NCBI RefSeq assembly: GCF_001429185.1
Contig: NZ_LMIW01000010.1
Span: 248,001-312,000, forward strand
DNA from: Terrabacter sp. Root85
GTDB taxonomy: Bacteria; Actinomycetota; Actinomycetes; Actinomycetales; Dermatophilaceae
DNA: 64,000 nucleotides
Reading direction: 5' to 3'
Under the pieces are notes generated by a model. The model saw nothing but the letters and a program-made list of their open reading frames with translations. It ran no database searches and was not told the DNA's origin. Made by a program: the position numbers and the translations under genes. This document shows positions 1-64,000 of this stretch, piece after piece (position 1 is the stretch's first letter; each line of letters starts with the position of its first letter).

Positions 1-885
1 AACGCTCTCGGGGTGCTGTCCCAGCGCGTGCAGACCTATGCCGCCCTCGTCGAGCAGGCTCGCTCCAACAACCGACTCGGTCTGCCCGTCGGCGCTCAGT
101 ACCTCACCCAGGCGAGCACCGGGCTCCGGGCCGATGCGATCCCCATCATCACGCAGGTGGTCGAGGCCAACGAGGAGCGGGCGACGATGGAGTTCGAGCG
201 CAGCAACTCGAGCGTCCAGCTCCTCGTCGGCGTCGTCTCGCTCATCGGTCTCGTGGCCCTTGCCGTGTGGCTCGCCAGGCGCACGCGCCGTTACCTCAAC
301 CCGTCGCTGACCGGGGCGATCGCGCTGCTGCTCGTGGCCCTCTTCGTCACCGCCACCGTCATCACGGGCATCAGCACGGCGACCCGTGACGTGTCCGGCG
401 GCGACTACGAGCGGGCCGTCGCCCTCGCGAACGTGACGACGGCGGCCAACGACGCCCGCGCCAACGAGAGCCTGACCCTCATCAAGCGCGGGTCCGGCGC
501 GGCCAACGAGGCCGCGTGGAAGACCAACCGCACCGCCGTCGACGCCGGCCTCGCGAAGACCGATCATTCCGGCGAGCTGACGCGGTCGTGGCAGGCCTAC
601 GTCGACGCCCACGTCAAGGTGCGGACACTCGACAACGGCGGCCATTGGGACGATGCGGTCAAGCTCTCGACGAGCACGGCCGACGGCGGGGCCGCCAACA
701 CCTTCGACACCTTCGACGTCGCCGTGACGCAGGCGCGAGACAGCGCCGGCAAGGCCACGGTCACGACGCTCGAGGGGCTCGGCGGCAGCGCACCGCTCGT
801 CGCCGTCGTCGTCGCCCTCGTGGCCCTCGTCGCGTCGTGGCTCATCGTCCGAGGAGTCGGCCAGCGGATCGAGGAGTACCGATGA
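1..885 (+). CDS. glnX: GlnX-like membrane sensor protein (5' truncated)
   Basis: The frame is open from base 1 and the first usable start (GTG at 13) lies inside a continuing frame, so the true N-terminus is probably outside the window. The visible ~290 residues contain a helical extracytoplasmic stretch, a TM helix near residues 68-88, a second at about 100-122, a long helical external region, and a last TM helix near the C-terminus ending in a short basic tail. This is the layout expected of GlnX, the membrane partner that in mycobacteria passes amino-acid availability from the lipoprotein GlnH to the kinase PknG. The assignment rests mostly on gene order: its stop overlaps the start of the GlnH-type gene (ATGA), and pknG follows two genes later. 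No enzymatic motif is visible. Confidence 0.7.
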   Translation, partial: NALGVLSQRVQTYAALVEQARSNNRLGLPVGAQYLTQASTGLRADAIPIITQVVEANEERATMEFERSNSSVQLLVGVVSLIGLVALAVWLARRTRRYLNPSLTGAIALLLVALFVTATVITGISTATRDVSGGDYERAVALANVTTAANDARANESLTLIKRGSGAANEAAWKTNRTAVDAGLAKTDHSGELTRSWQAYVDAHVKVRTLDNGGHWDDAVKLSTSTADGGAANTFDTFDVAVTQARDSAGKATVTTLEGLGGSAPLVAVVVALVALVASWLIVRGVGQRIEEYR

Positions 886-1868
886 GCACCATCAGCTCGA
901 CGCTGCGGCGCCGCCTCTCCACCCTCGTCGCCGTGGCCGGGCTGGGCGCCCTCGCCGGCTGCTCCGGTGTCACGTACGCCGAGACCCAGCTGCCGACGAC
1001 CCCGGCACCGAAGCCGTCGAGCAGCGCGCCTGCCGTGGCCGCACCGACGTGCACCAACGCGACGCAGTCCTACGACCCGCTGCCGAGCCTGCCGACCCGT
1101 GCCGACATCAGCGACGGCACGATGCGCAAGATCCTCGACAAGGGCTTCATCACCGTCGGGGTCTCGGCCGACACATACCTCTTCGGCGCCCGCAACGCGT
1201 TCACCGGCGGCATCGAGGGCTTCGACATCGACATGGCCAGGGCCGTCGCCAAGGCGATCTTCGGCGACGCCTCGAAGGTCCAGCTCCGCGTCATCACGGC
1301 CGACGACCGCAAACCCCTGCTCAAGAACCGCGAGATCGACATGGTCGCACGCAACATGTCGATGACGTGCGATCGCTGGAACGACATCGGCTTCTCGGCC
1401 GAGTACTACCGGTCCGGCCAGAAGGTCCTCGTCAGCAAGGCCCTGCCCGGCGCCAAGGACCTCACGCTCGCCGACCTCAAGGGCAAGCGGGTGTGTGCCC
1501 CGAACGGCACGACCTCCCTGGCCAAGCTGCAGCAGGTCAAGGGGCCGGTCGTCGTGACGGCCGGCACCCACACCGGATGCCTCGTGCTGCTCCAGCAAGG
1601 CAAGGCGGACGCCATCACCGGTGACGACACCGTGCTCGCCGGCCTCGCCGCGCAGGACCCCAACACCGTCATCACGAGCGCCAAGGCGATCACCGTCGAG
1701 CCCTACGGCCTCGGCGTCAACAAGGCCGACGTCTACCTCGCGCGCTACCTCAACCGGGTCATCGCCGACCTCGAGGCCGACGGCGAGTGGAAGACGATCT
1801 ACAACCGCTGGCTCGCAGCGCCGCTCGGACCCGCGCCCGCACCCCCGACCCCGGTCTACGGACGATGA
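882..1868 (+). CDS. glnH: GlnH-type amino-acid-binding lipoprotein
   Basis: 328 residues from ATG 882, which overlaps the preceding stop. The N-terminus is a lipoprotein signal: basic RRR, a hydrophobic run and the lipobox LAGC, with the lipidated Cys near residue 27. A Pro/Ser linker leads into a type-3 solute-binding domain: GFDIDMARAVAKAIFG, then the glutamate/glutamine-binding-type segment MVARNMSMTCDRWNDIGFS. It probably binds an acidic amino acid or its amide outside the membrane. There is no ABC permease or ATPase next to it, so it is likely a sensor subunit signalling through the adjacent GlnX-like protein to PknG, as in mycobacteria, and not a transporter component. Specificity (Asp/Glu/Gln/Asn) cannot be read from the sequence. 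Confidence 0.85.
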   Translation: MSTISSTLRRRLSTLVAVAGLGALAGCSGVTYAETQLPTTPAPKPSSSAPAVAAPTCTNATQSYDPLPSLPTRADISDGTMRKILDKGFITVGVSADTYLFGARNAFTGGIEGFDIDMARAVAKAIFGDASKVQLRVITADDRKPLLKNREIDMVARNMSMTCDRWNDIGFSAEYYRSGQKVLVSKALPGAKDLTLADLKGKRVCAPNGTTSLAKLQQVKGPVVVTAGTHTGCLVLLQQGKADAITGDDTVLAGLAAQDPNTVITSAKAITVEPYGLGVNKADVYLARYLNRVIADLEADGEWKTIYNRWLAAPLGPAPAPPTPVYGR

Positions 1869-3103
1869 GCGCAGTGCCGCAGAGCCACCCCGACCCGGGC
1901 ACCGTCGCACCGACGGCGCCCGGGCGGCTCGGCGTGCCGGTCCAGGCCGGGGAGGCCCAGACCTACCTCAACGCGTTGCGCGAGTGGGTCGCCCAGCGTC
2001 GCGCCGACCTCGGCGAGGTCGACCGCGCGGTCCTCAAGCTGTCTCAGGCCGAGCAGGTCGCGATCACCACCGACCTCACCGTGGCGCTGACCTTCTGGAA
2101 GGCCGTCAGCGACCGCCTCACCCTCCTCGAGACGACCTTCGACGGAGGCCGCGTCGGTCCCGTCGAGGCCGAGCGGCTCTCGACCCTCATCCACGGACGC
2201 CTCGACTCCAACACGACCGAGCACCTCGCGCTGCCGTCGAGCGGCTCGCTCGCGGTCAGCCTCCCGGAGGCGTGCCGGCTGCTCGACTCGCTGACCCGCA
2301 CCCTCCAGGCACGAGCCTCCCTCGCCCCCGGGGCGGCCGAGGCGACGCAGCGGATCACCGTGGTGCGGGCCGGGATCGAGCGCACCCGCGACCAGATCCC
2401 GCTGGTCCCGGCCGGCACGCAGCGGGACGACGCCACCGAGAAGCTCGCGCGGCTCGACCGCCGGATGGACGACCTCGTGGAGCGCGCCCGTCGTGGCGCC
2501 GACGTCGGCGGCATCATCGGCCCCCTCGAGATCGACGTGGCCGTGCTCGAGCGCGACCTCATCGTCGCCGCGGCCGAGCGCGCCTCCGCCGCCCGCAGCC
2601 GGGTGCGCACCCAGCAGCAGGTCGAGGAGCTCGACGCGCGCGCCGCCGCCATCCGCGCCCTCGAACGCGCCTGCCTCGAGGCGATCACGCCGGCACCGCA
2701 TCTCGCGATCCCCAACGTCCGCGCGCTGGGACCGGTGCCGCAAGCGGCAGCCGAGCTCACGGCGTACCGCGACAAGCTCGAGCGGGTCTCCCGGGCGCTC
2801 GACCTCGCCCACGAGACGTATGCCGCCGGGCTGGCCGAGCGCGACGAGGTCGTCGGCCTCGTGGGTGCCGTCGGTGCCATGGCCGCCGCGGCGACGCTGA
2901 CTCCCGAGGCGGGAGCCGACGTGGCCGAGCTGCGCCGCCGCCTCGACGAGACGCTCGCCGCCCGCCCGCTGCCGATCTCCCGTGCCCGGGCCCTCGCCGC
3001 GGCCTTCTCGGCCTACGTCGACGCGGCCACCCGCCAGCAGCCCCGTGCCGGTCGCGCCGCCCCCCGTCCGTCCGCACCCCGACCCCAGAGGCCCCGCCCA
3101 TGA
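1865..3103 (+). CDS. Coiled-coil protein of the pknG operon, function unknown
   Basis: I chose ATG 1865 because it overlaps the glnH stop (ATGA), as at the other junctions of this operon; a longer frame starts inside glnH. 412 residues with no signal peptide or TM segment. Most of the protein is charged and helical, with heptad-like Leu/Ala spacing (for example around residues 35-80 and 180-260). The tail is rich in Pro, Arg and Gln (about residues 390-412) and is probably disordered. I recognise no catalytic motif. Its place between the lipoprotein sensor gene and pknG, with 4-nt overlaps on both sides, suggests a cytoplasmic linker or adaptor of the GlnX-GlnH-PknG pathway. That role is inferred from context only. 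Confidence 0.7.
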   Translation: MSAVPQSHPDPGTVAPTAPGRLGVPVQAGEAQTYLNALREWVAQRRADLGEVDRAVLKLSQAEQVAITTDLTVALTFWKAVSDRLTLLETTFDGGRVGPVEAERLSTLIHGRLDSNTTEHLALPSSGSLAVSLPEACRLLDSLTRTLQARASLAPGAAEATQRITVVRAGIERTRDQIPLVPAGTQRDDATEKLARLDRRMDDLVERARRGADVGGIIGPLEIDVAVLERDLIVAAAERASAARSRVRTQQQVEELDARAAAIRALERACLEAITPAPHLAIPNVRALGPVPQAAAELTAYRDKLERVSRALDLAHETYAAGLAERDEVVGLVGAVGAMAAAATLTPEAGADVAELRRRLDETLAARPLPISRARALAAAFSAYVDAATRQQPRAGRAAPRPSAPRPQRPRP

Positions 3104-5508
3104 ACTGCACGCAGCCGGGCTGCACCGGAACGATCGTCGACGGCTACTGCGACGTGTGCGGCATGGCCGCCGGCTCCGCCCCCGCCGCCGCCCTCAGCGC
3201 ACCTGCACCGGCTGCGGCCGCCGCCGGTCCGTCCATCCCCGAGGGTGGCGCCTGCCAGCAGCCCGGATGCGCGGGCACGATCGACGCGGGCTACTGCAAC
3301 GTCTGCGGCACCCCGGCCGACCAGCTCGGTGTCGCCGGGTATGCCGCCCCCTCCGCGCCGTCCGCCGCTGCCGCCACGGCCGGCGCCGCCGCGGCGACAG
3401 GGGCCACCGGTGGTGTCGGCCCCGAGATCTCCACGCGCTCGGCTGCCTCGAGCAACCTCGCGTCGGCAGCGTTGGGCTCCAAGCGTGCCCGCGAGGCCGG
3501 GTCCATCGCCACGCGTCGCACGGGGGGCTCACAGCGCCTGCGCTCGGCCCGCCTCGGTGGCGGCATCACCTCGGTGCGCCCGGCACCCGAGATCGACGCC
3601 GAGAAGGCCCTGCTCACCAACCCGTCCGTGCCCGAGAACAAACGCTTCTGCCCGAAGTGCGGCGAGCCCGTCGGCCGCGGCCGCGACGGCAAGCCGGGCC
3701 GGACGACCGGCTTCTGCGCCAACTGCCGCCACCCGTTCTCCTTCGACCCCAAGCTCAAGGCAGGCGACCTCGTCGCGGGCCAGTACGAGGTCGCCGGGTG
3801 CTTGGCCCACGGTGGCCTCGGCTGGATCTACCTCGCGCGCGACAAGAACGTCTCGGATCGGTGGGTCGTGCTCAAGGGCCTGCTCAACTCGGCCGACCCC
3901 GACGCCCTCGCGGCGGCGATCGCCGAGCAGCGCTTCCTCGCGCAGGTGTCGCACCCGAGCATCGTCGAGATCTACAACTTCGTCACGCACGACGACGCCG
4001 GCTACATCGTCATGGAGTACGTCGGCGGCACCTCGCTCAAGTCGATCCTCAAGCAGCGCCTCCAGGCCGCCGGGAGGTACGACCCGCTGCCCGTCGACCA
4101 GGCCCTCGCCTACATCCTCGAGATCCTGCCGTCGTTCCAGTACCTCCACGACCTCGGGCTCGTCTACTGCGACTTCAAGCCCGACAACATCATCCAGGTC
4201 GGCGACGAGGTCAAGCTCATCGACCTCGGTGGCGTGCGCCGCGCCGACGACGACGACTCGGCGATCTTCGGCACGGTCGGCTACCAGGCCCCGGAGGTGG
4301 CCGAGCTGGGTGTCTCCGCCGCGTCCGACATCTACACGATCGGGCGCACGCTCGTCGTGCTGACGATGGAGTTCCGTGGCTACCAGACGACCTTCCTCAA
4401 CACCCTTCCGGCCCAGGACACCGTGCCGGTCTTCCAGCGCTACGACTCGTTCTACCGGCTCGTCGCCAAGGCCTGCGCGCCCAACCGTGACGACCGGTTC
4501 GTCTCGGCCGACGAGCTGCGCTCCCAGATGGTCGGGGTTCTCCGTGAGGTCGTCGCCCTCGACCGGGGGTCGGGCGCCGCGGCGACCACCGTCAGCTCGC
4601 TGCTCTTCGACGTGCCGACGCCGGGCGTCGAGCCCGACGACTGGCGCAACCTCCCGGCCATGCGCCGCGACCCGCACGACCCGCAGACCGGCTGGCTGAC
4701 CACGGTCTCCGGCTCACCGGAGGAGCGCCTCGCGACGCTCAAGCGGGCCGCCGTGCGCACGACGGAGGTGCTCCTCGAGCAGGCCCGCACCGCGCTCGAC
4801 GCCGGCCAACCCGACGTCGCCGAGTCGACGGCCGGCGAGCTGCTGAGCGCCGACCCCTGGGAGTGGCGGGCGGTGTGGATCCAGGGCCTGGCCGCGCTCG
4901 AGCGTGGCGACTCACGAGCCGCGCAGGCCGCGTTCAACGCCGTCTACGGCCAGGTGCCGGGGGAGCTCGCGCCCAAGCTCGCGCTCGCGCAGGCGTCGGA
5001 GCAGGCCGGTGACGACGCCGTCGCCGAGAACCTCTACGTCGCGTGCGCGCGCACCGACGCCACGTACGTCCCCATGTCGGCCTTCGGCCTCGCCCGCATC
5101 CGGGCCGCGCGGTCCGACGTCGAGGGGGCCGTGGCGGCATACCGGCTCGTCCCGGTCCAGTCGAGCGCCTACCGCACGGCACGCGCGGGCCTCGCCGAGC
5201 TGCTGACCAAGGCGAACCGGGGGCTGCCCGACCTCGCCGAGGCACTGCGCACGCTCGACGACACCTCGCTGTCGGCGCGGCGCCGGGCCGAGCTCACGAC
5301 GCTGATCTACCGTGAAGCGCTCGTCACCGTGGAGAAGAGTGGCAACAAGGCCGATGTCCGCCTCGGCGAGCACAAGGGCACCCCCAACGGCCTGCGTCTC
5401 GGGCTCGAGGAGGCCCTGCGCGAGCTGGCCAAGCGCACCCCCGACCTGTCCGAGCGCGTCCCCCTCGTGGACGAGGCCAACGCCATCCGACCCTGGAGCC
5501 TCTGGTGA
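3100..5508 (+). CDS. pknG: Serine/threonine protein kinase PknG with extra N-terminal zinc ribbons
   Basis: 802 residues from ATG 3100, overlapping the previous stop. Two near-identical short Cys modules open the protein: residues 3-20 (spacing C-x4-C-x8-C-x2-C) and a second copy about 45 residues later. An Ala-rich linker follows. The PknG rubredoxin-like metal module lies near residues 183-210 (FCPKCGEP ... GFCANC). The kinase domain starts near residue 226 with a Gly loop (AHGGLGWIYLA) and has the PknG-type catalytic loop YCDFKPDN (about 356-363) in place of HRD, then DLGG in place of DFG. The C-terminal third is TPR-like helical repeats. In mycobacteria and corynebacteria PknG phosphorylates the FHA protein GarA/OdhI to control 2-oxoglutarate and glutamate metabolism. 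An FHA gene at the end of this operon is the obvious candidate substrate. Two extra N-terminal zinc modules are more than I recall for PknG. Confidence 0.95.
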   Translation: MNCTQPGCTGTIVDGYCDVCGMAAGSAPAAALSAPAPAAAAAGPSIPEGGACQQPGCAGTIDAGYCNVCGTPADQLGVAGYAAPSAPSAAAATAGAAAATGATGGVGPEISTRSAASSNLASAALGSKRAREAGSIATRRTGGSQRLRSARLGGGITSVRPAPEIDAEKALLTNPSVPENKRFCPKCGEPVGRGRDGKPGRTTGFCANCRHPFSFDPKLKAGDLVAGQYEVAGCLAHGGLGWIYLARDKNVSDRWVVLKGLLNSADPDALAAAIAEQRFLAQVSHPSIVEIYNFVTHDDAGYIVMEYVGGTSLKSILKQRLQAAGRYDPLPVDQALAYILEILPSFQYLHDLGLVYCDFKPDNIIQVGDEVKLIDLGGVRRADDDDSAIFGTVGYQAPEVAELGVSAASDIYTIGRTLVVLTMEFRGYQTTFLNTLPAQDTVPVFQRYDSFYRLVAKACAPNRDDRFVSADELRSQMVGVLREVVALDRGSGAAATTVSSLLFDVPTPGVEPDDWRNLPAMRRDPHDPQTGWLTTVSGSPEERLATLKRAAVRTTEVLLEQARTALDAGQPDVAESTAGELLSADPWEWRAVWIQGLAALERGDSRAAQAAFNAVYGQVPGELAPKLALAQASEQAGDDAVAENLYVACARTDATYVPMSAFGLARIRAARSDVEGAVAAYRLVPVQSSAYRTARAGLAELLTKANRGLPDLAEALRTLDDTSLSARRRAELTTLIYREALVTVEKSGNKADVRLGEHKGTPNGLRLGLEEALRELAKRTPDLSERVPLVDEANAIRPWSLW

Positions 5509-6809
5509 CCGACATCCCGACCACGGGAGGAGCAGAGCCCGCTCCGCTGCCCGCTCCCTCGTCCGCGGCCTCGTCCTCGTCCTCGTCCTCTGCCATCGCC
5601 TCGCGGGACTGTCCCGCCTGCGGCACGGCCAACCAGGCCGACTCGACCTTCTGCGAGGCGTGCGGCGCCGACCTCGTCGTCGCGGCCCGCGCCTCGAACG
5701 GGGACCAGCCGCCGGCCGACGTCTCGGACGGCACCGTGCTCGCCTCGGCGACACCGCAGACCGCGCCCGCCGGCGAGGAGTCCCCGCTCGACGTCGGCTG
5801 GACGGGGGCCGTCCCGTCGGCGGCCGTCGCCCCCGTGGCGGACGACCTCACGTGCCACGCCTGCGGCGAGGGGCACATCGTCGACGGCTACTGCGACCAC
5901 TGCGGCACTCCGCCGCCCAACCCGCGCGACCACCTCGTCGAGTCCCCGACGGCCTGGGTCGGCGGCGTCTGCGACATCGGCAGGCGCCACGCCCGCAACG
6001 AGGACGCCATGTCGCTCAGCGCCAGCGAGCCGGCAGGGTCTCGCGCGGTCCTCGTCGTCTGCGACGGCGTCTCGATGGCCACCGACTCGCACATCGCCTC
6101 GCTCGCGGCCGCGACGTCCGCCCGGGCGGTCCTCGACCAGCCCTTCCCCAAGGGCGTCGGCACCCCCGACGCCTGGGCGGCCGGCGCCGGGCGCGCGCTG
6201 ACGAACGCCGTCACCCGCGCCAACGAGGCCGTCGCGGCCTCGGTCGTCGAGGACGTGCCCAACCCGCCGTCGTGCACCTTCGCGGCCGCGGTCGTCGAGG
6301 ACGACGTCATCGTCGCGGGCAACGTGGGTGACAGCCGCGTCTACTGGCTGCCCGACGACACCGAAGAGCCCGCGCGCCAGCTCGGCCGCGACGACTCCTT
6401 CGCCCAGGAGCAGATGGCGGCGGGCGTCCCGAGGCTCGCGGCCGAGACCGGACCGCACGCGCACTCGATCACGCGCTGGCTCGGCAAGGACGCCCCCGAC
6501 GACCTCACCCCGCACCTGACGACGCTGACGGCGACGCCCGGCTGGCTCATGGTCTGCTCAGACGGGCTGTGGAACTACTGCTCCGAGGCCGAGGCGCTGC
6601 GCACCCTGCTGACCGACGCCGCAGCCCGGCTCGACGACGCCACCCCCACGACGATGGCCCAGGCCCTCGTCGACTTCGCCAACGAGCAGGGTGGACGCGA
6701 CAACATCACGGTTGCCCTCGCCAGACTGGCTGGGCGAGGATCGAGCACGACGACGACCGAGGCGACCGCAGCGGCGGCGCCGGTGGAAGGGGACCCGACC
6801 GATGGCTGA
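5505..6809 (+). CDS. PP2C-family Ser/Thr phosphatase with zinc ribbons
   Basis: 434 residues from GTG 5505, overlapping the pknG stop (GTGA). The first ~30 residues are Ser-rich. Then come two zinc-ribbon Cys pairs: CPACGTANQADSTFCEACG near residue 37 and CHACGEGHIVDGYCDHCG near residue 118. The second resembles the Cys modules at the N-terminus of PknG. The phosphatase domain follows with the metal-binding PP2C motifs: RNEDA, VCDGVS, GNVGDSRVYW, CSDGLWNY and GRDNITV. All acidic ligands appear to be present, so it should be an active Mn2+/Mg2+-dependent phospho-Ser/Thr phosphatase. It is the natural antagonist of PknG in the same operon. Shared zinc ribbons suggest that kinase and phosphatase may dock on a common partner, but that is inference. 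Confidence 0.93.
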   Translation: MTDIPTTGGAEPAPLPAPSSAASSSSSSSAIASRDCPACGTANQADSTFCEACGADLVVAARASNGDQPPADVSDGTVLASATPQTAPAGEESPLDVGWTGAVPSAAVAPVADDLTCHACGEGHIVDGYCDHCGTPPPNPRDHLVESPTAWVGGVCDIGRRHARNEDAMSLSASEPAGSRAVLVVCDGVSMATDSHIASLAAATSARAVLDQPFPKGVGTPDAWAAGAGRALTNAVTRANEAVAASVVEDVPNPPSCTFAAAVVEDDVIVAGNVGDSRVYWLPDDTEEPARQLGRDDSFAQEQMAAGVPRLAAETGPHAHSITRWLGKDAPDDLTPHLTTLTATPGWLMVCSDGLWNYCSEAEALRTLLTDAAARLDDATPTTMAQALVDFANEQGGRDNITVALARLAGRGSSTTTTEATAAAAPVEGDPTDG

Positions 6810-8100
6810 CTTCACGGCAGAGGTGTTCCAGAACGAGTTCCTGCCCGACGGGGGCACCGACGTGCACGCGATCGTCCGCGTGACCTCGACCGGCGCCTCG
6901 GCAGGTGCGTCGGCCGGTGCCTCGGCCGGGCTCGCCGACCCCGGCTCGGCGGCGGAGGTCATCCTCATCGACACCTCCGGCTCGATGGGCCGCCGCGGCG
7001 TCCAGGCTGCCGGCGAGGCCGCCAAGGCAGCCCTCGCCGAGATCGTCGACGGCACGCTCTTCTCGATCGTGTCCGGCAACGGCACGGCGCAGATCGTCTA
7101 CCCCTACAGCCACCAGGGCGCGCTCGTGCCGATGTCGGCGCACACCCGCGGCGAGGCCAACCGGGCCATCGATGGCCTGCGCGCCAACGGTGGCACGGCG
7201 ATGGGCACCTGGCTCACCCTCGCCCGGCAGATCTTCGAGACCGTGCCGCACGTGACCAAGCGCCACGCGATCCTGCTCACCGACGGCGTCAACGAGGGCG
7301 AGACGCCCCAGTCGCTGCAGGCCGCGGTCCGCAGCAGCGTCGGCGCCTTCCAGTGCGACTGCCGCGGCGTCGGCGACCAGTGGCGCGTCGACGAGGTGCG
7401 TGGCATCGCCTCGGCGCTGCTCGGCACCGTCGACCTCATCCCGGCGCCCGAGGAGATGGCCGCCGAGTTCGAGGCCATGATGCGTGCCTCGATGTCCCGG
7501 GGCGTCGCCAACTCCGAGCTGCGCGTCTGGGTGCCGCAGGGTGCCGAGCTGCTCTTCGTCAAGCAGGTGTCGCCGACGCTCGAGGACCTCACGTCGCGAC
7601 GCACGGTCGTCAACCCACTCACCGGCGCCTACCCGACCGGGGCGTGGTCCGACGAGAGCCGGGACTACCACGTGGCCGTCCGCCTCCCGGCTCGCACGCT
7701 CGGCCAGGAGCAGCTCGCGGCCCGCGTGCAGTTCTCGCTCGGCGGCGACCCTGTCGCCCAGGCCCTCGTCAAGGCCAAGTGGAGCAACGACGACTCGCTG
7801 ACGACCCGCATCGACCCCGCGGTCGCCGCCTACACCGGGCAGGCCGAGCTCGCCACAGTCATCCAGGAGGGACTCGCGGCCAAGGCCGCCGGCCAGGACG
7901 ACGTCGCGACCTCGAAGCTCGGTCGGGCCGTCCAGCTCGCCGACCAGACCGGCAACGAGGAGATGACCTCGCGCCTGCGGAAGGTCGTCGAGATCGACGA
8001 CGCCGACACCGGGACCGTCCGGCTCAAGAAGGGGGCCTCGAAGATCGACGAGATGTCGCTCGACACGGCGTCGACGAAGACGAGCAGGGTGCGCCGGTGA
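6802..8100 (+). CDS. von Willebrand factor A domain protein of the pknG operon
   Basis: 432 residues from ATG 6802, overlapping the phosphatase gene by 8 nt. After a short N-terminus and a repetitive ASAGASAGASAG segment (about residues 33-45) the vWA domain begins with an intact MIDAS motif, DTSGSMG (DxSxS). Later come the Thr/Asp elements GGTAMGTW and LLTDGVN. The C-terminal half is beta-rich and then helical, ending in a Lys/Arg-rich tail. No signal peptide or TM segment is visible, so it is a cytoplasmic vWA protein. In metal-dependent vWA domains the bound cation contacts an acidic residue of a partner. The partner here is probably one of the kinase, phosphatase or FHA proteins of the operon. 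Confidence 0.88.
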   Translation: MADFTAEVFQNEFLPDGGTDVHAIVRVTSTGASAGASAGASAGLADPGSAAEVILIDTSGSMGRRGVQAAGEAAKAALAEIVDGTLFSIVSGNGTAQIVYPYSHQGALVPMSAHTRGEANRAIDGLRANGGTAMGTWLTLARQIFETVPHVTKRHAILLTDGVNEGETPQSLQAAVRSSVGAFQCDCRGVGDQWRVDEVRGIASALLGTVDLIPAPEEMAAEFEAMMRASMSRGVANSELRVWVPQGAELLFVKQVSPTLEDLTSRRTVVNPLTGAYPTGAWSDESRDYHVAVRLPARTLGQEQLAARVQFSLGGDPVAQALVKAKWSNDDSLTTRIDPAVAAYTGQAELATVIQEGLAAKAAGQDDVATSKLGRAVQLADQTGNEEMTSRLRKVVEIDDADTGTVRLKKGASKIDEMSLDTASTKTSRVRR

Positions 8101-8981
8101 GCGCTGTCTGCCCCAACGGGCACACGTCCGAGGCCGAGGACTACTGCGACACCTGCGGCTCGCCCATCGACGCGAGCGCCCAGCCGGCGGCAGGCGGCGG
8201 TGTCGGGGCCGGTGCCACCGACCCGACGGGCGGCCCGTCCGAGGCGGCGAATGGCGCTGGGACGTCCGGCTCCTCGCTCGACCTCGACCCTCCGGCCCCG
8301 GCAGCCCCCGCGACCCCGGCTCCCGCCGACCCGGCTGCACCGGTGGGTCTCGTGTGCCCCAACTGCCAGACGGAGAACCCCGACGGCGCGCTCTTCTGCG
8401 AGGCCTGCGGATACGACTTCACGACCGGCGCGATGCCGCGTGACCCGTCGGCCGGTCCGGGCGACCTCGCCGACACCGAGCCCGACGGTGAGGCCGTCGA
8501 CCCCGCGGCTGCCGGCTCTGCCGGCGTCGCCGCGGGTGCCGCCGCAGGCGAGCAGGCGTCCACCTCCTTCGAGTGGCTGGCCGAGGTCTGGGTCGACCCG
8601 GACTGGTACCAGACCCAGGAGGCCGAGGACCCTTGTCCCTCGCCCGGCCTGCCGACGATCATGCCGCTGCGCCACCGCAGCGTCCTGCTCGGTCGCGTGT
8701 CCACGAGCAAGAACACCAACCCCGAGATCGACCTGTCGTCCGACCCGGGCGTCAGCCGTCGACACGCCCAGCTGACCACCGACGGCTCGCGCTGGTTCGT
8801 CGAGGACCTCGGCAGCTCCAACGGCACCTTCGTCGGCCCCGCGTCCGGACCGCTCCCCCAGCGCGCCATCGCGGTCGGCCCGAAGACCGAGCTCGGCGAC
8901 GACGACCGCCTCTACGTCGGCGCGTGGACCCGCGTCGTCGTGCGTCGTGCCACGCCCGACGAGGTCGAGGCCTACGCCTGA
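8097..8981 (+). CDS. FHA-domain protein with two zinc ribbons (candidate PknG target)
   Basis: 294 residues from GTG 8097 (GTGA overlap). The N-terminus carries one Cys/His module (CPNGHTSEAEDYCDTCG, residues 5-21) and a second zinc ribbon near residue 84 (CPNCQTENPDGALFCEACG), joined by Ala/Pro/Gly linkers. The C-terminal ~100 residues are an FHA domain with the expected phosphothreonine-binding signature: LLGR, GVSRRHA, and DLGSSNGTFVG. FHA domains read pThr, and in the related GarA/OdhI proteins the N-terminal tail is phosphorylated by Ser/Thr kinases. As the last gene of the pknG operon it is the likely effector or scaffold. Unlike GarA (about 160 residues, no zinc ribbon as I recall) it is long and zinc-ribbon-bearing, so its target need not be the GarA metabolic enzymes. 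Confidence 0.88.
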   Translation: MSAVCPNGHTSEAEDYCDTCGSPIDASAQPAAGGGVGAGATDPTGGPSEAANGAGTSGSSLDLDPPAPAAPATPAPADPAAPVGLVCPNCQTENPDGALFCEACGYDFTTGAMPRDPSAGPGDLADTEPDGEAVDPAAAGSAGVAAGAAAGEQASTSFEWLAEVWVDPDWYQTQEAEDPCPSPGLPTIMPLRHRSVLLGRVSTSKNTNPEIDLSSDPGVSRRHAQLTTDGSRWFVEDLGSSNGTFVGPASGPLPQRAIAVGPKTELGDDDRLYVGAWTRVVVRRATPDEVEAYA

Positions 8982-9039
8982 CGCCTGCCCGCTACCTGAA
9001 CGTCACATGAACTCTGACGACTTTTCGCCCGGGGGCGCC

Positions 9040-9045
9040 TAGGGT
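9040..9045 (+). promoter_or_regulatory. -10 box (TAGGGT) of a probable leaderless transcript
   Basis: TAGGGT fits the actinobacterial TANNNT -10 and lies 8 nt before the GTG at 9054, with no Shine-Dalgarno between them. Transcription would start at or next to the start codon. I see no convincing -35. Confidence 0.45.
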
Positions 9046-9053
9046 GGTGCGAT

Positions 9054-9617
9054 GTGAGCGACCGGGCCCTCCACACCGCCGTCGACATCCCGCAGGTCAT
9101 CGTCGTCACCGGCGTCATGGCTGCGGGCAAGTCGACCGTCTCCCAGCTCCTCGCGGAGCGCTTCACGCGCGCGGTGCACCTGCGCGGTGACGAGTTCCGC
9201 CGCGTCGTCGTGCGCGGCCGCGTCGACATGTCGCCGCACGGCGACCCCGAGGCCGAACGACAGCTCGCGCTGCGCCACGCCATCGCGGCCCACTCCGCCA
9301 ACGAGTACGCCGCGGCCGGCTTCACCGTCGTCGTCCAGGACCTCTTCGTCGGCACGACCCTCCAGCCCTTCCTCGACCGGCTCACGGCGCGACCGCTCAG
9401 CCTCGTCATGCTCGCGCCCGACGTCGGCACCGTGATGCAGCGCGAGTCCGAGCGCGTCAAGGTCGGCTACGGCGACCTCTGGTCGATCCGCGACTTCGAC
9501 CACAAGGTGCGCACCGAGACGCCGCACATCGGCCTCTGGCTCGACAGCTCGCAGCAGACGCCGGACGAGACGGTCGAGGAGATCCTCGCCCGCCTGACCG
9601 AGGCGAGGATCGCCTAG
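9054..9617 (+). CDS. P-loop kinase/phosphotransferase-like protein
   Basis: 187 residues. GTG 9054 is chosen because the nearby ATG at 9052 reads straight into a stop and the TAGGGT box fits a leaderless start. The Walker A motif GVMAAGKST sits at about residues 19-27. The remainder resembles small P-loop kinases and chloramphenicol/shikimate-type phosphotransferases, with DLFVGTTLQPF and a C-terminal DETVEEIL segment. It probably transfers a phosphate from ATP to a small molecule. The acceptor cannot be predicted, and resistance should not be assumed. It sits directly ahead of soxR with no spacer, so the two are probably co-transcribed. Confidence 0.75.
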   Translation: MSDRALHTAVDIPQVIVVTGVMAAGKSTVSQLLAERFTRAVHLRGDEFRRVVVRGRVDMSPHGDPEAERQLALRHAIAAHSANEYAAAGFTVVVQDLFVGTTLQPFLDRLTARPLSLVMLAPDVGTVMQRESERVKVGYGDLWSIRDFDHKVRTETPHIGLWLDSSQQTPDETVEEILARLTEARIA

Positions 9618-10049
9618 GTGTCGGGCCTGACGATCGGGCAGGTCGCCGAGCGCACCGGTGCGGCCACCTCCGCGCTGCGCTACTGGGAGGACCTCGGGCT
9701 CATCGCCTCGGTGCGCACGACGGGCAACCAGCGGCGCTACGAGCGGGCCACGATCCGGCGGGTGTCGTTCATCCGGGCGGCCCAACGGGTCGGGCTGTCC
9801 CTCGAGGAGATCGGGGCAGCACTGTCCACCCTCCCGGACGCCCGCACCCCCACCGCCTCGGACTGGGCCCGCCTCTCGCGCGCCTGGCGCGGCCGGCTCG
9901 ACGAGCAGATCCGCCGCATCGAGAAGCTACGCGACCAGCTCGACTCCTGCATCGGCTGCGGCTGCCTCAGCCTGCGCACCTGCGCGCTCAACAACCCGTC
10001 CGACGTGCTGGCGGACCACGGCCCCGGGGCCGTCCTCCTCGAGCCCTGA
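9618..10049 (+). CDS. soxR: SoxR, MerR-family redox regulator with [2Fe-2S] cluster
   Basis: 143 residues, beginning with GTG immediately after the preceding TAG. An N-terminal MerR winged helix (LTIGQVAERTGAATSALRYW) is followed by the dimerisation helix. The SoxR cluster-binding motif C-x2-C-x-C-x5-C is intact (CIGCGCLSLRTC, about residues 114-125). In actinobacteria SoxR typically responds to redox-cycling compounds and activates a handful of efflux or reductase genes. I see no obvious SoxR target operator next to it, and the only neighbour in its operon is the P-loop protein upstream. Confidence 0.95.
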   Translation: MSGLTIGQVAERTGAATSALRYWEDLGLIASVRTTGNQRRYERATIRRVSFIRAAQRVGLSLEEIGAALSTLPDARTPTASDWARLSRAWRGRLDEQIRRIEKLRDQLDSCIGCGCLSLRTCALNNPSDVLADHGPGAVLLEP

Positions 10050-10231
10050 GCCCGTCGCCTGGTCGGACCGAGGGCGTATGCCATCCGCCGGGCGATGACG
10101 CCGGCGTCCCGCGGTTCGTCCGGCACGTGCCTCGAGCAGGTTTTGTCGTTCTTGTGCGCATGCTCCTCGTACGCGGGACCATCGAGAGGACACCACGATC
10201 GCCGGACGGGACCGAGCGAACAGGGGACACC

Positions 10232-12823
10232 GTGGAGACGCACATCGGCCGAGATCGTCGCACGCGCCGCGCGCTAGGCACTGCGACGCTGCTGCTCCTG
10301 CTGACGCTTGTGGGCGCGTCGGCGTCCAGCGCCCGAGCAGCCCCCCCGACGCCGAGCGACTGCGGTGCTGCCGCGGCACTCGTCAAACAGGGACTACCGC
10401 AACGAGCCCTCGAGCTCGCGGTCGGGTGCGTCAAGGAGGCGGCCCTGGCCCGCACCGAGACACAGACCGCCGTGTCACTCGCGACCAAGGCCGAGGAGGA
10501 GCTCCTCGCCGGCAAGGTCGACTCGGCGGGCGACTACGCGACCGCCGCACTCGCGCACGACCAGGAGAACGCGGAAGCGGCAGCCGTGCTCACCGATGTC
10601 GCTGCCGCAGAGCCGACGATCGCCCGGCTCCAGCATGAGTGGAACGCGTTCGTCGACGAGCAGCTGTCGCCCCTCGGTGGGCTGCTGCTCGTCGTGCTCA
10701 CCGTTCCGCTGCTGCTCCTCGTCGTGGCAAGACTGACAGCCCTCGCCGTCCGGGAGTGGCCCGATGCTGACGACCTCCCGAACGACCGTCTCCGCGGCGC
10801 CGTCCTTCGCGCCGGAATGGCGCTCATGCTGGCCGCCGCGGTGCTCGCCTCGCTCGCCGTTGCAGACGCGGCCACGCCGCCGACGTCGAGGCTCATGACC
10901 TGGACCGTGTTCGGCACCACGATGATCGGGTCGGTCGCCGCCGTGCTGGCGGCCCGACGAGCCGACCAGCGCAAGCTCGACGGCTCCAGCGCGCTTCTGC
11001 TGCTCGCGACGCTCACCGGGGGCCTGGCGCTCGTCGGGCTGGCGGTGCGTCTGCTGTGGGGAGACAACCAGCCACCCACGGTCGAGCTCGCCTCGGTGAT
11101 CGGTCTCGCCGCGCTGGCCGCAACCCTGTCGGTCTGGCTCACCTCCTGGTGGCTGGCCACCCGGATCCGCCTCAACGTCACCGGTCCCAAGGACGCGGCG
11201 GAGATCGGGACGGTCGTCGCCCTGCTCAGCGAGCTCGGCGCGGAGGCGCCGAAGGGACTGGAGGTGCCGCGGGGGGCTGACGTGACGGCTCTCGACGGTG
11301 CCTTCTCGACCTTGCCCGACAACCCCGTTCTCAAGGTGCTCAAGGACCTCGTGCGCAGCCTCTCCGGAGTGACGCCGTGGACCGCGACGATCGAGGGCGA
11401 CTCAAGCGCTCGCGTCGTCACCATGGTCCGCAACGGTCGCTCAGCGGGCTCGGCGATCATCGATCCGATGGTCCTGGGTCTCGTCGCCGAGTCCCCACCG
11501 ACCCCTGCCGCAGCGTCGTCAGAGGCGGCATCCGGGGACTCGGACGCGACGCCCGACGGCACCCCGGACGACCCCACCCTGCGGATGGCGGCCGCGTTCG
11601 TCCTCGTCACGATGGCCTCCAGCCATCGATCGATCAGGCGCGGCCTGGCGGGGACCTCGTCGTGGAAGAGCCTTGGCTACCACTACATCGGCACCACGCT
11701 GCCGCAGACCGGTCGTGACGTCTCACGCTCCGGCGAGCTGCTCGGCCGGGCCCTTTCGGACGACCCGGGCAACCTCGCCGCCGCGCTGGCCTTCCGTCAC
11801 ACCCAGCAGCGGGGCACGGACGACCTGTCGACGTTGCGCGACTACGAGAGCTTCCTCGTCCACTACCGCCGGCGGCTCGTCGGTCTCGAGGGCGAGCTCG
11901 ACGTCGATGCGCTCGCGCTCCGCGCCGAGTACACGCGCGCGCTCACGCTCGTCAACGCGGCATACGCCCAGCACAACCTCGAGGTGACGGTCCTGCCGTC
12001 GCAGGACGACTACCGAGTCACGGCCAAGACGGCGCTCGAGGAGTTCTCGGTCACGGTGGAGCCCGACCCGGTCGACACCGACGGCATCAGCGCGTTCAAG
12101 GCCCAGTACCGTGACGACATCAAGGGCTCCCTGAGGCTCATGGGACTGCCGAGGTCCACCGCGGACGCGGAGCGGCCCACGGGGATCTACGGCATCTACA
12201 ACGAGGCCTGCACGTTCGCGTCCCGCAACGACCTCATGTGGTCAGGCGCACCCGGTCTGGGGTACGACGTCGATGACCTACAGGCCGTGAGGCTGCTGCA
12301 GCACGTCGCGTTCGCCGGCAAGCTGAAGGACTGGGCGGAGCATGACCCCCAGCTCACCGCCTTCAAGCTGCGCCCGGCGTACCGGACCGCCTTCCTCAGC
12401 CCCCCGCGAACGAACTGGTTCGAGCTGACCACGGTCGAGCCCTTGGCCGACCGCCTCAAGGCCATGGGCTACGGCACGCCCCGGGTCGTCGCCCGCGCCA
12501 CGGTCGGCAAGCTCTGCGTCGACACCTACGCCCCGCTGGCTGCATGCGCGGCAGTACGCGAGCTCGCCTGTCTCCACGAGGGACTCACGCAACGGTCGGT
12601 GGCGCTGAGCACGTGGTCGATCGAGATCCTCGACGACCTCGACCGTCGAGGGATGGCCCGTCTCGCCCTCCTCGCGTCCCTGACGAAGACCGAACGTGCT
12701 GCTCTTGCCACCGATGTGGCAAAGAAGGTCGTCCGCGCATGCAGGCCAGCCGCTGACACCGATGCCACCGCTGAGACCGGGCTGGCCAAGCACGTGCGGG
12801 CCTGGTTGCGCCGTCCGTACTGA
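10232..12823 (+). CDS. Large exported/multi-TM protein of unknown function
   Basis: I chose GTG 10232 because an AGGGGA Shine-Dalgarno lies 4-5 nt before it; a GTG at 10127 would add 35 residues without a ribosome site. 863 residues. The N-terminus looks like a signal peptide (basic residues, GTATLLLLLTLVGASAS, then ARA). A helical, TPR-like region rich in Ala and Glu follows (about 35-130), then five hydrophobic helices between about residues 145 and 320. The last ~540 residues are soluble, charged and mostly helical, with no motif I recognise. The large C-terminal part is probably cytoplasmic. It lies between soxR and the cell-wall-hydrolase island but lacks the paired-heptamer operator seen there. 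Confidence 0.75.
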   Translation: METHIGRDRRTRRALGTATLLLLLTLVGASASSARAAPPTPSDCGAAAALVKQGLPQRALELAVGCVKEAALARTETQTAVSLATKAEEELLAGKVDSAGDYATAALAHDQENAEAAAVLTDVAAAEPTIARLQHEWNAFVDEQLSPLGGLLLVVLTVPLLLLVVARLTALAVREWPDADDLPNDRLRGAVLRAGMALMLAAAVLASLAVADAATPPTSRLMTWTVFGTTMIGSVAAVLAARRADQRKLDGSSALLLLATLTGGLALVGLAVRLLWGDNQPPTVELASVIGLAALAATLSVWLTSWWLATRIRLNVTGPKDAAEIGTVVALLSELGAEAPKGLEVPRGADVTALDGAFSTLPDNPVLKVLKDLVRSLSGVTPWTATIEGDSSARVVTMVRNGRSAGSAIIDPMVLGLVAESPPTPAAASSEAASGDSDATPDGTPDDPTLRMAAAFVLVTMASSHRSIRRGLAGTSSWKSLGYHYIGTTLPQTGRDVSRSGELLGRALSDDPGNLAAALAFRHTQQRGTDDLSTLRDYESFLVHYRRRLVGLEGELDVDALALRAEYTRALTLVNAAYAQHNLEVTVLPSQDDYRVTAKTALEEFSVTVEPDPVDTDGISAFKAQYRDDIKGSLRLMGLPRSTADAERPTGIYGIYNEACTFASRNDLMWSGAPGLGYDVDDLQAVRLLQHVAFAGKLKDWAEHDPQLTAFKLRPAYRTAFLSPPRTNWFELTTVEPLADRLKAMGYGTPRVVARATVGKLCVDTYAPLAACAAVRELACLHEGLTQRSVALSTWSIEILDDLDRRGMARLALLASLTKTERAALATDVAKKVVRACRPAADTDATAETGLAKHVRAWLRRPY

Positions 12824-12880
12824 CACGGCCGGTGCGGCCACCGGAGACACCTGAACGCCATGGGCCGACGTCCCGAGCGG

Positions 12881-12912
12881 GTTAGCCCGTTGTTACTGGG
12901 AGTTGGGATCGT
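12881..12912 (+). promoter_or_regulatory. Site A: 11-bp-spaced heptamer pair and -10 ahead of the amidase gene
   Basis: GTTAGCC (12881-12887) and GTTACTG (12892-12898) are direct repeats exactly 11 bp apart. A -10-like GATCGT (12907-12912) begins 8 bp after the second repeat. This is the geometry described for SARP operators. Three similar sites occur in this island. Confidence 0.65.
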
Positions 12913-12958
12913 CGGGTCGTGACCGGACCGCCCGGTCCGCACCCGAACGGAGACCTCC

Positions 12959-13636
12959 ATGCGCACGCTGCCGCTCGGTGGGTCCGGGGCCGCGAGCGAC
13001 GACGCTGCCGGCACCGGGCCCACCCCCTCGCCAACGGAGCCGGAAGCCGACCCGGCCCAGCACGAGACCGGAGCTCTGACGTGGTTGGCGAAGGCTCTGC
13101 GCGACGCAGGCCTCGTCGTGCACGAGTCGTCAGGCTGGACGACGCGCACGCGTCCGGGCGACTTCGCTCCCCGCGGAGTGCTGCTGCACCACACCGCGGC
13201 CTTCGCCACGACGTCCGACCCGCACCCGTCGCTCGACGGCCTCGTCGACGGACGCTCCGGCCACGTCGGGCCGCTGTGCCACGTCCTCGTCGACCGGAAC
13301 GGCGAGGCCTGGGTCGTCGCCGCCGGACGCGCGAGCCACGCCGGCCGGGCCGACGCGAGCGGCCCGCTGCCCGAGGGAGACGGCGACGCGGTCTACGTCG
13401 GCATCGAGGTCGAGTACGCAGCGACGGACCACGAGCCCACGCAGTACGCGACGAATCTGCAGAAGTCGAACGCGATCGTCGCCGCAGCGGCGATCGTCGC
13501 TCGCCTGGGTCGGGACCAGCACCACGTGCGTGCCCACCGCGAGACAAGCCCGACCGGCGCCATCGACCCCTACAACTGGGACATGGTCTCGATCCGGGAC
13601 TCGGTGCGCCAGGCCCTCGAGCGCACCGGACGCTAG
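12959..13636 (+). CDS. N-acetylmuramoyl-L-alanine amidase (amidase_2/PGRP fold)
   Basis: 225 residues from ATG 12959, with GGAG 6 nt upstream. After a low-complexity N-terminus (Pro/Glu/Thr, about 1-38) the amidase_2 domain shows its zinc ligands: HH at 77-78 in LLHHTAA, and the C-terminal pair H193 and D203 in RAHRETSPTGAIDP. It should cut the bond between MurNAc and L-Ala in peptidoglycan. I see no signal peptide or TM segment at this start, which is odd for a wall hydrolase. It may act on imported fragments, leave by a non-classical route, or be of phage-lysin ancestry. Site A, immediately upstream, places it under the likely control of the SARP regulator nearby. A strong terminator follows. 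Confidence 0.85.
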   Translation: MRTLPLGGSGAASDDAAGTGPTPSPTEPEADPAQHETGALTWLAKALRDAGLVVHESSGWTTRTRPGDFAPRGVLLHHTAAFATTSDPHPSLDGLVDGRSGHVGPLCHVLVDRNGEAWVVAAGRASHAGRADASGPLPEGDGDAVYVGIEVEYAATDHEPTQYATNLQKSNAIVAAAAIVARLGRDQHHVRAHRETSPTGAIDPYNWDMVSIRDSVRQALERTGR

Positions 13637-13656
13637 TCCTAGCGGGTCGCACGCAC

Positions 13657-13703
13657 GACAGGACGCAGCGCCCGCCCCTCCTCGGGGCGGGCGCTGTCCT
13701 GTC
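13657..13703. terminator. Bidirectional terminator between amidase and NlpC/P60-like genes
   Basis: Stem AGCGCCCGCCCC (13667-13678) pairs with GGGGCGGGCGCT (13684-13695) around a 5-nt loop. Outer arms GACAGGAC and GTCCTGTC (13657-13664 and 13696-13703) extend it. It sits between two convergent genes. Confidence 0.85.
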
Positions 13704-13718
13704 AGCCGGCGACCGGCG

Positions 13719-14249
13719 TCAGTCGCGGATGTTGTTCGCGCGGCGGGCGAGGTAGCCGGCGTAGGTGCTGAGGTTGGCGATGCGGTGGTTCATGTCGCTC
13801 GTGGAGTTGGACTCCTCGTAGAGCCAGAACTGGGTGTGGTCGGCGTTGGCCCACTTCTGGAAGAGGACCGTGTGGTTGCCCGGGTCGACGAGGAAGTCGC
13901 CGGCCTTGAGGTTGGCCCGCGAGATGCCGAAGCTGTAGGTCGACGTCGCCAGGGCCGAGGTGTTCGGGGCGCTGAGCCCGGTGGGGCCGAGCTTGAGGGC
14001 CATCGAGACGAAGCCCGAGCAGTCACGCCGCCAGCTGTAGACGCCGTCGGGCCCCGTGGCCGTTCCGGTCTGGCTGTACTGGACGTTGCGGTCCATCCAG
14101 TTCTGGGCCCGGGCGATGACGTCGGCCCGGCTGATGGGGTCGTTGGGGGCCGCGCTGGCCGGCGCGGCGGGTGCCGCGGTGACGGCAGCGGCGATCATCG
14201 TGGTGGCCAGGGCCGATCGGAGCATGGTGCGGCGGGACATCGTCGGCAT
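13719..14249 (-). CDS. Secreted NlpC/P60- or amidase_6-like cell-wall hydrolase
   Basis: 176 residues from ATG 14249, with AAGGAG 8 nt upstream. The N-terminus is an export signal with a twin-arginine look (MSRRTMLRSALA, then an Ala-rich core and ASA cleavage site). The mature domain has a Cys-containing motif RDCSGFVS near residue 76 and GNHTVLF near residue 125, the Cys/His arrangement of papain-fold peptidoglycan hydrolases (NlpC/P60 and CHAP relatives). It is shorter than a typical NlpC/P60 protein and has no wall-binding repeats. A ~70-nt leader separates its start from site B, so it probably belongs to the SARP regulon with the amidase and the M23 peptidase. Confidence 0.8.
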   Translation of the reverse strand: MPTMSRRTMLRSALATTMIAAAVTAAPAAPASAAPNDPISRADVIARAQNWMDRNVQYSQTGTATGPDGVYSWRRDCSGFVSMALKLGPTGLSAPNTSALATSTYSFGISRANLKAGDFLVDPGNHTVLFQKWANADHTQFWLYEESNSTSDMNHRIANLSTYAGYLARRANNIRD

Positions 14250-14321
14250 TTCTTCGTCTCCTTATCCGGTGCCGTCGCGAGCCCTTCTCACGATGCGGCT
14301 TCAGGTTTTCTGGTGATGCAC

Positions 14322-14353
14322 AAAATGCCATTCCCGACTAACAATCCGGTAAT
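14322..14353 (-). promoter_or_regulatory. Site B: heptamer pair and -10 ahead of the NlpC/P60-like gene
   Basis: Read on the minus strand, ATTACCG (14353-14347) and GTTAGTC (14342-14336) are 11 bp apart. CATTTT (14327-14322) follows 8 bp after the second repeat as a -10. Layout is the same as sites A and C. Confidence 0.65.
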
Positions 14354-14412
14354 AGCCGAAATCCCGTCGAGAACGGTCGCGAACGAACTAGAGAAAGACC
14401 TCCACGAAACGT

Positions 14413-14464
14413 CGTATGCCGCCGGGCGGGGCTCGCCGTGCACGAGCCCACCCAGCGGCATACG
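14413..14464. terminator. Large hairpin downstream of the M23 peptidase gene
   Basis: Outer arms CGTATGCCGC (14413-14422) and GCGGCATACG (14455-14464) are exact inverted copies. An inner stem GGGCTCG/CGAGCCC (14429-14435 and 14443-14449) lies inside. The outer arms are a pair of the window-wide GTATGCC motif in inverted orientation. Confidence 0.6.
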
Positions 14465-14512
14465 CCGTCAGACGCGTCTCCCGCGAGACCCCTGAGCCAG
14501 CGGGAGCACCGT

Positions 14513-15058
14513 TCAGCAGTTGGTGCGGGTGAAGTAGTCGGTCGTGTAGTAGGCCACCCACGTGCTCGTGCCGAACTTGATGCTGACCGGGCTGCCGTCG
14601 GCGCGCTGCTCGTAGTGCAGGTGGGACGTGGCCTGGCCACCGGACTTGCCGACGGTGCCGATCGTCGTCGTGTCGGCGACGTTCTGTCCGACGCTGACGT
14701 TGATCGAGTTGAGGTGGGCGTAGAGCGTGCTCCAGCCGTTGCCGTGGTCGATGATGATGCGGTTGCCGTAGCCGCTGCCCACGTTTCCGGCCGCGGAGAC
14801 CCGGCCGCCGGCGCTCGCCTTGACGGCCTTGCCGAGGTCGAAGTCGCCGGACCCCTGGTTGAAGTCGATGGCGCGGTCGGGGTTGTGGCCCTGCCACGTC
14901 TGGCCGCGCCACTCCTGCTGGCACGTGAAGGGCACCTTGAGCAGCGGGCGCGTGCCTGCAGCGTCGGCGTTGACGGCGTTGACTGCCGTGCCGGCTCCGA
15001 CGGCGGCGAGCGTGGCGACGGCGACGGCGGTGCGCTTCATTCGCGTGGACATGTTCAT
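14513..15058 (-). CDS. Secreted M23-family metallopeptidase (LytM-like)
   Basis: 181 residues. ATG 15058 is preceded at 8 nt by GAAGGAG; the open frame extends further upstream but that part is leader. A signal peptide (TRMKRTAVAVATLAAVGAG, cleavage near residue 30) leads into an M23/LytM-type domain with RAIDFNQG near the start, GNRIIIDHGNGWSTLYAHL in the middle and SHLHYE near the end. These carry the His/Asp zinc-ligand pattern (Asp in AIDF, HLH) of the family. It probably cleaves peptide cross-bridges in peptidoglycan. Its promoter (site C) lies ~150 nt upstream, giving an unusually long leader. Confidence 0.85.
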   Translation of the reverse strand: MNMSTRMKRTAVAVATLAAVGAGTAVNAVNADAAGTRPLLKVPFTCQQEWRGQTWQGHNPDRAIDFNQGSGDFDLGKAVKASAGGRVSAAGNVGSGYGNRIIIDHGNGWSTLYAHLNSINVSVGQNVADTTTIGTVGKSGGQATSHLHYEQRADGSPVSIKFGTSTWVAYYTTDYFTRTNC

Positions 15059-15208
15059 GACATTGACTCCTTCATTTCCTGGCGGTCCCCGGGGGCTGGT
15101 TCCGCGACGACTCGACCGGGCGGACGAGAAAGGTGCGGGGGCGTGGGGCGACGGGTTTCGCCCCACCGCCAGACGCGCTCGGGGATGACCGCGCCGTGGC
15201 TTGGGATG
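15059..15208 (-). other. Long 5' leader of the M23 peptidase mRNA
   Basis: From the inferred start near 15203 to ATG 15058 the transcript would carry ~145 untranslated nt. It contains a hairpin, GTGGGGCG (15143-15150) pairing with CGCCCCAC (15159-15166). I looked for a c-di-AMP (ydaO) riboswitch, common before wall-hydrolase genes in actinobacteria, and could not match its conserved core. Confidence 0.4.
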
Positions 15209-15240
15209 AATGTCCACGGGGGCGCTAACAATTCGTTAAC
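15209..15240 (-). promoter_or_regulatory. Site C: heptamer pair and -10 ahead of the M23 gene
   Basis: On the minus strand GTTAACG (15240-15234) and GTTAGCG (15229-15223) are 11 bp apart. GACATT (15214-15209) lies 8 bp beyond. The SARP gene starts divergently at 15344, so the same site could also influence the regulator itself. Confidence 0.65.
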
Positions 15241-15343
15241 CCCCTTTTCCGGCACGGTGTCGTGAGGTGAATTCTCGGGGCCTTTCCCTAAGACGACGCC
15301 CTCGTGGTGGGCGGCCACGGCCGAGGTCGGGTTCAATGGCCCT

Positions 15344-18300
15344 GTGCAGTTCCGGGTGCTCGGGCCGGTGGAGGCCCTCGACGACGACGGCGCCCCCATT
15401 CGGCTGGGCAGCGGCCGCGAGCGGCTCGTCCTCGCCCTCCTGCTCGTCGGCGCCGACCGGCTCGTGCCCACGGAGCAGCTCATCGACTCCCTGTGGAACG
15501 AGCCACCGCCGACGGCCCGCCAGCAGCTGCAGAACCTCATCGCGGGCTTGCGGCGCAGGCTGGCAGCCCACGACCCGGCCCTCGTGACGACCCGGCCCTT
15601 CGGCTACGAGCTGCGGATGACGCGGCACGGGCTCGACCTCGCCGACTTCCGCAGCCTCTTCATGCAGGCCCGGGCCCAGCGCGCCGCCGGCGACGAGGAC
15701 TCGGCCCACACCATCGCCCGCGCCGTCGAGCTCTGGCGGGGCGCGCCGCTCAGCGACGCCGTCCCGGCGAGCTCGGACACCGGCACCGAGGCACTGATCC
15801 AGGGGCTGTCCGAGGAGCGGATCGCCGCCGTCGAGCTGCTCCTCGAGTCCCTCGCCGCCGGTGGACGCCACGAGGAGGTCCTCAGCGCAGCCTCGCAGCA
15901 CCTGCAGGCCGACCCGTGGAACGAGCGGCTGCACGAGCATCGCATCCGGGCGCTCGCGGCCACCGGGCGCCGGCAGGAGGCCAGCGACACCTACCGCCAG
16001 GTCCGTCGCCAGTTCCTCGACGAGCTCGGGGTCGAGCCGGGCCGTGCCCTGCGCGAGCTCAACACCCAGATCCTCGGCGGCGCTCCACTGGCGCCCACCC
16101 GGCCGCGGCCACGGACCGTGCCGCGCGAGCTGCCGGCGATGACCTGGACCCTCGTCGGACGCGAGCCCATCCTCGGCTCGGTCCTGGCGCAGCTCACCCG
16201 GCGTCGCGGGGACGCCCCGGCGTCAGCCCCGCCCGCGATCGTCGTCCTCGCCGGCGTCGGCGGGGTGGGCAAGACGGCCCTCGCCGTGGCCGCCGCCCAC
16301 CAGCTCGCCGACGCGTTCCCCGACGGGACCCTGCACGCCTCGCTCGGGGCCGGCCCATCGGGCGTCGCCGACGGCCACGAGGTCCTCGGCCGTTTCCTCC
16401 GGGCCCTCGGCGTGGAGCACGCGTCGATCCCGGCCGACCCGGACGAGCGGGTCGCGCTCTACCGCAGCACGGTCGACCGCAAGCGCGTGCTCGTCGTGCT
16501 CGACGACGCCTCGAGCGAGGCCCAGGTGCGCCGGCTCCTCCCGACGTCCGCCGGGTCGGCAGCCCTCGTCACCTCGCGCACCAAGCTGGCCGGACTGCCC
16601 GGTGTGCACCGGCACACGATCCCCCCGCTGCTGCCCGAGGACGCGACGTCGATGCTCGCCGAGCTGTCGGGGGCGCAGGACGTCGACGGTGCCGGGGTCC
16701 TCTTCCAGATCGGCACGTTGTGCGGGCACCTGCCGCTCGCCCTCTGCGTCGCGGCCGCGAAGCTCGCGACCAACGAGCACCTCCGGCTGGAGGACCTCCG
16801 GGACCGGCTCAGCGACGAGCACGCCCGGCTCGACGAGCTGTCGGTCGGCGACATCGACGTCCGGGCGAGCATCACGACGTCGGTGACGGACCTGTCACCC
16901 GCCGCCGGTGTCCTCTTCCGTCGCCTCGCACTGGCCCCCTCCGGCGACTGGCCCGGGTGGGTGGCCGCCCTGCTCCTCGAACGCGGCTCGGCCCCGTCCG
17001 GCTCGAGGGTCAGCGGAAGCGTCGGCGGCAGGCCTAGCGCCCCGGACGGTGTCCACGGTGGTGGCCGGGGTGGTCGCGGGGCACGCGCCGGTGGGGCTGC
17101 CCGAGCGCTCGACGAGCTCATCGACTGCCACCTCGTCGAGCCGACCGGGCGGGACACGGCGGGGCAGCCGCGCTTCCGCGTGCACAGCCTCGTCGCAGAG
17201 CTCGCCGCAGAGGCCCTGGCCGACACCGAGCCGGTCTCGGACTCGGACGCGCTCGCCATCGAGCTGGCCCGGCAGTGGCTCGCCCTCACCGACGTCGCCG
17301 ACGCCCGGCTGGACCCCGGCGGAGTCCGGGATTCCGACGACCCGGCGGGTCCGACGACCGACGCCGCGGTGCGCGCCGCGTCGGAGTCGCCCGCCGACTG
17401 GTTCGAGTCCGAGCGGCTCAACCTCGTAGGCGCCGTCCACGCGGCCGTCGCCCGCGACGACCGCGAGCTCGCGGCACGCATCGCGCTGGCCATCCGCACG
17501 TTCCTCACGATCCGGGCCTACGACGACGAGCGCGAGCGGGTGCTGCGCATCGCGCTCGACGACTATCCGGAGGAAGCCGACCAGCGTCTCTCGGCGCAGC
17601 TGCTCGCCGCCCTCTTCGGCGTCCTCGCCCAGGAGCACCGCCACGACGAGCTGCCCGACGTCGCGAGACGCTTCCTCGACGCGGCTCGGCGCGTCGGCGA
17701 CGGACCCCTCGAGCAGCGCGCGCTGTCGCAGCTTGGGTGGGCGGCCATGGTGCGACGGGACTTCGCGGCCTCGCTGGGCTGGTACGAGCAGGCAGCCGAG
17801 CTGGCCGTCGCTCGCGATGACCGCGCGGCGCGCACCACCGCCGATGCCCACCGCGGCGTGCTCCTGCGCAACATGGGGCTACCCGCCGAGGGTGACCCGC
17901 TCCTGGCCGCGATGGTGGCCGAGTCGCGCGAGCTGGGCTCCCGCCGCTCGACCTGCATCTGGCTCGTCACCCGCGCCGAGGGACTCGTCGACCTCGACCT
18001 CTTCGACGAGGCCCAGGCCCTGCTCGACGAGGCCCTCGCGCTGGCCCGCGAGGTGCGCGACGACCTGGGCGAGGCACACTGCCACCTGGCTCTCGCGCGG
18101 GTGCACCTCGGTCGTGGAGCGCTCGTCGACGCCACCACGGAGTACGAGTCGGCGCGGCCGCGGCTCGACGCCCACGCCCGGTCGGGTGAGGACCTCGACG
18201 TCCTGCGCCTGCGGGTCGACCTCGACACCGCGGCGGGACGGTGGCACGACGCCCGCCCTCGGGTGGAGCGACTGGTGGCCGCGCGGCGGGCGGCGGGCGA

Positions 18301-18487
18301 CCCGCTCGAGCTGGCCTGCGACCTGGCTCGCGAGGCCCGGTGCGCCGCGCACCTCGATGCCGCCGAGCCGGCCGACGGAGACCCGGCGAGCGGTGACGAC
18401 CCCACCCGGACCGAGTGCCGGGCCATCCTCGAGCGGCTCGACCTGGAGCCCGGTGCGCTGCGCCTGCCGGCCCATCTCCGGCACTGA
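15344..18487 (+). CDS. AfsR-type SARP transcriptional regulator (OmpR wHTH-BTAD-NB-ARC-TPR)
   Basis: 1047 residues from GTG 15344, giving the standard SARP N-terminus (QFRVLGPVEA). An OmpR-type winged helix covers about residues 1-95 and the bacterial transcriptional activation (BTAD) domain about 100-245. An NTPase domain follows, with Walker A LAGVGGVGKTA near residue 305, then TPR-like helices to the C-terminus. This is the AfsR architecture of large SARPs. A Gly/Arg/Ala-rich insert near residues 560-590 interrupts the NTPase-TPR junction. SARPs activate promoters by binding heptameric direct repeats at 11-bp spacing just upstream of the -10. Four such sites flank this gene, in front of three wall-hydrolase genes and a secreted peptide. 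No antibiotic biosynthesis genes are visible, so its regulon here appears to be secretion and the cell wall. Confidence 0.92.
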   Translation: MQFRVLGPVEALDDDGAPIRLGSGRERLVLALLLVGADRLVPTEQLIDSLWNEPPPTARQQLQNLIAGLRRRLAAHDPALVTTRPFGYELRMTRHGLDLADFRSLFMQARAQRAAGDEDSAHTIARAVELWRGAPLSDAVPASSDTGTEALIQGLSEERIAAVELLLESLAAGGRHEEVLSAASQHLQADPWNERLHEHRIRALAATGRRQEASDTYRQVRRQFLDELGVEPGRALRELNTQILGGAPLAPTRPRPRTVPRELPAMTWTLVGREPILGSVLAQLTRRRGDAPASAPPAIVVLAGVGGVGKTALAVAAAHQLADAFPDGTLHASLGAGPSGVADGHEVLGRFLRALGVEHASIPADPDERVALYRSTVDRKRVLVVLDDASSEAQVRRLLPTSAGSAALVTSRTKLAGLPGVHRHTIPPLLPEDATSMLAELSGAQDVDGAGVLFQIGTLCGHLPLALCVAAAKLATNEHLRLEDLRDRLSDEHARLDELSVGDIDVRASITTSVTDLSPAAGVLFRRLALAPSGDWPGWVAALLLERGSAPSGSRVSGSVGGRPSAPDGVHGGGRGGRGARAGGAARALDELIDCHLVEPTGRDTAGQPRFRVHSLVAELAAEALADTEPVSDSDALAIELARQWLALTDVADARLDPGGVRDSDDPAGPTTDAAVRAASESPADWFESERLNLVGAVHAAVARDDRELAARIALAIRTFLTIRAYDDERERVLRIALDDYPEEADQRLSAQLLAALFGVLAQEHRHDELPDVARRFLDAARRVGDGPLEQRALSQLGWAAMVRRDFAASLGWYEQAAELAVARDDRAARTTADAHRGVLLRNMGLPAEGDPLLAAMVAESRELGSRRSTCIWLVTRAEGLVDLDLFDEAQALLDEALALAREVRDDLGEAHCHLALARVHLGRGALVDATTEYESARPRLDAHARSGEDLDVLRLRVDLDTAAGRWHDARPRVERLVAARRAAGDPLELACDLAREARCAAHLDAAEPADGDPASGDDPTRTECRAILERLDLEPGALRLPAHLRH

Positions 18488-18497
18488 CGCCGCCGTT

Positions 18498-18530
18498 GTT
18501 AGCCGTTTGTTGGCGCACCCTCCGTAAGGT
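18498..18530 (+). promoter_or_regulatory. Site D: heptamer pair and -10 ahead of the secreted peptide gene
   Basis: GTTAGCC (18498-18504) and GTTGGCG (18509-18515) are 11 bp apart. A consensus-like TAAGGT (18525-18530) follows 9 bp after the second repeat. Confidence 0.65.
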
Positions 18531-18588
18531 CGGTTGCACCAGGAAGGGCCCTCACCCGACGGGCCTCGAGAACCAGGGGAGCCACCTC

Positions 18589-18744
18589 ATGAAGCTTGTC
18601 GCTCGCGTCGCCGCCGCCGTCGTCGTCACCGGTCTCTTCGGGATGACGGGTGCCTCCGTGACCGCCCAGGCCGCGCCGCCCAGCTGGTGCGCCTTCCAGA
18701 GCGTGGACGGCTCCTGCCACCCCACGCCGCCCCAGACGGCCTGA
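18589..18744 (+). CDS. Small secreted two-cysteine peptide
   Basis: 51 codons from ATG 18589, with AGGGGAG 7 nt upstream. Residues 1-28 form a clear Sec signal peptide (MKLVARVAAAVVVTGLFGM, then TAQA|A). Cleavage after TAQA would release a 23-residue peptide with two Cys residues nine apart (positions 6 and 15 of the mature part, motif WCAFQSVDGSC) and a Pro-rich tail. The Cys pair could form a disulfide-closed loop. I recognise no family. Site D, a strong ribosome site and a downstream terminator argue that it is a real, independently regulated gene, co-regulated with the three wall hydrolases. It could be a wall-associated peptide, a signal or a toxin; the sequence does not decide. Confidence 0.75.
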   Translation: MKLVARVAAAVVVTGLFGMTGASVTAQAAPPSWCAFQSVDGSCHPTPPQTA

Positions 18745-18774
18745 CCCACCCCACCGGGTCTGACGCCGGACGCA

Positions 18775-18808
18775 ACTGCCGCGCCGACCTCGTGGTCGGC
18801 GCGGCAGT
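18775..18808. terminator. Terminator between the secreted peptide gene and the ABC exporter genes
   Basis: Perfect 15-bp stem, ACTGCCGCGCCGACC (18775-18789) with GGTCGGCGCGGCAGT (18794-18808), and a TCGT loop. It lies between convergent genes. There is no T-tract, which is usual in this GC range. Confidence 0.85.
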
Positions 18809-18847
18809 CGTGTCCGTGCTCGCGGGCCCACGTGGGCCCGTGACGGC

Positions 18848-20974
18848 TCAGCTCGTGGGACCCCCGTCCGCCGGCACCGCGGAGTCGGGCGTCGGGACGC
18901 CGGGTCCGCCGGCCGGGCCGGGCGCACCGGCCCCGACACCCGCCATCTCGGGTATGCCGTCCGGCGCGCCGGGTGCCCCCGCCGTCTCGTCGAGGTCGGC
19001 CGCGGCACCCGCGAACTGGGCGGCATACAACGTCGCGTAGGCGCCTCCGGTCGCGAGCAGCTCGGCGTGCGTGCCCTTCTCGACGATGCGTCCGTCCTCC
19101 ATGACGAGGATGAGGTCGGCGTCGCGGATCGTCGACAGGCGGTGCGCGATGACGAAGCTCGTCCGGTCGGACCGCAGCGCCGCCATGGCGTGCTGGACGA
19201 GCAGCTCGGTGCGCGTGTCGACCGAGCTCGTGGCCTCGTCGAGGATGAGCAGCGCCGGGTCGGAGAGGAAGGCGCGGGCGATCGTGACGAGCTGCTTCTC
19301 GCCGGCCGAGATGTTGGACGCCTCGTCGTCGAGCACGGTGTCGTAGCCGTCGGGCAGCGAGTGCACGAAGCGGTCGACGTAGGTCGCCTTGGCGGCCGCC
19401 ATGACCTCCTCGTCGGTGGCACCGGGACGGCCGTACGCGATGTTGTCGCGGATCGTGCCGCCGAAGAGCCACGTGTCCTGCAGCACCATGCCGATGCGCG
19501 CGCGCAGGTCGTGGCGGGTCAGGTCGCGGATGTCGACGCCGTCGAGCGTGATGCGTCCGCCGTCGAGCTCGTAGAACCGCATGATGAGGTTGACGAGCGT
19601 CGTCTTGCCGGCGCCAGTCGGGCCGACGATGGCCACCGTCTGACCGGGCTGCACCGAGAGGTCGAGGTCCTCGATGAGCGGCTTCTCGGGCGTGTACGAG
19701 AAGGCGACCGACTCGAAGGCGACGGCTCCGTGCGGGTCGTCGATGCGCGCCGGTGCGGCGGCGTCAGGCTCCTGCTCGTCGGCGTCGAGCACCTCGAAGA
19801 CGCGCTCGGCAGAGGCGACACCGGACTGGAGCACGTTGGCCATCGACGCGACCTGCGTCAGCGGCTGCGTGAACTGCCGGGAGTACTGGATGAAGGCCTG
19901 GACGTCGCCGAGGCTCATCGTGCCCGACGCGACGCGGAGGCCACCGACGACGGCGATCGCCACGTAGTTGAGGTTCCCGACGAACATCATGACCGGCATG
20001 ATGATGCCGCTGATGAACTGGGCGCCGAAGGCTGCCTCGAAGAGCTCGTCGTTCTTCTGCTTGAAGTTCGCCTGGGTCTCCTTCTGGCGGCCGTAGACCT
20101 TGACGAGCCCGTGCCCGGTGAAGGTCTCCTCGACGATGCCGTTGAGCTCGCCGGTGTTGCGCCACTGCTGGATGAAGAGCTTCTGCGAGCGCTTGGCGAT
20201 GAGGGCCGTCACGACGATCGAGATCGGGATGGAGACGAGCGCGATGAGCGCGAGCTCCCACGAGATCCAGAACATGATGCCGAGCACGGCGATGACCGTG
20301 AGCAGCGAGGTGAGCAGCTGCGACATCGTCTGCTGGAGGGACTGGCCGACGTTGTCGATGTCGTTGGTGACGCGGCTCAGCAGCTCACCGCGCGGCTGGT
20401 TGTCGAAGTAGGGCAGGGGCAGCCGGTTGAGCTTGGCCTCGACCTCCTGGCGCAGGTCGTACATCGTGCGCTGGAGGACGCCCTGGAGGATCCACCCCTG
20501 GAGCCACATGAGCAGCGACGCGGCGACGAAGAGCGCGACGACGAGCAGCAGCACGCTGGCGACGGCGTCGAAGTCGATGCCCACGCCCGGGGTGAAGTCG
20601 ACGTTGCTCAGCAGGTCGGCATACGTCGTCTGGCCCTGCGCACGCAGGCTGTCGACGACCTGCTCCTTGGTGGTGCCGGGCGGCGCCTCGATGGTGCCGC
20701 CGATGGCACCGGCGAAGATGAGGTCGGTCGCGCGCCCGAGGATCTTCGGCCCGATCGAGCTGAGCGCGACGCTCACGACGGCCAGCACGAGGACGACGAC
20801 GACCTTGACGCGGTGCGGCCGCAGCCGGCCGAGCAGGCGCTTGGCCGACGGGCCGAAGTTGAGCGACTTCTCGCCCGGCTGCCCCATCTGCATGTGGGGC
20901 GGGCCGCCCCGGCGTGCAGGTCCGCGGCGGACCTCTGCGGCCTTCTCCTCGGCCGTCTTGACTCCCTCGGCCAT
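18848..20974 (-). CDS. ABC exporter half-transporter, catalytic-type subunit
   Basis: 708 residues. ATG 20974 overlaps the stop of the partner gene (TGATG); the longer frame upstream is a shadow. A basic N-terminus is followed by six TM helices of an ABC exporter domain (about residues 60-370). The nucleotide-binding domain has Walker A GPTGAGKTT, Walker B LLILDEATSSVD with the catalytic Glu present, and an off-consensus signature ISAGEKQ in place of LSGGQ. The C-terminal ~60 residues are Gly/Pro/Ala-rich. With the partner gene it forms a heterodimeric exporter of the multidrug/lipid type (MdlAB/TmrAB-like). Substrate unknown. Confidence 0.92.
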   Translation of the reverse strand: MAEGVKTAEEKAAEVRRGPARRGGPPHMQMGQPGEKSLNFGPSAKRLLGRLRPHRVKVVVVLVLAVVSVALSSIGPKILGRATDLIFAGAIGGTIEAPPGTTKEQVVDSLRAQGQTTYADLLSNVDFTPGVGIDFDAVASVLLLVVALFVAASLLMWLQGWILQGVLQRTMYDLRQEVEAKLNRLPLPYFDNQPRGELLSRVTNDIDNVGQSLQQTMSQLLTSLLTVIAVLGIMFWISWELALIALVSIPISIVVTALIAKRSQKLFIQQWRNTGELNGIVEETFTGHGLVKVYGRQKETQANFKQKNDELFEAAFGAQFISGIIMPVMMFVGNLNYVAIAVVGGLRVASGTMSLGDVQAFIQYSRQFTQPLTQVASMANVLQSGVASAERVFEVLDADEQEPDAAAPARIDDPHGAVAFESVAFSYTPEKPLIEDLDLSVQPGQTVAIVGPTGAGKTTLVNLIMRFYELDGGRITLDGVDIRDLTRHDLRARIGMVLQDTWLFGGTIRDNIAYGRPGATDEEVMAAAKATYVDRFVHSLPDGYDTVLDDEASNISAGEKQLVTIARAFLSDPALLILDEATSSVDTRTELLVQHAMAALRSDRTSFVIAHRLSTIRDADLILVMEDGRIVEKGTHAELLATGGAYATLYAAQFAGAAADLDETAGAPGAPDGIPEMAGVGAGAPGPAGGPGVPTPDSAVPADGGPTS

Positions 20975-22704
20975 CAGGCCGCCTCCTCCGCGCTGCGCTG
21001 GGACTCGACGATCTCCTGGTAGGTGACGCAGGAGTCGAGGAGCTGGTCGTGCGTGCCCTGGCCGACGACGCGGCCGTCCTCGAGCACGATGATGTGGTCG
21101 GCGTCGACGATGGTCGAGACGCGCTGGGCCACGATGACGACGGTGCTGCCCAACGTGGCCGGCCGCAGGGCCCGGCGCAGGCGTGCGTCGGTCGACAGGT
21201 CGAGGGCCGAGAACGAGTCGTCGAACAGGTAGATGTCGGGACGCTTGACGATGGCCCTGGCAATGGCGAGACGCTGGCGCTGGCCGCCCGAGACGTTGGT
21301 GCCGCCCTGCGCGATGGCCGAGTCGAGCCCGCCCATCGCCTCGACGAAGTCCTGGCCCTGTGCGATGCGCAGGGCGTCCCACAGCTCGTCGTCGGTGGCA
21401 TCGGGGTTGCCGTAGCGCAGGTTGGTCGCGACGGTGCCGCTGAAGAGGTACGGCTTCTGCGGGACGAGCCCGATCTTGCTCCACAGGTCGTCGAGCTCGA
21501 GGTCACGCACGTCCACGCCACCGACCCGCACCTTGCCCGCGGACGCGTCGAAGAGACGCGGGATCAGGCCGAGGAGCGTCGTCTTGCCGGCACCCGTCGA
21601 GCCGATGATGGCCGTCGTGCGACCCGGGTCGGCCCGGAAGCTGACGTCGTGGAGCACGGCCGCCTCGGCTCCCGGGTAGTGGAAGTCGACACCGACGAGC
21701 TCGAGGCCCGCGGCGGCGGGCGCCATCCTCAGGGGCTGCACGGACTCGACGACGGACGACTCGGTGTCGAGGACCTCCTGGATGCGGCCGGACGAGACCG
21801 CGGCACGCGGGATCATCGTGGCCATGAAGGTCGCCATCATGACGGCCATGAGGATCTGGACGAGGTAGGACAGGAAAGCCGTCAGCTCGCCGATCTGCAT
21901 GTCGCCGGACGCGATGCGGTGCCCGCCGAACCACATGACGGCCACGGTCGAGAGGTTGAAGATGACCATGACGATCGGGAAGACGAGCGCCATGAGGCGT
22001 CCGACCTGGAGGCCGGCGTTGGTCAGCAGGCCGTTGGCCTCGGCGAAGCGGGCCTCCTCGTGCTCCTCGCGGACGAAGGCGCGCACGACGCGGATGCCGG
22101 TGATCTGCTCGCGCATGACGCGGTTGACGCCGTCGAGCGAGGTCTGCATCCGCCCGAACCACGGCACCATCCGGGAGATGACGAGGCCGACGACGAGGCC
22201 GAGCAGGGGCACTGCGACGGCGACGAGCCAGGACAGCCCGACGTCCTCGCGCAGGGCCATGATGATGCCGCCGACCATCATGATCGGCGTCGTGACGAGC
22301 AGGGCGAAGCCCATGAAGACGACCATCTGGACCTGGGTCACGTCGTTGGTGCTGCGCGAGATGAGCGTCGGGGCCCCGAAGCGCGTCACCTCCTGCGCCG
22401 AGAAGTCGACGACGGTGCCGAAGACGTTGCCGCGGATGTCGCGGCCCATCCCCATCGCGACGCGGGCCGCGAGGAAGGTGGCGGCGATCGACGCGGCGAT
22501 CTGCACGAGGCTGACGGCGAGCATGATGCCGCCGTGGCTGATGATGAAGGCCGTGTCGCCCTTGGCGACGCCCTGGTCGATGATCTCGCCGTTGAGGCTC
22601 GGCAGGTAGAGCGAGGCCATGGTGCTGACGAGCTGGGCCAGGCAGATGAGCACGATCTGGCCCGGGTAGGGACGCAGGTGACTGCGGAGCAGTCGGATCA
22701 GCAT
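20974..22704 (-). CDS. ABC exporter half-transporter, degenerate-site subunit
   Basis: 576 residues from ATG 22704, with AAAGG 7 nt upstream. Six TM helices (about 1-310) are followed by an NBD with Walker A GSTGAGKTT and signature NVSGGQRQR. The Walker B YLFDDSFSALD has Asp in place of the catalytic Glu. The altered Walker B here and the altered signature in the partner belong to the same composite site, so the pump should have one catalytic and one non-hydrolysing site, as in TM287/288 and TmrAB. A TetR-family regulator gene lies 85 nt upstream on the same strand and probably controls the pair. Confidence 0.92.
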   Translation of the reverse strand: MLIRLLRSHLRPYPGQIVLICLAQLVSTMASLYLPSLNGEIIDQGVAKGDTAFIISHGGIMLAVSLVQIAASIAATFLAARVAMGMGRDIRGNVFGTVVDFSAQEVTRFGAPTLISRSTNDVTQVQMVVFMGFALLVTTPIMMVGGIIMALREDVGLSWLVAVAVPLLGLVVGLVISRMVPWFGRMQTSLDGVNRVMREQITGIRVVRAFVREEHEEARFAEANGLLTNAGLQVGRLMALVFPIVMVIFNLSTVAVMWFGGHRIASGDMQIGELTAFLSYLVQILMAVMMATFMATMIPRAAVSSGRIQEVLDTESSVVESVQPLRMAPAAAGLELVGVDFHYPGAEAAVLHDVSFRADPGRTTAIIGSTGAGKTTLLGLIPRLFDASAGKVRVGGVDVRDLELDDLWSKIGLVPQKPYLFSGTVATNLRYGNPDATDDELWDALRIAQGQDFVEAMGGLDSAIAQGGTNVSGGQRQRLAIARAIVKRPDIYLFDDSFSALDLSTDARLRRALRPATLGSTVVIVAQRVSTIVDADHIIVLEDGRVVGQGTHDQLLDSCVTYQEIVESQRSAEEAA

Positions 22705-22789
22705 GTCGGTGCCTTTCGGTGCGCGACGGGTGGTGTGGTGTCGCTCGGGAACGCTAGGGACTCACGTGGGGTGAGGGTCAACTGGTCTG

Positions 22790-23548
22790 TCACGGCCGCG
22801 ACCCCTCGTCGGCGGTGAGCGCCTGCGGGTCGCCGCCGAGCTGCGCGTGGAGCTCGGCGATCGACAGGCCGCTCTCTGTGGTGCTCGGCCGCCGCATCAG
22901 GCCGAAGAGGACGGTGTCGACGATCTCCTCGGGGGTCAGGACCTGTCCGTCGGCGATGCCGGGGTGGCTGCCCGAGAAGGTGAGCAGCCGGATCCGGTGG
23001 ACGAGGTCGGCGGCCGGGACGACGAGCAGGTCATCGTCGTGGACCAGGTGGTGGATGGTCTCGAGGAGGGGCTGGTGGGCGGCGACGTGCTCCTCCTCCT
23101 CGTCGGCGTGCCCGCGCAGGTGCCGCCCCGCGTCGTAGCAGGCCTGGTGCGGTCCGCGGTTGGGCGGCTGGGTCAGGCCCAGGGCACCCATGAGGCCGAA
23201 GACCTCCGTGAAGCGCAGCTGCATGATGCGGGTGAAGTCGACGAGCCGGTCGCGCAGCGACCCCTCGGGGTCGATGGCCGAGATGCGCCGCCGGACGGGG
23301 GCGGGGCAGAACGCCGCCTGCACGGCCTCGTTCTCGAGGACCTCCTTGGTCGGGAAGACCCGGAAGATCGTGCCCTCGGCGACGCCGGCCTCCTGGGCGA
23401 TCTCGCTCGTCGTCGGCTTGCGCCCCTCGCGGTGCGCGAGCCGGACGAAGACCTCGATGAGGGCGTCCCGGCGGTCGTCGGGGTTCATCGGGGCCGCCCG
23501 CTGACCGGGTCGCTGGCCCTCCACACGTGTCGACACGCTGTCCATCAT
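22790..23548 (-). CDS. TetR-family transcriptional regulator
   Basis: About 252 residues if translation starts at ATG 23548; a later ATG at 23488 is also possible because the HTH begins just after it. The start of the longest frame lies inside the operator palindrome and is unlikely. The TetR DNA-binding domain is clear (RRDALIEVF ... TTSEIAQEAGVAEGTIFRVFPTKE), and the ligand domain is variable. An 18-bp palindrome sits directly upstream, so autoregulation is likely. Its downstream same-strand neighbours are the two ABC exporter genes and an MFS gene diverges from it, so it may repress one or both transport units. Confidence 0.88.
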   Translation of the reverse strand: MMDSVSTRVEGQRPGQRAAPMNPDDRRDALIEVFVRLAHREGRKPTTSEIAQEAGVAEGTIFRVFPTKEVLENEAVQAAFCPAPVRRRISAIDPEGSLRDRLVDFTRIMQLRFTEVFGLMGALGLTQPPNRGPHQACYDAGRHLRGHADEEEEHVAAHQPLLETIHHLVHDDDLLVVPAADLVHRIRLLTFSGSHPGIADGQVLTPEEIVDTVLFGLMRRPSTTESGLSIAELHAQLGGDPQALTADEGSRP

Positions 23549-23551
23549 GAA

Positions 23552-23569
23552 TGAGTGAGCGCTCACTCA
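23552..23569. promoter_or_regulatory. TetR-type operator palindrome
   Basis: Perfect 18-bp palindrome TGAGTGAGCGCTCACTCA in the TetR/MFS divergent region, 3 nt upstream of the proposed TetR start. Its symmetry and spacing are typical of TetR-family operators. Confidence 0.8.
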
Positions 23570-23705
23570 CAAGTGGTTTCGGGAACATCACGACACATTT
23601 CGCCCCGAACCCGGGTATGCACCCCTCCGGACCCCTCGACCGTCGCGGTTCGCCTGCGTGCGGTCCCTCGCCCACCCGTCCCTCTCCTCCCGATCCGAGG
23701 TCCGC

Positions 23706-25271
23706 ATGACTGCAACGACGCAGCGCACCGCCACGACCACCAGCTCCCCGGGATTCCTCGACCGTCGTCGCACGGTCGCCCCGCTCGGCTTCAACCGCTG
23801 GCTCATCCCCCCGGCCGCCCTCGCGGTGCACCTGTGCATCGGCCAGGTCTACGCGACGAGCGTCTACAAGACCTCCCTCGTCGCACACTTCGACACCTCG
23901 CAGACGGCGATCGGCCTCATCTTCTCGATCGCCATCGTCATGCTCGGCCTGTCGGCCGCGGTCTTCGGCACGTGGGTCGACCGCAACGGGCCGCGCAAGG
24001 CGATGTTCGTCGCGACGGTCTGCTGGGGCACCGGCTTCCTCGTCGGCGCGGCCGGCATCGCCACGAGCCAGCTGTGGCTGCTCTACCTCGGCTACGGCGT
24101 CATCGGCGGCATCGGCCTCGGCATCGGCTACATCTCGCCGGTCTCGACGCTCATCAAGTGGTTCCCGGACCGTCCGGGCCTCGCCACCGGGCTCGCGATC
24201 ATGGGCTTCGGCGGCGGCGCGATGGTCGCGAGCCCCCTCTCGCGCCAGCTGCTCAGCGCCTACGACCCCGGCTACACGCCGTCGGACTCGACGTCGACGG
24301 CCGACGGGCACGCGCTGATGCTCCTCTTCGTGACCCTCGGGATCGTCTACGCCCTCGTCATGCTCATCGGCGTCTTCAACATCCGCGTCCCGCACCCCGA
24401 CTGGAAGCCCGAGGGGTGGACCCCGCCGGCGAACGCCCGCGACACCGCCACGCTCGTCACGACGAAGTCGGTCTCCGCGGCGAGCTCGATCCGCACCCCT
24501 CAGTTCTGGCTGCTCTGGGTCGTCCTCTTCTGCAACGTCACCGCCGGCATCGGCATCCTCGAGCAGGCCAGCCCGATGATCCAGGACTTCTTCCGCGAGA
24601 ACGGGTCGTCGGCCGTGACCGTCGCTGCCGCAGGCGGATTCGTCGGTCTGCTCTCGCTCTTCAACATGGCCGGCCGCTTCGTCTGGAGCTGGACGAGCGA
24701 CGTCATCGGTCGCAAGCCGATGTACATGGTCTACCTCGGCGTCGGCATCCTCGCCTACATCGGCCTCGCCCTCGCGGGGCATGTCGCCATCGGGCTCTTC
24801 GTCCTCATCGCCGCGGTGCTCATCTCGTTCTACGGCGGTGGTTTCGCGACGGCGCCCGCCTACCTGCGCGACCTCTTCGGCACCTTCCAGGTCGGCGCCA
24901 TCCACGGCCGGCTGCTCACGGCCTGGTCGGCGGCCGGTGTCGCGGGCCCGCTCATCATCAACGGCTTCCTCGACGCCCAGGGCAAGCCGGGCACGCTGAC
25001 GGCCGACGCCTACACGCCGGCGCTGCTGACGATGGTCGGCGTGCTCGCCGTCGGCTTCGTCGCCAACCTCCTCGTGCGCCCGGTCGCCGACCGCTTCCAC
25101 GAGTCCGACGACGTCGTCGAGGCGGCCAAGCCGGCTCCGGTCGAGACGGGCGAGGGCTCCTCGCGCCTGCCGGGGACCGCGCGCGTCGTCGCACTCTGGG
25201 CCGTCATCGCCGTCATCCTCGCCTACGGCGTCTTCCAGACGGTCACGACGGCGGCCAAGCTCTTCGCCTGA
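23706..25271 (+). CDS. MFS transporter, oxalate/formate-antiporter-like
   Basis: 521 residues. I chose ATG 23706 because a weak CGAGG ribosome site precedes it and the longer GTG start at 23658 adds nothing conserved. The protein has the 12-TM pattern of the major facilitator superfamily, with the loop 2-3 signature-like GTWVDRNGPRKA and its second-half counterpart SDVIGRKPM. WLIPPAALAVHLCIGQVYATSVYK near the N-terminus and FGTFQVGAIHGRLL later are characteristic of the OFA (oxalate:formate antiporter) branch. An extra hydrophobic helix ends the protein. It probably exchanges small carboxylates; the substrate is not predictable. It diverges from the TetR gene across the palindromic operator. 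Confidence 0.85.
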   Translation: MTATTQRTATTTSSPGFLDRRRTVAPLGFNRWLIPPAALAVHLCIGQVYATSVYKTSLVAHFDTSQTAIGLIFSIAIVMLGLSAAVFGTWVDRNGPRKAMFVATVCWGTGFLVGAAGIATSQLWLLYLGYGVIGGIGLGIGYISPVSTLIKWFPDRPGLATGLAIMGFGGGAMVASPLSRQLLSAYDPGYTPSDSTSTADGHALMLLFVTLGIVYALVMLIGVFNIRVPHPDWKPEGWTPPANARDTATLVTTKSVSAASSIRTPQFWLLWVVLFCNVTAGIGILEQASPMIQDFFRENGSSAVTVAAAGGFVGLLSLFNMAGRFVWSWTSDVIGRKPMYMVYLGVGILAYIGLALAGHVAIGLFVLIAAVLISFYGGGFATAPAYLRDLFGTFQVGAIHGRLLTAWSAAGVAGPLIINGFLDAQGKPGTLTADAYTPALLTMVGVLAVGFVANLLVRPVADRFHESDDVVEAAKPAPVETGEGSSRLPGTARVVALWAVIAVILAYGVFQTVTTAAKLFA

Positions 25272-25323
25272 CCGGGCACCACCGACCGAAGCGCGGGATC
25301 CCTGGTGGCGGCGGCCTGCTCGT

Positions 25324-26910
25324 TCAGACGAGCAGGCCGTCTGCCACGAGGTCGCGCACCTGCGGGAGCACCTCCGCACGCACGTCGGCGGCGTCGAGCC
25401 CGAGCACCGTCGCAATGGCGTCGAGAGCCACCCCCGCCGTCAGCTCGCCGTCGGCCACGCCGAGGTATGCCGCCAGCAGCGTCCCTGCGCGGACGACGCG
25501 TCCCAGCCCTCCGCCCTGCCGGACGAGGATGACGCTCGGGTCCTCGGCACCCGGGACCCCGTGCCGCTCCTCCGTCACGTCGGGGGCGCACGACCACGCG
25601 ACGTCGAGGACGTCCTCGTCGGAGTGCTCGGCGAGCCACGTCCGGGCCCGCAGCCCCGCGCCGACCGCCGGTCCCATCGGGGCGGCGACGGGCCCGTGGG
25701 CCTCGTCGAGGGAGCGCCACGTGCCGCGGTCGGCGGCCGGCCGCTGGAGCGTGACGACCCCGAACCCGACGTGCTCGACACCGCGCGAGGCGAAGTCACG
25801 CAGCCACGCGGCATACATCAGCGAGTGGGACTCGCTGCCGGGCTGGGCACCGCCGTCGCGGGCCCACAGCTCGGCGTACTCGGCGGGGTCCTGCGACTCG
25901 CGCTGGATGACCCAGGCGTCGAGCGCGACCCCGTCCCGGGCCTGCTCGTCGAGCCAGTCACCCCAGACGTCGCGCCACGTGCGCCCGGCCGGGACCTCCC
26001 AGTTGCCGAGGAACTGGGCGACGCCTCCGGGCTCGAGCACCGAGCCGACCTGGCGCACGAGGGAGCGGACGAGGGTGTCACCCGAGCGACCGCCGTCGCG
26101 GTACTCGTAGAGCGGCACACCCTCGTCGCGGGGTGTGATGACGAAGGGCGGGTTGCTGATGACGAGCGAGAACTCCTGCCCCGAAACGGGATCGAGCAGA
26201 TCTCCGGAGAGCAGCTGGACGTCGGGGACCGCCCCCACGCCTTCGGAGGCAGCGAGCGCGAGGTTGAAGCCGGCATACGCGAGCGCCCGCTCCGAGATGT
26301 CGGTGGCGACGATCGCGCCGACGTGTCCGGTCAGGTGCAGGGCCTGCACGCCGCAGCCGGTGCCGAGGTCGAGCGCGCGGTCGACCGGGCGCCGGACGGT
26401 CCACGACGCGAGGGTCGTCGAGGCGCCGCCGATGCCGAGCACGTGGTCGGGGCGCAGGGGCCCACCGACGACGAGCTCGGAGAGGTCGGAGGCGACCCAC
26501 CAGTCGTGGGCGTCGTCGCCGTACGGGCGCAGGTCGCACGTCGCGACGACGTCGCGCTCGGGCGGCGCCCACCGGTCGGCGGCGAAGCCGGCGCGGCCTC
26601 CCTCGAGGCGCACGAGCCCGAGGCGTACCGCCCCCTCGACCCCGAGCGAGGGCAGGGCGGCGCCGAGCGCCGACGCGCGCACGGGTCGACCGAGGGCGAA
26701 GAGGCGCACGAGGACGCCGCATGCATCGTCCACCGACGTGGCTGAGGACTCCGTCGCGAGCAGCGCCGGCAGCGGCTGCTCACGGTGCAGGGCCGCGGAC
26801 GCCACCGGGCCGAGCCGGTCGGCGACGCCGTCGACGGTGAAACGAGCCGCCGAGAGGTCAGCTCGCAGCAGCGCGACGAGCGATCGGTCGACGACGGGGG
26901 TGTCGTTCAG
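25324..26910 (-). CDS. SAM-dependent methyltransferase with NPPF motif
   Basis: About 528 residues. No ATG or GTG fits the start; the best candidate is CTG 26910, whose CTGA overlaps the stop of the STAS gene and which is preceded by GAGGGG, so translation is probably coupled. An N-terminal ~150-residue helical domain precedes a class I methyltransferase fold: motif I DLGTGCGVQALHL near residue 190, ATDIS, and the NPPF motif of N-methyltransferases acting on amino or amide groups. The C-terminal ~150 residues form another helical domain. This three-part layout matches a family common in actinobacteria but without an established substrate. It resembles PrmC/RsmC-type enzymes only in the core. 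Confidence 0.82.
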   Translation of the reverse strand: MNDTPVVDRSLVALLRADLSAARFTVDGVADRLGPVASAALHREQPLPALLATESSATSVDDACGVLVRLFALGRPVRASALGAALPSLGVEGAVRLGLVRLEGGRAGFAADRWAPPERDVVATCDLRPYGDDAHDWWVASDLSELVVGGPLRPDHVLGIGGASTTLASWTVRRPVDRALDLGTGCGVQALHLTGHVGAIVATDISERALAYAGFNLALAASEGVGAVPDVQLLSGDLLDPVSGQEFSLVISNPPFVITPRDEGVPLYEYRDGGRSGDTLVRSLVRQVGSVLEPGGVAQFLGNWEVPAGRTWRDVWGDWLDEQARDGVALDAWVIQRESQDPAEYAELWARDGGAQPGSESHSLMYAAWLRDFASRGVEHVGFGVVTLQRPAADRGTWRSLDEAHGPVAAPMGPAVGAGLRARTWLAEHSDEDVLDVAWSCAPDVTEERHGVPGAEDPSVILVRQGGGLGRVVRAGTLLAAYLGVADGELTAGVALDAIATVLGLDAADVRAEVLPQVRDLVADGLLV

Positions 26911-27278
26911 GACCCCTCGCCCGGCGCGCTCGCCCCGGCCGCGCTCGCGGCGAGCGCCGCGTCGAGGGTCGGGTGGATCTCGAAGACCTTGTCGAGACCG
27001 GTGATGGAGAAGACCTTGAGGACGCGGTCGTCGGTGCCGACGAGGCGCATCGAACCGCCTCTCGTGCGGGTCAGCTTGAGCCGCCCGACGAGCACCCCGA
27101 GCCCTGTCGAGTCGAGGAAGGTGACGTCCGTGAGGTCGACGACGAGCTGCGTGCGCCCGCCCTGGATCTGTTCGTCGAGCTTCTCGCGCACGAGTGGCGC
27201 GGTCTAGACGTCGATCTCGCCGCCGAGGTGCACCACGGTCTGCTCGCCGTGGTCGGCTCGGGTGATCGAGAGATCCAC
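26907..27278 (-). pseudogene. STAS-domain anti-anti-sigma factor interrupted by an amber codon
   Basis: From GTG 27278 (AAGGAAGGGG 5 nt upstream) the frame reads 24 residues of a typical STAS start (DLSITRADHGEQTVVHLGGE). It then meets TAG at 27206-27204 and continues in the same frame for 98 codons with the rest of the domain, including the phospho-acceptor motif FLDSTGLGVLVG. Anti-anti-sigma factors usually have Tyr at this place (GEIDVYTAP), so one TAC-to-TAG change explains it. As read, the product is a 24-residue fragment. A GTG at 27191 could start a shortened protein without the first strand pair. Intact, it would release a sigma factor from an anti-sigma kinase. The interruption could be a real null, a suppressed stop or a sequencing error. 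Confidence 0.85.
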
Positions 27279-27453
27279 CTGTGCCCCTTCCTTGTGCCCA
27301 CACGTGCACAGCTTCTGGTCGCGGTTTCGCGGGTCCGGTCCTGACGTCGTGCTGACCGTTCCCCATCCGTCACGTTCCCCCCGCGTGACCGACCGCGCAG
27401 TAACATGCCCCGCTCGTCGGTTACCGTACCCCGACGGCATACGGTTGCTCCAC

Positions 27454-29781
27454 ATGAACGGGGAGTCAGCGCCCGCGGGACCCGTGCCGGAGGACCTCCT
27501 GCGCACGCTCGTCGGCGACCATCCCGAGCGGCTCGTGCACGTGCACGAGGTGCCGGCTCGCCGCGCCGTGCTCGGGGCCTGGCCAGAATGGGTCGACCCG
27601 ACACTCCTCGGCTCCCTGCTCGCCTCCGGCATCGAGGCGCCGTGGTCGCACCAGGTCGAGGTGGCACAGGCCGCCCACGCCGGACATCACGTCGTCGTCA
27701 GCACGGGCACGGCCTCCGGAAAGAGCCTCGGCTACCACCTGCCGATGCTCAGCGACATCATCGCCGGCGCGACCGCACCCAACGGCCGCGGCGCCACCGC
27801 GCTCTACCTCTCCCCCACGAAGGCGCTCGCCGCCGACCAGCTGAGCCGCATCGACCGGCTCGCGCTGCCCGCCGTGCGGCCCGCGACGTACGACGGCGAC
27901 ACCCCCACCGACGAGCGGCGCTGGATCCGCGACCACGCCAACCTCGTGCTCACCAACCCCGACCTGCTCCACCACTCCCTGCTGCCCGGGCACGAGCGGT
28001 GGAGCTCGTTCCTGCGGGCGCTGCGCTACGTCGTCGTCGACGAGTGCCACGTCTACAAGGGTGTCTTCGGCGCCCACATGGCCGCGGTGCTGCGACGACT
28101 GCGGCGGGTCGCCGCGCGCTACCGCTCCGAGCCGACCTTCGTCTTCGCGTCCGCCACCGTGGCCGACCCGGAGGAGCACGCCTCCCGACTCCTCGGTATG
28201 CCGGTGACCCCGGTGACGCGGGACGGCTCGCCCCGCGCGTCGATGACGTTCGCCCTCTGGGAGCCCCCGCTGCTCGTCGACGAGACCGGGCAGCCGTCGA
28301 GGGTCAGCACCATCACAGAGACGGGCGAGCTGCTCGCCGGGTGCGTGCGCGAGCACGTGCAGACGGTGGCGTTCGCGCGGTCGCGGGCCGGCGTCGAGGT
28401 CGTCGCGCGGATCGCCAAGGAGCGGGTGCCCGTCACGGACGAGCACCGGGTCGCCGCCTACCGCGGCGGCTACCTCCCGGAGGAGCGACGCGAGCTCGAG
28501 CGGTCCCTGCGCGCGAAGGAGCTGCTCGGCCTCGCGGCCACGAACGCGCTCGAGCTCGGTGTCGACGTCAGCGGCCTCGACGCCGTGCTGCTCGCGGGAT
28601 GGCCGGGCACGCTGTCGTCGCTGTGGCAGCAGGCCGGGCGGGCCGGCCGCTCCGGAGAGCGGTCGCTGGCCGTGCTCGTCGCCTCCGACGACCCGCTCGA
28701 CACGTTCGTCGTGCACCACCCGGAGGCGATCTTCGGCCGCGGCATCGAGGCCACCGTCGTCGACCCCGACAACCCGCACGTGCTCGGTCCCCACCTGGCC
28801 GCGGCGGCCGCTGAGCTGCCGGTGACCGAGGCCGACGTCGAGATCTTCGGGCCGCAGACGCGCGTGCTGCTCGACGCGCTCGTCGCCCGCGGCATCCTCA
28901 AGAAGCGTCCGCGGGGCTGGTTCTGGGGGCGTGAGGACCGGCCCGCCGACCACCTGTCGCTGCGTGGGGCCGGCGAGCCCGTGCGGATCATCGAGACCCG
29001 GACCGGGCGCGTCGTCGGCACCGTCGACGACTCGAGCGCGCACTCGCAGGTGCACACCGGCGCCGTGCACCTGCACCAGGGCCAGACGTGGGTGATCACC
29101 GAGCTCGACCTCGACGACCATGCCGCCTTCGCGGTGCGCGGTGACCCCGGCTGGACGACCCAGGCGCAGTCGGTCAGCGACTTCCAGATCGTCCACGAGA
29201 CCGAGCACGAGGAGTGGGGGCCGCTCCGGTGCTCGTTCGGCCACGTGACAGTCCGCCACCAGGTCACCTCGTTCCTGCGCCGCCTGCCCGGCGGAGAGGT
29301 GCTCGGCGAGCACCCCCTCGACCTGCCGCCCCGGTCGCTCGCGACGAAGGCGGTGTGGTGGACGATGCCCGTCGAAGACCTCACGGCGGCCGGGGTGGCG
29401 GAGGACGGCATACCCGGGGCGGCGCACGCGGCCGAGCACGCGGCCATCGGGATGCTCCCGCTCTTCGCCACCGCTGACCGCTGGGACATCGGCGGTGTTT
29501 CCACCGCGCTGCACCCGGACACCGGCCTGCCGACGATCCTCATCTACGACGGACACCCCGGCGGTGCGGGCTTCGCCGAGCGCGGCTACCGACGGATCCG
29601 CCCGTGGCTCAGCGCGACCCGCGACGCCATCGACTCGTGCGAGTGCCCAGAGGGCTGCCCGTCGTGCATCCAGTCCCCCAAGTGCGGCAACGGCAACGAG
29701 CCCCTCGACAAACGCGGCGCCGTGGCCCTGCTCGACCTCGTCCTGCGTCACGCGGACCCAGGGGCCGGGGGCGCGCAGTGA
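27454..29781 (+). CDS. DEAD/DEAH-box helicase with C-terminal DUF1998 zinc module (MrfA/YprA type)
   Basis: 775 residues from ATG 27454; there is no good Shine-Dalgarno, but upstream residues look unrelated. An SF2 helicase core holds Walker A STGTASGKS near residue 86, a DECH box (VVDECH) and SPTKALA (motif Ia). A second RecA lobe contains ATNALELGVDVSGLDAV and QQAGRAGR. The C-terminal DUF1998-type domain ends with four clustered Cys (CECPEGCPSC, then KCGNG), the metal-binding signature of MrfA, which repairs mitomycin-type DNA damage in Bacillus. A role in DNA repair is therefore likely. Its stop overlaps the next start (GTGA). Confidence 0.9.
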   Translation: MNGESAPAGPVPEDLLRTLVGDHPERLVHVHEVPARRAVLGAWPEWVDPTLLGSLLASGIEAPWSHQVEVAQAAHAGHHVVVSTGTASGKSLGYHLPMLSDIIAGATAPNGRGATALYLSPTKALAADQLSRIDRLALPAVRPATYDGDTPTDERRWIRDHANLVLTNPDLLHHSLLPGHERWSSFLRALRYVVVDECHVYKGVFGAHMAAVLRRLRRVAARYRSEPTFVFASATVADPEEHASRLLGMPVTPVTRDGSPRASMTFALWEPPLLVDETGQPSRVSTITETGELLAGCVREHVQTVAFARSRAGVEVVARIAKERVPVTDEHRVAAYRGGYLPEERRELERSLRAKELLGLAATNALELGVDVSGLDAVLLAGWPGTLSSLWQQAGRAGRSGERSLAVLVASDDPLDTFVVHHPEAIFGRGIEATVVDPDNPHVLGPHLAAAAAELPVTEADVEIFGPQTRVLLDALVARGILKKRPRGWFWGREDRPADHLSLRGAGEPVRIIETRTGRVVGTVDDSSAHSQVHTGAVHLHQGQTWVITELDLDDHAAFAVRGDPGWTTQAQSVSDFQIVHETEHEEWGPLRCSFGHVTVRHQVTSFLRRLPGGEVLGEHPLDLPPRSLATKAVWWTMPVEDLTAAGVAEDGIPGAAHAAEHAAIGMLPLFATADRWDIGGVSTALHPDTGLPTILIYDGHPGGAGFAERGYRRIRPWLSATRDAIDSCECPEGCPSCIQSPKCGNGNEPLDKRGAVALLDLVLRHADPGAGGAQ

Positions 29782-30200
29782 ACCGGCCACCGGGCGGACC
29801 CGGACGTCCGGGGCGTCCGGGGCGTCCGGGCCCGTCTCGGCCGCCGGGGGCGTCCGGCCCGTCCGGGTCGTCCGGGTCGTCCGGGTCGTCCGACGCGCAA
29901 GGTCCTCCGGCGGACGCCGGCGCCGGACCGTGGGTCGGGATCACGGGGGGCGCCGCCGGCCGGCCTGCCCCCTCGGTCGTCGTGCGCGGGACGCTGCGCC
30001 GGGTCGAGGTCGAGATGCAGCCTCTCGTGCTGGACGCCGACGACGGGACGACGTGGGAGCTGCTGCTCCCGCCCGGGTGGGCGATCGACGCCGAGCCGGG
30101 CACCCGGGTGACGGTGAGCGGGGACGCCCCAACCGACGTCGCCACGGTGTCGATGGTGGGGCCCGTGCTGCGCGTGCGCTCCCTGTCGCGAGGCGACTGA
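29778..30200 (+). CDS. Small protein with repetitive Gly/Pro/Ser N-terminus and OB-like C-terminus
   Basis: 140 residues from GTG 29778, overlapping the helicase stop. The first ~40 residues are low-complexity, GRPGRPGRPG then SGSSGSSGSS, encoded by tandem 9-bp units of the type GTCCGGGGC/GTCCGGGTC. The last ~85 residues look like a small beta barrel (VVVRGTLRRVEVEMQPLVL ... GTRVTVSG) of OB or related fold. No known family is recognised. Tight coupling to the DUF1998 helicase suggests it assists that enzyme, perhaps by binding single-stranded nucleic acid, but this is inference. Confidence 0.65.
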   Translation: MNRPPGGPGRPGRPGRPGPSRPPGASGPSGSSGSSGSSDAQGPPADAGAGPWVGITGGAAGRPAPSVVVRGTLRRVEVEMQPLVLDADDGTTWELLLPPGWAIDAEPGTRVTVSGDAPTDVATVSMVGPVLRVRSLSRGD

Positions 30201-30264
30201 GTCCGGCGTCCGTCGGACCGGACCGCGGGGCCGGACCACACTCTGAGACATAATGCCGAGTTAT

Positions 30265-30294
30265 TTGACCAGTAACGCATCGCTATTCGAAACT
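30265..30294 (+). promoter_or_regulatory. Possible promoter of the sulfate transporter operon
   Basis: TTGACC (30265-30270) and GAAACT (30289-30294) are separated by 18 bp in a short stretch that is AT-rich for this window. The gene starts ~105 nt further on, leaving a leader without an obvious structure. Confidence 0.35.
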
Positions 30295-30400
30295 CCCATG
30301 CAACGGATAGGAAAGCAGCCACCCGTCGACTGCCGACCGACCCGGCCCGCCGCACCCCGCGGCGCGACCCCGATCCGGACCGCACCCTCAGGAGCCCGAC

Positions 30401-31438
30401 ATGCGCCGCCCCTCGATCGCCCTCGCCGCCATCGCCGTCACCGCGACCCTCGGTCTGACCGCGTGTGCCGGTGGCGGGGCCAGCGACACCGCCGCGGGAC
30501 CGGGCACCGCCGCCGCCGACGGCGCCGCGACGAGCACCATCAACCTCTACGCATATGCCGTCCCGAAGGTGGGCTTCGACGTCGTCATCCCGGCCTTCCA
30601 GAAGACGAAGGCCGGCCAGGGCGTGCAGTTCCAGCAGAGCTACGGCGCCTCGGGCGACCAGAGCCGCAAGGTCGCTGCCGGCGCCGAGGCCGACTTCGTC
30701 AACTTCTCGGTCGAGCCCGACATCACGCGCCTCGTCGATGCCGGGCTCGTCGACCCGAACTGGAATGCCAACGAGCACCAGGGGATTCCCTTCGGCTCCG
30801 TCGTGACGATCGTCGTGCGCAAGGGCAACCCCAAGGGCATCAAGGACTGGGACGACCTGCTCAAGCCCGGCCTCGAGGTCGTGACGCCCAACCCGTTCTC
30901 GTCCGGCTCGGCCAAGTGGAACCTCCTGGCCCCGTACGCCGCCAAGAGCAACGGCGGCGTCGACAAGGCCGCCGGCCTCGCGTACGTCTCGGCGCTCGTC
31001 AAGGACCACGTGAAGGTCCAGCCGAAGTCGGGTCGCGAGGCCACCGAGACCTTCCTGCAGGGCAGCGGCGACGTGCTCCTCAGCTACGAGAACGAGGCCC
31101 TCTTCATCGAGAAGAACGGCGACCCCGTCGAGCACGTGACCCCGCGCACGACCTTCAAGATCGAGAACCCCGCCGCCGTGCTCAAGGGCAGCAAGAACCT
31201 CGCCACGGCCACCGCGTTCAACGACTACCTCTACACGCCGGAGGCGCAGAAGCTGCTCGCCGAGGCCGGCTTCCGGCCGGTCGACACCACCGTGGCCGCG
31301 GAGTACGCCTCGAAGTTCCCGGCCCCGACGAAGCTCTGGACGATCGCCGACCTCGGTGGCTGGAAGACCGTCGACAGCACGCTCTTCAAGAAGGACGTCG
31401 GTGACATCGCCAAGATCTACGACCAGGCGACCCAGTGA
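30401..31438 (+). CDS. cysP: Sulfate/thiosulfate ABC transporter, substrate-binding lipoprotein
   Basis: 345 residues from ATG 30401, with AGGAG 5 nt upstream. The lipobox LTAC gives a lipidated Cys near residue 22. The mature protein is a sulfate-binding fold with family landmarks: SYGASGDQSRKV, DWDDLLKPG, TPNPFSSGSAKWN and VLLSYENEAL. It captures sulfate (or thiosulfate) outside the membrane for the two permeases and ATPase that follow. All four genes overlap by 4 nt and form one operon. In actinobacteria this protein is often named SubI. Confidence 0.93.
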   Translation: MRRPSIALAAIAVTATLGLTACAGGGASDTAAGPGTAAADGAATSTINLYAYAVPKVGFDVVIPAFQKTKAGQGVQFQQSYGASGDQSRKVAAGAEADFVNFSVEPDITRLVDAGLVDPNWNANEHQGIPFGSVVTIVVRKGNPKGIKDWDDLLKPGLEVVTPNPFSSGSAKWNLLAPYAAKSNGGVDKAAGLAYVSALVKDHVKVQPKSGREATETFLQGSGDVLLSYENEALFIEKNGDPVEHVTPRTTFKIENPAAVLKGSKNLATATAFNDYLYTPEAQKLLAEAGFRPVDTTVAAEYASKFPAPTKLWTIADLGGWKTVDSTLFKKDVGDIAKIYDQATQ

Positions 31439-32403
31439 CGTCTGACACCGACCAGCAGCGCAGGGGCCCGCATCCGGAGACGGACGCGGCGCCCCTGCCG
31501 CCGCGTTCGGGCGCGACCGCGCCGGACGGCATACGTCCTCGGGGCGACGACGCACCCCACGGTGCGGGGTCCGGTGGCGCGGCGCGACGCACACGCCACG
31601 GCAAGGGCCTGAGGGGGCTGCGCCGACCGCTCGGCATCGGCATCGTCACGCTGTGGCTCAGCGTCATCGTCCTGCTGCCGCTCGCGGCGCTGACCGTCGC
31701 GGCGTTCGACGAGGGCCTGGCCGGGTTCTGGGAGGCGGTCACCGCGCCCGCCGCGCTCGCGTCCCTCTGGGTGACCGTGCTCGTGTCGGCCGTCGTGGCG
31801 CTCATCAACGCCGTGCTCGGCACGCTCGTCGCGTGGGTGCTCGTGCGCGACGAGTTCCGCGGCAAGCGGTTCGTCAACGCCGTCATCGACCTGCCGTTCG
31901 CGCTGCCGACGATCGTTGCCAGCATCGTGCTGCTCTCCCTCTACGGGCCCAACAGCCCCATCGGTGTCGAGCTCAACGCGACGCGCTGGGGGCTCGTCGT
32001 CGCGCTGCTCTTCGTCACCCTGCCGTTCGTCGTCCGGTCGGTGCAGCCCGTCCTCATCGAGGCCGACCGCGAGGTCGAGGAGGCCGCGGCCTCGCTCGGA
32101 GCCACGACCTGGACGACGTTCCGTCGCATCGTGCTGCCGACCCTCGCGCCGGCGATCCTCAGCGGCACCGGACTCGCCTTCGCCCGCGCGATCGGCGAGT
32201 ACGGCTCGGTCGTGCTCATCGGCGGCAACATCCCCCGCGAGACCCAGGTGGCCTCGCAGTACATCCAGCAGCAGATCGAGATCGACCGACCGCTCAACGC
32301 GGCCGCGGTCTCGGTCGCGCTGCTCGCCATCGCGTTCGTCACGCTGCTGCTCCTACGCGTCGTGTCGAGCCGCAGCCAGCGCCGCGAGGAGCGTGACGCA
32401 TGA
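31435..32403 (+). CDS. cysT: Sulfate ABC transporter permease CysT
   Basis: 322 residues from GTG 31435 (GTGA overlap with cysP). An unusually long charged, Pro/Gly-rich cytoplasmic N-terminus (about residues 1-60) precedes six TM helices. The ABC permease EAA loop is present ([20 protein letters not shown]), which docks the ATPase. The sequence [15 protein letters not shown] is typical of CysT/CysU. With CysW it forms the sulfate channel. Confidence 0.92.
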
Positions 32404-33206
32404 GGGTCTCCCGGGGCACCCGTCTGTCGCTGCGCGTCGTCGCGCTCGGCTACCTCTTCGTGCTGCTCGCCGTGCCGATCGGCGTCATCCTCTGGCGCAC
32501 CTTCGAGCCCGGGCTCTCGGAGTTCATCGCCTCGATCTCGACACCGGCAGCGAGGTCGGCGCTCAACCTGTCGTTGCTCATCGTGGCGATCACCGTCCCG
32601 GTCAACGTCGTCTTCGGCGTCGCGACCGCCCTGGCGCTCGTGCGCGGACGCTTCCGCGGACGAGGGCTGCTGCAGGCCGTGGTCGACCTGCCGTTCGCGG
32701 TGTCACCGATCGTCGTCGGCGTCTCGCTCATCATGCTGTGGGGCGCGGGCGGGTGGTTCGGTGCGCTCGACCGGGCCGGCTTCCAGGTCATCTTCGGCAT
32801 CCCGGGCATGGTGCTCGCGACGATCTTCGTGACGCTGCCGTTCGTCGTGCGCGAGGTGGAGCCGGTGCTCCACGAGATCGGCCAGGAGCAGGAGCAGGCC
32901 GCCTCGACGCTCGGGGCCAACGGGTGGCAGACGTTCTGGCGCATCACCCTCCCGGCGATCCGGTGGGGCCTGACCTACGGCGTCGTGCTGACGGTCGCGC
33001 GGGCCCTCGGCGAGTTCGGCGCGGTCATCATGGTGAGCTCCGGCTTCCCCGGGGTCTCGCAGACCCTGACGCTCCTCGTGCACTCCCGCTACATCGACGA
33101 CCACAACACCTACGGCGCGTATGCCGCCGCCACCCTGCTCATGGGCATCGCGCTCGTCGTGCTGCTGCTCATGACCCTGCTCGACCGCAAGAGGAGCGAC
33201 CGATGA
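32400..33206 (+). CDS. cysW: Sulfate ABC transporter permease CysW
   Basis: 268 residues from ATG 32400, overlapping the cysT stop (ATGA). It has six TM helices, [14 protein letters not shown] in the middle, and an EAA-type loop ([20 protein letters not shown]). [15 protein letters not shown] is characteristic of CysW. It pairs with CysT in the inner membrane. Confidence 0.92.
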
Positions 33207-34213
33207 TCACCGTGACCAGCGCCCGCAAGGACTACGGCTCGTTCACCGCGCTCGACGACGTGAGCCTCGACATCCCGAGCGGCTCGCTGACCGCGCTGCT
33301 CGGGCCGAGCGGCTCCGGCAAGTCGACGCTGCTGCGCGCGATCGCCGGCCTCGAGGAGCTCGACTCCGGCACCGTGACGATCGAGGGCCGCGACGTCACG
33401 GACGAGCCGCCGCAGCGGCGCGGGATCGGCTTCGTCTTCCAGCACTACGCCGCGTTCAAGCACATGACCGTGCGCGACAACGTCGCCTTCGGACTGACGA
33501 TCCGCAAGCGCCCCAAGGCCGAGACGGCCAAGAAGGTCGACGAGCTGCTCGAGATCGTCGGGCTCGACGGCTTCCAGCACCGCTATCCGGCGCAGCTCTC
33601 CGGCGGTCAGCGCCAACGGATGGCGCTCGCCCGGGCTCTCGCAGTGGACCCGCAGGTGCTGCTGCTCGACGAGCCCTTCGGCGCCCTCGACGCGAAGGTG
33701 CGCACCGACCTGCGCCAGTGGCTGCGCCGGCTGCACGACGAGGTGCACGTGACGACGGTGCTCGTGACGCACGACCAGGAGGAGGCGCTCGACGTCGCCG
33801 ACCGGATCGCCGTGCTCAACAAGGGACGCATCGAGCAGGTCGGCGACCCCGTCACGCTCTACGAGCGCCCCGCCAACGACTTCGTCATGGGCTTCCTCGG
33901 CTCGGTCGCGCACCTCGGCGGGCAGCTCGTGCGACCGCACGACATCGCGCTCGAGCGCGACCGCGCGACGGCGCTCGCCCTCGACGCCAAGGTGCCCGAC
34001 TCCCCCGGGGTCATCGACGCCGTCGTCGAGCGGGTCGTGCCCCTCGGCTTCGAGGTCAGGGTCGACCTGCGGGCCGACTCGGGCGAGCGGTTCGCTGCGC
34101 AGATCACCCGGCGCGACGCCGCCGAGCTGCAGCTGCGGGAGGGGGAGACGATCCACGCGCGCGCCGTCGGGCGCTCGAGCGTCGTCGACCACGACCCGGC
34201 CCTCGCGATCTGA
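33203..34213 (+). CDS. cysA: Sulfate ABC transporter ATPase CysA
   Basis: 336 residues from ATG 33203 (ATGA overlap). Walker [10 protein letters not shown], signature LSGGQRQR, Walker [12 protein letters not shown] and the switch His in [16 protein letters not shown] are all intact. The C-terminal ~100 residues form the regulatory TOBE-like domain of the CysA/MalK group. It energises sulfate import. It is the last gene of the operon and two hairpins follow. Confidence 0.94.
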
Positions 34214-34222
34214 CGCCCGACC

Positions 34223-34239
34223 GTCCAGCTCCGCTGGAC
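34223..34239 (+). terminator. Short hairpin after cysA
   Basis: GTCCAGC (34223-34229) pairs with GCTGGAC (34233-34239) around a 3-nt loop, starting 10 nt after the cysA stop. Confidence 0.5.
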
Positions 34240-34272
34240 CAACGTGGGACAGATCTCGCACGGGCGCGGACG

Positions 34273-34291
34273 ACGGCATAACGTATGCCGT
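34273..34291. repeat. Inverted pair of the GGCATA/TATGCC motif
   Basis: ACGGCATA (34273-34280) and TATGCCGT (34284-34291) are exact inverted copies around ACG. It could be a protein-binding site; it contains one copy of the heptamer that is frequent throughout the window. Confidence 0.5.
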
Positions 34292-34345
34292 GAAGCCCCT
34301 CTCGTCGCCGAGCGACGCGGGCGGGCAGCTCGGGTCACCGAGTGA

Positions 34346-34383
34346 ACTGAGGCGGCGAGGGGACGACACCTCGCCGCCTCAGT
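34346..34383. terminator. Strong hairpin between the cys operon and the Rrf2 gene
   Basis: Perfect 15-bp stem ACTGAGGCGGCGAGG (34346-34360) with CCTCGCCGCCTCAGT (34369-34383) and an 8-nt loop. Probably the main terminator of cysPTWA. Confidence 0.8.
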
Positions 34384-34393
34384 CGCACCCGGT

Positions 34394-34500
34394 GCGTCGC
34401 CCCCCGTCGACTGGCCCCGTCGTCACACCCGCACCGTCGAGTGGCCCCGTCGTCACACCCCGATGCTTCGCCACCCATCGAGTGGTCACGTCCTCACTTC
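34394..34500. repeat. Degenerate tandem repeat with 30-bp period
   Basis: Two adjacent units share TGGCCCCGTCGTCACACCC (34412-34430 and 34442-34460). The preceding CCGTCGA is also repeated. A diverged third unit near 34464-34500 keeps a CATCGAGTGG core. The stretch from 34214 to 34592 holds no gene: only the two hairpins, the inverted motif pair, this repeat and the promoter of the Rrf2 gene. Confidence 0.65.
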
Positions 34501-34580
34501 TTGTCGTCCCGCCGCGGTCCCGGACATCGGCGCCACGTCGCCGGTGGGCCCGATTGGCGCGGAGGTCACCGCGGGTGCGG

Positions 34581-34586
34581 CAGACT
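34581..34586 (+). promoter_or_regulatory. -10-like box of the Rrf2 gene (leaderless type)
   Basis: CAGACT lies 6 nt before the GTG at 34593 with no Shine-Dalgarno, consistent with a leaderless mRNA. Confidence 0.35.
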
Positions 34587-34592
34587 GCATGG

Positions 34593-35057
34593 GTGGACAT
34601 CTCGGCACGAGTCGACTACGCGGTCCGCGCGATGCTCATCCTCGCCGAGTCGGACGCGGAGGGCTCGGGCCCGATCAGCATCGACAGCCTCTCGACCCGG
34701 CAGGAGCTGCCGCGCAAGTTCCTCGAGGCGATCTTCGCCGACCTGCGCCGCGGCAACCTCGTCCTGAGCCGTCGCGGTGCCCGCGGCGGCTACGTGCTCG
34801 GGCGGCCGCGTGGGGAGATCAGCGTCGGCGACATCTTCCGCGCCGTCGACGGTCCGCTCGCCGAGGTGCGCGGACTGCGACCGCACGAGACGGAGTACCA
34901 AGGTGTCGCCACCCACCTGCCGAGCCTCTGGGTGGCGGTCCGTGCGAGCCTGCGCGAGGTGCTCGACGACACCTCCCTCGAGGACCTCCGCACCGGCGAC
35001 CTGCCGGACCGGGTGCGTCAGCTGCTCACAGCCCCGGACGCCTGGCAGAACCGCTGA
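34593..35057 (+). CDS. Rrf2-family transcriptional regulator without Fe-S cysteines
   Basis: 154 residues from GTG 34593 (DISARVDYAVRAML). The Rrf2 winged helix (LSTRQELPRKFLEAIFADL) and wing (SRRGARGGYVLGR) are clear, followed by the helical segment ISVGDIFRAVDGPL. There is no Cys in the whole protein, so it cannot ligate an Fe-S cluster as IscR, NsrR and RirA do. That leaves the CymR/CysR-type group, which controls sulfur and cysteine genes. Its position next to cysPTWA fits a role in sulfate uptake control, but no operator was identified. Confidence 0.85.
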   Translation: MDISARVDYAVRAMLILAESDAEGSGPISIDSLSTRQELPRKFLEAIFADLRRGNLVLSRRGARGGYVLGRPRGEISVGDIFRAVDGPLAEVRGLRPHETEYQGVATHLPSLWVAVRASLREVLDDTSLEDLRTGDLPDRVRQLLTAPDAWQNR

Positions 35058-35115
35058 CGTCCGACCGTCACTGTTCGGCAGTCAGTGCTCTGCCGTCATC
35101 GTGCCGGACGTCAGC
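35053..35115. terminator. Bidirectional terminator between Rrf2 and pilus genes
   Basis: GCTGACGTCC (35053-35062) and GGACGTCAGC (35106-35115) are inverted copies. An inner stem CGGCAG/CTGCCG (35076-35081 and 35090-35095) lies between them. The 5' arm overlaps the Rrf2 stop. Confidence 0.6.
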
Positions 35116-35124
35116 CCCCAACCG

Positions 35125-35505
35125 TCAGCGTTGGGGACCCGCACGGGCGCGGGCCGTGGCAGGCTCGGGCCACAGCCGGGCCCGGACAGTGACGCGCAGC
35201 TCGACGTCTGCCCCCATCGACGAACACGCCTGTGTCGCAGCACCGTTCGCGCGAACCACCTGGTGCGCCACCGCACACGCCTGAGCCGAGTCCGCACCGT
35301 CCTGCATCGCCGATGCGGCGGCCAGGGAGCCGAGGTCGGCGGCCACCCGAGCCCGGTGGCTGGCGACCACCACGGAGGCCACCACGAGACCGCCCATGGT
35401 GAGGACGAGCACCACGGCCACGACCGACAGCGCGAGGACGCTCGCCGCGCCACGCTCGCCCTGGGGACGTGTCGGCCCGACCCGCACGATCGGCACGGTC
35501 GTCAT
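35125..35505 (-). CDS. TadE/TadF-like pseudopilin-type protein (Rv3654c-like)
   Basis: 126 residues from ATG 35505, overlapping the previous stop (ATGA). A basic N-terminus with GERGAASVLALSVVAVVLVL looks like a class III signal sequence, with Gly before the hydrophobic helix. The rest is a short extracytoplasmic domain with Cys residues near positions 77 and 93 that could form a disulfide. It is the last gene of the Tad operon. Proteins of this type (TadE/TadG-like, mycobacterial Rv3654c) are always found here, but their role in pilus assembly is poorly defined. Confidence 0.75.
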   Translation of the reverse strand: MTTVPIVRVGPTRPQGERGAASVLALSVVAVVLVLTMGGLVVASVVVASHRARVAADLGSLAAASAMQDGADSAQACAVAHQVVRANGAATQACSSMGADVELRVTVRARLWPEPATARARAGPQR

Positions 35506-35870
35506 GACGGCGACTCGACGGGTGTCACGGCTGAGGCGCTGAGCTCCCAGCCGGGCAGCAGCCCCCAGCCGCCGGTGCGGGCCGAGACGACGACCCGGAC
35601 TCCCCCACCGACGCCGGAGACCTGCACGCGAGCGCCCGTGGGCGCCGTCTCGACGGCGAGGTCACGGACCCGCGCCGGGTCGTCGCCACGGGCCGCCGCT
35701 CGTGCGGCGACCCGGGCAGCGTCGACGCACCGGATCTGGTCGACGGCGGCGTTGACCGCGACGAGACAGAAGCCGAGGAGGAGCACGACCGACGGGATGG
35801 CGACGGCGAGCTCCGCCGTCACCATCCCGCGCTCCCGACCCGGTGCGGGTCGAGGGCGTCGCGACCTCAC
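35502..35870 (-). CDS. TadE-family pilus assembly protein
   Basis: 122 residues from GTG 35870 (GTGA overlap with the DUF4244 gene). The N-terminus RERGMVTAELAVAIPSVVLLL is the TadE signature: Gly-Met-Val-Thr-Ala-Glu followed by the hydrophobic helix, where prepilin peptidase would cut after Gly. A ~70-residue external domain follows. It is a minor pseudopilin of the Tad/Flp pilus. Confidence 0.85.
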   Translation of the reverse strand: MRSRRPRPAPGRERGMVTAELAVAIPSVVLLLGFCLVAVNAAVDQIRCVDAARVAARAAARGDDPARVRDLAVETAPTGARVQVSGVGGGVRVVVSARTGGWGLLPGWELSASAVTPVESPS

Positions 35871-36070
35871 CCCGCGATCCCCAGGGCGCTCTGGACGATG
35901 CCCGCCAGGGCTCCGCGCACCGCATCGGACTTGACGACTCCGAGCAGCACGAGCGCGAAGGTGCAGGCCGCCATGATGCCGACGGCGTACTCCGCCGTCG
36001 TCATCCCGCGGTCGCGGCGTCCGGAGGTCAGTCGGCGACGCGTGAGTCGTCGGATCAGCTGATGGGTCAT
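35867..36070 (-). CDS. DUF4244 Flp-pilin-like protein
   Basis: 67 residues from ATG 36070, with GGAGAGGAG upstream, the best ribosome site in this operon. RDRGMTTAEYAVGIMAACTFALVL is a Flp-type prepilin motif: Gly, then a Glu at +5 and a hydrophobic helix. The mature protein is only ~45 residues, as expected of a major pilin subunit. The strong ribosome site fits a protein needed in many copies. Confidence 0.88.
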   Translation of the reverse strand: MTHQLIRRLTRRRLTSGRRDRGMTTAEYAVGIMAACTFALVLLGVVKSDAVRGALAGIVQSALGIAG

Positions 36071-36145
36071 GGGTTCTCCTCTCCTCGCCCGGGCGGGGTG
36101 CCCGGGACGCTGTGTCCCCTGGTGGTGGGATGCTCGGGTGCCACG

Positions 36146-36976
36146 TCAGGCAGCGAGCAGGTCACCCGCGAGGGCGATGACGAGCGGCGCCACCGTGGTC
36201 AGGCAGAACGCCGGGAGCAGCACGAGGCCGAGCGGGGCGACGAGGCGGACGCCGACCTTGGCCGCCGAGACCTCGAGGCGTTCGAGCTCAGCGGAGTGCA
36301 GGTCGTCCGAGGCAGCGAGCAACATCGCTCCGGGCGGCACGCCTGCCTGGTGGGAGATGGCCACCGCGCGTGCGGCCGGCGACCACGTGGGCCCGACGGA
36401 GGCCCAGGCATCGGCGTCGGTCGCTCCCCACCTCAGGGCAGCCGCGACCTGCCGCAGGTCCGTGGACGCGCGCCCGGGCAGCCCGGTGGCCACCGCCTCG
36501 AGCACGTCCCACGTGGGTCGGCCCGACCGGTACGCCAGGGCGAGCAGAGCGAGGGCAGAGGACACCTCGGCGTCGGTGGCCCGCCTCCCGTCGTCCTTCG
36601 TGCTGCCGGATGAGGCCGCCACTGCGCCGCCACGGTTCGCGGCTGGGGAGCGGTCCGTCGAGCCGATGCCGTAGGTCGAACCGGTCGGGTGGGTCGAACC
36701 GGTCAGGCGGGCCGCCTTGGTCGAACCGGTCGGATCTGTCGAGCGGGTCGGGTCTGTCGAACTCGACCCGACGGCGATGCTCGGCGTCTCGTGGCCGGCG
36801 CTGACGACCGGGTGACCGCGACCGCCGAGCAGGACGAGCACCGCACCGGCAGCGAGGCCGGCCGCCATGACTCCGAGAAGACGTCCGCCGAGGACCACGT
36901 CGGTGAGGGCAACGGCTTCGGCGATCGCCTCGACGACGCCAGGATCGGCGGCAGGAGCAACGACGAGTGCGCTCAT
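36146..36976 (-). CDS. tadC: TadC-like type II secretion F-domain protein
   Basis: 276 residues from ATG 36976 (ATGA overlap with tadB). An N-terminal TM segment (LGVMAAGLAAGAVLVLL) is followed by a low-complexity Ser/Thr/Gly/Pro insert (about residues 72-115) encoded by repeated GTCGAACCGGTC-type units. Then comes a type II secretion F domain (ALLALAYRSGRPTWDVLEAV) and two TM helices at the C-terminus. It is an inner-membrane platform component of the Tad pilus. The repeat insert is unusual and may vary between strains. Confidence 0.82.
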   Translation of the reverse strand: MSALVVAPAADPGVVEAIAEAVALTDVVLGGRLLGVMAAGLAAGAVLVLLGGRGHPVVSAGHETPSIAVGSSSTDPTRSTDPTGSTKAARLTGSTHPTGSTYGIGSTDRSPAANRGGAVAASSGSTKDDGRRATDAEVSSALALLALAYRSGRPTWDVLEAVATGLPGRASTDLRQVAAALRWGATDADAWASVGPTWSPAARAVAISHQAGVPPGAMLLAASDDLHSAELERLEVSAAKVGVRLVAPLGLVLLPAFCLTTVAPLVIALAGDLLAA

Positions 36977-37980
36977 GGCCGCACCGCCCGACGGACCATC
37001 CGGGAGCACCAGACCCGACCGACCCAGACGAGAAGCACCCCGGCGACGACGGACACCGTCGCGATCGGAGACCCGAGGTAGAGCGTCGCCGGGTCGATGC
37101 CGCAGGCCAGCCCGAAGATCGGGCCCGTCAGCGGCAGGAGGGTCAGGACGGTGACCGTGGCCCGGGGCCCGGCCACGGCGACCGCGACCTTGCCCCGACG
37201 GGTGCGAGCGTCGAGGAGCCCACCCACCGCACGGTCGACCGCGGAGGCGAGCGGGGCGCCGGTGGTCTCGGACAGGCGCCAGGCAGCCGCGACGAGTGCC
37301 AGCTCAGCGGATGCGCTGCGAGCCGCCCATTCGGCCCAGACCGGCGAGGTCGGCTCGGCGCGGTGGCTCGCGTGGAGAAGGCTGCCGACGAGCCGGTCGA
37401 TGTCGGCGGCCGGCCGGTCATCGCCGCGTGCGGTGCCGCCGGACGACCACGGTCGGCCGGGAGCCGAGAGGGAGGCCGCGTGCCGGCTGTTGCGCGCGCG
37501 GGACCGTTGGTCCTGTCGGGCATGGTCCTGTCGGGCATGGGCCTGTCGGGCCAGCTGGACCCGCTCGGCACCGAGCGTCGAGGTGGCCGCGAGCTCGATG
37601 GCACGGCTCGGCGTCAGGCCCGCCCCGAGGGCCGGACCGATGCCGCGCAGCAGGTCGAGGACGTCGTCGACGAGCGCTCCCGGCCGTCGGCGAAGTCGCC
37701 AGCGCCGGTAGAGGTCGACCGGGTCCTGACGCCACAGGCTTGCTCCACCCTGGCCGGCTGCGAACCCGTCGGTTGCCGAGCCGAGTGCGGCGTGCCGCCC
37801 GGGCCCACCACCGTGCCCGCCGGCCAAGCCACCGGAGAGCCGGGCGCCCGCCTCACCTCCGGGAGACTCACCTCCCCAGAGGTCGACCGCGGTCGCCCGA
37901 GCGGACACCCCGCTCGGCCACAGGAGCACGGCCAGACCGAGCAGGAGCGCGGCCAGCGCCCCGACGGCACCGGCGTTCAC
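36973..37980 (-). CDS. tadB: TadB-like type II secretion F-domain protein
   Basis: 335 residues from GTG 37980, overlapping the tadA stop (GTGA). An N-terminal hydrophobic helix (VGALAALLLGLAVLLWP) and a Gly-rich linker precede a type II secretion F domain (DDVLDLLRGIGPALGAGLTPSRAIELA). An interrupting Arg/Gln/His-rich segment (QAHARQDHARQDQRSRAR) follows, then a second helical F-type unit and paired TM helices near the C-terminus. It forms the membrane platform with TadC. Confidence 0.85.
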   Translation of the reverse strand: MNAGAVGALAALLLGLAVLLWPSGVSARATAVDLWGGESPGGEAGARLSGGLAGGHGGGPGRHAALGSATDGFAAGQGGASLWRQDPVDLYRRWRLRRRPGALVDDVLDLLRGIGPALGAGLTPSRAIELAATSTLGAERVQLARQAHARQDHARQDQRSRARNSRHAASLSAPGRPWSSGGTARGDDRPAADIDRLVGSLLHASHRAEPTSPVWAEWAARSASAELALVAAAWRLSETTGAPLASAVDRAVGGLLDARTRRGKVAVAVAGPRATVTVLTLLPLTGPIFGLACGIDPATLYLGSPIATVSVVAGVLLVWVGRVWCSRMVRRAVRP

Positions 37981-39317
37981 GACGCCTCCGCGGCCGAGGC
38001 CGGGATCGGTGGCGCGGCCGGGGCCGTTGGCCGCGAGACCGGGTCCGGCGGCGGGGCCGATGCCGTTGGCCGCGAGACCGGGTCCGGCGGCGGGGCCGAT
38101 GCCGTCTGCGGGGTCGAGGTCAGAGCCGGGGGCGCCATCACGGTCGGCCGAACGAGCTCCGACTCCAGCCCGAGCCGGCCGGCGAGCGCCGGCCACGCCG
38201 GACCGCATCGGGGCTCGTGACCGGGGCCGTCCCACTCGAGCGCGGGCACGATGCAGGGGTTGCCGTCGCGACGGAAGAGCGCCGCCACCGAGGCGACGCG
38301 CCGCCCCCCGTGGTCGCGCGTCACGTGCACGACGACGTCGATGGCAGCCGCCAGCTGGGCCCGGACCGCATCGGGCCCCAAGCTCGCCAGGGCACCGAGC
38401 GCCTCGAACCGGGCCACGACGTCGGCCGGGGCGTTGGCGTGGACCGTGCCGCACCAGCCCTCGTGGCCGGTGTTGAGCGCGGCCAGCAGCTCCCGCACCT
38501 CGGCCCCCCGGACCTCGCCGACGACGATCCGGTCGGGGCGCATGCGCAGCGCCTGCCGCACGAGCGTCGTCAACGTGACCTCGCCGGCGCCCTCGACGTT
38601 GGCTGGTCGGGCCTCGAGCCGGACGAGGTGAGGGTGGTCGACCGTCAGCTCGCGCACGTCCTCGACGACGAGCAGCCGCTCCACCGGGTCGCTGCAGCCG
38701 AGCAGTGCCGCCAGGAGGGTGGTCTTGCCGGCTCCCGTGCCGCCCGAGACGACGAACGCGAGCCGCCGGGCGACCACGGCGCGCAGCACGGGCTCCCACT
38801 CCGGGGGCATCATCGCGCGACCGCAGAGCTCGGTCAGGGAGACCGGCTCCCCGGGCGGCACCCGGATCGTGATGTGCGGGCCACCGTCGACGAGCGGCGG
38901 CAGCATCGCGTGGAGCCGAGCGCCGGACGGGAGCTGCCCGTCGACCCAGGGACTGGCCTCGTCGAGGCGGCGCCCCGCGATGCCGGCCAGGCGGACGGCA
39001 AGACCTCGGGCGTCGTCGGCATCGAGCCGCTCGCCCACCCACTCCATGCCGTGCCCACGGTCGACCCAGATGCGTCCGTCGCCGTTGACGGCGATGTCGG
39101 TGACGCCCGGCTCGGCGAGCCAGGGGTCGAGCGGTCCGGCGCCGAGCACCCGCGAGGCCAGCGCCGACCGGGTCTCGGCGACACGGTGGGCTCCGAGCGC
39201 ACCACGCTCCTGGGTGGCCACCTCGGCCACCGCCGCGCCGTCGGGACCGATGCCGTCGCGGACGCGCTGCCACACCGCCGGCGTGAGCGAGCCGCCGGGC
39301 CGTGGCTGGACGCTCAT
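37977..39317 (-). CDS. tadA: TadA/VirB11-like secretion ATPase
   Basis: 446 residues from ATG 39317 (ATGA overlap with ssd). Walker A VVSGGTGAGKTTLL, Asp box (VVEDVREL), Walker B (RIVVGEVRGAEV) and His box (NTGHEGWCGTVHANA) are all present. The C-terminal ~60 residues are a Pro/Ala tail in which a 13-residue unit (TASAPPPDPVSRP) is directly repeated, matching a 39-bp DNA repeat near 38030-38110. It powers Flp pilus assembly from the cytoplasm. Confidence 0.93.
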   Translation of the reverse strand: MSVQPRPGGSLTPAVWQRVRDGIGPDGAAVAEVATQERGALGAHRVAETRSALASRVLGAGPLDPWLAEPGVTDIAVNGDGRIWVDRGHGMEWVGERLDADDARGLAVRLAGIAGRRLDEASPWVDGQLPSGARLHAMLPPLVDGGPHITIRVPPGEPVSLTELCGRAMMPPEWEPVLRAVVARRLAFVVSGGTGAGKTTLLAALLGCSDPVERLLVVEDVRELTVDHPHLVRLEARPANVEGAGEVTLTTLVRQALRMRPDRIVVGEVRGAEVRELLAALNTGHEGWCGTVHANAPADVVARFEALGALASLGPDAVRAQLAAAIDVVVHVTRDHGGRRVASVAALFRRDGNPCIVPALEWDGPGHEPRCGPAWPALAGRLGLESELVRPTVMAPPALTSTPQTASAPPPDPVSRPTASAPPPDPVSRPTAPAAPPIPASAAEAS

Positions 39318-40102
39318 GCGGCGACCGCCTGGTCGGTGAGCCGCAGCAGCAGCTCGTCAGCGGCACGCACGACCTCGCCGCGTCCCCGAGCGCCCGGCGG
39401 CAGTCCTTCGGCCACCTCGGAGACGAGGCGCCGGTCGTCGCCGACCGTGGCCACGAGCGGCACGTCGAGGCCGTCCATGACGAGGTCCTCGAGGTCGGGC
39501 TCGGTGTGGGCACCGCGCAGGACGACCCACGGCTCGATCGGCAGGAGGGGCTGGGCCTCCCACGCCCGCCCGGCGTCACGCAGACGGCGGAGCAGGCCGC
39601 GCACGCCGGACACGACGGAGGCAGTGGCCGCGAGCTGCGGCACCTGGGTGCCGGACACGACGACGACCGCGTCGACGAGCAGCCCGACGCGGGCCAGCAC
39701 GGACGGGTCTCGGGACAGGTCGAGAACCGTCAGGTCATGCGCGTCGGCCAGGCCGGCCACGACGTCGGGCAGGCTCTGCGCCCACCCGTCGTCGGTGTCG
39801 TCGAGCGGACCCACCCACCCGGAGCCGCCGCTCCCCGAGAGCACGGGCACCCCGCACGAGACCGGGAGCTCGTCGGCGAGCCCGAGCCCGTCCACGACGC
39901 CCGCCACGTCGGCCAGCTCCGGCCAGCGCCACCCCGGCTCCTGCTCGAGGCCGAAGACGACGTCGAGAGACCCTGAGACGCGGTCGAGGTCGACGGCCAC
40001 GACCGAGCGCCCGGCCGCGGCGGCGCGCACGGCGACCGCAGCCGCGAGGGTCGAGGACCCGACCCCACCAGAGGCCGGCACGAAGGCGATGACGTTTCCC
40101 AT
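39314..40102 (-). CDS. ssd: Ssd/CpaE-like (TadZ) localisation protein with altered P-loop
   Basis: 262 residues from ATG 40102; the frame extends upstream but MGNVIAFVPASGGVGSST is the conserved start. This is a MinD/ParA-type fold related to Ssd and TadZ, which place septation or pilus machinery. The deviant Walker A is SGGVGSST, lacking the two lysines of KGGVGKT, so ATP hydrolysis is doubtful. DLDRVSG and LDLSRDP mark the other nucleotide-site strands. It is the first gene of the Tad operon. Confidence 0.87.
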   Translation of the reverse strand: MGNVIAFVPASGGVGSSTLAAAVAVRAAAAGRSVVAVDLDRVSGSLDVVFGLEQEPGWRWPELADVAGVVDGLGLADELPVSCGVPVLSGSGGSGWVGPLDDTDDGWAQSLPDVVAGLADAHDLTVLDLSRDPSVLARVGLLVDAVVVVSGTQVPQLAATASVVSGVRGLLRRLRDAGRAWEAQPLLPIEPWVVLRGAHTEPDLEDLVMDGLDVPLVATVGDDRRLVSEVAEGLPPGARGRGEVVRAADELLLRLTDQAVAA

Positions 40103-40239
40103 GCGCCCACCGTCACGCACGGGACGGAGCCGGCCCAGCGGCATAGGCAAGCCGGTGGATACCCGGCCCTGCGCCCGAGGGGATGTGGACAAGCCGACCC
40201 AGCCGCACGCGCCCGAAGGCAACCGGCCCGGAAAATAGT

Positions 40240-40273
40240 GGTGGCCTTCGTCCGGGGGAAGACGAAGGCCACC
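40240..40273. terminator. Hairpin upstream of ssd
   Basis: 13-bp perfect stem GGTGGCCTTCGTC (40240-40252) with GACGAAGGCCACC (40261-40273) and an 8-nt loop. No gene end lies nearby, so it may end an unannotated small transcript. Confidence 0.55.
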
Positions 40274-40473
40274 TCACGAGACTGGCACCGGGGGGGAGGG
40301 GCCAGATCGCGTCGGTGCTCGACCCATGAGGGGAGCACCACCAACAATGCTGGACGCTAGTCCTTCGGATTGCAAACCGAGAAGTCACGACACGCGGTGA
40401 TTTCTCGCGATTTGTCACGACACGACAGAAACGTTCAACTCCGAAGGCGCCGACAGATCTTCCCACACAAGGC

Positions 40474-40506
40474 GGAGGCCCCCCGACCAACGGTCGGAGG
40501 GCCTCC
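40474..40506. terminator. Second hairpin in the gene-free stretch
   Basis: GGAGGCCCCCCGACC (40474-40488) and GGTCGGAGGGCCTCC (40492-40506) pair with a single mismatch and a 3-nt loop. Confidence 0.6.
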
Positions 40507-40804
40507 AGAGAAGCTCCGGGCTACCAGGCGTGCATTCTCGATAGTGTCGCCCCGGTTGTGCGCCCGGGGGTGGACTGTTCCAAGGGAACTGCTCTCGCGT
40601 GGGTACTCGGCCTCTTCTCGAGACATCTGTTCTGCGTGGATCCGGATCTACGCCTCTCGGCGATGTGGTTCCTGACTCCGTTCTACTCCACGCCGTCGGC
40701 GTGGCGACACCCCCCTCGTCGCCGCGGCGGCAAGAAACTGTCCACCCCGGTGGACATCCCGCACGAATCGCCGCTCCCGGCCTGTCAGCCAGGGCTCAGA
40801 TGAC

Positions 40805-41761
40805 TCAGGTGAGTCGTCCCGCCCGCACCGCGTCGCTGATCCGCTCCCCCTCCGCGGCCCCGCGGACCATCGCTTCTCCTGCCTGGGCGAGCCAGAGGCC
40901 GACGCCTGCGGCGCCACCCTGGGCGTATGCCGTGAGCGCACCGAGGTAGGCCGGCCCACCGTTCGCCACGTGGCCGGCTTCGGGGACGGCGACTCCGGTC
41001 GGGTCGAGCCCCAGGGCCTGGACGAGCGCGCGCTCCATGGCCCGGGCCACGAGCCCGTTGCCGTGGACGAAAGGGCGGATCGCGGCGATCTCGGCGTGCA
41101 CGAGGGCCGCCACGACGGACGCCGGGACGCGGTTGCTGCCGGCCGCGGCGACGACGACGTCGGAGAGCGAGGCGAGGCGTGCGGCGACGACGGTCGGTGG
41201 CGGGGCCGGCCCGAGGTCGACGAGCTCGGTGCATCCCTCGTCACCGATGCGCGGACGGCCGAGGGCGTCACCGCTCACGACCGGCGACGCGGCGGCGACG
41301 TGGAGCCGAGCCAGCGCCTGGAGGGGCGCGGTACGCACGAGCGCGACGACGCGCTCGCTCTCTGCCGTGGCCGAGACGGCGCCCTTGAGGGTGCGCAGAC
41401 CGGGGTCGAGGTCGTCGGGCCAGTCGCGCGCGCCGCTCATCAGCTCGCGCACGACCTCGACGGGGAACTCGGCACCGTCGAGCGCCGCACTCGCCTGGGC
41501 ACCCCGCACCCGGGACTCGGCCGAGGCCTCCGGGATGCGTCGGCGCAGGGCCTCGTGGAAGCGGAGCCTCGTGCAGGCGTCCCGGGCTGCGTCGGCGCGG
41601 GCGCGCACGTCGGGCAGGTCGGTCAGCGCCGCGAGCTGGTCGAGCAGCACGCTCTGCTGGGAGGACGGGCTGGAGGTCGTGCTCGAGGGGGTCGCGCCCG
41701 GGGTCGGGCGGCTCGAGGTGGGGAGGCTCGAGGTCGGGCGGCTCGGGATCGGGTCTGGCAC
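40805..41761 (-). CDS. Fic-family-like protein with degenerate active-site motif
   Basis: 318 residues from GTG 41761, probably leaderless (TAGGCT at 41774-41769). A Ser/Thr/Pro repeat-rich N-terminus (about 1-35) precedes a helical Fic fold. The family motif HPFxDGNGRxxR appears as IRPFVHGNGLVAR: the catalytic His is Arg, the Asp is His and the first Arg is Leu. It therefore should not AMPylate by the standard mechanism. Similar proteins, often called Fic or oxidoreductase in databases as far as I recall, recur next to Ssd/Tad loci in actinobacteria, which suggests a structural or regulatory role. Confidence 0.75.
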   Translation of the reverse strand: MPDPIPSRPTSSLPTSSRPTPGATPSSTTSSPSSQQSVLLDQLAALTDLPDVRARADAARDACTRLRFHEALRRRIPEASAESRVRGAQASAALDGAEFPVEVVRELMSGARDWPDDLDPGLRTLKGAVSATAESERVVALVRTAPLQALARLHVAAASPVVSGDALGRPRIGDEGCTELVDLGPAPPPTVVAARLASLSDVVVAAAGSNRVPASVVAALVHAEIAAIRPFVHGNGLVARAMERALVQALGLDPTGVAVPEAGHVANGGPAYLGALTAYAQGGAAGVGLWLAQAGEAMVRGAAEGERISDAVRAGRLT

Positions 41762-41768
41762 GCCTGTC

Positions 41769-41774
41769 AGCCTA
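41769..41774 (-). promoter_or_regulatory. -10 box of the Fic-like gene (leaderless type)
   Basis: On the minus strand TAGGCT lies 7 nt before the GTG at 41761, without a Shine-Dalgarno. Confidence 0.4.
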
Positions 41775-41814
41775 GATCTGTCGAGGGGCCGACCCTGCCT
41801 GTCACGATGAGACG

Positions 41815-42744
41815 GTGGCCACTCCCCCCGTCATCGACTGGCTGCTCGCCGGCGACGTGGCCGTGGCCTACGTCACGACGCGCGACCTGCTCGGGCGCGA
41901 GGACCCGGGCCTCCAGGCCCGCATCGCCACGGAGGGTGTCGGCGCAGCGCTGCTCGCCGCGCGGGCACCCGACGGGCACTGGGGTCGAGGGTTCTACCGG
42001 CCGAAGTGGACGTCGAGCCACTACACGCTGCTCCAGCTCGGCCAGATCGGCCTGGCCCCGCAGAACGCGGCAGCCCGGGAGACGGTGGGGCTCATCCTCG
42101 ACGGCTGCAAGGCCGACGACGGCGGCGTCAGCCCGTCGCCGCCCGCCAAGCCGAGCGATGCCTGCATCAACGGCATGGCGCTGGGCTACGCGAGCCGGTT
42201 CGGCGCGTCCGAGGACGAGCTGCGCAGCGTCGTCGATCTGCTGCTGCGCGAGGTCGTGGCGGACGGGGGCTTCAACTGTCGGCACAACCGTCCTGGTGTT
42301 CGAGTCACGCACTCGTCCGTGCACACGACCGTGTGCGTCATCGAGGGCATCACCGCCTACCTCAGCGCCGGGGCCGCCTACCGCGCCGACGAGCTGGAGC
42401 GGGCCCGGTCGTCGGCCGCCGAGTTCCTCCTGCGTCACCGGCTCCTGCGCAGCGAGCGCACCGGCGAGGTGATCCGTGCCGAGTTCACGGGTCTGCACTA
42501 CCCGGCCCGGTGGCACTACGACATCCTTCGTGGCCTGGATTCCCTTGCAGCTGCAGGCATCCCGCGCGACGGGCGGATGGACGAGGCGCTGTCGATCATC
42601 CACGCTCGGCGCCGGGCCGACGGCCGCTGGACACCGAGCCGCGCCTACCCCGGCCTGACCCACGTGCCCAACGAGCGGGTGGGTGCGCCGAGCCCGTGGG
42701 TCACGCTGATCGCCGAGCGCGTGCTCCTCGCGTATCCTGACTGA
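41815..42744 (+). CDS. Alpha/alpha-toroid (prenyltransferase/squalene-cyclase-like) protein
   Basis: 309 residues from GTG 41815. Repeated helix pairs with aromatic turns (GHWGRGFYRPKWTSSHYTLLQLGQ, VADGGFNC, SSVHTTVCVIEGI, DGRWTPS) resemble the QW-type repeats of prenyltransferase and terpene-cyclase folds. The DCTAE- or DxDD-type catalytic acids of cyclases are not visible, so function is unknown. No TM segment. The trp leader peptide begins one base after its stop, and the probable leader promoter lies inside its last codons. Confidence 0.7.
   Translation: MATPPVIDWLLAGDVAVAYVTTRDLLGREDPGLQARIATEGVGAALLAARAPDGHWGRGFYRPKWTSSHYTLLQLGQIGLAPQNAAARETVGLILDGCKADDGGVSPSPPAKPSDACINGMALGYASRFGASEDELRSVVDLLLREVVADGGFNCRHNRPGVRVTHSSVHTTVCVIEGITAYLSAGAAYRADELERARSSAAEFLLRHRLLRSERTGEVIRAEFTGLHYPARWHYDILRGLDSLAAAGIPRDGRMDEALSIIHARRRADGRWTPSRAYPGLTHVPNERVGAPSPWVTLIAERVLLAYPD
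42733..42738 (+). promoter_or_regulatory. -10 box for the trp leader transcript
   Basis: TATCCT within the 3' end of the preceding gene is 7 nt from the leader-peptide ATG, so the leader may be leaderless. Confidence 0.5.
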
Positions 42745-42745
42745 C

Positions 42746-42793
42746 ATGAGTTCGACCGTCGCACCGACCCGCGCGTGGTGGCTGCCCAGCTGA
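42746..42793 (+). CDS. trpL: trp leader peptide with tandem Trp codons
   Basis: 15-residue ORF MSSTVAPTRAWWLPS with two adjacent TGG codons at 42776-42781, ending TGA just before an antiterminator segment. Tandem Trp codons in so short an ORF ahead of an attenuator hairpin and a tryptophanyl-tRNA synthetase gene are diagnostic of ribosome-mediated attenuation. Ribosomes stalled at the Trp codons would leave 42794-42799 free. Confidence 0.88.
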   Translation: MSSTVAPTRAWWLPS

Positions 42794-42843
42794 GGCGGCC
42801 CGTCGAACCAACCCGAGATCCGGAGCCGCCCACGGGCGGCTCC
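42794..42843 (+). promoter_or_regulatory. Transcription attenuator of trpS
   Basis: Terminator stem GGAGCCGCC (42822-42830) pairs with GGCGGCTCC (42835-42843). GGCGGC at 42794-42799, directly after the leader stop, can instead pair with GCCGCC (42825-42830) as the antiterminator. A ribosome at the stop codon covers 42794-42799 and lets the terminator form; one stalled at the Trp codons does not. Confidence 0.82.
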
Positions 42844-42906
42844 TCGCATGTCCACGACGTGCGGCGAGGTCTCTCCCGTGGGCCACCCACCACACCAGGA
42901 GAGACC

Positions 42907-44058
42907 ATGACCAGCACCATCACCAGCAGCACGACCCGCCCCGCCGCACCGCTCGCCCCCGGCGACGCCGACGAGAGGGCGACGTATGCCGTGGCCCTGG
43001 AGCGCAGCGCCGTCCTCGACGCGCTCATCGACGAGCACGCCACCGATGCCGCCAAGGACGCCGAGGACGCCGCACGTTTCCGGATGCTGACCGGTGACCG
43101 CCCCACCGGCCCGCTCCACATCGGCCACTACCTCGCCAGCCTGCGTAACCGGGTCCGGCTGCAGGAGAAGGGGGTCGAGACGTTCGTCGTCATCGCCGAC
43201 TACCAGGTCATCACCGACCGCGACTCGGTCGGCGAGATCGGTGCCAACGTCCAGGGGCTCGTGCTCGACTACCTCGCCGCCGGCCTCGACCCGGACCGGA
43301 CGACGATCTTCACGCACAGCGCGGTGCCGGCCCTCAACCAGCTCATGCTGCCGTTCCTGTCCCTCGTCACCGACGCGGAGCTGCGCCGCAACCCGACGGT
43401 CAAGGACGAGCTCGCCCTGTCCGACGGACGGCCGCTGTCGGGCCTGCTGCTCACCTACCCGGTGCACCAGGCAGCCGACATCCTCTTCTGCCACAGCCGG
43501 ATCGTGCCGGTCGGCCGGGACCAGCTGCCGCACCTCGAGCAGACCCGAGCCATCGCGCGCCGTTTCAACCAGAGGTATGCCGCGGGGCACAGCGTCTTCG
43601 CCGAGCCCGAGGCCCTGCTCAGCGAGGTCCCACTGCTGCTCGGGACGGACGGCACGAAGATGAGCAAGAGCAAGGGCAACGTCATCAACCTGCGCGACAG
43701 CGCCGACGAGACGGCCGCCCGGGTGCGGGCCGCGCGGACCGACTCGGAGCGACGGATCACGTTCGACCCCAAGGGCCGTCCTGCCGTGGCGAACCTGCTG
43801 ACGATCGCGGGACTGTTCCTCGACGAGGCACCGGAGGCGGTGGCCGAGCGGGTCGGCGACGGCGGCGCCCAAGCCCTCAAGCGCGTCGTCACCGATGCGG
43901 TCAACGAGTCCCTTGCCGGGCACCGGGCGCGGCGGGCCGACCTCGCCCGCGACCCGGCATACGTCACCTCGGTGCTCCACGAGGGGAACGCGCGCGCCAA
44001 CGAGGTGGCCGAGCGGACGCTGGCGACCGTGCGGGCGGTGATGGGGATGAGCTACTGA
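42907..44058 (+). CDS. trpS: Tryptophan--tRNA ligase under attenuation control
   Basis: 383 residues from ATG 42907, with GGAGAG 3 nt upstream. An N-terminal extension (~60 residues) precedes the class I aminoacyl-tRNA synthetase core: HIGH-type GPLHIGHY and KMSKS-type KMSKSKGN. The segments MLTGDRPTGPLHIGHY, VVIADYQVITDRD and TIFTHSAVPALNQL resemble the auxiliary TrpRS group that in Streptomyces is indolmycin-resistant and attenuated by a Trp leader peptide. The housekeeping trpS may therefore lie elsewhere. It charges tRNA-Trp, and the leader makes its expression rise when charged tRNA-Trp is scarce. Confidence 0.93.
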   Translation: MTSTITSSTTRPAAPLAPGDADERATYAVALERSAVLDALIDEHATDAAKDAEDAARFRMLTGDRPTGPLHIGHYLASLRNRVRLQEKGVETFVVIADYQVITDRDSVGEIGANVQGLVLDYLAAGLDPDRTTIFTHSAVPALNQLMLPFLSLVTDAELRRNPTVKDELALSDGRPLSGLLLTYPVHQAADILFCHSRIVPVGRDQLPHLEQTRAIARRFNQRYAAGHSVFAEPEALLSEVPLLLGTDGTKMSKSKGNVINLRDSADETAARVRAARTDSERRITFDPKGRPAVANLLTIAGLFLDEAPEAVAERVGDGGAQALKRVVTDAVNESLAGHRARRADLARDPAYVTSVLHEGNARANEVAERTLATVRAVMGMSY

Positions 44059-44109
44059 GACCCGCAAAACCACATCGCGTGCCCGGCCCCGACGGCCCTA
44101 GCCTGAGCC

Positions 44110-44652
44110 ATGGAGAACGACACGCAGCCGGGCGATCTCGCCGGCGCGACACCGCAGGAGCAGCTCGCGGCGATCGCCGATGTGGGCCGGCTCCTCGACG
44201 GTGCCGGTGTGCAGCACTGGCTCTTCGGGGGTTGGGGTGTCGACTTCTGGGTGGGCCGCGTCACGCGTCCACATGATGACGTCGACCTGGCCGTCCGGCG
44301 CGACGACGGCCCCGCGCTGCACGCTGCCCTCGTCGGAAACGGTTGGCTGCACACGCCGTTCGAGGACGAGGTCGTGGGCACGCGCTACGTGCGTGCCGGG
44401 GTGCTGCTCGAGCTGACCTTCGTGGTCGACGAGGGCGGGAGGGTCGTCATCCCGTTCGAGCCCGAGGCCGCCGTGTGGTCCGAGCAGCCGTTCGGGGACG
44501 CACGGCAGACACTCGACGGGGTCACGGCGCGGGTCCCGGCTCTCGAGATCATGGTTCGCGACAAGAGGCGGCCCCGCGTCGACGACGAGCAGGACGAGGC
44601 CAAGGACCGAGCGGACTATGAGGCGCTCTCACGGATCGACGGGGGCGCCTGA
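44110..44652 (+). CDS. Nucleotidyltransferase, aminoglycoside/lincosamide adenylyltransferase-like
   Basis: 180 residues from ATG 44110. WLFGGWGVDFWVGRVTRPHD is the GG-W-x-D-x-x-x-G-R-x-x-R-x-H-x-D block of small nucleotidyltransferases of the ANT(2'')/LinB-like fold, and DVDLAV supplies the metal-binding acids. Such proteins transfer AMP to small molecules including antibiotics, but many genomic members have no known substrate, so I do not call it a resistance gene. Its last 37 nt overlap the convergent acyltransferase gene. Confidence 0.78.
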   Translation: MENDTQPGDLAGATPQEQLAAIADVGRLLDGAGVQHWLFGGWGVDFWVGRVTRPHDDVDLAVRRDDGPALHAALVGNGWLHTPFEDEVVGTRYVRAGVLLELTFVVDEGGRVVIPFEPEAAVWSEQPFGDARQTLDGVTARVPALEIMVRDKRRPRVDDEQDEAKDRADYEALSRIDGGA

Positions 44653-45479
44653 GCGCCACCCGTCGTGACTCGACTGCGCCGGATGCGACGCAGGCGGGCG
44701 CGCTTGCGGGAGCGCTGGATCCGCGCCTCGGCTGCGAGGTCTGCCTGGCGCATACCCTCCTCGTCGAGGCGCAGACCCTCCTCGGAACCCGGCGCCGTGC
44801 CCCCGCGGGAGGCGGGGATCCACCAGCGGTCGGCGTCGTCCTTCGGCTGGTCGGGATAGGCGTCCATCGCCTCCGCGAGCACGACCTGCAGGCGGTCCCG
44901 CAGCTGCTCCGAGACGGCATACGGCTCGGCGTCGGGCGCGGGACTCAGCGGCTCGCCCACGACGATCGTGACGGCCGTGCCCCGGCGGAGGCTGAACCGA
45001 CCACCCACGGTGAGGATCCGCTGGCTGCCCCAGACGGCCACCGGGATGAGCGGCACCTGGCACCACGTCGCGACCGCGGCCGCGCCGGGACGAAACGGCC
45101 GCAGCTGCCACGAGTGCGAGATCGTCGCCTCGGGGAAGAGACCGACGACCTCACCGGCCCGGGCCCTCGCGACGGCGTGGCGCAGCGAGACCTCACCGTG
45201 TGCGCGATCGACGGCCACGTGCCCCATCGCCCGCATCGCGGCGCCGACGACCGGTGGTGTGAAGACGCCCTGCTTGGCGAGGAAGCGGACGAAGCGACCC
45301 CGCTGTCGTCCGACGAGGCCGACGAACAGGAAGTCGAGGAAGCCCACGTGGTTGGCGGCGAGCACCGCGCCACGCTCGCGCGGCAGGTGCTCGGCGCCCC
45401 GTACGTCGATGCGCAGCCCGAGCGCCGCGAAGACGCCGAGGGCAGCGCGGATGACGAGGCGATAGGTCCGGTCGGTCAC
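44616..45479 (-). CDS. 1-acyl-glycerol-3-phosphate acyltransferase-like (PlsC) protein
   Basis: 287 residues from GTG 45479; the longer frame upstream is antisense to the next gene. The PlsC motifs are NHVGFLD (NHx4D-type, near residue 47) and FPEATIS (variant of FPEGT), with a hydrophobic N-terminal helix. It should acylate lysophosphatidic acid or a related lipid at the membrane. The last ~60 residues form a charged Arg/Glu-rich tail beyond the domain. It overlaps the convergent nucleotidyltransferase gene by 37 nt at the 3' end. Confidence 0.86.
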   Translation of the reverse strand: MTDRTYRLVIRAALGVFAALGLRIDVRGAEHLPRERGAVLAANHVGFLDFLFVGLVGRQRGRFVRFLAKQGVFTPPVVGAAMRAMGHVAVDRAHGEVSLRHAVARARAGEVVGLFPEATISHSWQLRPFRPGAAAVATWCQVPLIPVAVWGSQRILTVGGRFSLRRGTAVTIVVGEPLSPAPDAEPYAVSEQLRDRLQVVLAEAMDAYPDQPKDDADRWWIPASRGGTAPGSEEGLRLDEEGMRQADLAAEARIQRSRKRARLRRIRRSRVTTGGAQAPPSIRESAS

Positions 45480-45668
45480 ACCCCATCTTCGTCGCAGGAC
45501 CGCCGATCGGATGGGCAGCGACACGTCGGCGGCGCCGCGTTCGGGCGCGGCAGCCGAGCCCTCGGGCCGGTCGCAGCGGACCGGCGTATCACCCGGTCGC
45601 GCCGGGCCGTCTGTCCCGATGGAAGGCGGCACCGGCCGCCTCCGCGGGGACCATCTGGGAGGACGGAC

Positions 45669-46721
45669 ATGGCACAGGCGTCGGTGGGACTGGCGGTGAC
45701 GCCTGCGGCGCAGCGCGGGTCGTCGTGGCGCCCGGCCCTGCTCTGGGTGCAGGACCACGTGACCGGGCGCGACCGTGAGCTCGCCCGGTTGGACTGGCAG
45801 ATCGAGAGCGTCCGGGCGCGCTTGGCGGGACAGCCCTTGCGAGCCTCCGAGGCGTGGGAGGGCCGGGACGACGCCCGCGACCGCCCGGACCCGCAGGACG
45901 AGGTGCTCCTGCTCCTCGACAAGGCAGCCGTCGCGCGCGAGCAGCACGACGCCGGCAAGGGGTGGGCCCTGGTCAGCCGGGCCGAGGAGCTCGAGGTCTC
46001 GTTCCTCGGGCGTCACCAGCTCGAGGCCGCCCGGCACAGCCTCCGGTGCGAGATCGCGCTCGACGAGGAGGCCGGCTGGTGGCGTGAGGCCGCGCTCGAC
46101 CTGTTGCGCCGGATGTCGGCCGGACCTACGGGCCCTACGGGTACCGCGGGCTCCACGGGCTCCACGGGCACGGCGGCGACGGGTGCCAATGACCCGGGTG
46201 AGGAGCCTCCCGCCCGCCGGTCGACACCGTCGGACCTTCGGGCGGACCGGGAGTACCTGCGCGAGGCGCGGCGGATCCGCAACGACCTCAACAGCAGCCG
46301 CTACACCGCGATGGAGGCCAACACGGCCCAGCGGATCTGGCTGTCGGTGATCCTCCTCGGGCTGCTCGCCGTCGCCGGCTGGCTCATCTGGGCCCACCTG
46401 AGCACGCGGTCGCCCGCGCTCGACACGCCGTGGCTCGCCTCGTCGGCGGCCGTCGCCGGGACCATCGGCGCCGTGACGAGCGCGATGCAGCGCCTGTGCG
46501 CCCGCCCGCGGGCCCAGCCTCCGTCGCACCTCGGGTCGCTGACCACCGCCGTCGTGCACGCCCTGATCGGTTCGGTGGCGGCGCTGACCTTCTACTTCGC
46601 GGCGGCCGGTGGCCTCATCACCTTCCCCGGTGCGCACGCCGACCTGCTCATCGTGCTCGGCGCCTTCGGGTCCGGGTTCGCCGAGCGGCTCGTCGTCTAC
46701 GTGCCGCGGAACAAGTCCTGA
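45669..46721 (+). CDS. Membrane protein with collagen-like linker, function unknown
   Basis: 350 residues from ATG 45669, with GGGAGGA 5 nt upstream. The N-terminal ~155 residues are soluble and helical. A short linker follows with six collagen-like Gly-X-Y triplets (GPTGPTGTAGSTGSTGTA, about residues 155-172), encoded by repetitive DNA. After a charged segment come four hydrophobic helices (about 220-240, 258-278, 295-320, 328-345). I recognise no family. The large helical domain is probably cytoplasmic. Confidence 0.72.
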   Translation: MAQASVGLAVTPAAQRGSSWRPALLWVQDHVTGRDRELARLDWQIESVRARLAGQPLRASEAWEGRDDARDRPDPQDEVLLLLDKAAVAREQHDAGKGWALVSRAEELEVSFLGRHQLEAARHSLRCEIALDEEAGWWREAALDLLRRMSAGPTGPTGTAGSTGSTGTAATGANDPGEEPPARRSTPSDLRADREYLREARRIRNDLNSSRYTAMEANTAQRIWLSVILLGLLAVAGWLIWAHLSTRSPALDTPWLASSAAVAGTIGAVTSAMQRLCARPRAQPPSHLGSLTTAVVHALIGSVAALTFYFAAAGGLITFPGAHADLLIVLGAFGSGFAERLVVYVPRNKS

Positions 46722-46723
46722 GC

Positions 46724-46757
46724 GGGTGCGGTCCCGGCACGGGCCGGGACCGCACCC
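46724..46757. terminator. Terminator between the membrane-protein gene and phoD
   Basis: Perfect 15-bp stem GGGTGCGGTCCCGGC (46724-46738) with GCCGGGACCGCACCC (46743-46757) and a 4-nt loop, directly after the stop at 46721. Confidence 0.88.
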
Positions 46758-46809
46758 GACCTGGGTGAGGCGCCGGGTGTGGCGGGGGGCCACCCGACGG
46801 GGTGGGCGC

Positions 46810-48474
46810 TCAGGCGCTGCCGTGGGTCTCCTCGCGGATCGTGTCGGCGACGATCTGCTCCTGACTCGGGGTCGAGCGCCGCAGGGTCCTCGTCGGCAGC
46901 GGGTGGTCGGCGGTCTGCCGCAAGCCGCGGATGCCGTCGTCGATGACGAACTCCGCGCGGGTGAACGCCTCCGCGCCGGGTGTCGTCACGACCGGCACGC
47001 ACCGGAAGCGCGCCGTCAGCTCGGACGGGGTGATCGTCGTCGAGACGTAGCCGCGCAGGTTGGTCCAGAAGCGCAGGTTGGGGTTCCACGTGGCCCACGG
47101 GTGCTGGCCCGTCGGGCTGTCGTAGCCGTTGCCGCCCGACGTGATCGAGCTCGTGATGAGCTCCGATCCGACGACCTCGCCGGGCTGGTCCCAGTCGAGG
47201 TAGAGGTCCGAGGCCCAGTGGGCGTGCACGTCGCCGGTCAGCACGACGGGGTTGCGCACTCCGGCATCGAGCCAGCCCTGGGTGACCCGCCGACGCGACG
47301 CGCGGTAGCCGTCCCACGCATCCATCGACACGGTCGTCCGCGCCGTCGCGTCGTTGTCGCGCTGCCCGAAGAAGACCTGCTGGCCGAGCAGGTCCCACTG
47401 CGCCTCCGACTGCCGGAAGCCGTCGAGCAGCCACTGCTCCTGCTCCATCCCGGGCAGCGAGCGCGTCGGGTCGTCCGCCGCGGGACAGTCCTTGTAGCCG
47501 TCGCCGCAGGCCTGGTCGGAGCGGTACTGGCGCGTGTCGAGCATGTGGAAGTTCGCGAGCCGACCCCACCGGACGCGGCGGTAGAGGTCGAGGTTCGGGC
47601 CGTCCGGCACCGACGAGCGGCGCAGCGGCATGTTCTCGTAGTACGCGCGGTAGGCCGCGGCCCGGCGCTGGAGGAACGTCGGCGTCTCGGCGACCTTCTC
47701 GGGGACGTCCCCGGCGTAGTTGTTGTCGACCTCGTGGTCGTCCCAGACGGCGAGCCACGGCGCAGCGGCGTGCGCAGCCTGGAGGTCGGGGTCGCTCTTG
47801 TACTGCGCGTAGCGCTGCCGGTAGCCGGCGAGCGTCGTCGTCTCCGGGCCGGCATGGTTGCGGCCGACGCCGTTGCCGCCGCCCTCGTACTGGTAGTCGC
47901 CGAGGTGCAGGATGACGTCCGGCCGCTCCTCCGCGAGGCGCCCGTAGGCCGTGAAGTAGCCCGCGGGGAAGTTCGAGCACGAGACGAACGCCATGGCGAG
48001 CGCCGACGGGGTCTCCCACGGGTTCGGCGCGGTGACCGCCCGACCGGGCTCGGAGAGGTGCTTGCCCAGACGGAAGCGGTAGAAGTACTCCCGGCCCGGT
48101 CGGAGGCCGTGGACCTCGACGTGCACGGAGTGGGCCCAACCGGGCTGTGCCGCAACCGATCCCGCCTTGACGACGTCGGCGAATCGGTCGTCCGACGCGA
48201 CCTGCCAGTTCAGCTGGTAGGTCGCGGACGGCATACCACCGAGTCCGTCGGCGGCGAGCGGGTCGAGGGCGAGGCGCGTCCAGAGGACGAAGCCGTCGGG
48301 CTCGGGGTCGCCGCTGGCGACGCCGAGGGTGAAGGGGTTGGCGGCCGGGACGACGGCCGCCGCGCTGGGACGGCTGTCGAGGACGACGCCGGCCCCGGCG
48401 AGGGCGACGGTCCCGGTGGCGAGGCCACCACGGAGAAGGGTTCGGCGAGAGGGCAGCTGGTGAGTCGTGTCCAT
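46810..48474 (-). CDS. phoD: Alkaline phosphatase D, Tat-exported
   Basis: 554 residues from ATG 48474. The N-terminus is a twin-arginine signal (SRRTLLRGG, Ala-rich core, cleavage near SAAA). An N-terminal beta domain (NPFTLGVASGDPEPDGFVLWTR) precedes the PhoD metallophosphatase core with its ligands: HLGDYQYE, WDDHEVDNNYAG, and LTGDVHAHW. PhoD enzymes use Ca2+ and Fe3+ to hydrolyse phosphomonoesters and diesters outside the cell and supply phosphate. No Pho box was identified upstream. Confidence 0.94.
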   Translation of the reverse strand: MDTTHQLPSRRTLLRGGLATGTVALAGAGVVLDSRPSAAAVVPAANPFTLGVASGDPEPDGFVLWTRLALDPLAADGLGGMPSATYQLNWQVASDDRFADVVKAGSVAAQPGWAHSVHVEVHGLRPGREYFYRFRLGKHLSEPGRAVTAPNPWETPSALAMAFVSCSNFPAGYFTAYGRLAEERPDVILHLGDYQYEGGGNGVGRNHAGPETTTLAGYRQRYAQYKSDPDLQAAHAAAPWLAVWDDHEVDNNYAGDVPEKVAETPTFLQRRAAAYRAYYENMPLRRSSVPDGPNLDLYRRVRWGRLANFHMLDTRQYRSDQACGDGYKDCPAADDPTRSLPGMEQEQWLLDGFRQSEAQWDLLGQQVFFGQRDNDATARTTVSMDAWDGYRASRRRVTQGWLDAGVRNPVVLTGDVHAHWASDLYLDWDQPGEVVGSELITSSITSGGNGYDSPTGQHPWATWNPNLRFWTNLRGYVSTTITPSELTARFRCVPVVTTPGAEAFTRAEFVIDDGIRGLRQTADHPLPTRTLRRSTPSQEQIVADTIREETHGSA

Positions 48475-48773
48475 GTCGTCCACATTTGTGACTCCGCGGC
48501 CGCCGCAGCCCACCACGCGGAGAACCTCAGGTGAAGCGTTGGGGCCGGATGGCGTATGCCGTGGTCCCCCCGCGGGTGCCCATGGGCCCGACCGCTCGTC
48601 CTCGGACTCGGACCGCTCGGCGGGCTACTCGTCGGTAGCGATGAGACCCGGCTCACTCCGCCCTTGAAGCGCGAACTAGCCTGCGTTTGAGTTGTGCATC
48701 AACCACGTCGACCCCGCCGACACGTGCGCGGGCGGCGCGACCGCACCATCGTCGATGCGAAAGGGTGACACCA

Positions 48774-50759
48774 GTGAGCGAAGAGCCGCTCGAGAACCTC
48801 GTCCATGAGGGACTGACCTTCCCGCCGCCGCCCGAGTTCGCCGCGCAGGCGAACGGCACGGCCGACCTCTACGACCAGGCGGCCGATGACCACGACGGCT
48901 TCTGGGCCGAGCAGGCCCGCACCTACCTGACGTGGAGCACGCCGTTCACGCAGTCGCTCGACTGGAGCAACCCGCCCTTCGCGAAGTGGTTCGCCGACGG
49001 CGAGCTCAACGCGTGCGTCAACGCCGTCGACCGCCACGTCGAGGCGGGGCGGGGCGACAAGGTCGCGATCCACTTCGTCGGTGAGCCCGAGGGCGACACC
49101 CGCGACATCACGTACGCCGACCTCCACGCCGAGGTGCAGCGCGCGGCCAACGCCCTCGCCGACCTCGGCGTCGGCAAGGGCGACACCGTCGCGATCTACC
49201 TGCCGATGATCCCCGAGGCCGCGGTCGCGATGCTTGCCTGTGCCCGACTCGGCGCCCCGCACTCCGTCGTCTTCGGCGGCTTCTCGGCCGAGGCCCTGCA
49301 CTCGCGCATCGACGACGCCAAGGCGAAGGTCGTCATCACGTCCGACGGCGGCTACCGCCGCGGCGCCCCGTCGGCCCTCAAGCCCGCGGTCGACGCGGCT
49401 CTCGACCACGACGACACGTCGGTCGAGCACGTGCTAGTCGTCAAGCGCACCGGCCAGGACACCGCGTGGAACGACCGCGACGTCTGGTGGCACGAGGCCC
49501 TCGAGAAGGCCGCGCCGACCCATGAGGCGCAGCCCTTCGAGGCCGAGCACCCGCTCTTCATCCTCTACACGTCGGGCACGACCGGGAAGCCGAAGGGCAT
49601 CTTCCACACGACCGGCGGCTACCTGACGCAGGCGGCCTACACGAACGCCGTCGTCCACGACGTCCACCGCGACACCGACGTCTACTGGTGCACCGCCGAC
49701 ATCGGCTGGGTCACCGGTCACTCCTACATCGTCTACGGGCCGCTCACCAACGGCGTCACGCAGGTGATGTACGAAGGCACCCCTGACACGCCGCACCAGG
49801 GGCGCTGGTGGGAGATCGTGCAGGACTACAAGGTCACGATCCTCTACACGGCTCCGACGGCCGTGCGCACCTTCATGAAGTGGGGCGCCGACATCCCGGC
49901 GAAGTTCGACATGAGCTCGCTGCGGCTGCTCGGGTCGGTCGGCGAGCCGATCAACCCCGAGGCGTGGCTCTGGTACCACAAGCACATCGGCGGGGGACGC
50001 GCCCCGATCGTCGACACGTGGTGGCAGACCGAGACCGGCGCCATCATGATCAGCCCGCTGCCCGGCGTCACGACCCTCGAGCCCGGCTCGGCGCAGAAGC
50101 CGATCCCCGGCATCAGCGCCGAGATCCTCGACGACGAGGGCAAGCCGTTCACGATGCCCGAGCAGGTCGGCTACCTCGTGCTGACGAAGCCGTGGCCGTC
50201 GATGCTGCGCGGCATCTGGGGCGACCCGGAGCGCTACAAGGAGACGTACTGGTCGCGGTTCGGCGAGAAGTACTACTTCGCCGGCGACGGCGCGAAGTAC
50301 GACGCCGACGGCAACATCTGGCTGCTCGGCCGCGTCGACGACGTCATGAACGTCTCCGGCCACCGCCTCTCGACGGCCGAGATCGAGTCGGCCCTCGTGT
50401 CGCACCCGAAGGTCGCCGAGGCCGCGGTGGTCGGCGCCAACGACGAGACGACGGGCCAGGCCGTGTGCGCGTTCGTCATCCTGCGCCAGGAGTTCGTCGA
50501 GGAGGCCGACGAGGTGGGCGAGGGCAAGGACCTCGTCCAGGAGCTGCGCAACCACGTGGCCAAGGAGATCGGCCCGATCGCGAAGCCGCGCTCGATCATG
50601 ATCGTCAGCGAGCTGCCCAAGACCCGCTCCGGCAAGATCATGCGGCGCCTCCTGCGTGACGTGGCCGAGGGTCGCGAGGTCGGCGACGTGACGACGCTCG
50701 CCGACAGCTCGGTGATGGAGCTCATCAAGACAGGTATGTCGACGGTCTCCTCCGACTAA
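48774..50759 (+). CDS. acsA: Acetyl-CoA synthetase
   Basis: 661 residues from GTG 48774, with AAAGGG 8 nt upstream. ANL-superfamily motifs are intact: [12 protein letters not shown] (P-loop), [23 protein letters not shown], and [30 protein letters not shown] near the C-terminus carries the catalytic Lys that is the usual target of reversible acetylation. It converts acetate, ATP and CoA to acetyl-CoA. A TAGCCT box at 48677-48682 could be its -10, giving a ~90-nt leader. A strong hairpin follows. Confidence 0.96.
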
Positions 50760-50794
50760 CCCATCGATCACCGGCGCCCAACCCGATGCCGATG

Positions 50795-50827
50795 CCGCCC
50801 CTCCCGCGCACCTGCGGGAGTGGGCGG
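50795..50827. terminator. Terminator after acsA
   Basis: CCGCCCCTCCCGC (50795-50807) pairs with GCGGGAGTGGGCGG (50814-50827) with one bulged T and a 6-nt loop, 36 nt after the acsA stop. The rest of 50760-51048 shows nothing else I can identify. Confidence 0.75.
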
Positions 50828-51048
50828 CGTCGGCGTGAAGAGGCCCGAGAGGCCGTGTGCCTGTACCCTGCGGTGGCGTGGCCCCCCGGCTGTACCGGCG
50901 CGCCACACCAGGGCCCGGTCGTCCGCCGCTGCGCCGGGTCCGAGCCCCACCCCCACACAGCACCTCGTCCATGGAGTCCCGTGCGCCCCACTCACCCACA
51001 GCCCGTCCCCCGTGCATGCCGCGCACACGTCGACCTGCGGACGTGCTG

Positions 51049-52257
51049 ATGAGCACCTCTGCACACGGGGGCCGGCCCGAGCTCGTCGACCCGGCGCGCC
51101 CAGGCGGCGCCGTCCTCGTCGGCGATTCGGGTCAGAGCGTTGACGCGGTCGTCGAGGATGCACGCACCAGCGTCCAGACGCACGCGACGCAGGCGCGTCC
51201 CCGACCGGACCTGGCGTGGATCTCATGGCTGCGGTTCGTGGCCATCGCCGCAGTGGTCACGATCCACACTGTTGGCTACAACGCGCTGGAGCCCGGGGCC
51301 CGGGGCACGCTGCGTGGCACCACGGCCATCTACCTCGACGTCCTGGGGGTCTTCGCGGTCCCGGTGTTCGTCATGCTGAGCGGCGCCCTGCTGCTCGACC
51401 CTGCCCGCTACCAGGGGCCGCGTGAGTTCCTCCGCAAGCGCGCCCTCCGGCTCCTGCCGGCCATCGTCTTCTGGCACGCCTGGTACTTCCTCGTGCGCGT
51501 GCTCCTCCTCGACCAGGACCTGGGGCTGAGCGACGCCGCGGCCCAGGCACTGAGCGGCAAGCTCTACGGCGCCCTCTACTTCTTCTGGATCGTGCTCGGC
51601 CTGGCGGTGCTCACACCGTTCCTCATTCCCTTCGTGGCACAGGCGACGCGCCGCCAGATGCTGGTCGTGGGCACGCTCGGGTGCCTGATGACAGCCGTGA
51701 GCCAGGCGACGGCGCAGTGGCGCGACACCCCCGACGTGTTCGTCGAGACGGCCTGGACGTGGTGGGTCCCCTACCTCGGCTACTTCCTGCTCGGCTGGGC
51801 GCTGCGCGGCGTCGTCCTGCGAGGCCGAGCGCTGGCCGGGTCGCTCGTCGTGGTTGTCGCGCTGGGAGCACTCATGCCGTGGCAGTGGCGCAACCCTGAC
51901 GCACCGGAGTGGCTCGAGACGATGAGCCCGGCCTGGTACTACAGCATCACGGCGATGGTCTACTCGGCGGCACTGTTTCTCCTCTTCCAAGGAGTGATCC
52001 GGCGCGACGGACCGCTGCACCGTCTCGCCTCGCCCCGGATGAGCTCGCTGGCGCGAACCCTCGGTGACGCGACGATGGGAGTCTTCGCGCTCCACCTCAC
52101 GATCCTGTTGTGGGCCTTCGAGTGGCCCGTCATCGGTGGCGAGCACACGGCGGGGAGCACGGTGGTCCTGCTCATGCGCATCGCGGCCGTGCTCGCATTG
52201 ACGTACGTCATCGTCCTGCTCCTGCGACGCGTGCCGGGAGTCAAGCGCCTGCTCTGA
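51049..52257 (+). CDS. Acyltransferase_3-family membrane protein
   Basis: 402 residues from ATG 51049; upstream extension of the frame is Pro/Arg-rich and unlikely to be coding. After a soluble N-terminus (~50 residues) the acyltransferase_3 fold begins with WISWLRFVAIAAVVTIHTVG, where the His is the expected catalytic residue, followed by ~10 TM helices. RKRALRLLPAIVFWHAWYF is the family's basic motif after helix 3. These proteins add acetyl or other acyl groups to surface polysaccharides or lipids. The convergent neighbour encodes a secreted surface protein, so both may act at the cell surface. Confidence 0.85.
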   Translation: MSTSAHGGRPELVDPARPGGAVLVGDSGQSVDAVVEDARTSVQTHATQARPRPDLAWISWLRFVAIAAVVTIHTVGYNALEPGARGTLRGTTAIYLDVLGVFAVPVFVMLSGALLLDPARYQGPREFLRKRALRLLPAIVFWHAWYFLVRVLLLDQDLGLSDAAAQALSGKLYGALYFFWIVLGLAVLTPFLIPFVAQATRRQMLVVGTLGCLMTAVSQATAQWRDTPDVFVETAWTWWVPYLGYFLLGWALRGVVLRGRALAGSLVVVVALGALMPWQWRNPDAPEWLETMSPAWYYSITAMVYSAALFLLFQGVIRRDGPLHRLASPRMSSLARTLGDATMGVFALHLTILLWAFEWPVIGGEHTAGSTVVLLMRIAAVLALTYVIVLLLRRVPGVKRLL

Positions 52258-52281
52258 CGCGGTTCCGCCTCCCGCCCGAAG

Positions 52282-52307
52282 CCGGACCCTGGACGCCCTG
52301 GGTCCGG
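52282..52307. terminator. Hairpin between acyltransferase and CotH-type genes
   Basis: CCGGACCC (52282-52289) and GGGTCCGG (52300-52307) are inverted copies around a 10-nt loop, between convergent genes. Confidence 0.6.
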
Positions 52308-52327
52308 ACGCCCGGTCGCGGCGACCG

Positions 52328-54133
52328 TCACTTCCTGACGATGCGGATCTGCAGCGCCTCGAGGCGCAGCGAGCGCCCGGTCGTGCCGGCCGTCGCGCCG
52401 TTGGACACCCAGCCCATCCAGCCGATGTTCTGCACGTGGACGCGATAGCTGATGGTGTAGCGCGTCGCGAGGTTGCCCGTGAGCTTCAGCTGGATCGCCT
52501 CCATGCGGAGCGACCGCCCCACCGTGCCGATGACGGCGCCGGGAGCCTGGTAGCCCATCCAGCCGATGTTCTGCACGTGAGCGTTGCCGACGACGGACCC
52601 GGTCGTCGTCGTGTTGGTGTCGGTGATCTTGATCGCCTCGGCGCGCAGGGACCGACCCGTCGTCCCGGTCATCTGACCGGTCGACACGGTGGGCTGCCAG
52701 CCGATGTTCTGCACGTGGGCGGAGTAGCGCAGGACCGGCACGTTCGCACCGTAGGCATGGGCGAGGTACGAGGCGCGCTGCGCGGCCCACGAGCGGAGCA
52801 GCGCCACCTCGGCGGCCCAGGTCGACGTGATCGGCGAGTGCCCGCCGTTGAAGGCGATCACCGAGGTCTGGCCGAGGATGTTGGGCCAGACGACGAAGTT
52901 GTGGGCGGCCGACTGCAGCAGCTGCGTCTGGTAACCGTCGATCGTGGAGGGCACGTCGTTGACGAAGGGCTTCAGCGTCGCGTACGTCGCGTTGGCCTGC
53001 GCCGCGAACGCCTGGTTGCGGAAGAGCTGCGTCCACCAGTCGAAGGGGCCGTTGCCCTTGATCGTCAGGAGCTCGTTCTTGACGTAGTCCTCGGTGGGGT
53101 TGCCGCCGCGGTTGGTGGTGGCGTAGTTGCCGAGGGAGATGTCGTAGTCCCAGACCGGTCCGGCGTGCAGCTTGTCGGTCGGGCCGTCCTTGTAGAAGAA
53201 GACGCTGGACAACGCGACGTCAGGGTTCTCGACGAACTCCGAGACGAAGTAGTACTTGACGAACGAGTCGACGTCGATGAGGGCGCTGATCTTGGTCCAG
53301 TCCGGATTCCGTGCGTAGAGGAGCCCCTCGAGGGTGTTGATCGTGCTCTGGACGTCGTCCCACCCGGCCTGGGTGTCGGCATCGAGCACCACTCCCGGGT
53401 CGTTCTTGAACCCGACATAGGAGTCCTTGAGCGTGAAGATCGACCTGCTCCTGGCCGTCGTGAAGTGGATCGGTTCGGCGGCGCCGAAGTGGCTGTCCAT
53501 CTCGACGAGGACGCCCTGGGGGCTCGTCAGCGCGACGTGGCTGTCCGGCTTGGTCGGGTCGAACTTCGTGACGGTCACCTTGTCGGTCAGCAGGTAGCTG
53601 CCGAGATCCTGGCCGTTGACGACGAGGTCGACGAACCGCGACTCCGGGGTGGCGACCATGCCGAACTGGCGGGCGAGCTCGAGCGTCGCCTTGTTGCGCA
53701 TGAGTGACGGGTCGGCCCGGTTGGCGATGAGGATCCACGTCTTGCCCGGCAGCATGCCCAGGATCGCGGTCTTCTTGTCGAACTTCAGCTGGTAGGACTT
53801 CTTGTCGAGGGTCCAGGTGAAGTTGCCGTGGCCCTTGATGGTCGGGCAGCCGACGCCGAGGGGGGCGACGTCCGTGGGCAGTGTCGTGCACGCGAGCGTC
53901 TGGGTGGTCGTGCCGTCGGCGACGTCGACCTGGCTGGCGACGGGAACGTCCTTGTTGGCATGGATGAAACTCAGGGAGTCCTTCGCGGGCAGGTCGGTCA
54001 GCGTCACGTAGACGGTCGGCAGGTCCGTGACCGTCGCGGGTGGCGTGGGCACGGCCGCGGTCGCGGCCACGGCGGGCCCCACCAGGGCCAGCGTCGCGAA
54101 GAGCGACAGGCTCGCAACTCGAAGGTTTCTCAT
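52328..54133 (-). CDS. Secreted CotH-kinase-family protein with three ChW-type repeats
   Basis: 601 residues from ATG 54133 (a TTG two codons earlier is possible). No Shine-Dalgarno is visible. A signal peptide (MRNLRVASLSLFATLALVG) precedes a CotH domain with typical segments: GCPTIKGHGNFTW, KKSYQLKFDKK, WILIANRADPSLMRN, GSYLLTDKV, SFVKYYFVSEFVENPD and GPVWDYDIS, where the acidic residues align with the kinase-type active site. The last ~130 residues are three repeats of the form HVQNIGW ... GTTGRSLRAEAI, the clostridial hydrophobic (ChW) repeat, implying surface attachment or binding. It has less GC-biased codon use around its start than its neighbours. Extracellular protein phosphorylation is possible but unproven. 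Confidence 0.88.
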   Translation of the reverse strand: MRNLRVASLSLFATLALVGPAVAATAAVPTPPATVTDLPTVYVTLTDLPAKDSLSFIHANKDVPVASQVDVADGTTTQTLACTTLPTDVAPLGVGCPTIKGHGNFTWTLDKKSYQLKFDKKTAILGMLPGKTWILIANRADPSLMRNKATLELARQFGMVATPESRFVDLVVNGQDLGSYLLTDKVTVTKFDPTKPDSHVALTSPQGVLVEMDSHFGAAEPIHFTTARSRSIFTLKDSYVGFKNDPGVVLDADTQAGWDDVQSTINTLEGLLYARNPDWTKISALIDVDSFVKYYFVSEFVENPDVALSSVFFYKDGPTDKLHAGPVWDYDISLGNYATTNRGGNPTEDYVKNELLTIKGNGPFDWWTQLFRNQAFAAQANATYATLKPFVNDVPSTIDGYQTQLLQSAAHNFVVWPNILGQTSVIAFNGGHSPITSTWAAEVALLRSWAAQRASYLAHAYGANVPVLRYSAHVQNIGWQPTVSTGQMTGTTGRSLRAEAIKITDTNTTTTGSVVGNAHVQNIGWMGYQAPGAVIGTVGRSLRMEAIQLKLTGNLATRYTISYRVHVQNIGWMGWVSNGATAGTTGRSLRLEALQIRIVRK

Positions 54134-54300
54134 AAGCAAAGAATGCAGCTACTAAAGGCGTGCGAGATCGGTTTGGGAATTGTCGACCTTTAGTCGCAAG
54201 TGCAATTCATGACAATGCCTTCTTTTTCTCATTTGTTTATCTCAAGTCTGAAATATCGTGCATTCCCGGCGTTCAATCGCCGCACCCCGACCGACAGGAC
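54134..54300 (-). other. AT-rich leader of the CotH-type gene with an inverted repeat
   Basis: This is the most AT-rich stretch in the window, with runs such as CTTCTTTTTCTC. Inverted arms ACTAAAGG (54151-54158) and CCTTTAGT (54187-54194) lie 18 nt before the start codon on the minus strand. The arms could form a stem in the mRNA or bind a regulator. I could not match it to a known riboswitch. Confidence 0.5.
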
Positions 54301-54384
54301 CACCGACCGGCCCTGTGGCATGGGTCACAGCCGCAGCACCGGGGCGTCAGGAATGCCCGACGACCCGTGATAGTTGGTTGAACC

Positions 54385-54930
54385 GTGAAGCAACTTCGTA
54401 TCGTCGTGTCCTCCACCCGCCCCGGCCGCATCGGCCCGAAGGTCGCCGAGTGGGTGGCCGCCCAGGCACCCGCGAGCGAGTGGGAGGTCGAGCTGCTCGA
54501 CCTGTCGTCGCTGCCCTTCTTCGACGAGGAGGACATGCCGCGCAACGGCAACTACGCCAAGCCGCACACGAAGGACTGGGCCTCCAAGGTCTTCGAGTCC
54601 GACGCGATCGTCGTCGTGACGCCGCAGTACAACCGCAGCTTCCCGGCGCCGATCAAGAACGCCATCGACTACCTCTTCGCCGAGTGGGACGCCAAGCCCA
54701 TCGCCCTCGTCGGCTACGGCTGGAGCGGCGCGAGTGACGCCACCGCCGACCTCACGAAGGTCCTCCAGCACGTCAAGGCCGACGTCGTCGGCTCGACCGG
54801 CCTCGTCTTCACCCAGGACGTCTCCCCCGCCGGTGAGCTCGACGTCACCGACGAGCGTCGCGCCGAGCTCGGCGCGCTCCTCGACGCGCTGGCCGCCCAG
54901 GTCGACGAGCCCGTCGGCGCCACCGCCTGA
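54385..54930 (+). CDS. NADPH-dependent FMN reductase-family protein
   Basis: 181 residues from GTG 54385. RIVVSSTRPGRIGPKVAEWV is the FMN phosphate-binding loop, and TPQYNRSFPAPIKNAIDYL is the signature of the NADPH:FMN reductase/quinone reductase flavodoxin-like family. It reduces FMN, quinones or related acceptors with NAD(P)H in the cytoplasm, often in oxidative stress defence. GATAGT at 54369-54374 may be its -10, with a near-leaderless start. Confidence 0.9.
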   Translation: MKQLRIVVSSTRPGRIGPKVAEWVAAQAPASEWEVELLDLSSLPFFDEEDMPRNGNYAKPHTKDWASKVFESDAIVVVTPQYNRSFPAPIKNAIDYLFAEWDAKPIALVGYGWSGASDATADLTKVLQHVKADVVGSTGLVFTQDVSPAGELDVTDERRAELGALLDALAAQVDEPVGATA

Positions 54931-54949
54931 CCCCAGCACACGCACTCCC

Positions 54950-54982
54950 GACGGGGGCCGCCCACCACGGGCGGCCCCCGTC
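54950..54982. terminator. Terminator after the FMN reductase gene
   Basis: Perfect 14-bp stem GACGGGGGCCGCCC (54950-54963) with GGGCGGCCCCCGTC (54969-54982) and a 5-nt loop, 20 nt after the stop. Confidence 0.9.
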
Positions 54983-55165
54983 GTCGCTCCCCGATGGCGT
55001 ATGCCGTCACTCCGCCGGGCTCCCCCGCCGCCGGGGCGTCTGCCGGAGTATCAGACCCGCCCCCACGCGCTCCGTCTGACAGGTACGCCGTTCGGTCGAT
55101 TCGCCTGAAGTGAGGCGTGCCCGGTGCTTGACTGGACGGGTGCCACGGATGGGAGGGCGGTTGTG

Positions 55166-55207
55166 ATGGGCACACAGCTGCGCGGGCCGGCAGAGGTCGC
55201 GCCATGA
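55166..55207 (+). CDS. Possible 13-codon upstream ORF coupled to the protease gene
   Basis: ATG 55166, 8 nt after GGAGGG, encodes MGTQLRGPAEVAP. Its stop overlaps the ATG of the protease gene (ATGA). The upstream ORF has the better ribosome site, so protease translation could depend on it. No conservation evidence is available. Confidence 0.4.
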   Translation: MGTQLRGPAEVAP

Positions 55208-56259
55208 CCCATGTCCTCGACGCGCTCCCGCTCGACTTCACCGACCCGAAGGTGCAGCAGCTGGAGACCGCGCTGATCCAGACCTTCCCGACGGCGGGTG
55301 ACCTGCGCATGGTCCTGCGCAAGTCCGGCATCTCCGAGGCGTACGTCAACCTCCTGCAACCGACGGCCGCCGCATGGCAGGAGGTGCTCGACGTCGCCCG
55401 CAAGCAGGACCGCCTCAGGGTCCTCGTCGCAGTGGTGATCCGCGAGCCGAACTCGGCCGCGATCCGGCCCATGCTCGAGGCGCTCCTCGCCGACACGCTG
55501 GCAGCGACACCGAGCGCCGAGGCACCTCCTCCCGACGAGCCGATCGCCTGGAAGAGCGACCCCACCCCCGACGGGCTCGAGCGCCAGATCGGGGCCCAGT
55601 CGACCCTGCTCGACGTGTCCTTCCTCCAGCGCGGCATCGAGATCAGCCCGTCGGTCGTCAAGCTCGTCGTCACGCTGAACGACGAGATGCGTTACAACGG
55701 AACGGGATTCCGCATCTCCGACGACCTACTCCTCACCAACCACCACGTCCTCTTCGACGACCAGGGTCCGGCCACGACCGTCGAGGCGTGGTACGGCTAC
55801 GAGCGGTCGTTCGCAGGGGCGACCCGGGAGCCACAGGTCATCGCCTGCGACCAGGGCACGATCGTGGGGCGCAAGGACCACGACTGGGCAGTCGTCAAGG
55901 TCGCGAGTCCCCTTCCGGCACAAGCGCGCCCGATCGAGATCGCGGGGGCACCGACGCCGGCGGTGGCGGACCGGGTCTACATCATCCAGCACCCCGACGG
56001 GCGGGTGAAGCAGATCGGGATGGTGCACAACACCGTGGTCAAGGTCGACGACGACAGGATCGGCTACCTCACCGACACCGAGGGCGGCTCGTCGGGCTCG
56101 CCGGTCTTCGACGAGCAGTGGCGCCTCGTCGGGCTGCACCACCGGTGGGAGACGGACGTCGTGGGCGGCCGACGGCGCATCTACAACCAGGGAGTCCGCA
56201 TCGAGCGCGTCGTCGAGGGCCTGGCGGCCGCAGGCGTCGTCCTGGAGGGGGCGGCCTGA
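55204..56259 (+). CDS. Trypsin-like serine protease with N-terminal effector-associated domain
   Basis: 351 residues from ATG 55204. Residues ~10-97 form a small helical domain (LETALIQTFPTAGDLRMVL ... AAWQEVLDVARKQDRLRVL) that looks like the effector-associated (EAD1-type) adaptors described for bacterial conflict systems. After a Pro/Ala linker comes a trypsin-fold protease with what appears to be a complete triad: H181 in LLTNHHVLF, D227 in KDHDWAVV and S297 in EGGSSGSPVF. There is no signal peptide, so it acts in the cytoplasm and would need tight control. The same adaptor occurs in the next gene, suggesting homotypic docking. It is the likely effector of the four-gene cassette. Confidence 0.88.
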   Translation: MTHVLDALPLDFTDPKVQQLETALIQTFPTAGDLRMVLRKSGISEAYVNLLQPTAAAWQEVLDVARKQDRLRVLVAVVIREPNSAAIRPMLEALLADTLAATPSAEAPPPDEPIAWKSDPTPDGLERQIGAQSTLLDVSFLQRGIEISPSVVKLVVTLNDEMRYNGTGFRISDDLLLTNHHVLFDDQGPATTVEAWYGYERSFAGATREPQVIACDQGTIVGRKDHDWAVVKVASPLPAQARPIEIAGAPTPAVADRVYIIQHPDGRVKQIGMVHNTVVKVDDDRIGYLTDTEGGSSGSPVFDEQWRLVGLHHRWETDVVGGRRRIYNQGVRIERVVEGLAAAGVVLEGAA

Positions 56260-56261
56260 TC

Positions 56262-57410
56262 ATGGGCTACCTCGACCACCGGTTCGACCCCGGCACCCCG
56301 GCCGGGCAGTACGTCGTGGAGCGACTCGGGTCCCGCTACTTCGAGAAGCAGCCGATCCAGGAGCTGGCCCTGGCGGCCGGCGTGCAGCGCGACCAGATCT
56401 TCTGGGAGCAGAAGGCGTCGCAGCTGTGGATCGACGTGCTCGAGACGGCGTGGAAGCAGCAACGGTTGCGTCTGCTCTTCATCGCCATCTCCCAGGACGC
56501 CGGCGCCGACCGGATCTTCCAGGACCTCGCGGCGGAGCCGACCGATCACGAGGTCGTCGAGATCCCGCCCCAGTCGGGTCAGTCGCAGCCGGTGGTGGCC
56601 GGAGCCGTGGCCGCCGTGGCCGAGGCGGTCGGGGCGATGTTCACCGCCGCGGTCCTCTGGGACGACGTGCCGCTCATCGACCGCACCGACCTGCGCGGCC
56701 ACGTGCAGCGGATGCTCGGACCCGGCGGTAGGCGGGCGCTGCTCGTCAGAGGCCCCAGCGGTGCCGGCAAGACCCACACCCGCCAGTTCATCCGCTACGT
56801 ATCCGAGAACGCCGTGCCACCGAACGGCACGAAGGCGAAGGTCAGCCCCGTCGACGCCGCCCGCCGCGCCGGCAGCCCGATCGACGTCCGTGAGCTGGCC
56901 GACACGGTCGCGCGCTTCGTCGTCGGCGAGCCCGCGCCGAACTTCGACCCGACCGCCCAGCCGCAGACCGTCGTGTGGCTCTTCAAGGACTGGCTCGTGG
57001 CGGAGGTGGCCGCCAAGGGCGACATCCAGGACTGCTGGCTCGTCTTCGACGGCTTCGACCGGACGACCGCCACGGCCGCGGCGCTGCAGCTCGTCATGGA
57101 GCTGGCGCAGTCGGCCGCGGTCCGTGACCTCGGGCCGGTGCGCGTCATCGTGCTCGGCTACGACGACCCCCTCTCCGAGCCGGACCAGGCCCTCGTCGAG
57201 CCCCTCCGCCACCCCGGCGACGACGACGTCAAGGCGTTCATCCGCGCGTACGCGACACGGGCGCAAGGCATCTCACCCGGCGCTGACGCAGTCGACGCCG
57301 TCTTCGACGAGCTGGTCAGCGACGGCGGTCCCGTCGCCGACCGCCGGCTGGTCGAGCTCGGTCCGAGCGCGTACGCCCTCTGTCTCGACGTGTTCGGGGC
57401 GCTCCCGTGA
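56262..57410 (+). CDS. AAA/P-loop ATPase sharing the protease's adaptor domain
   Basis: 382 residues from ATG 56262, with GGAGGGGG 10 nt upstream. Residues ~15-92 repeat the helical adaptor of the preceding protease (SQLWIDVLETAWKQQRLRLL against AAWQEVLDVARKQDRLRVL). A hydrophobic Ala/Val segment (~111-130) follows. The P-loop NTPase has Walker A GPSGAGKT at 164-171 and a Walker B-like DCWLVFDGFDR further on. I recognise no sensor domain. It would couple NTP binding to control of the protease through the shared adaptor. Its stop overlaps the start of the next gene (GTGA). Confidence 0.82.
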   Translation: MGYLDHRFDPGTPAGQYVVERLGSRYFEKQPIQELALAAGVQRDQIFWEQKASQLWIDVLETAWKQQRLRLLFIAISQDAGADRIFQDLAAEPTDHEVVEIPPQSGQSQPVVAGAVAAVAEAVGAMFTAAVLWDDVPLIDRTDLRGHVQRMLGPGGRRALLVRGPSGAGKTHTRQFIRYVSENAVPPNGTKAKVSPVDAARRAGSPIDVRELADTVARFVVGEPAPNFDPTAQPQTVVWLFKDWLVAEVAAKGDIQDCWLVFDGFDRTTATAAALQLVMELAQSAAVRDLGPVRVIVLGYDDPLSEPDQALVEPLRHPGDDDVKAFIRAYATRAQGISPGADAVDAVFDELVSDGGPVADRRLVELGPSAYALCLDVFGALP

Positions 57411-60331
57411 GCGGGTCCCCGTCCGGGCGGACCCCCGTCGTCACGGCCGAGGACGTCCGGGCCCGGCTGGCCCAGCGGGCGTCGGCACGGTCGGCACCGT
57501 CAGCCCCGAGGCCCCAGCCCACCGCGCCGGAGGCCTCGGGGGCAGCCGCCGTGCCCTCGTCGACGAGGGACGTCGAGCCTGCCGCGACGGGCCCCACCAG
57601 TGACGCAGCCGCCCCGGACCCCGCTCGGCAGCGCCTGCGCGAGCGGGTCGCCTTGCTCGACTACTTCACCGTCGACGCCCTCGAAGGCCGTACGACGCGA
57701 GAGACCCCGCGACACCAGGAGATCGACGGCTTCATCGGCACCGACTGCGAGCTCGTCACCACCAGGTCAGGAGGGGGCGCATGGCGCCTGCGGCCCGAGG
57801 TGCGCGCCGACGTCCTGAGGTCACTCGGCCCCGGCCGGGCAGTCGCGCTGACGACCGGGCGGTGGGCCGTCGCCCCCGCACCCGACGACGTGACCCACCG
57901 GATGGCGGTCCGTCTGATCCACGGGGACACGACGCTCCGCGCGCTCGCGCCGGCCGAGCTGACCGGCATACTCAAGGCCGCCGTCTGGCTGGAGGGTCTC
58001 GGGCTCGACCTGCCGGCCGCCGCGGACGTGCAGTCGGCCCTCGACCTCGCCAACGTCCTCACCCCGCTGCGGGCGGTGTCCACGCCGGACTTCGTCGGAC
58101 GCGAGGTCGAGCTGGCCCAGCTCGAGGCCCACGTCATGGGTGGACCCGGAGGCCTCCCCCTCGCCCTCCACGGCCCCGGCGGCGTCGGCAAGTCGACCCT
58201 CCTCGCGACCTTCGTGCTCGACCACATCGAGGGGACAGCCGCGCGCCCGCCGATGCCCTTCGCATACCTCAGCTTCGAGCGGGCCGAGCTCGACCCGGAG
58301 TTCCCGATCGGGCTCATCGCCGAGGTGTGCCGTCAGCTCGCTCTCCAGTCGACTGACCTCGCCGGGCCGCTCGGCGAGCTGCGCCGGGAGATCGTCGCCG
58401 TCGTCGAGGCGGAGGCGGCGCTGCAGCGCGAGACGTCGAGCTCTCGGGGGCTCGGCACCAAGGACGCCGTGCGTCGGCACGTCGACGAGGACTCGTTCCT
58501 CATGGAGCTGAGCCAGCGGCTGCGGCGCGCCTGGGGCAGCAAGCCGGTGCTCGTCGTCCTCGACACGTTCGAGGTCGCGCAGCGGCGGCGCCGCTCGACC
58601 CTGGGCCGTCTCAACCGCACGCTGCAGAGCCTCCAGCGTCAGCTGCCGTCGCTGCGGGTCGTCGTCGCGGGTCGGGCCGAGGTGACCGAGCTGCAGGTCG
58701 AGAACCGACCGCTCGAGGGGCTCGACGACACCCAGGCGAGGCAGTTCCTGCGCCGCGCGGTCGCCGACCTCCCGGTGACCGACGCGCTCGTGGACTCCGT
58801 CGTCGAGCAGGTCTCGGGCAACCCGCTGAGCCTGCGGCTCGCCGCCGACCTCATGCGCCGCGAGGGTCCCTCCGTGCTCGCCACGAAACGTGGTCGACGG
58901 CGTCTGCTCTTCGACCTCCGGGCGGAGCAGGTGCAGGGCGTGCTCTACCGCCGGATTCTCGACCACGTGGCCCGCCCGATCCGGCCGCTCGCCAACCCGG
59001 GGCTCGTCGTCCGGCAGATCACGCGTGAGGTCATCAGCGACGTCCTGGCGGTGCCGTGCGGTCTCGGGGAGCTCGCGCCGGAGCGGGCGGCCGAGCTCTT
59101 CGAGATGCTGCGCGGAGAGGTCTCGCTCGTCACCGAGTCGCGCTCCGGCGTCCTCGTGCACCGCGCCGACGTCCGCCAGGAGATGCTGCCGCTGCTCGAC
59201 GCGGAGAGCCCGGAGCGGGTTGCCGAGATCCACCGCCGCGCCGTCGCGTTCTACGGTGCCCGCTCCGGCACCGACGACCGCATCGAGGGGCTCTACCACC
59301 GGCTCATGCTCGGCCAGGCCTCGTCGACGCTCGACGCCCACTGGGACCGCGGCGCCGGGCCGTTCCTCGAGCCGGCGATGAGCGAGCTGCCGCCGTCGTC
59401 GCGGGTCTACCTCGCCGGCAAGCTGCGGCTCGAGGTCGACGCCGCCGACCTCGCCGAGGCCGACTACACCGCCTGGGCGCGGCAGGCCACGAAGCAGGCC
59501 AGGTCGCTGCTCGACTCCGGTCGCCCGGCCGCCGCCTGGGACCTCCTCGCCGCCGACGACCGCCAGCCGCGCCTCGTCGAGGTCAGCCGACTGCGCATCG
59601 AGGCGCTGGCCACCCTCGGCCGTCACGAGGAGGCGATGGCCGAGGTCGACGCGGCGGTGAGCGCCGCCGAGGAGCGTCCCCTGTCGCTCGACTACATCGA
59701 GCTGTGCATCGTCGGCGGCCGCGTCGCGGAGGACGCGGGCGACCTGGAGCGGGCGGCCCGGCTCTTCGTCGACGCCCGGGAGAGCGCCACCGACTTCGGG
59801 GCGCGGTCCGCGGCGCTGACGGCCGGCGTCGGCGTCCTGCGGATGGTCCGGCGCCAGGGAGGCCTCGGGTCGCAGTCGGCGACCCGCCGTCTGCGCGGTG
59901 AGCTCATCGCCGAGGCGGCCGGGCTCACCGAGCAGGACAAGGCGAGCCACCCCGGTCTCGTGCGCGAGCTCGCGGCAGAGCTCGGGGACGCCGTGCCGAG
60001 CCTGCTCGCCGACGCCTCCCTCCACGTCGGGGTCACCTCGGCCGGCGACGACGCCTCGGGCCACGACGCGAGCACCCTCGACGTCATCCAGGCCAACATC
60101 CGCCGAACGATCGAGAGCGACCCCACCATCGGACCGACCGACCGAGACCTCGACGAGGACGAGGAGGAGACCGCACCCGACGTCGGCGACCTGTCGTCGG
60201 CGGTGCAGGGCCACGCGCTCGCCGAGGCCGTCAAGGCTCTGCCCGACGACCTCGACCTGCGCGAGTCGGTGAAGAAGTACTGGCAGGGCGAGGCCGACCG
60301 TCCGTCGTTCGACTACAACGCCGACAGCTGA
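57407..60331 (+). CDS. STAND-type NTPase with C-terminal TPR-like repeats
   Basis: 974 residues from GTG 57407. The N-terminal ~70 residues are disordered (Ala/Pro/Ser), followed by a winged-helix-like domain (~75-225). The NTPase has FVGREVELAQLE just before Walker A GPGGVGKST (256-264), Walker B VLVVLD (381-386) and AGR (421-423) as the sensor-type Arg. GNPLSLRLAADLM fits the GxP motif of STAND proteins. From about 600 onward it is helical repeats, probably TPR, ending in an acidic tail. STAND proteins detect a cue with their repeats and oligomerise. This one has no effector domain of its own, so it probably signals to the protease/ATPase pair encoded just upstream. Confidence 0.88.
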   Translation: MSGSPSGRTPVVTAEDVRARLAQRASARSAPSAPRPQPTAPEASGAAAVPSSTRDVEPAATGPTSDAAAPDPARQRLRERVALLDYFTVDALEGRTTRETPRHQEIDGFIGTDCELVTTRSGGGAWRLRPEVRADVLRSLGPGRAVALTTGRWAVAPAPDDVTHRMAVRLIHGDTTLRALAPAELTGILKAAVWLEGLGLDLPAAADVQSALDLANVLTPLRAVSTPDFVGREVELAQLEAHVMGGPGGLPLALHGPGGVGKSTLLATFVLDHIEGTAARPPMPFAYLSFERAELDPEFPIGLIAEVCRQLALQSTDLAGPLGELRREIVAVVEAEAALQRETSSSRGLGTKDAVRRHVDEDSFLMELSQRLRRAWGSKPVLVVLDTFEVAQRRRRSTLGRLNRTLQSLQRQLPSLRVVVAGRAEVTELQVENRPLEGLDDTQARQFLRRAVADLPVTDALVDSVVEQVSGNPLSLRLAADLMRREGPSVLATKRGRRRLLFDLRAEQVQGVLYRRILDHVARPIRPLANPGLVVRQITREVISDVLAVPCGLGELAPERAAELFEMLRGEVSLVTESRSGVLVHRADVRQEMLPLLDAESPERVAEIHRRAVAFYGARSGTDDRIEGLYHRLMLGQASSTLDAHWDRGAGPFLEPAMSELPPSSRVYLAGKLRLEVDAADLAEADYTAWARQATKQARSLLDSGRPAAAWDLLAADDRQPRLVEVSRLRIEALATLGRHEEAMAEVDAAVSAAEERPLSLDYIELCIVGGRVAEDAGDLERAARLFVDARESATDFGARSAALTAGVGVLRMVRRQGGLGSQSATRRLRGELIAEAAGLTEQDKASHPGLVRELAAELGDAVPSLLADASLHVGVTSAGDDASGHDASTLDVIQANIRRTIESDPTIGPTDRDLDEDEEETAPDVGDLSSAVQGHALAEAVKALPDDLDLRESVKKYWQGEADRPSFDYNADS

Positions 60332-60370
60332 CCGCTGACGGGCCACCGCATCACGCGAGAGGGGACGTCA

Positions 60371-61009
60371 ATGCCCACGAAGCCGAAGGCCGATCCGCCG
60401 GACCCGAAGCCCGATCCCGCGCCGGGTCCGGCACAGCCCGGGCCGGGGGAGCCGGACCCTGCGCCGGCGCCCGCGCCGGCGCCCGCGCCGTCGACCAGTG
60501 CCTCCGCGAGCGGTGCGAGCTGGCGCTGGCTCTTCTGGGCCGCCATCGCGATCGTCTTCGCCTACGTCGTGTTCGTCCTGCTCGCCTTCGTCCGCGCCGA
60601 CGACAAGCTGCCCGAGACGGACTGGAGCCGGTCGGTCTACGTGCTGCTCGGTGTCGAGGCCCTCGCGTTCACGGCCGTCGGCTGGCTCTTCGGCCGCGAA
60701 GTGCACCGCGGTGAGGCGCAGGAGGCGCAGAAGCACGCCGACGAGGCGAAGCACGTCGCGACGCTCGAGAAGGACCGCGCCGATACCGCGAAGGACGCCG
60801 CAGCACAAGAACGTTCGCGGGCCGACGCCGCCCAGACCAAGGGCCGGATCCTCGCGAAGGCGGTTCACTCCCTCACGGCGCCGGAGGAGACCGGCGGGGG
60901 GGACGAGAGGTCGCCTGCCGGCGGTCGCACCCGCGGCATCGACGGCCCGGCCGCCGGCTCGACGCAGGCACTCCGCAACATCGCCGACGACCTCTTCCCG
61001 TCGGACTGA
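60371..61009 (+). CDS. Two-TM membrane protein with coiled coil, last gene of the protease/STAND cassette
   Basis: 212 residues from ATG 60371, with AGAGGGGA 5 nt upstream and 39 nt after the STAND gene. Residues 1-48 are a Pro/Ala-rich tail (PAPAPAPAPAP). TM helices lie at about 51-74 and 88-108. A charged coiled coil follows (~112-165) and then a Gly-rich tail, both predicted in the cytoplasm. It resembles no family I know. It could anchor the cascade to the membrane or be the membrane-acting or immunity component. Confidence 0.75.
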   Translation: MPTKPKADPPDPKPDPAPGPAQPGPGEPDPAPAPAPAPAPSTSASASGASWRWLFWAAIAIVFAYVVFVLLAFVRADDKLPETDWSRSVYVLLGVEALAFTAVGWLFGREVHRGEAQEAQKHADEAKHVATLEKDRADTAKDAAAQERSRADAAQTKGRILAKAVHSLTAPEETGGGDERSPAGGRTRGIDGPAAGSTQALRNIADDLFPSD

Positions 61010-61194
61010 CGCCGGGTTTGTCGACGCGATGGCGTATGCCGCCCTCCCGCCGTCGGGCGCGTGAGGCCGGCTTTCGCGACCGTTTCGCCGACGAGCCGTC
61101 CGATCCGGTGATACAAAGCGGGCATACAGGGCATACGTGTCGTTCCTGAAACAACCCGGGACGCGGCCGCCCCCCGCCACCACCCGGAGGATGC

Positions 61195-61785
61195 ATGTCG
61201 CACGACGACGCCAACACGTCTCACAGCCCGAGCCGACGCACGGTCGTCAAGGGTGCCGCCTGGACGATGCCCGCGGTGCTCGTCGCCGCGCCGGCACCGG
61301 TGGTGGCGGCGTCCGTGGCCCCGCTCACCTTCAGCGGATCCGCCTGCAAGCTCCCGGGCGGCTCGTCGGACACGTACAAGGGCTACGTCTTCGAGCTCGT
61401 CGCCACGAGCGCGGGCGGTTCCGACAACACGGTCACGGTCATCACCGGGGTGACCGTCGACGGGATCGCTGAGCCGCACTACGCCGTGTCGGTCAAGACC
61501 GGCTCCTGCACGTGCTCCTCGTGCGGCAGCGCCCCGACGAACCACCAGTGGTGCACCCAGAGCGGCGCCGGCACGCAGCGGGTGCTGCTCTACACCGACG
61601 GAGCGGCGAGCGGCACGAGCTCCAACAGCGAGGTCTGCGTCACCTACACCCGCTACCGCTGCGACTGCTCGCCCGTGGTCGGCTCGCAGCCGGTCACGAT
61701 CTGCAGCGGTCGGCGCTCGACGCCGCCGATCACGGGCGGCGGCGGCGCCTGCCGGATCTCCGACGTCTTCCCCCTGCCCGCCTGA
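61195..61785 (+). CDS. Tat-exported cysteine-rich protein of unknown function
   Basis: 196 residues from ATG 61195, with CCGGAGG 4 nt upstream. The N-terminus is a twin-arginine signal (SRRTVVKGAAWTM, then an Ala/Val core). The mature part is beta-rich and Ser/Thr-rich with ten Cys residues, including TGSCTCSSCGS and RCDCS. They probably form disulfides or bind metal outside the cell. Export by Tat implies folding before export, which suits a cofactor or metal-binding protein. I recognise no family. Confidence 0.78.
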   Translation: MSHDDANTSHSPSRRTVVKGAAWTMPAVLVAAPAPVVAASVAPLTFSGSACKLPGGSSDTYKGYVFELVATSAGGSDNTVTVITGVTVDGIAEPHYAVSVKTGSCTCSSCGSAPTNHQWCTQSGAGTQRVLLYTDGAASGTSSNSEVCVTYTRYRCDCSPVVGSQPVTICSGRRSTPPITGGGGACRISDVFPLPA

Positions 61786-61853
61786 ACACACACGGACACG
61801 GGCCGGGCGCGATGCCATCATCGCCACGAGGTGGGCGAGGACAGGGGTTCGGG

Positions 61854-62417
61854 ATGGATGGACACGTCCGACGACGGCCCGTGCGGGCTGCAGTGCGCCT
61901 CGCGGCTCTGTGTGTCGTGGCCGGGTCGCTCGGGGCGTGCGGCTCTGCCGCCCCTCCACCCGCCTCGCGACCGCTCACGACGGCAGCGGGCGTCGTCGCC
62001 GAACCGCCCGCGACAGCTGCGTCCACGACACCCTCCGCGACACCCTCGGTCGCCGTCCCGGCCGACCTCACGATCCGACGGAAGACCTGGGGCGGCCTGT
62101 GCCCGGGCGGTCCCTGCGGCTCCAGCCTCGTCGTCACCGCGTCCGGGGCATGGGTCCTGAGCTCCGAGGGCGCCACCAGGACCGGCACCCTCCCCTGGGC
62201 CCGCGTCGTGGCCCTGGCCCTGGCTGCGCGCTCCAGCCATCTCGACACCGCCACCGGCACCCCGGACTGTGCCGCGAACCACGATGGCACGTCGGTCGCC
62301 TACTCCTGGACCATCGACGGCGTCACCCGATCGGCCTCCTCGTGCGACCACCCGATCGACCGCAGCGACCCCCTCGCCGTTCAGGTCGAGGAGGTCGCGC
62401 GGAGCATCAAGGCCTGA
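61854..62417 (+). CDS. Putative lipoprotein of unknown function
   Basis: 187 residues from ATG 61854 (AGGGG 7 nt upstream). An in-frame ATG at 61812 is possible but less well placed. The signal ends in the lipobox LGAC near residue 30. A Pro/Ala/Thr linker leads to a ~110-residue domain with Cys residues in CPGGPC and SSCDH that could form disulfides. No family recognised. Confidence 0.7.
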   Translation: MDGHVRRRPVRAAVRLAALCVVAGSLGACGSAAPPPASRPLTTAAGVVAEPPATAASTTPSATPSVAVPADLTIRRKTWGGLCPGGPCGSSLVVTASGAWVLSSEGATRTGTLPWARVVALALAARSSHLDTATGTPDCAANHDGTSVAYSWTIDGVTRSASSCDHPIDRSDPLAVQVEEVARSIKA

Positions 62418-62490
62418 CCGGATCGGTCAGCCGAGGGCGTCATCGCGCCCGCTCCGGGGTGGGCTGGTTTCGGCGAGCGCTCGGACGCAC

Positions 62491-62496
62491 TACCGT
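62491..62496 (+). promoter_or_regulatory. -10 box of the DEAD-box helicase gene (leaderless type)
   Basis: TACCGT lies 6 nt before the GTG at 62503 with no Shine-Dalgarno. TTTCGG 17 bp upstream could be a weak -35. Confidence 0.45.
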
Positions 62497-62502
62497 CGAG
62501 TG

Positions 62503-64000
<1,498 letters not shown>

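Follow-up and report, generated by a model that had tools for sequence, protein, structure and literature searches.

We asked whether four closely spaced genes of Terrabacter sp. Root85, encoding a protease, an ATPase, a STAND NTPase and a small membrane protein, form a bacterial conflict system and, if so, whether that system is an undescribed one, as a sequence-only reading of the DNA had proposed. The window (the whole stretch of DNA that was analysed) is 64,000 nucleotides long, and the features discussed below lie within it as follows.

54949-54983, no strand assigned: GC-rich inverted repeat, candidate hairpin; 31 of 35 bases agree with the opposite strand at the corresponding position of genome G008.
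55166-55207, + strand: 13-residue ORF; its stop overlaps the PROT start codon (ATGA); 11 of 13 residues identical in G008.
55204-56259, + strand: PROT, 351 aa; EAD1 adaptor (residues 11-89) and cytoplasmic trypsin-fold serine protease (H181/D227/S297).
56262-57410, + strand: ATP, 382 aa; EAD1-homologous N-terminus (about residues 1-95) and P-loop ATPase.
57407-60331, + strand: STAND, 974 aa; winged-helix-like N-terminal region, AAA_16 NTPase (GPGGVGKS, VLDTFE) and TPR-like C-terminus.
60371-61009, + strand: TM, 212 aa; Pro-rich N-terminus, two membrane helices, coiled coil, GGDE linker and C-terminal LFP segment.

The reading frames agreed with the gene order and spacing first reported: PROT and ATP are separated by 2 nt, STAND starts 4 nt inside ATP, and 39 nt lie between STAND and TM. 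The span first given, 55166 to 61009, ends with TM; its left edge, 55166, falls on an ATG that is not in the PROT frame and opens the 13-residue ORF. PROT starts at 55204, the first ATG, GTG or TTG of its frame after a stop. This short ORF is a possible leader for translational coupling of PROT, or it could represent chance; the GC-rich repeat, which lies upstream of the cassette and follows the FMN reductase gene, likely forms a hairpin. All four genes proved genuine, with intact and conserved sequences. Comparison of the window with G008 (92-93% identical) gave dN/dS values of 0.144 for PROT, 0.147 for ATP and 0.155 for STAND, and comparison of G007 with G003 gave 0.12-0.33 across all four genes; with ratios in the 0.12-0.33 range, the cassette genes are under purifying selection. 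Chance adjacency of the genes was ruled out by these ratios and by the conserved gene order described below.

PROT matched Trypsin_2 (E 2.3e-24) and EAD1 (E 6.8e-11), both above the Pfam cut-off. Its H181, D227 and S297, called a triad by motif, were invariant across six aligned orthologues, in agreement with the apparently intact triad noticed at the outset. The best matches of a PROT profile to solved structures were Spl, V8 and other glutamyl endopeptidases (PDB profiles), and PADLOC-DB 2.0.0 returned four matches in the protease region, the best to RT-Protease_XI (2.1e-9). All nine PROT orthologues have a Thr five residues before the catalytic Ser and a His fifteen residues after it, a spacing which we take to be that of the Glu pocket of V8 protease. 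This spacing is not specific: 23 proteases were inspected for it, 19 gave the motif, and 15 of these had both residues; three proteases, including the trypsin+NucA protein of L042, had Leu at +15. The glutamyl endopeptidase likeness and the Thr/His spacing only hint that PROT may cleave TM.

No Pfam family scored above cut-off on ATP of the window, EAD1 was not matched there at E<=1 either, and neither ATP nor TM had a match in PADLOC-DB 2.0.0. Even so, the P-loop lysine (K170) of ATP and D263 of its WLVFDGFD were invariant in six of six aligned sequences; a P-loop ATPase had been called from the letters alone.

The further claim, that PROT and ATP begin with the same helical adaptor, was assessed using leave-one-out HMMs of the two N-termini, built with the window excluded (eight relatives on the ATP side) and searched against 3098 six-frame ORFs from 30 loci. 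The ATP N-terminus HMM matched window PROT at E 8.3e-17, and the PROT N-terminus HMM matched window ATP at E 2.1e-11. At E<=10 the ATP N-terminus HMM detected 19 ORFs: nine ATP (the eight relatives' own rows matching by construction), eight PROT, and from L017 another two proteins that bear an EAD. A whole-ATP profile, containing nine ATP rows and no PROT row, was run against 149 family genomes with up to 13 first-look candidates scored per genome; at E<=1e-6 it found five genomes, each with two places corresponding to ATP and PROT. Both the PROT relative and the ATP relative of L040, a plasmid locus of Paracoccus, lie above the Pfam EAD1 cut-off; in L041 and L046 the EAD profiles matched neither the protease nor the ATPase. 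A coincidence of helical composition was ruled out as the source of the resemblance by the leave-one-out HMMs and the 149-genome search. The shared adaptor therefore stands as reciprocal profile homology by sequence HMMs, and the outcome that would have counted against the proposal, unrelated N-terminal domains, did not arise. Across the window genome a single protein reaches Pfam level for EAD1 (15 of 15 candidates scored), which leaves PROT and ATP as the sole detected partners of one another; ATP-profile searches of that genome, which scored 4 of 49 candidates in one case and 13 of 45 in the other, list only these two. Homotypic coupling has been proposed for a same-EAD pattern of this kind (PMC7159879). 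The predicted structure of EAD1 is an all-helical bundle (pLDDT 75) with no significant PDB match.

STAND was described as a 974-residue STAND/TPR NTPase; the length is exact and AAA_16 is above the Pfam cut-off (5.3e-11), with TPR_16 present only below cut-off (20.8 vs 32.7 bits). The Walker A and DTFE motifs are conserved in aligned relatives. PADLOC-DB 2.0.0 gave one weak Cas11e-labelled match (E 0.009), and comparison with 50,697 phage records gave no match. The model of the N-terminal region (pLDDT 88) starts with a winged-helix-like fold, by matches of middling Z, and Foldseek found no significant match for it. No EAD was detected on STAND, so the link between the PROT/ATP pair and STAND is not homotypic by sequence.

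The order protease-ATPase-STAND was found in 12 loci, namely the window, L008-L012, L014, L017, L032 and the plasmids L040, L041 and L046, which come from Actinobacteria and Alphaproteobacteria and, in one case, from a Bacteroidota plasmid. In six of the 12, STAND is followed by a TM homologue (the window, L008, where it is truncated, L009, L010, L011 and L014), representing two families, with the L011 TM from the second; a search of ORFs of at least 60 aa did not find TM in the other six (L012, L017, L032, L040, L041 and L046). Homologues that never occurred together outside this strain would have spoken against the proposal, and co-occurrence beyond the strain is what was seen. ATP is present in 4/9 genomes of the genus and 5/149 of the family (window included in the genus count), and in at least 3/396 genomes of the order; its profile matches at least 8/394 class genomes at E<=1e-8, most via the ATPase part only. 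The order and class counts both include the window genome and are lower bounds (four candidates scored per genome). Family searches round G402 and G381 recovered the centres only (1/121 and 1/120). Within the genus, the cassette is flanked by genes for an acetyl-CoA synthetase and a DEAD-box helicase; relative to the FMN-reductase gene it is downstream in G000 and G008 and upstream in G003 and G007. The corresponding stretches of G001, G004, G005 and G006 do not contain it, and G002, a 74% complete genome, had no match to the marker gene. The pattern looks like repeated gain and loss of the cassette at one place.

The two hydropathy peaks of TM (residues 56-74 and 89-107) are consistent with the two-TM coiled-coil protein first described; the TMs of the G007 and G003 cassettes have a single membrane peak at the hydropathy threshold used. 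The protein is small, with a conserved membrane-proximal GWLFGREVHR, a coiled coil and no catalytic motif, and Pfam gave nothing above cut-off on it. Matches of 1.3e-40 or better came from the same five of 149 family genomes as ATP (G008 at 1.3e-40), and two weak matches (7.1e-5 and 3.3e-5) came from family genomes without ATP; because one genus supplies four of these five genomes, the co-occurrence of TM with ATP amounts to few independent events. In G008, TM runs into the remnant of the next gene and its LFP end is lost, with the other three genes intact, so either TM is dispensable there or the G008 copy no longer works. This truncation and the six core-order loci without TM imply that TM is replaceable or dispensable. 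A lone TM copy, 84% like that of the window, occupies the site of the window cassette in G007.

Beyond the family, TM matched one other of the 394 class genomes, and was present in 5/200 genomes of the order to which that genome belongs (that genome included). In all five, TM immediately precedes a protein whose CHAT domain is above the Pfam cut-off; one TM-CHAT genome, G997, is from a second genus and has different flanking genes. The linker sequence GG[DF]E occurs in all six trypsin-side proteins (one being the lone G007 copy) and in none of the five on the CHAT side. The G-x-x-E position could be aligned in 11/11 TM homologues (six trypsin-side, five CHAT-side), and the conserved LFP segment ends all 11, a set that does not include the truncated G008 TM. 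The CHAT-side operon (L078, 9335-17680, and L085-L088) comprises the TM homologue, a CHAT protein with an AAA_16-like region (above cut-off in L085 only), a large STAND-like protein of 1540-1671 residues and an unassigned protein of 386-430 aa. The large protein of L078 has NNH1 above and AAA_16 below cut-off and no STAND-profile match; that of L086 has a P-loop region matched by the STAND profile (5.6e-17), and the other three are 63-85% identical to that of L078. This operon is a candidate conflict system of the caspase type that shares its membrane partner with the cassette. The presence of TM homologues beside a CHAT protease and a STAND-like protein suggests that TM may be an interchangeable, possibly protease-activated membrane effector. 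TM is the newest part of the cassette and the part most worth experiment.

The protease, ATPase and STAND modules were also found in other arrangements. Among other Actinobacteria, the order is ATP-STAND-protease in L033, L034 and L035, ATP and STAND are fused as one protein in L036, and in L037 (9834-15095) and L038 (5167-10428) ATPase, STAND NTPase, EAD5 (E 8.5e-52 and 1.4e-49, respectively) and trypsin are contained in one 1753-residue protein. A second trypsin gene adjoins this protein, and L037 has a NucA endonuclease gene as well. The ATPase profile matched two plasmid-encoded trypsin proteins of 601 and 690 residues next to STAND genes, in Polaromonas (E 4.3e-14) and Rhizobium (E 2.9e-5), and a 630-residue fused trypsin-ATPase of the same-genus genome G001 (E 2.3e-6), each time in the C-terminal part; without the window these E values were 9.7e-12 (Polaromonas), 0.0036 (Rhizobium) and 8.4e-6 (G001). 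It did not match the protease proteins of L042 and L044. The G001 locus (L039, 5888-12253), in a genome without a cassette of the window type, has a trypsin gene, the 630-aa trypsin-ATPase and a STAND gene that encodes 1098 aa, an architecture like that of LypA/LypB.

The effector slot is variable. Endonuclease_NS/NucA lies beside core-like genes in L017, L037, L042 and L043, in L017 and L042 as a trypsin+NucA protein; an alpha/beta-hydrolase-like gene (below the Pfam cut-off) is immediately upstream in L012 and L035; L032 has a PGAP1-like (alpha/beta hydrolase) domain above cut-off at the STAND C-terminus; and the effector-slot proteins of L040 and L041 have no Pfam match. Four proteins of L017 (Nocardioides ungokensis, 1414-10621), including two extra proteases, carry EAD-type domains; the locus also has its trypsin+NucA protein, and its STAND gene is in two pieces in simple gene calling.

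These arrangements were compared with systems already described. As set out in PMC13236601, LypA consists of a CARD, a trypsin and a divergent ATPase without Walker residues, LypB has an N-terminal domain, an AAA ATPase and TPR, and LypABC has been co-opted for cell lysis that releases gene-transfer agents. The window cassette resembles this CARD-NLR kind, as far as that text describes it, in that a helical adaptor stands N-terminal to a trypsin-like protease, an ATPase is linked to that protease, the AAA/STAND-TPR protein is encoded separately and the effector varies, and in that the window-type ATPase profile matches the C-terminal ATPase of trypsin-ATPases adjoining STAND genes. STAND supplies the NLR-like AAA+/STAND module with TPR-like repeats (TPR_16 below cut-off); the protease-linked ATPase is present as a separate gene, identified as such via the fused trypsin-ATPase matches and not via LypA itself. 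The differences are that the window ATPase is its own gene with its own EAD1-type domain, and has a P-loop where the LypA ATPase is reported in that text without Walker residues; that the adaptor is EAD1, whose model has no significant PDB match; and that a two-helix membrane protein is present in place of a gasdermin, phospholipase or endonuclease, no such Pfam domain being found in the four proteins at E<=1. By described architecture, PROT plus ATP can be read as corresponding to a split LypA, and STAND to LypB. In the STAND tree, which contains architectural look-alikes of CARD-NLR proteins and from which LypB is absent, split and fused forms were separated weakly, with low support and long branches; the G003/G007 version grouped with Intrasporangium and not with the window (support 92/93, under the tool's firm mark).

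EAD coupling adaptors were published in 2020 (PMC7159879). As described in the sections consulted, the cassette is like the EAD-coupled systems, and the "System 3" NucA-peptidase among them (Kaur), in that two neighbouring genes share EAD1 and one of them carries an enzyme (the same EAD on PROT and ATP), and in having a trypsin peptidase, and a STAND as in some operons. It differs in its separate EAD1-ATPase, its two-helix membrane protein and its lack of NucA, which is absent from the four proteins and found in L017, L037, L042 and L043. The MoxR-vWA, GAP1/GTPase or NucA core of such systems was likewise absent from the four proteins by Pfam, the core here being ATP plus STAND. The CHAT/STAND-like operons share a TM homologue directly before a protein combining protease and ATPase, and a large STAND-like protein; unlike the cassette, they have a caspase-like CHAT protease whose protein also contains the ATPase-like region, TM as the first gene and a remote STAND-like protein. 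In the Hachiman/AVAST nuclease-protease pairs and the caspase-nuclease (canu) system, as given in PMC12799240, a trypsin-like or caspase protease cuts a pro-effector to activate it; there the effector is a gated nuclease, and here cleavage of TM is a proposal.

The description of the cassette as an undescribed system thus held in part. EAD coupling (PMC7159879) and the CARD-protease-ATPase plus NLR core (PMC13236601) are known from those papers, whereas the four-gene form with TM, i.e. an EAD1-protease/EAD1-ATPase/STAND/two-helix cassette, was not found in the literature searched, which included passages from PMC8195603 and PMC10907252 and mostly did not cover subscription papers, so that this absence is weak evidence. 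The conflict-type cassette is of the EAD/CARD-NLR kind in altered form, and not wholly undescribed.

As the ATPase profile matches fused protease-ATPases, we read the cassette, with moderate confidence, as an EAD1-based, split variant of the CARD-NLR-type abortive-infection system, in which a STAND-triggered protease would act on TM. STAND would be both sensor and switch, and PROT and ATP would be held together through homotypic EAD1 contacts so as jointly to equal a single CARD-protease-ATPase of the LypA type. Once triggered, STAND would bind nucleotide and oligomerise, and the oligomer would draw in the PROT/ATP pair, activating the protease by proximity. Active PROT would then act on the product of the fourth gene, here TM, which would fill the slot held elsewhere by a gasdermin, hydrolase or endonuclease; TM, when cut or freed of its LFP segment, would perturb the membrane and halt the infected cell, which we infer to be a defence against phage. 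Against this explanation, no phage gene or defence island ties the cassette to phage, and the EAD1 model (pLDDT 75, no significant PDB match) does not establish a CARD fold. Several results given above also weigh against it: STAND bears no detected EAD, six core loci have no TM and that of G008 is truncated, the ATPase profile missed the protease proteins of L042 and L044, and the tree separates split and fused forms weakly. We offer more tentatively, as a possibility short of an even chance, that TM is the founding member of a family of membrane effectors activated by proteolysis, comparable to gasdermin and unrelated to it, common to trypsin-like and CHAT NLR-type operons and switched on when a cut after the conserved linker Glu removes the LFP segment.

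TM could instead be a membrane anchor or sensor that keeps the complex at the membrane and reports envelope events such as phage entry, with the protease itself killing by cutting host or phage proteins. Proteases are direct killers in other systems, and the small size of TM, its conserved GWLFGREVHR and coiled coil, its lack of a catalytic motif and its pairing with two protease types would all suit an anchor. Anchors are usually required, yet TM is missing from half of the 12 core loci, several of which carry different candidate effectors; we consider this account rather unlikely, noting that sequence alone does not separate an anchor role of TM from an effector role. That the cassette derives from a conflict system and was co-opted to regulate housekeeping or development has a precedent in LypABC (PMC13236601), and its neighbours (acetyl-CoA synthetase, FMN reductase, DEAD-box helicase) are ordinary, with no defence gene recognised. 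Set against this are the patchy presence (4/9 same-genus and 5/149 family genomes), a scatter that makes a conserved housekeeping function less expected, and the two neighbouring insertion sites and divergent versions within one genus, which leave co-option improbable. A decaying or neutral remnant without present function, to which the truncated G008 TM and the lone G007 copy might point, is very improbable given the intact frames, conserved motifs and selection estimates (0.144-0.155 for the core, window vs G008; 0.12-0.33 for four genes, G007 vs G003).

The split, EAD1-based variant, our preferred reading, links predicted EAD-coupled conflict systems with the experimentally studied CARD-NLR systems. 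The protease-ATPase-STAND triad exists as separate EAD1 genes, as a fused protease-ATPase and within one 1753-residue protein, and a small membrane protein accompanies trypsin- and caspase-type versions alike. If it is true that TM is cut and then damages membranes, this would be a second, non-gasdermin route to pyroptosis-like death in bacteria.

The search for known defence genes nearby, which the sequence-only reading had advised, recognised none among ten neighbouring genes scanned with Pfam. Neighbour proteins at 41815-42744, 45747-46721 and 61195-61785 of the window had no Pfam match at E<=1e-4. The gene at 52328-54133 (- strand) encodes a CotH kinase family domain together with three C-terminal "clostridial hydrophobic W" repeats, here in an actinobacterium.
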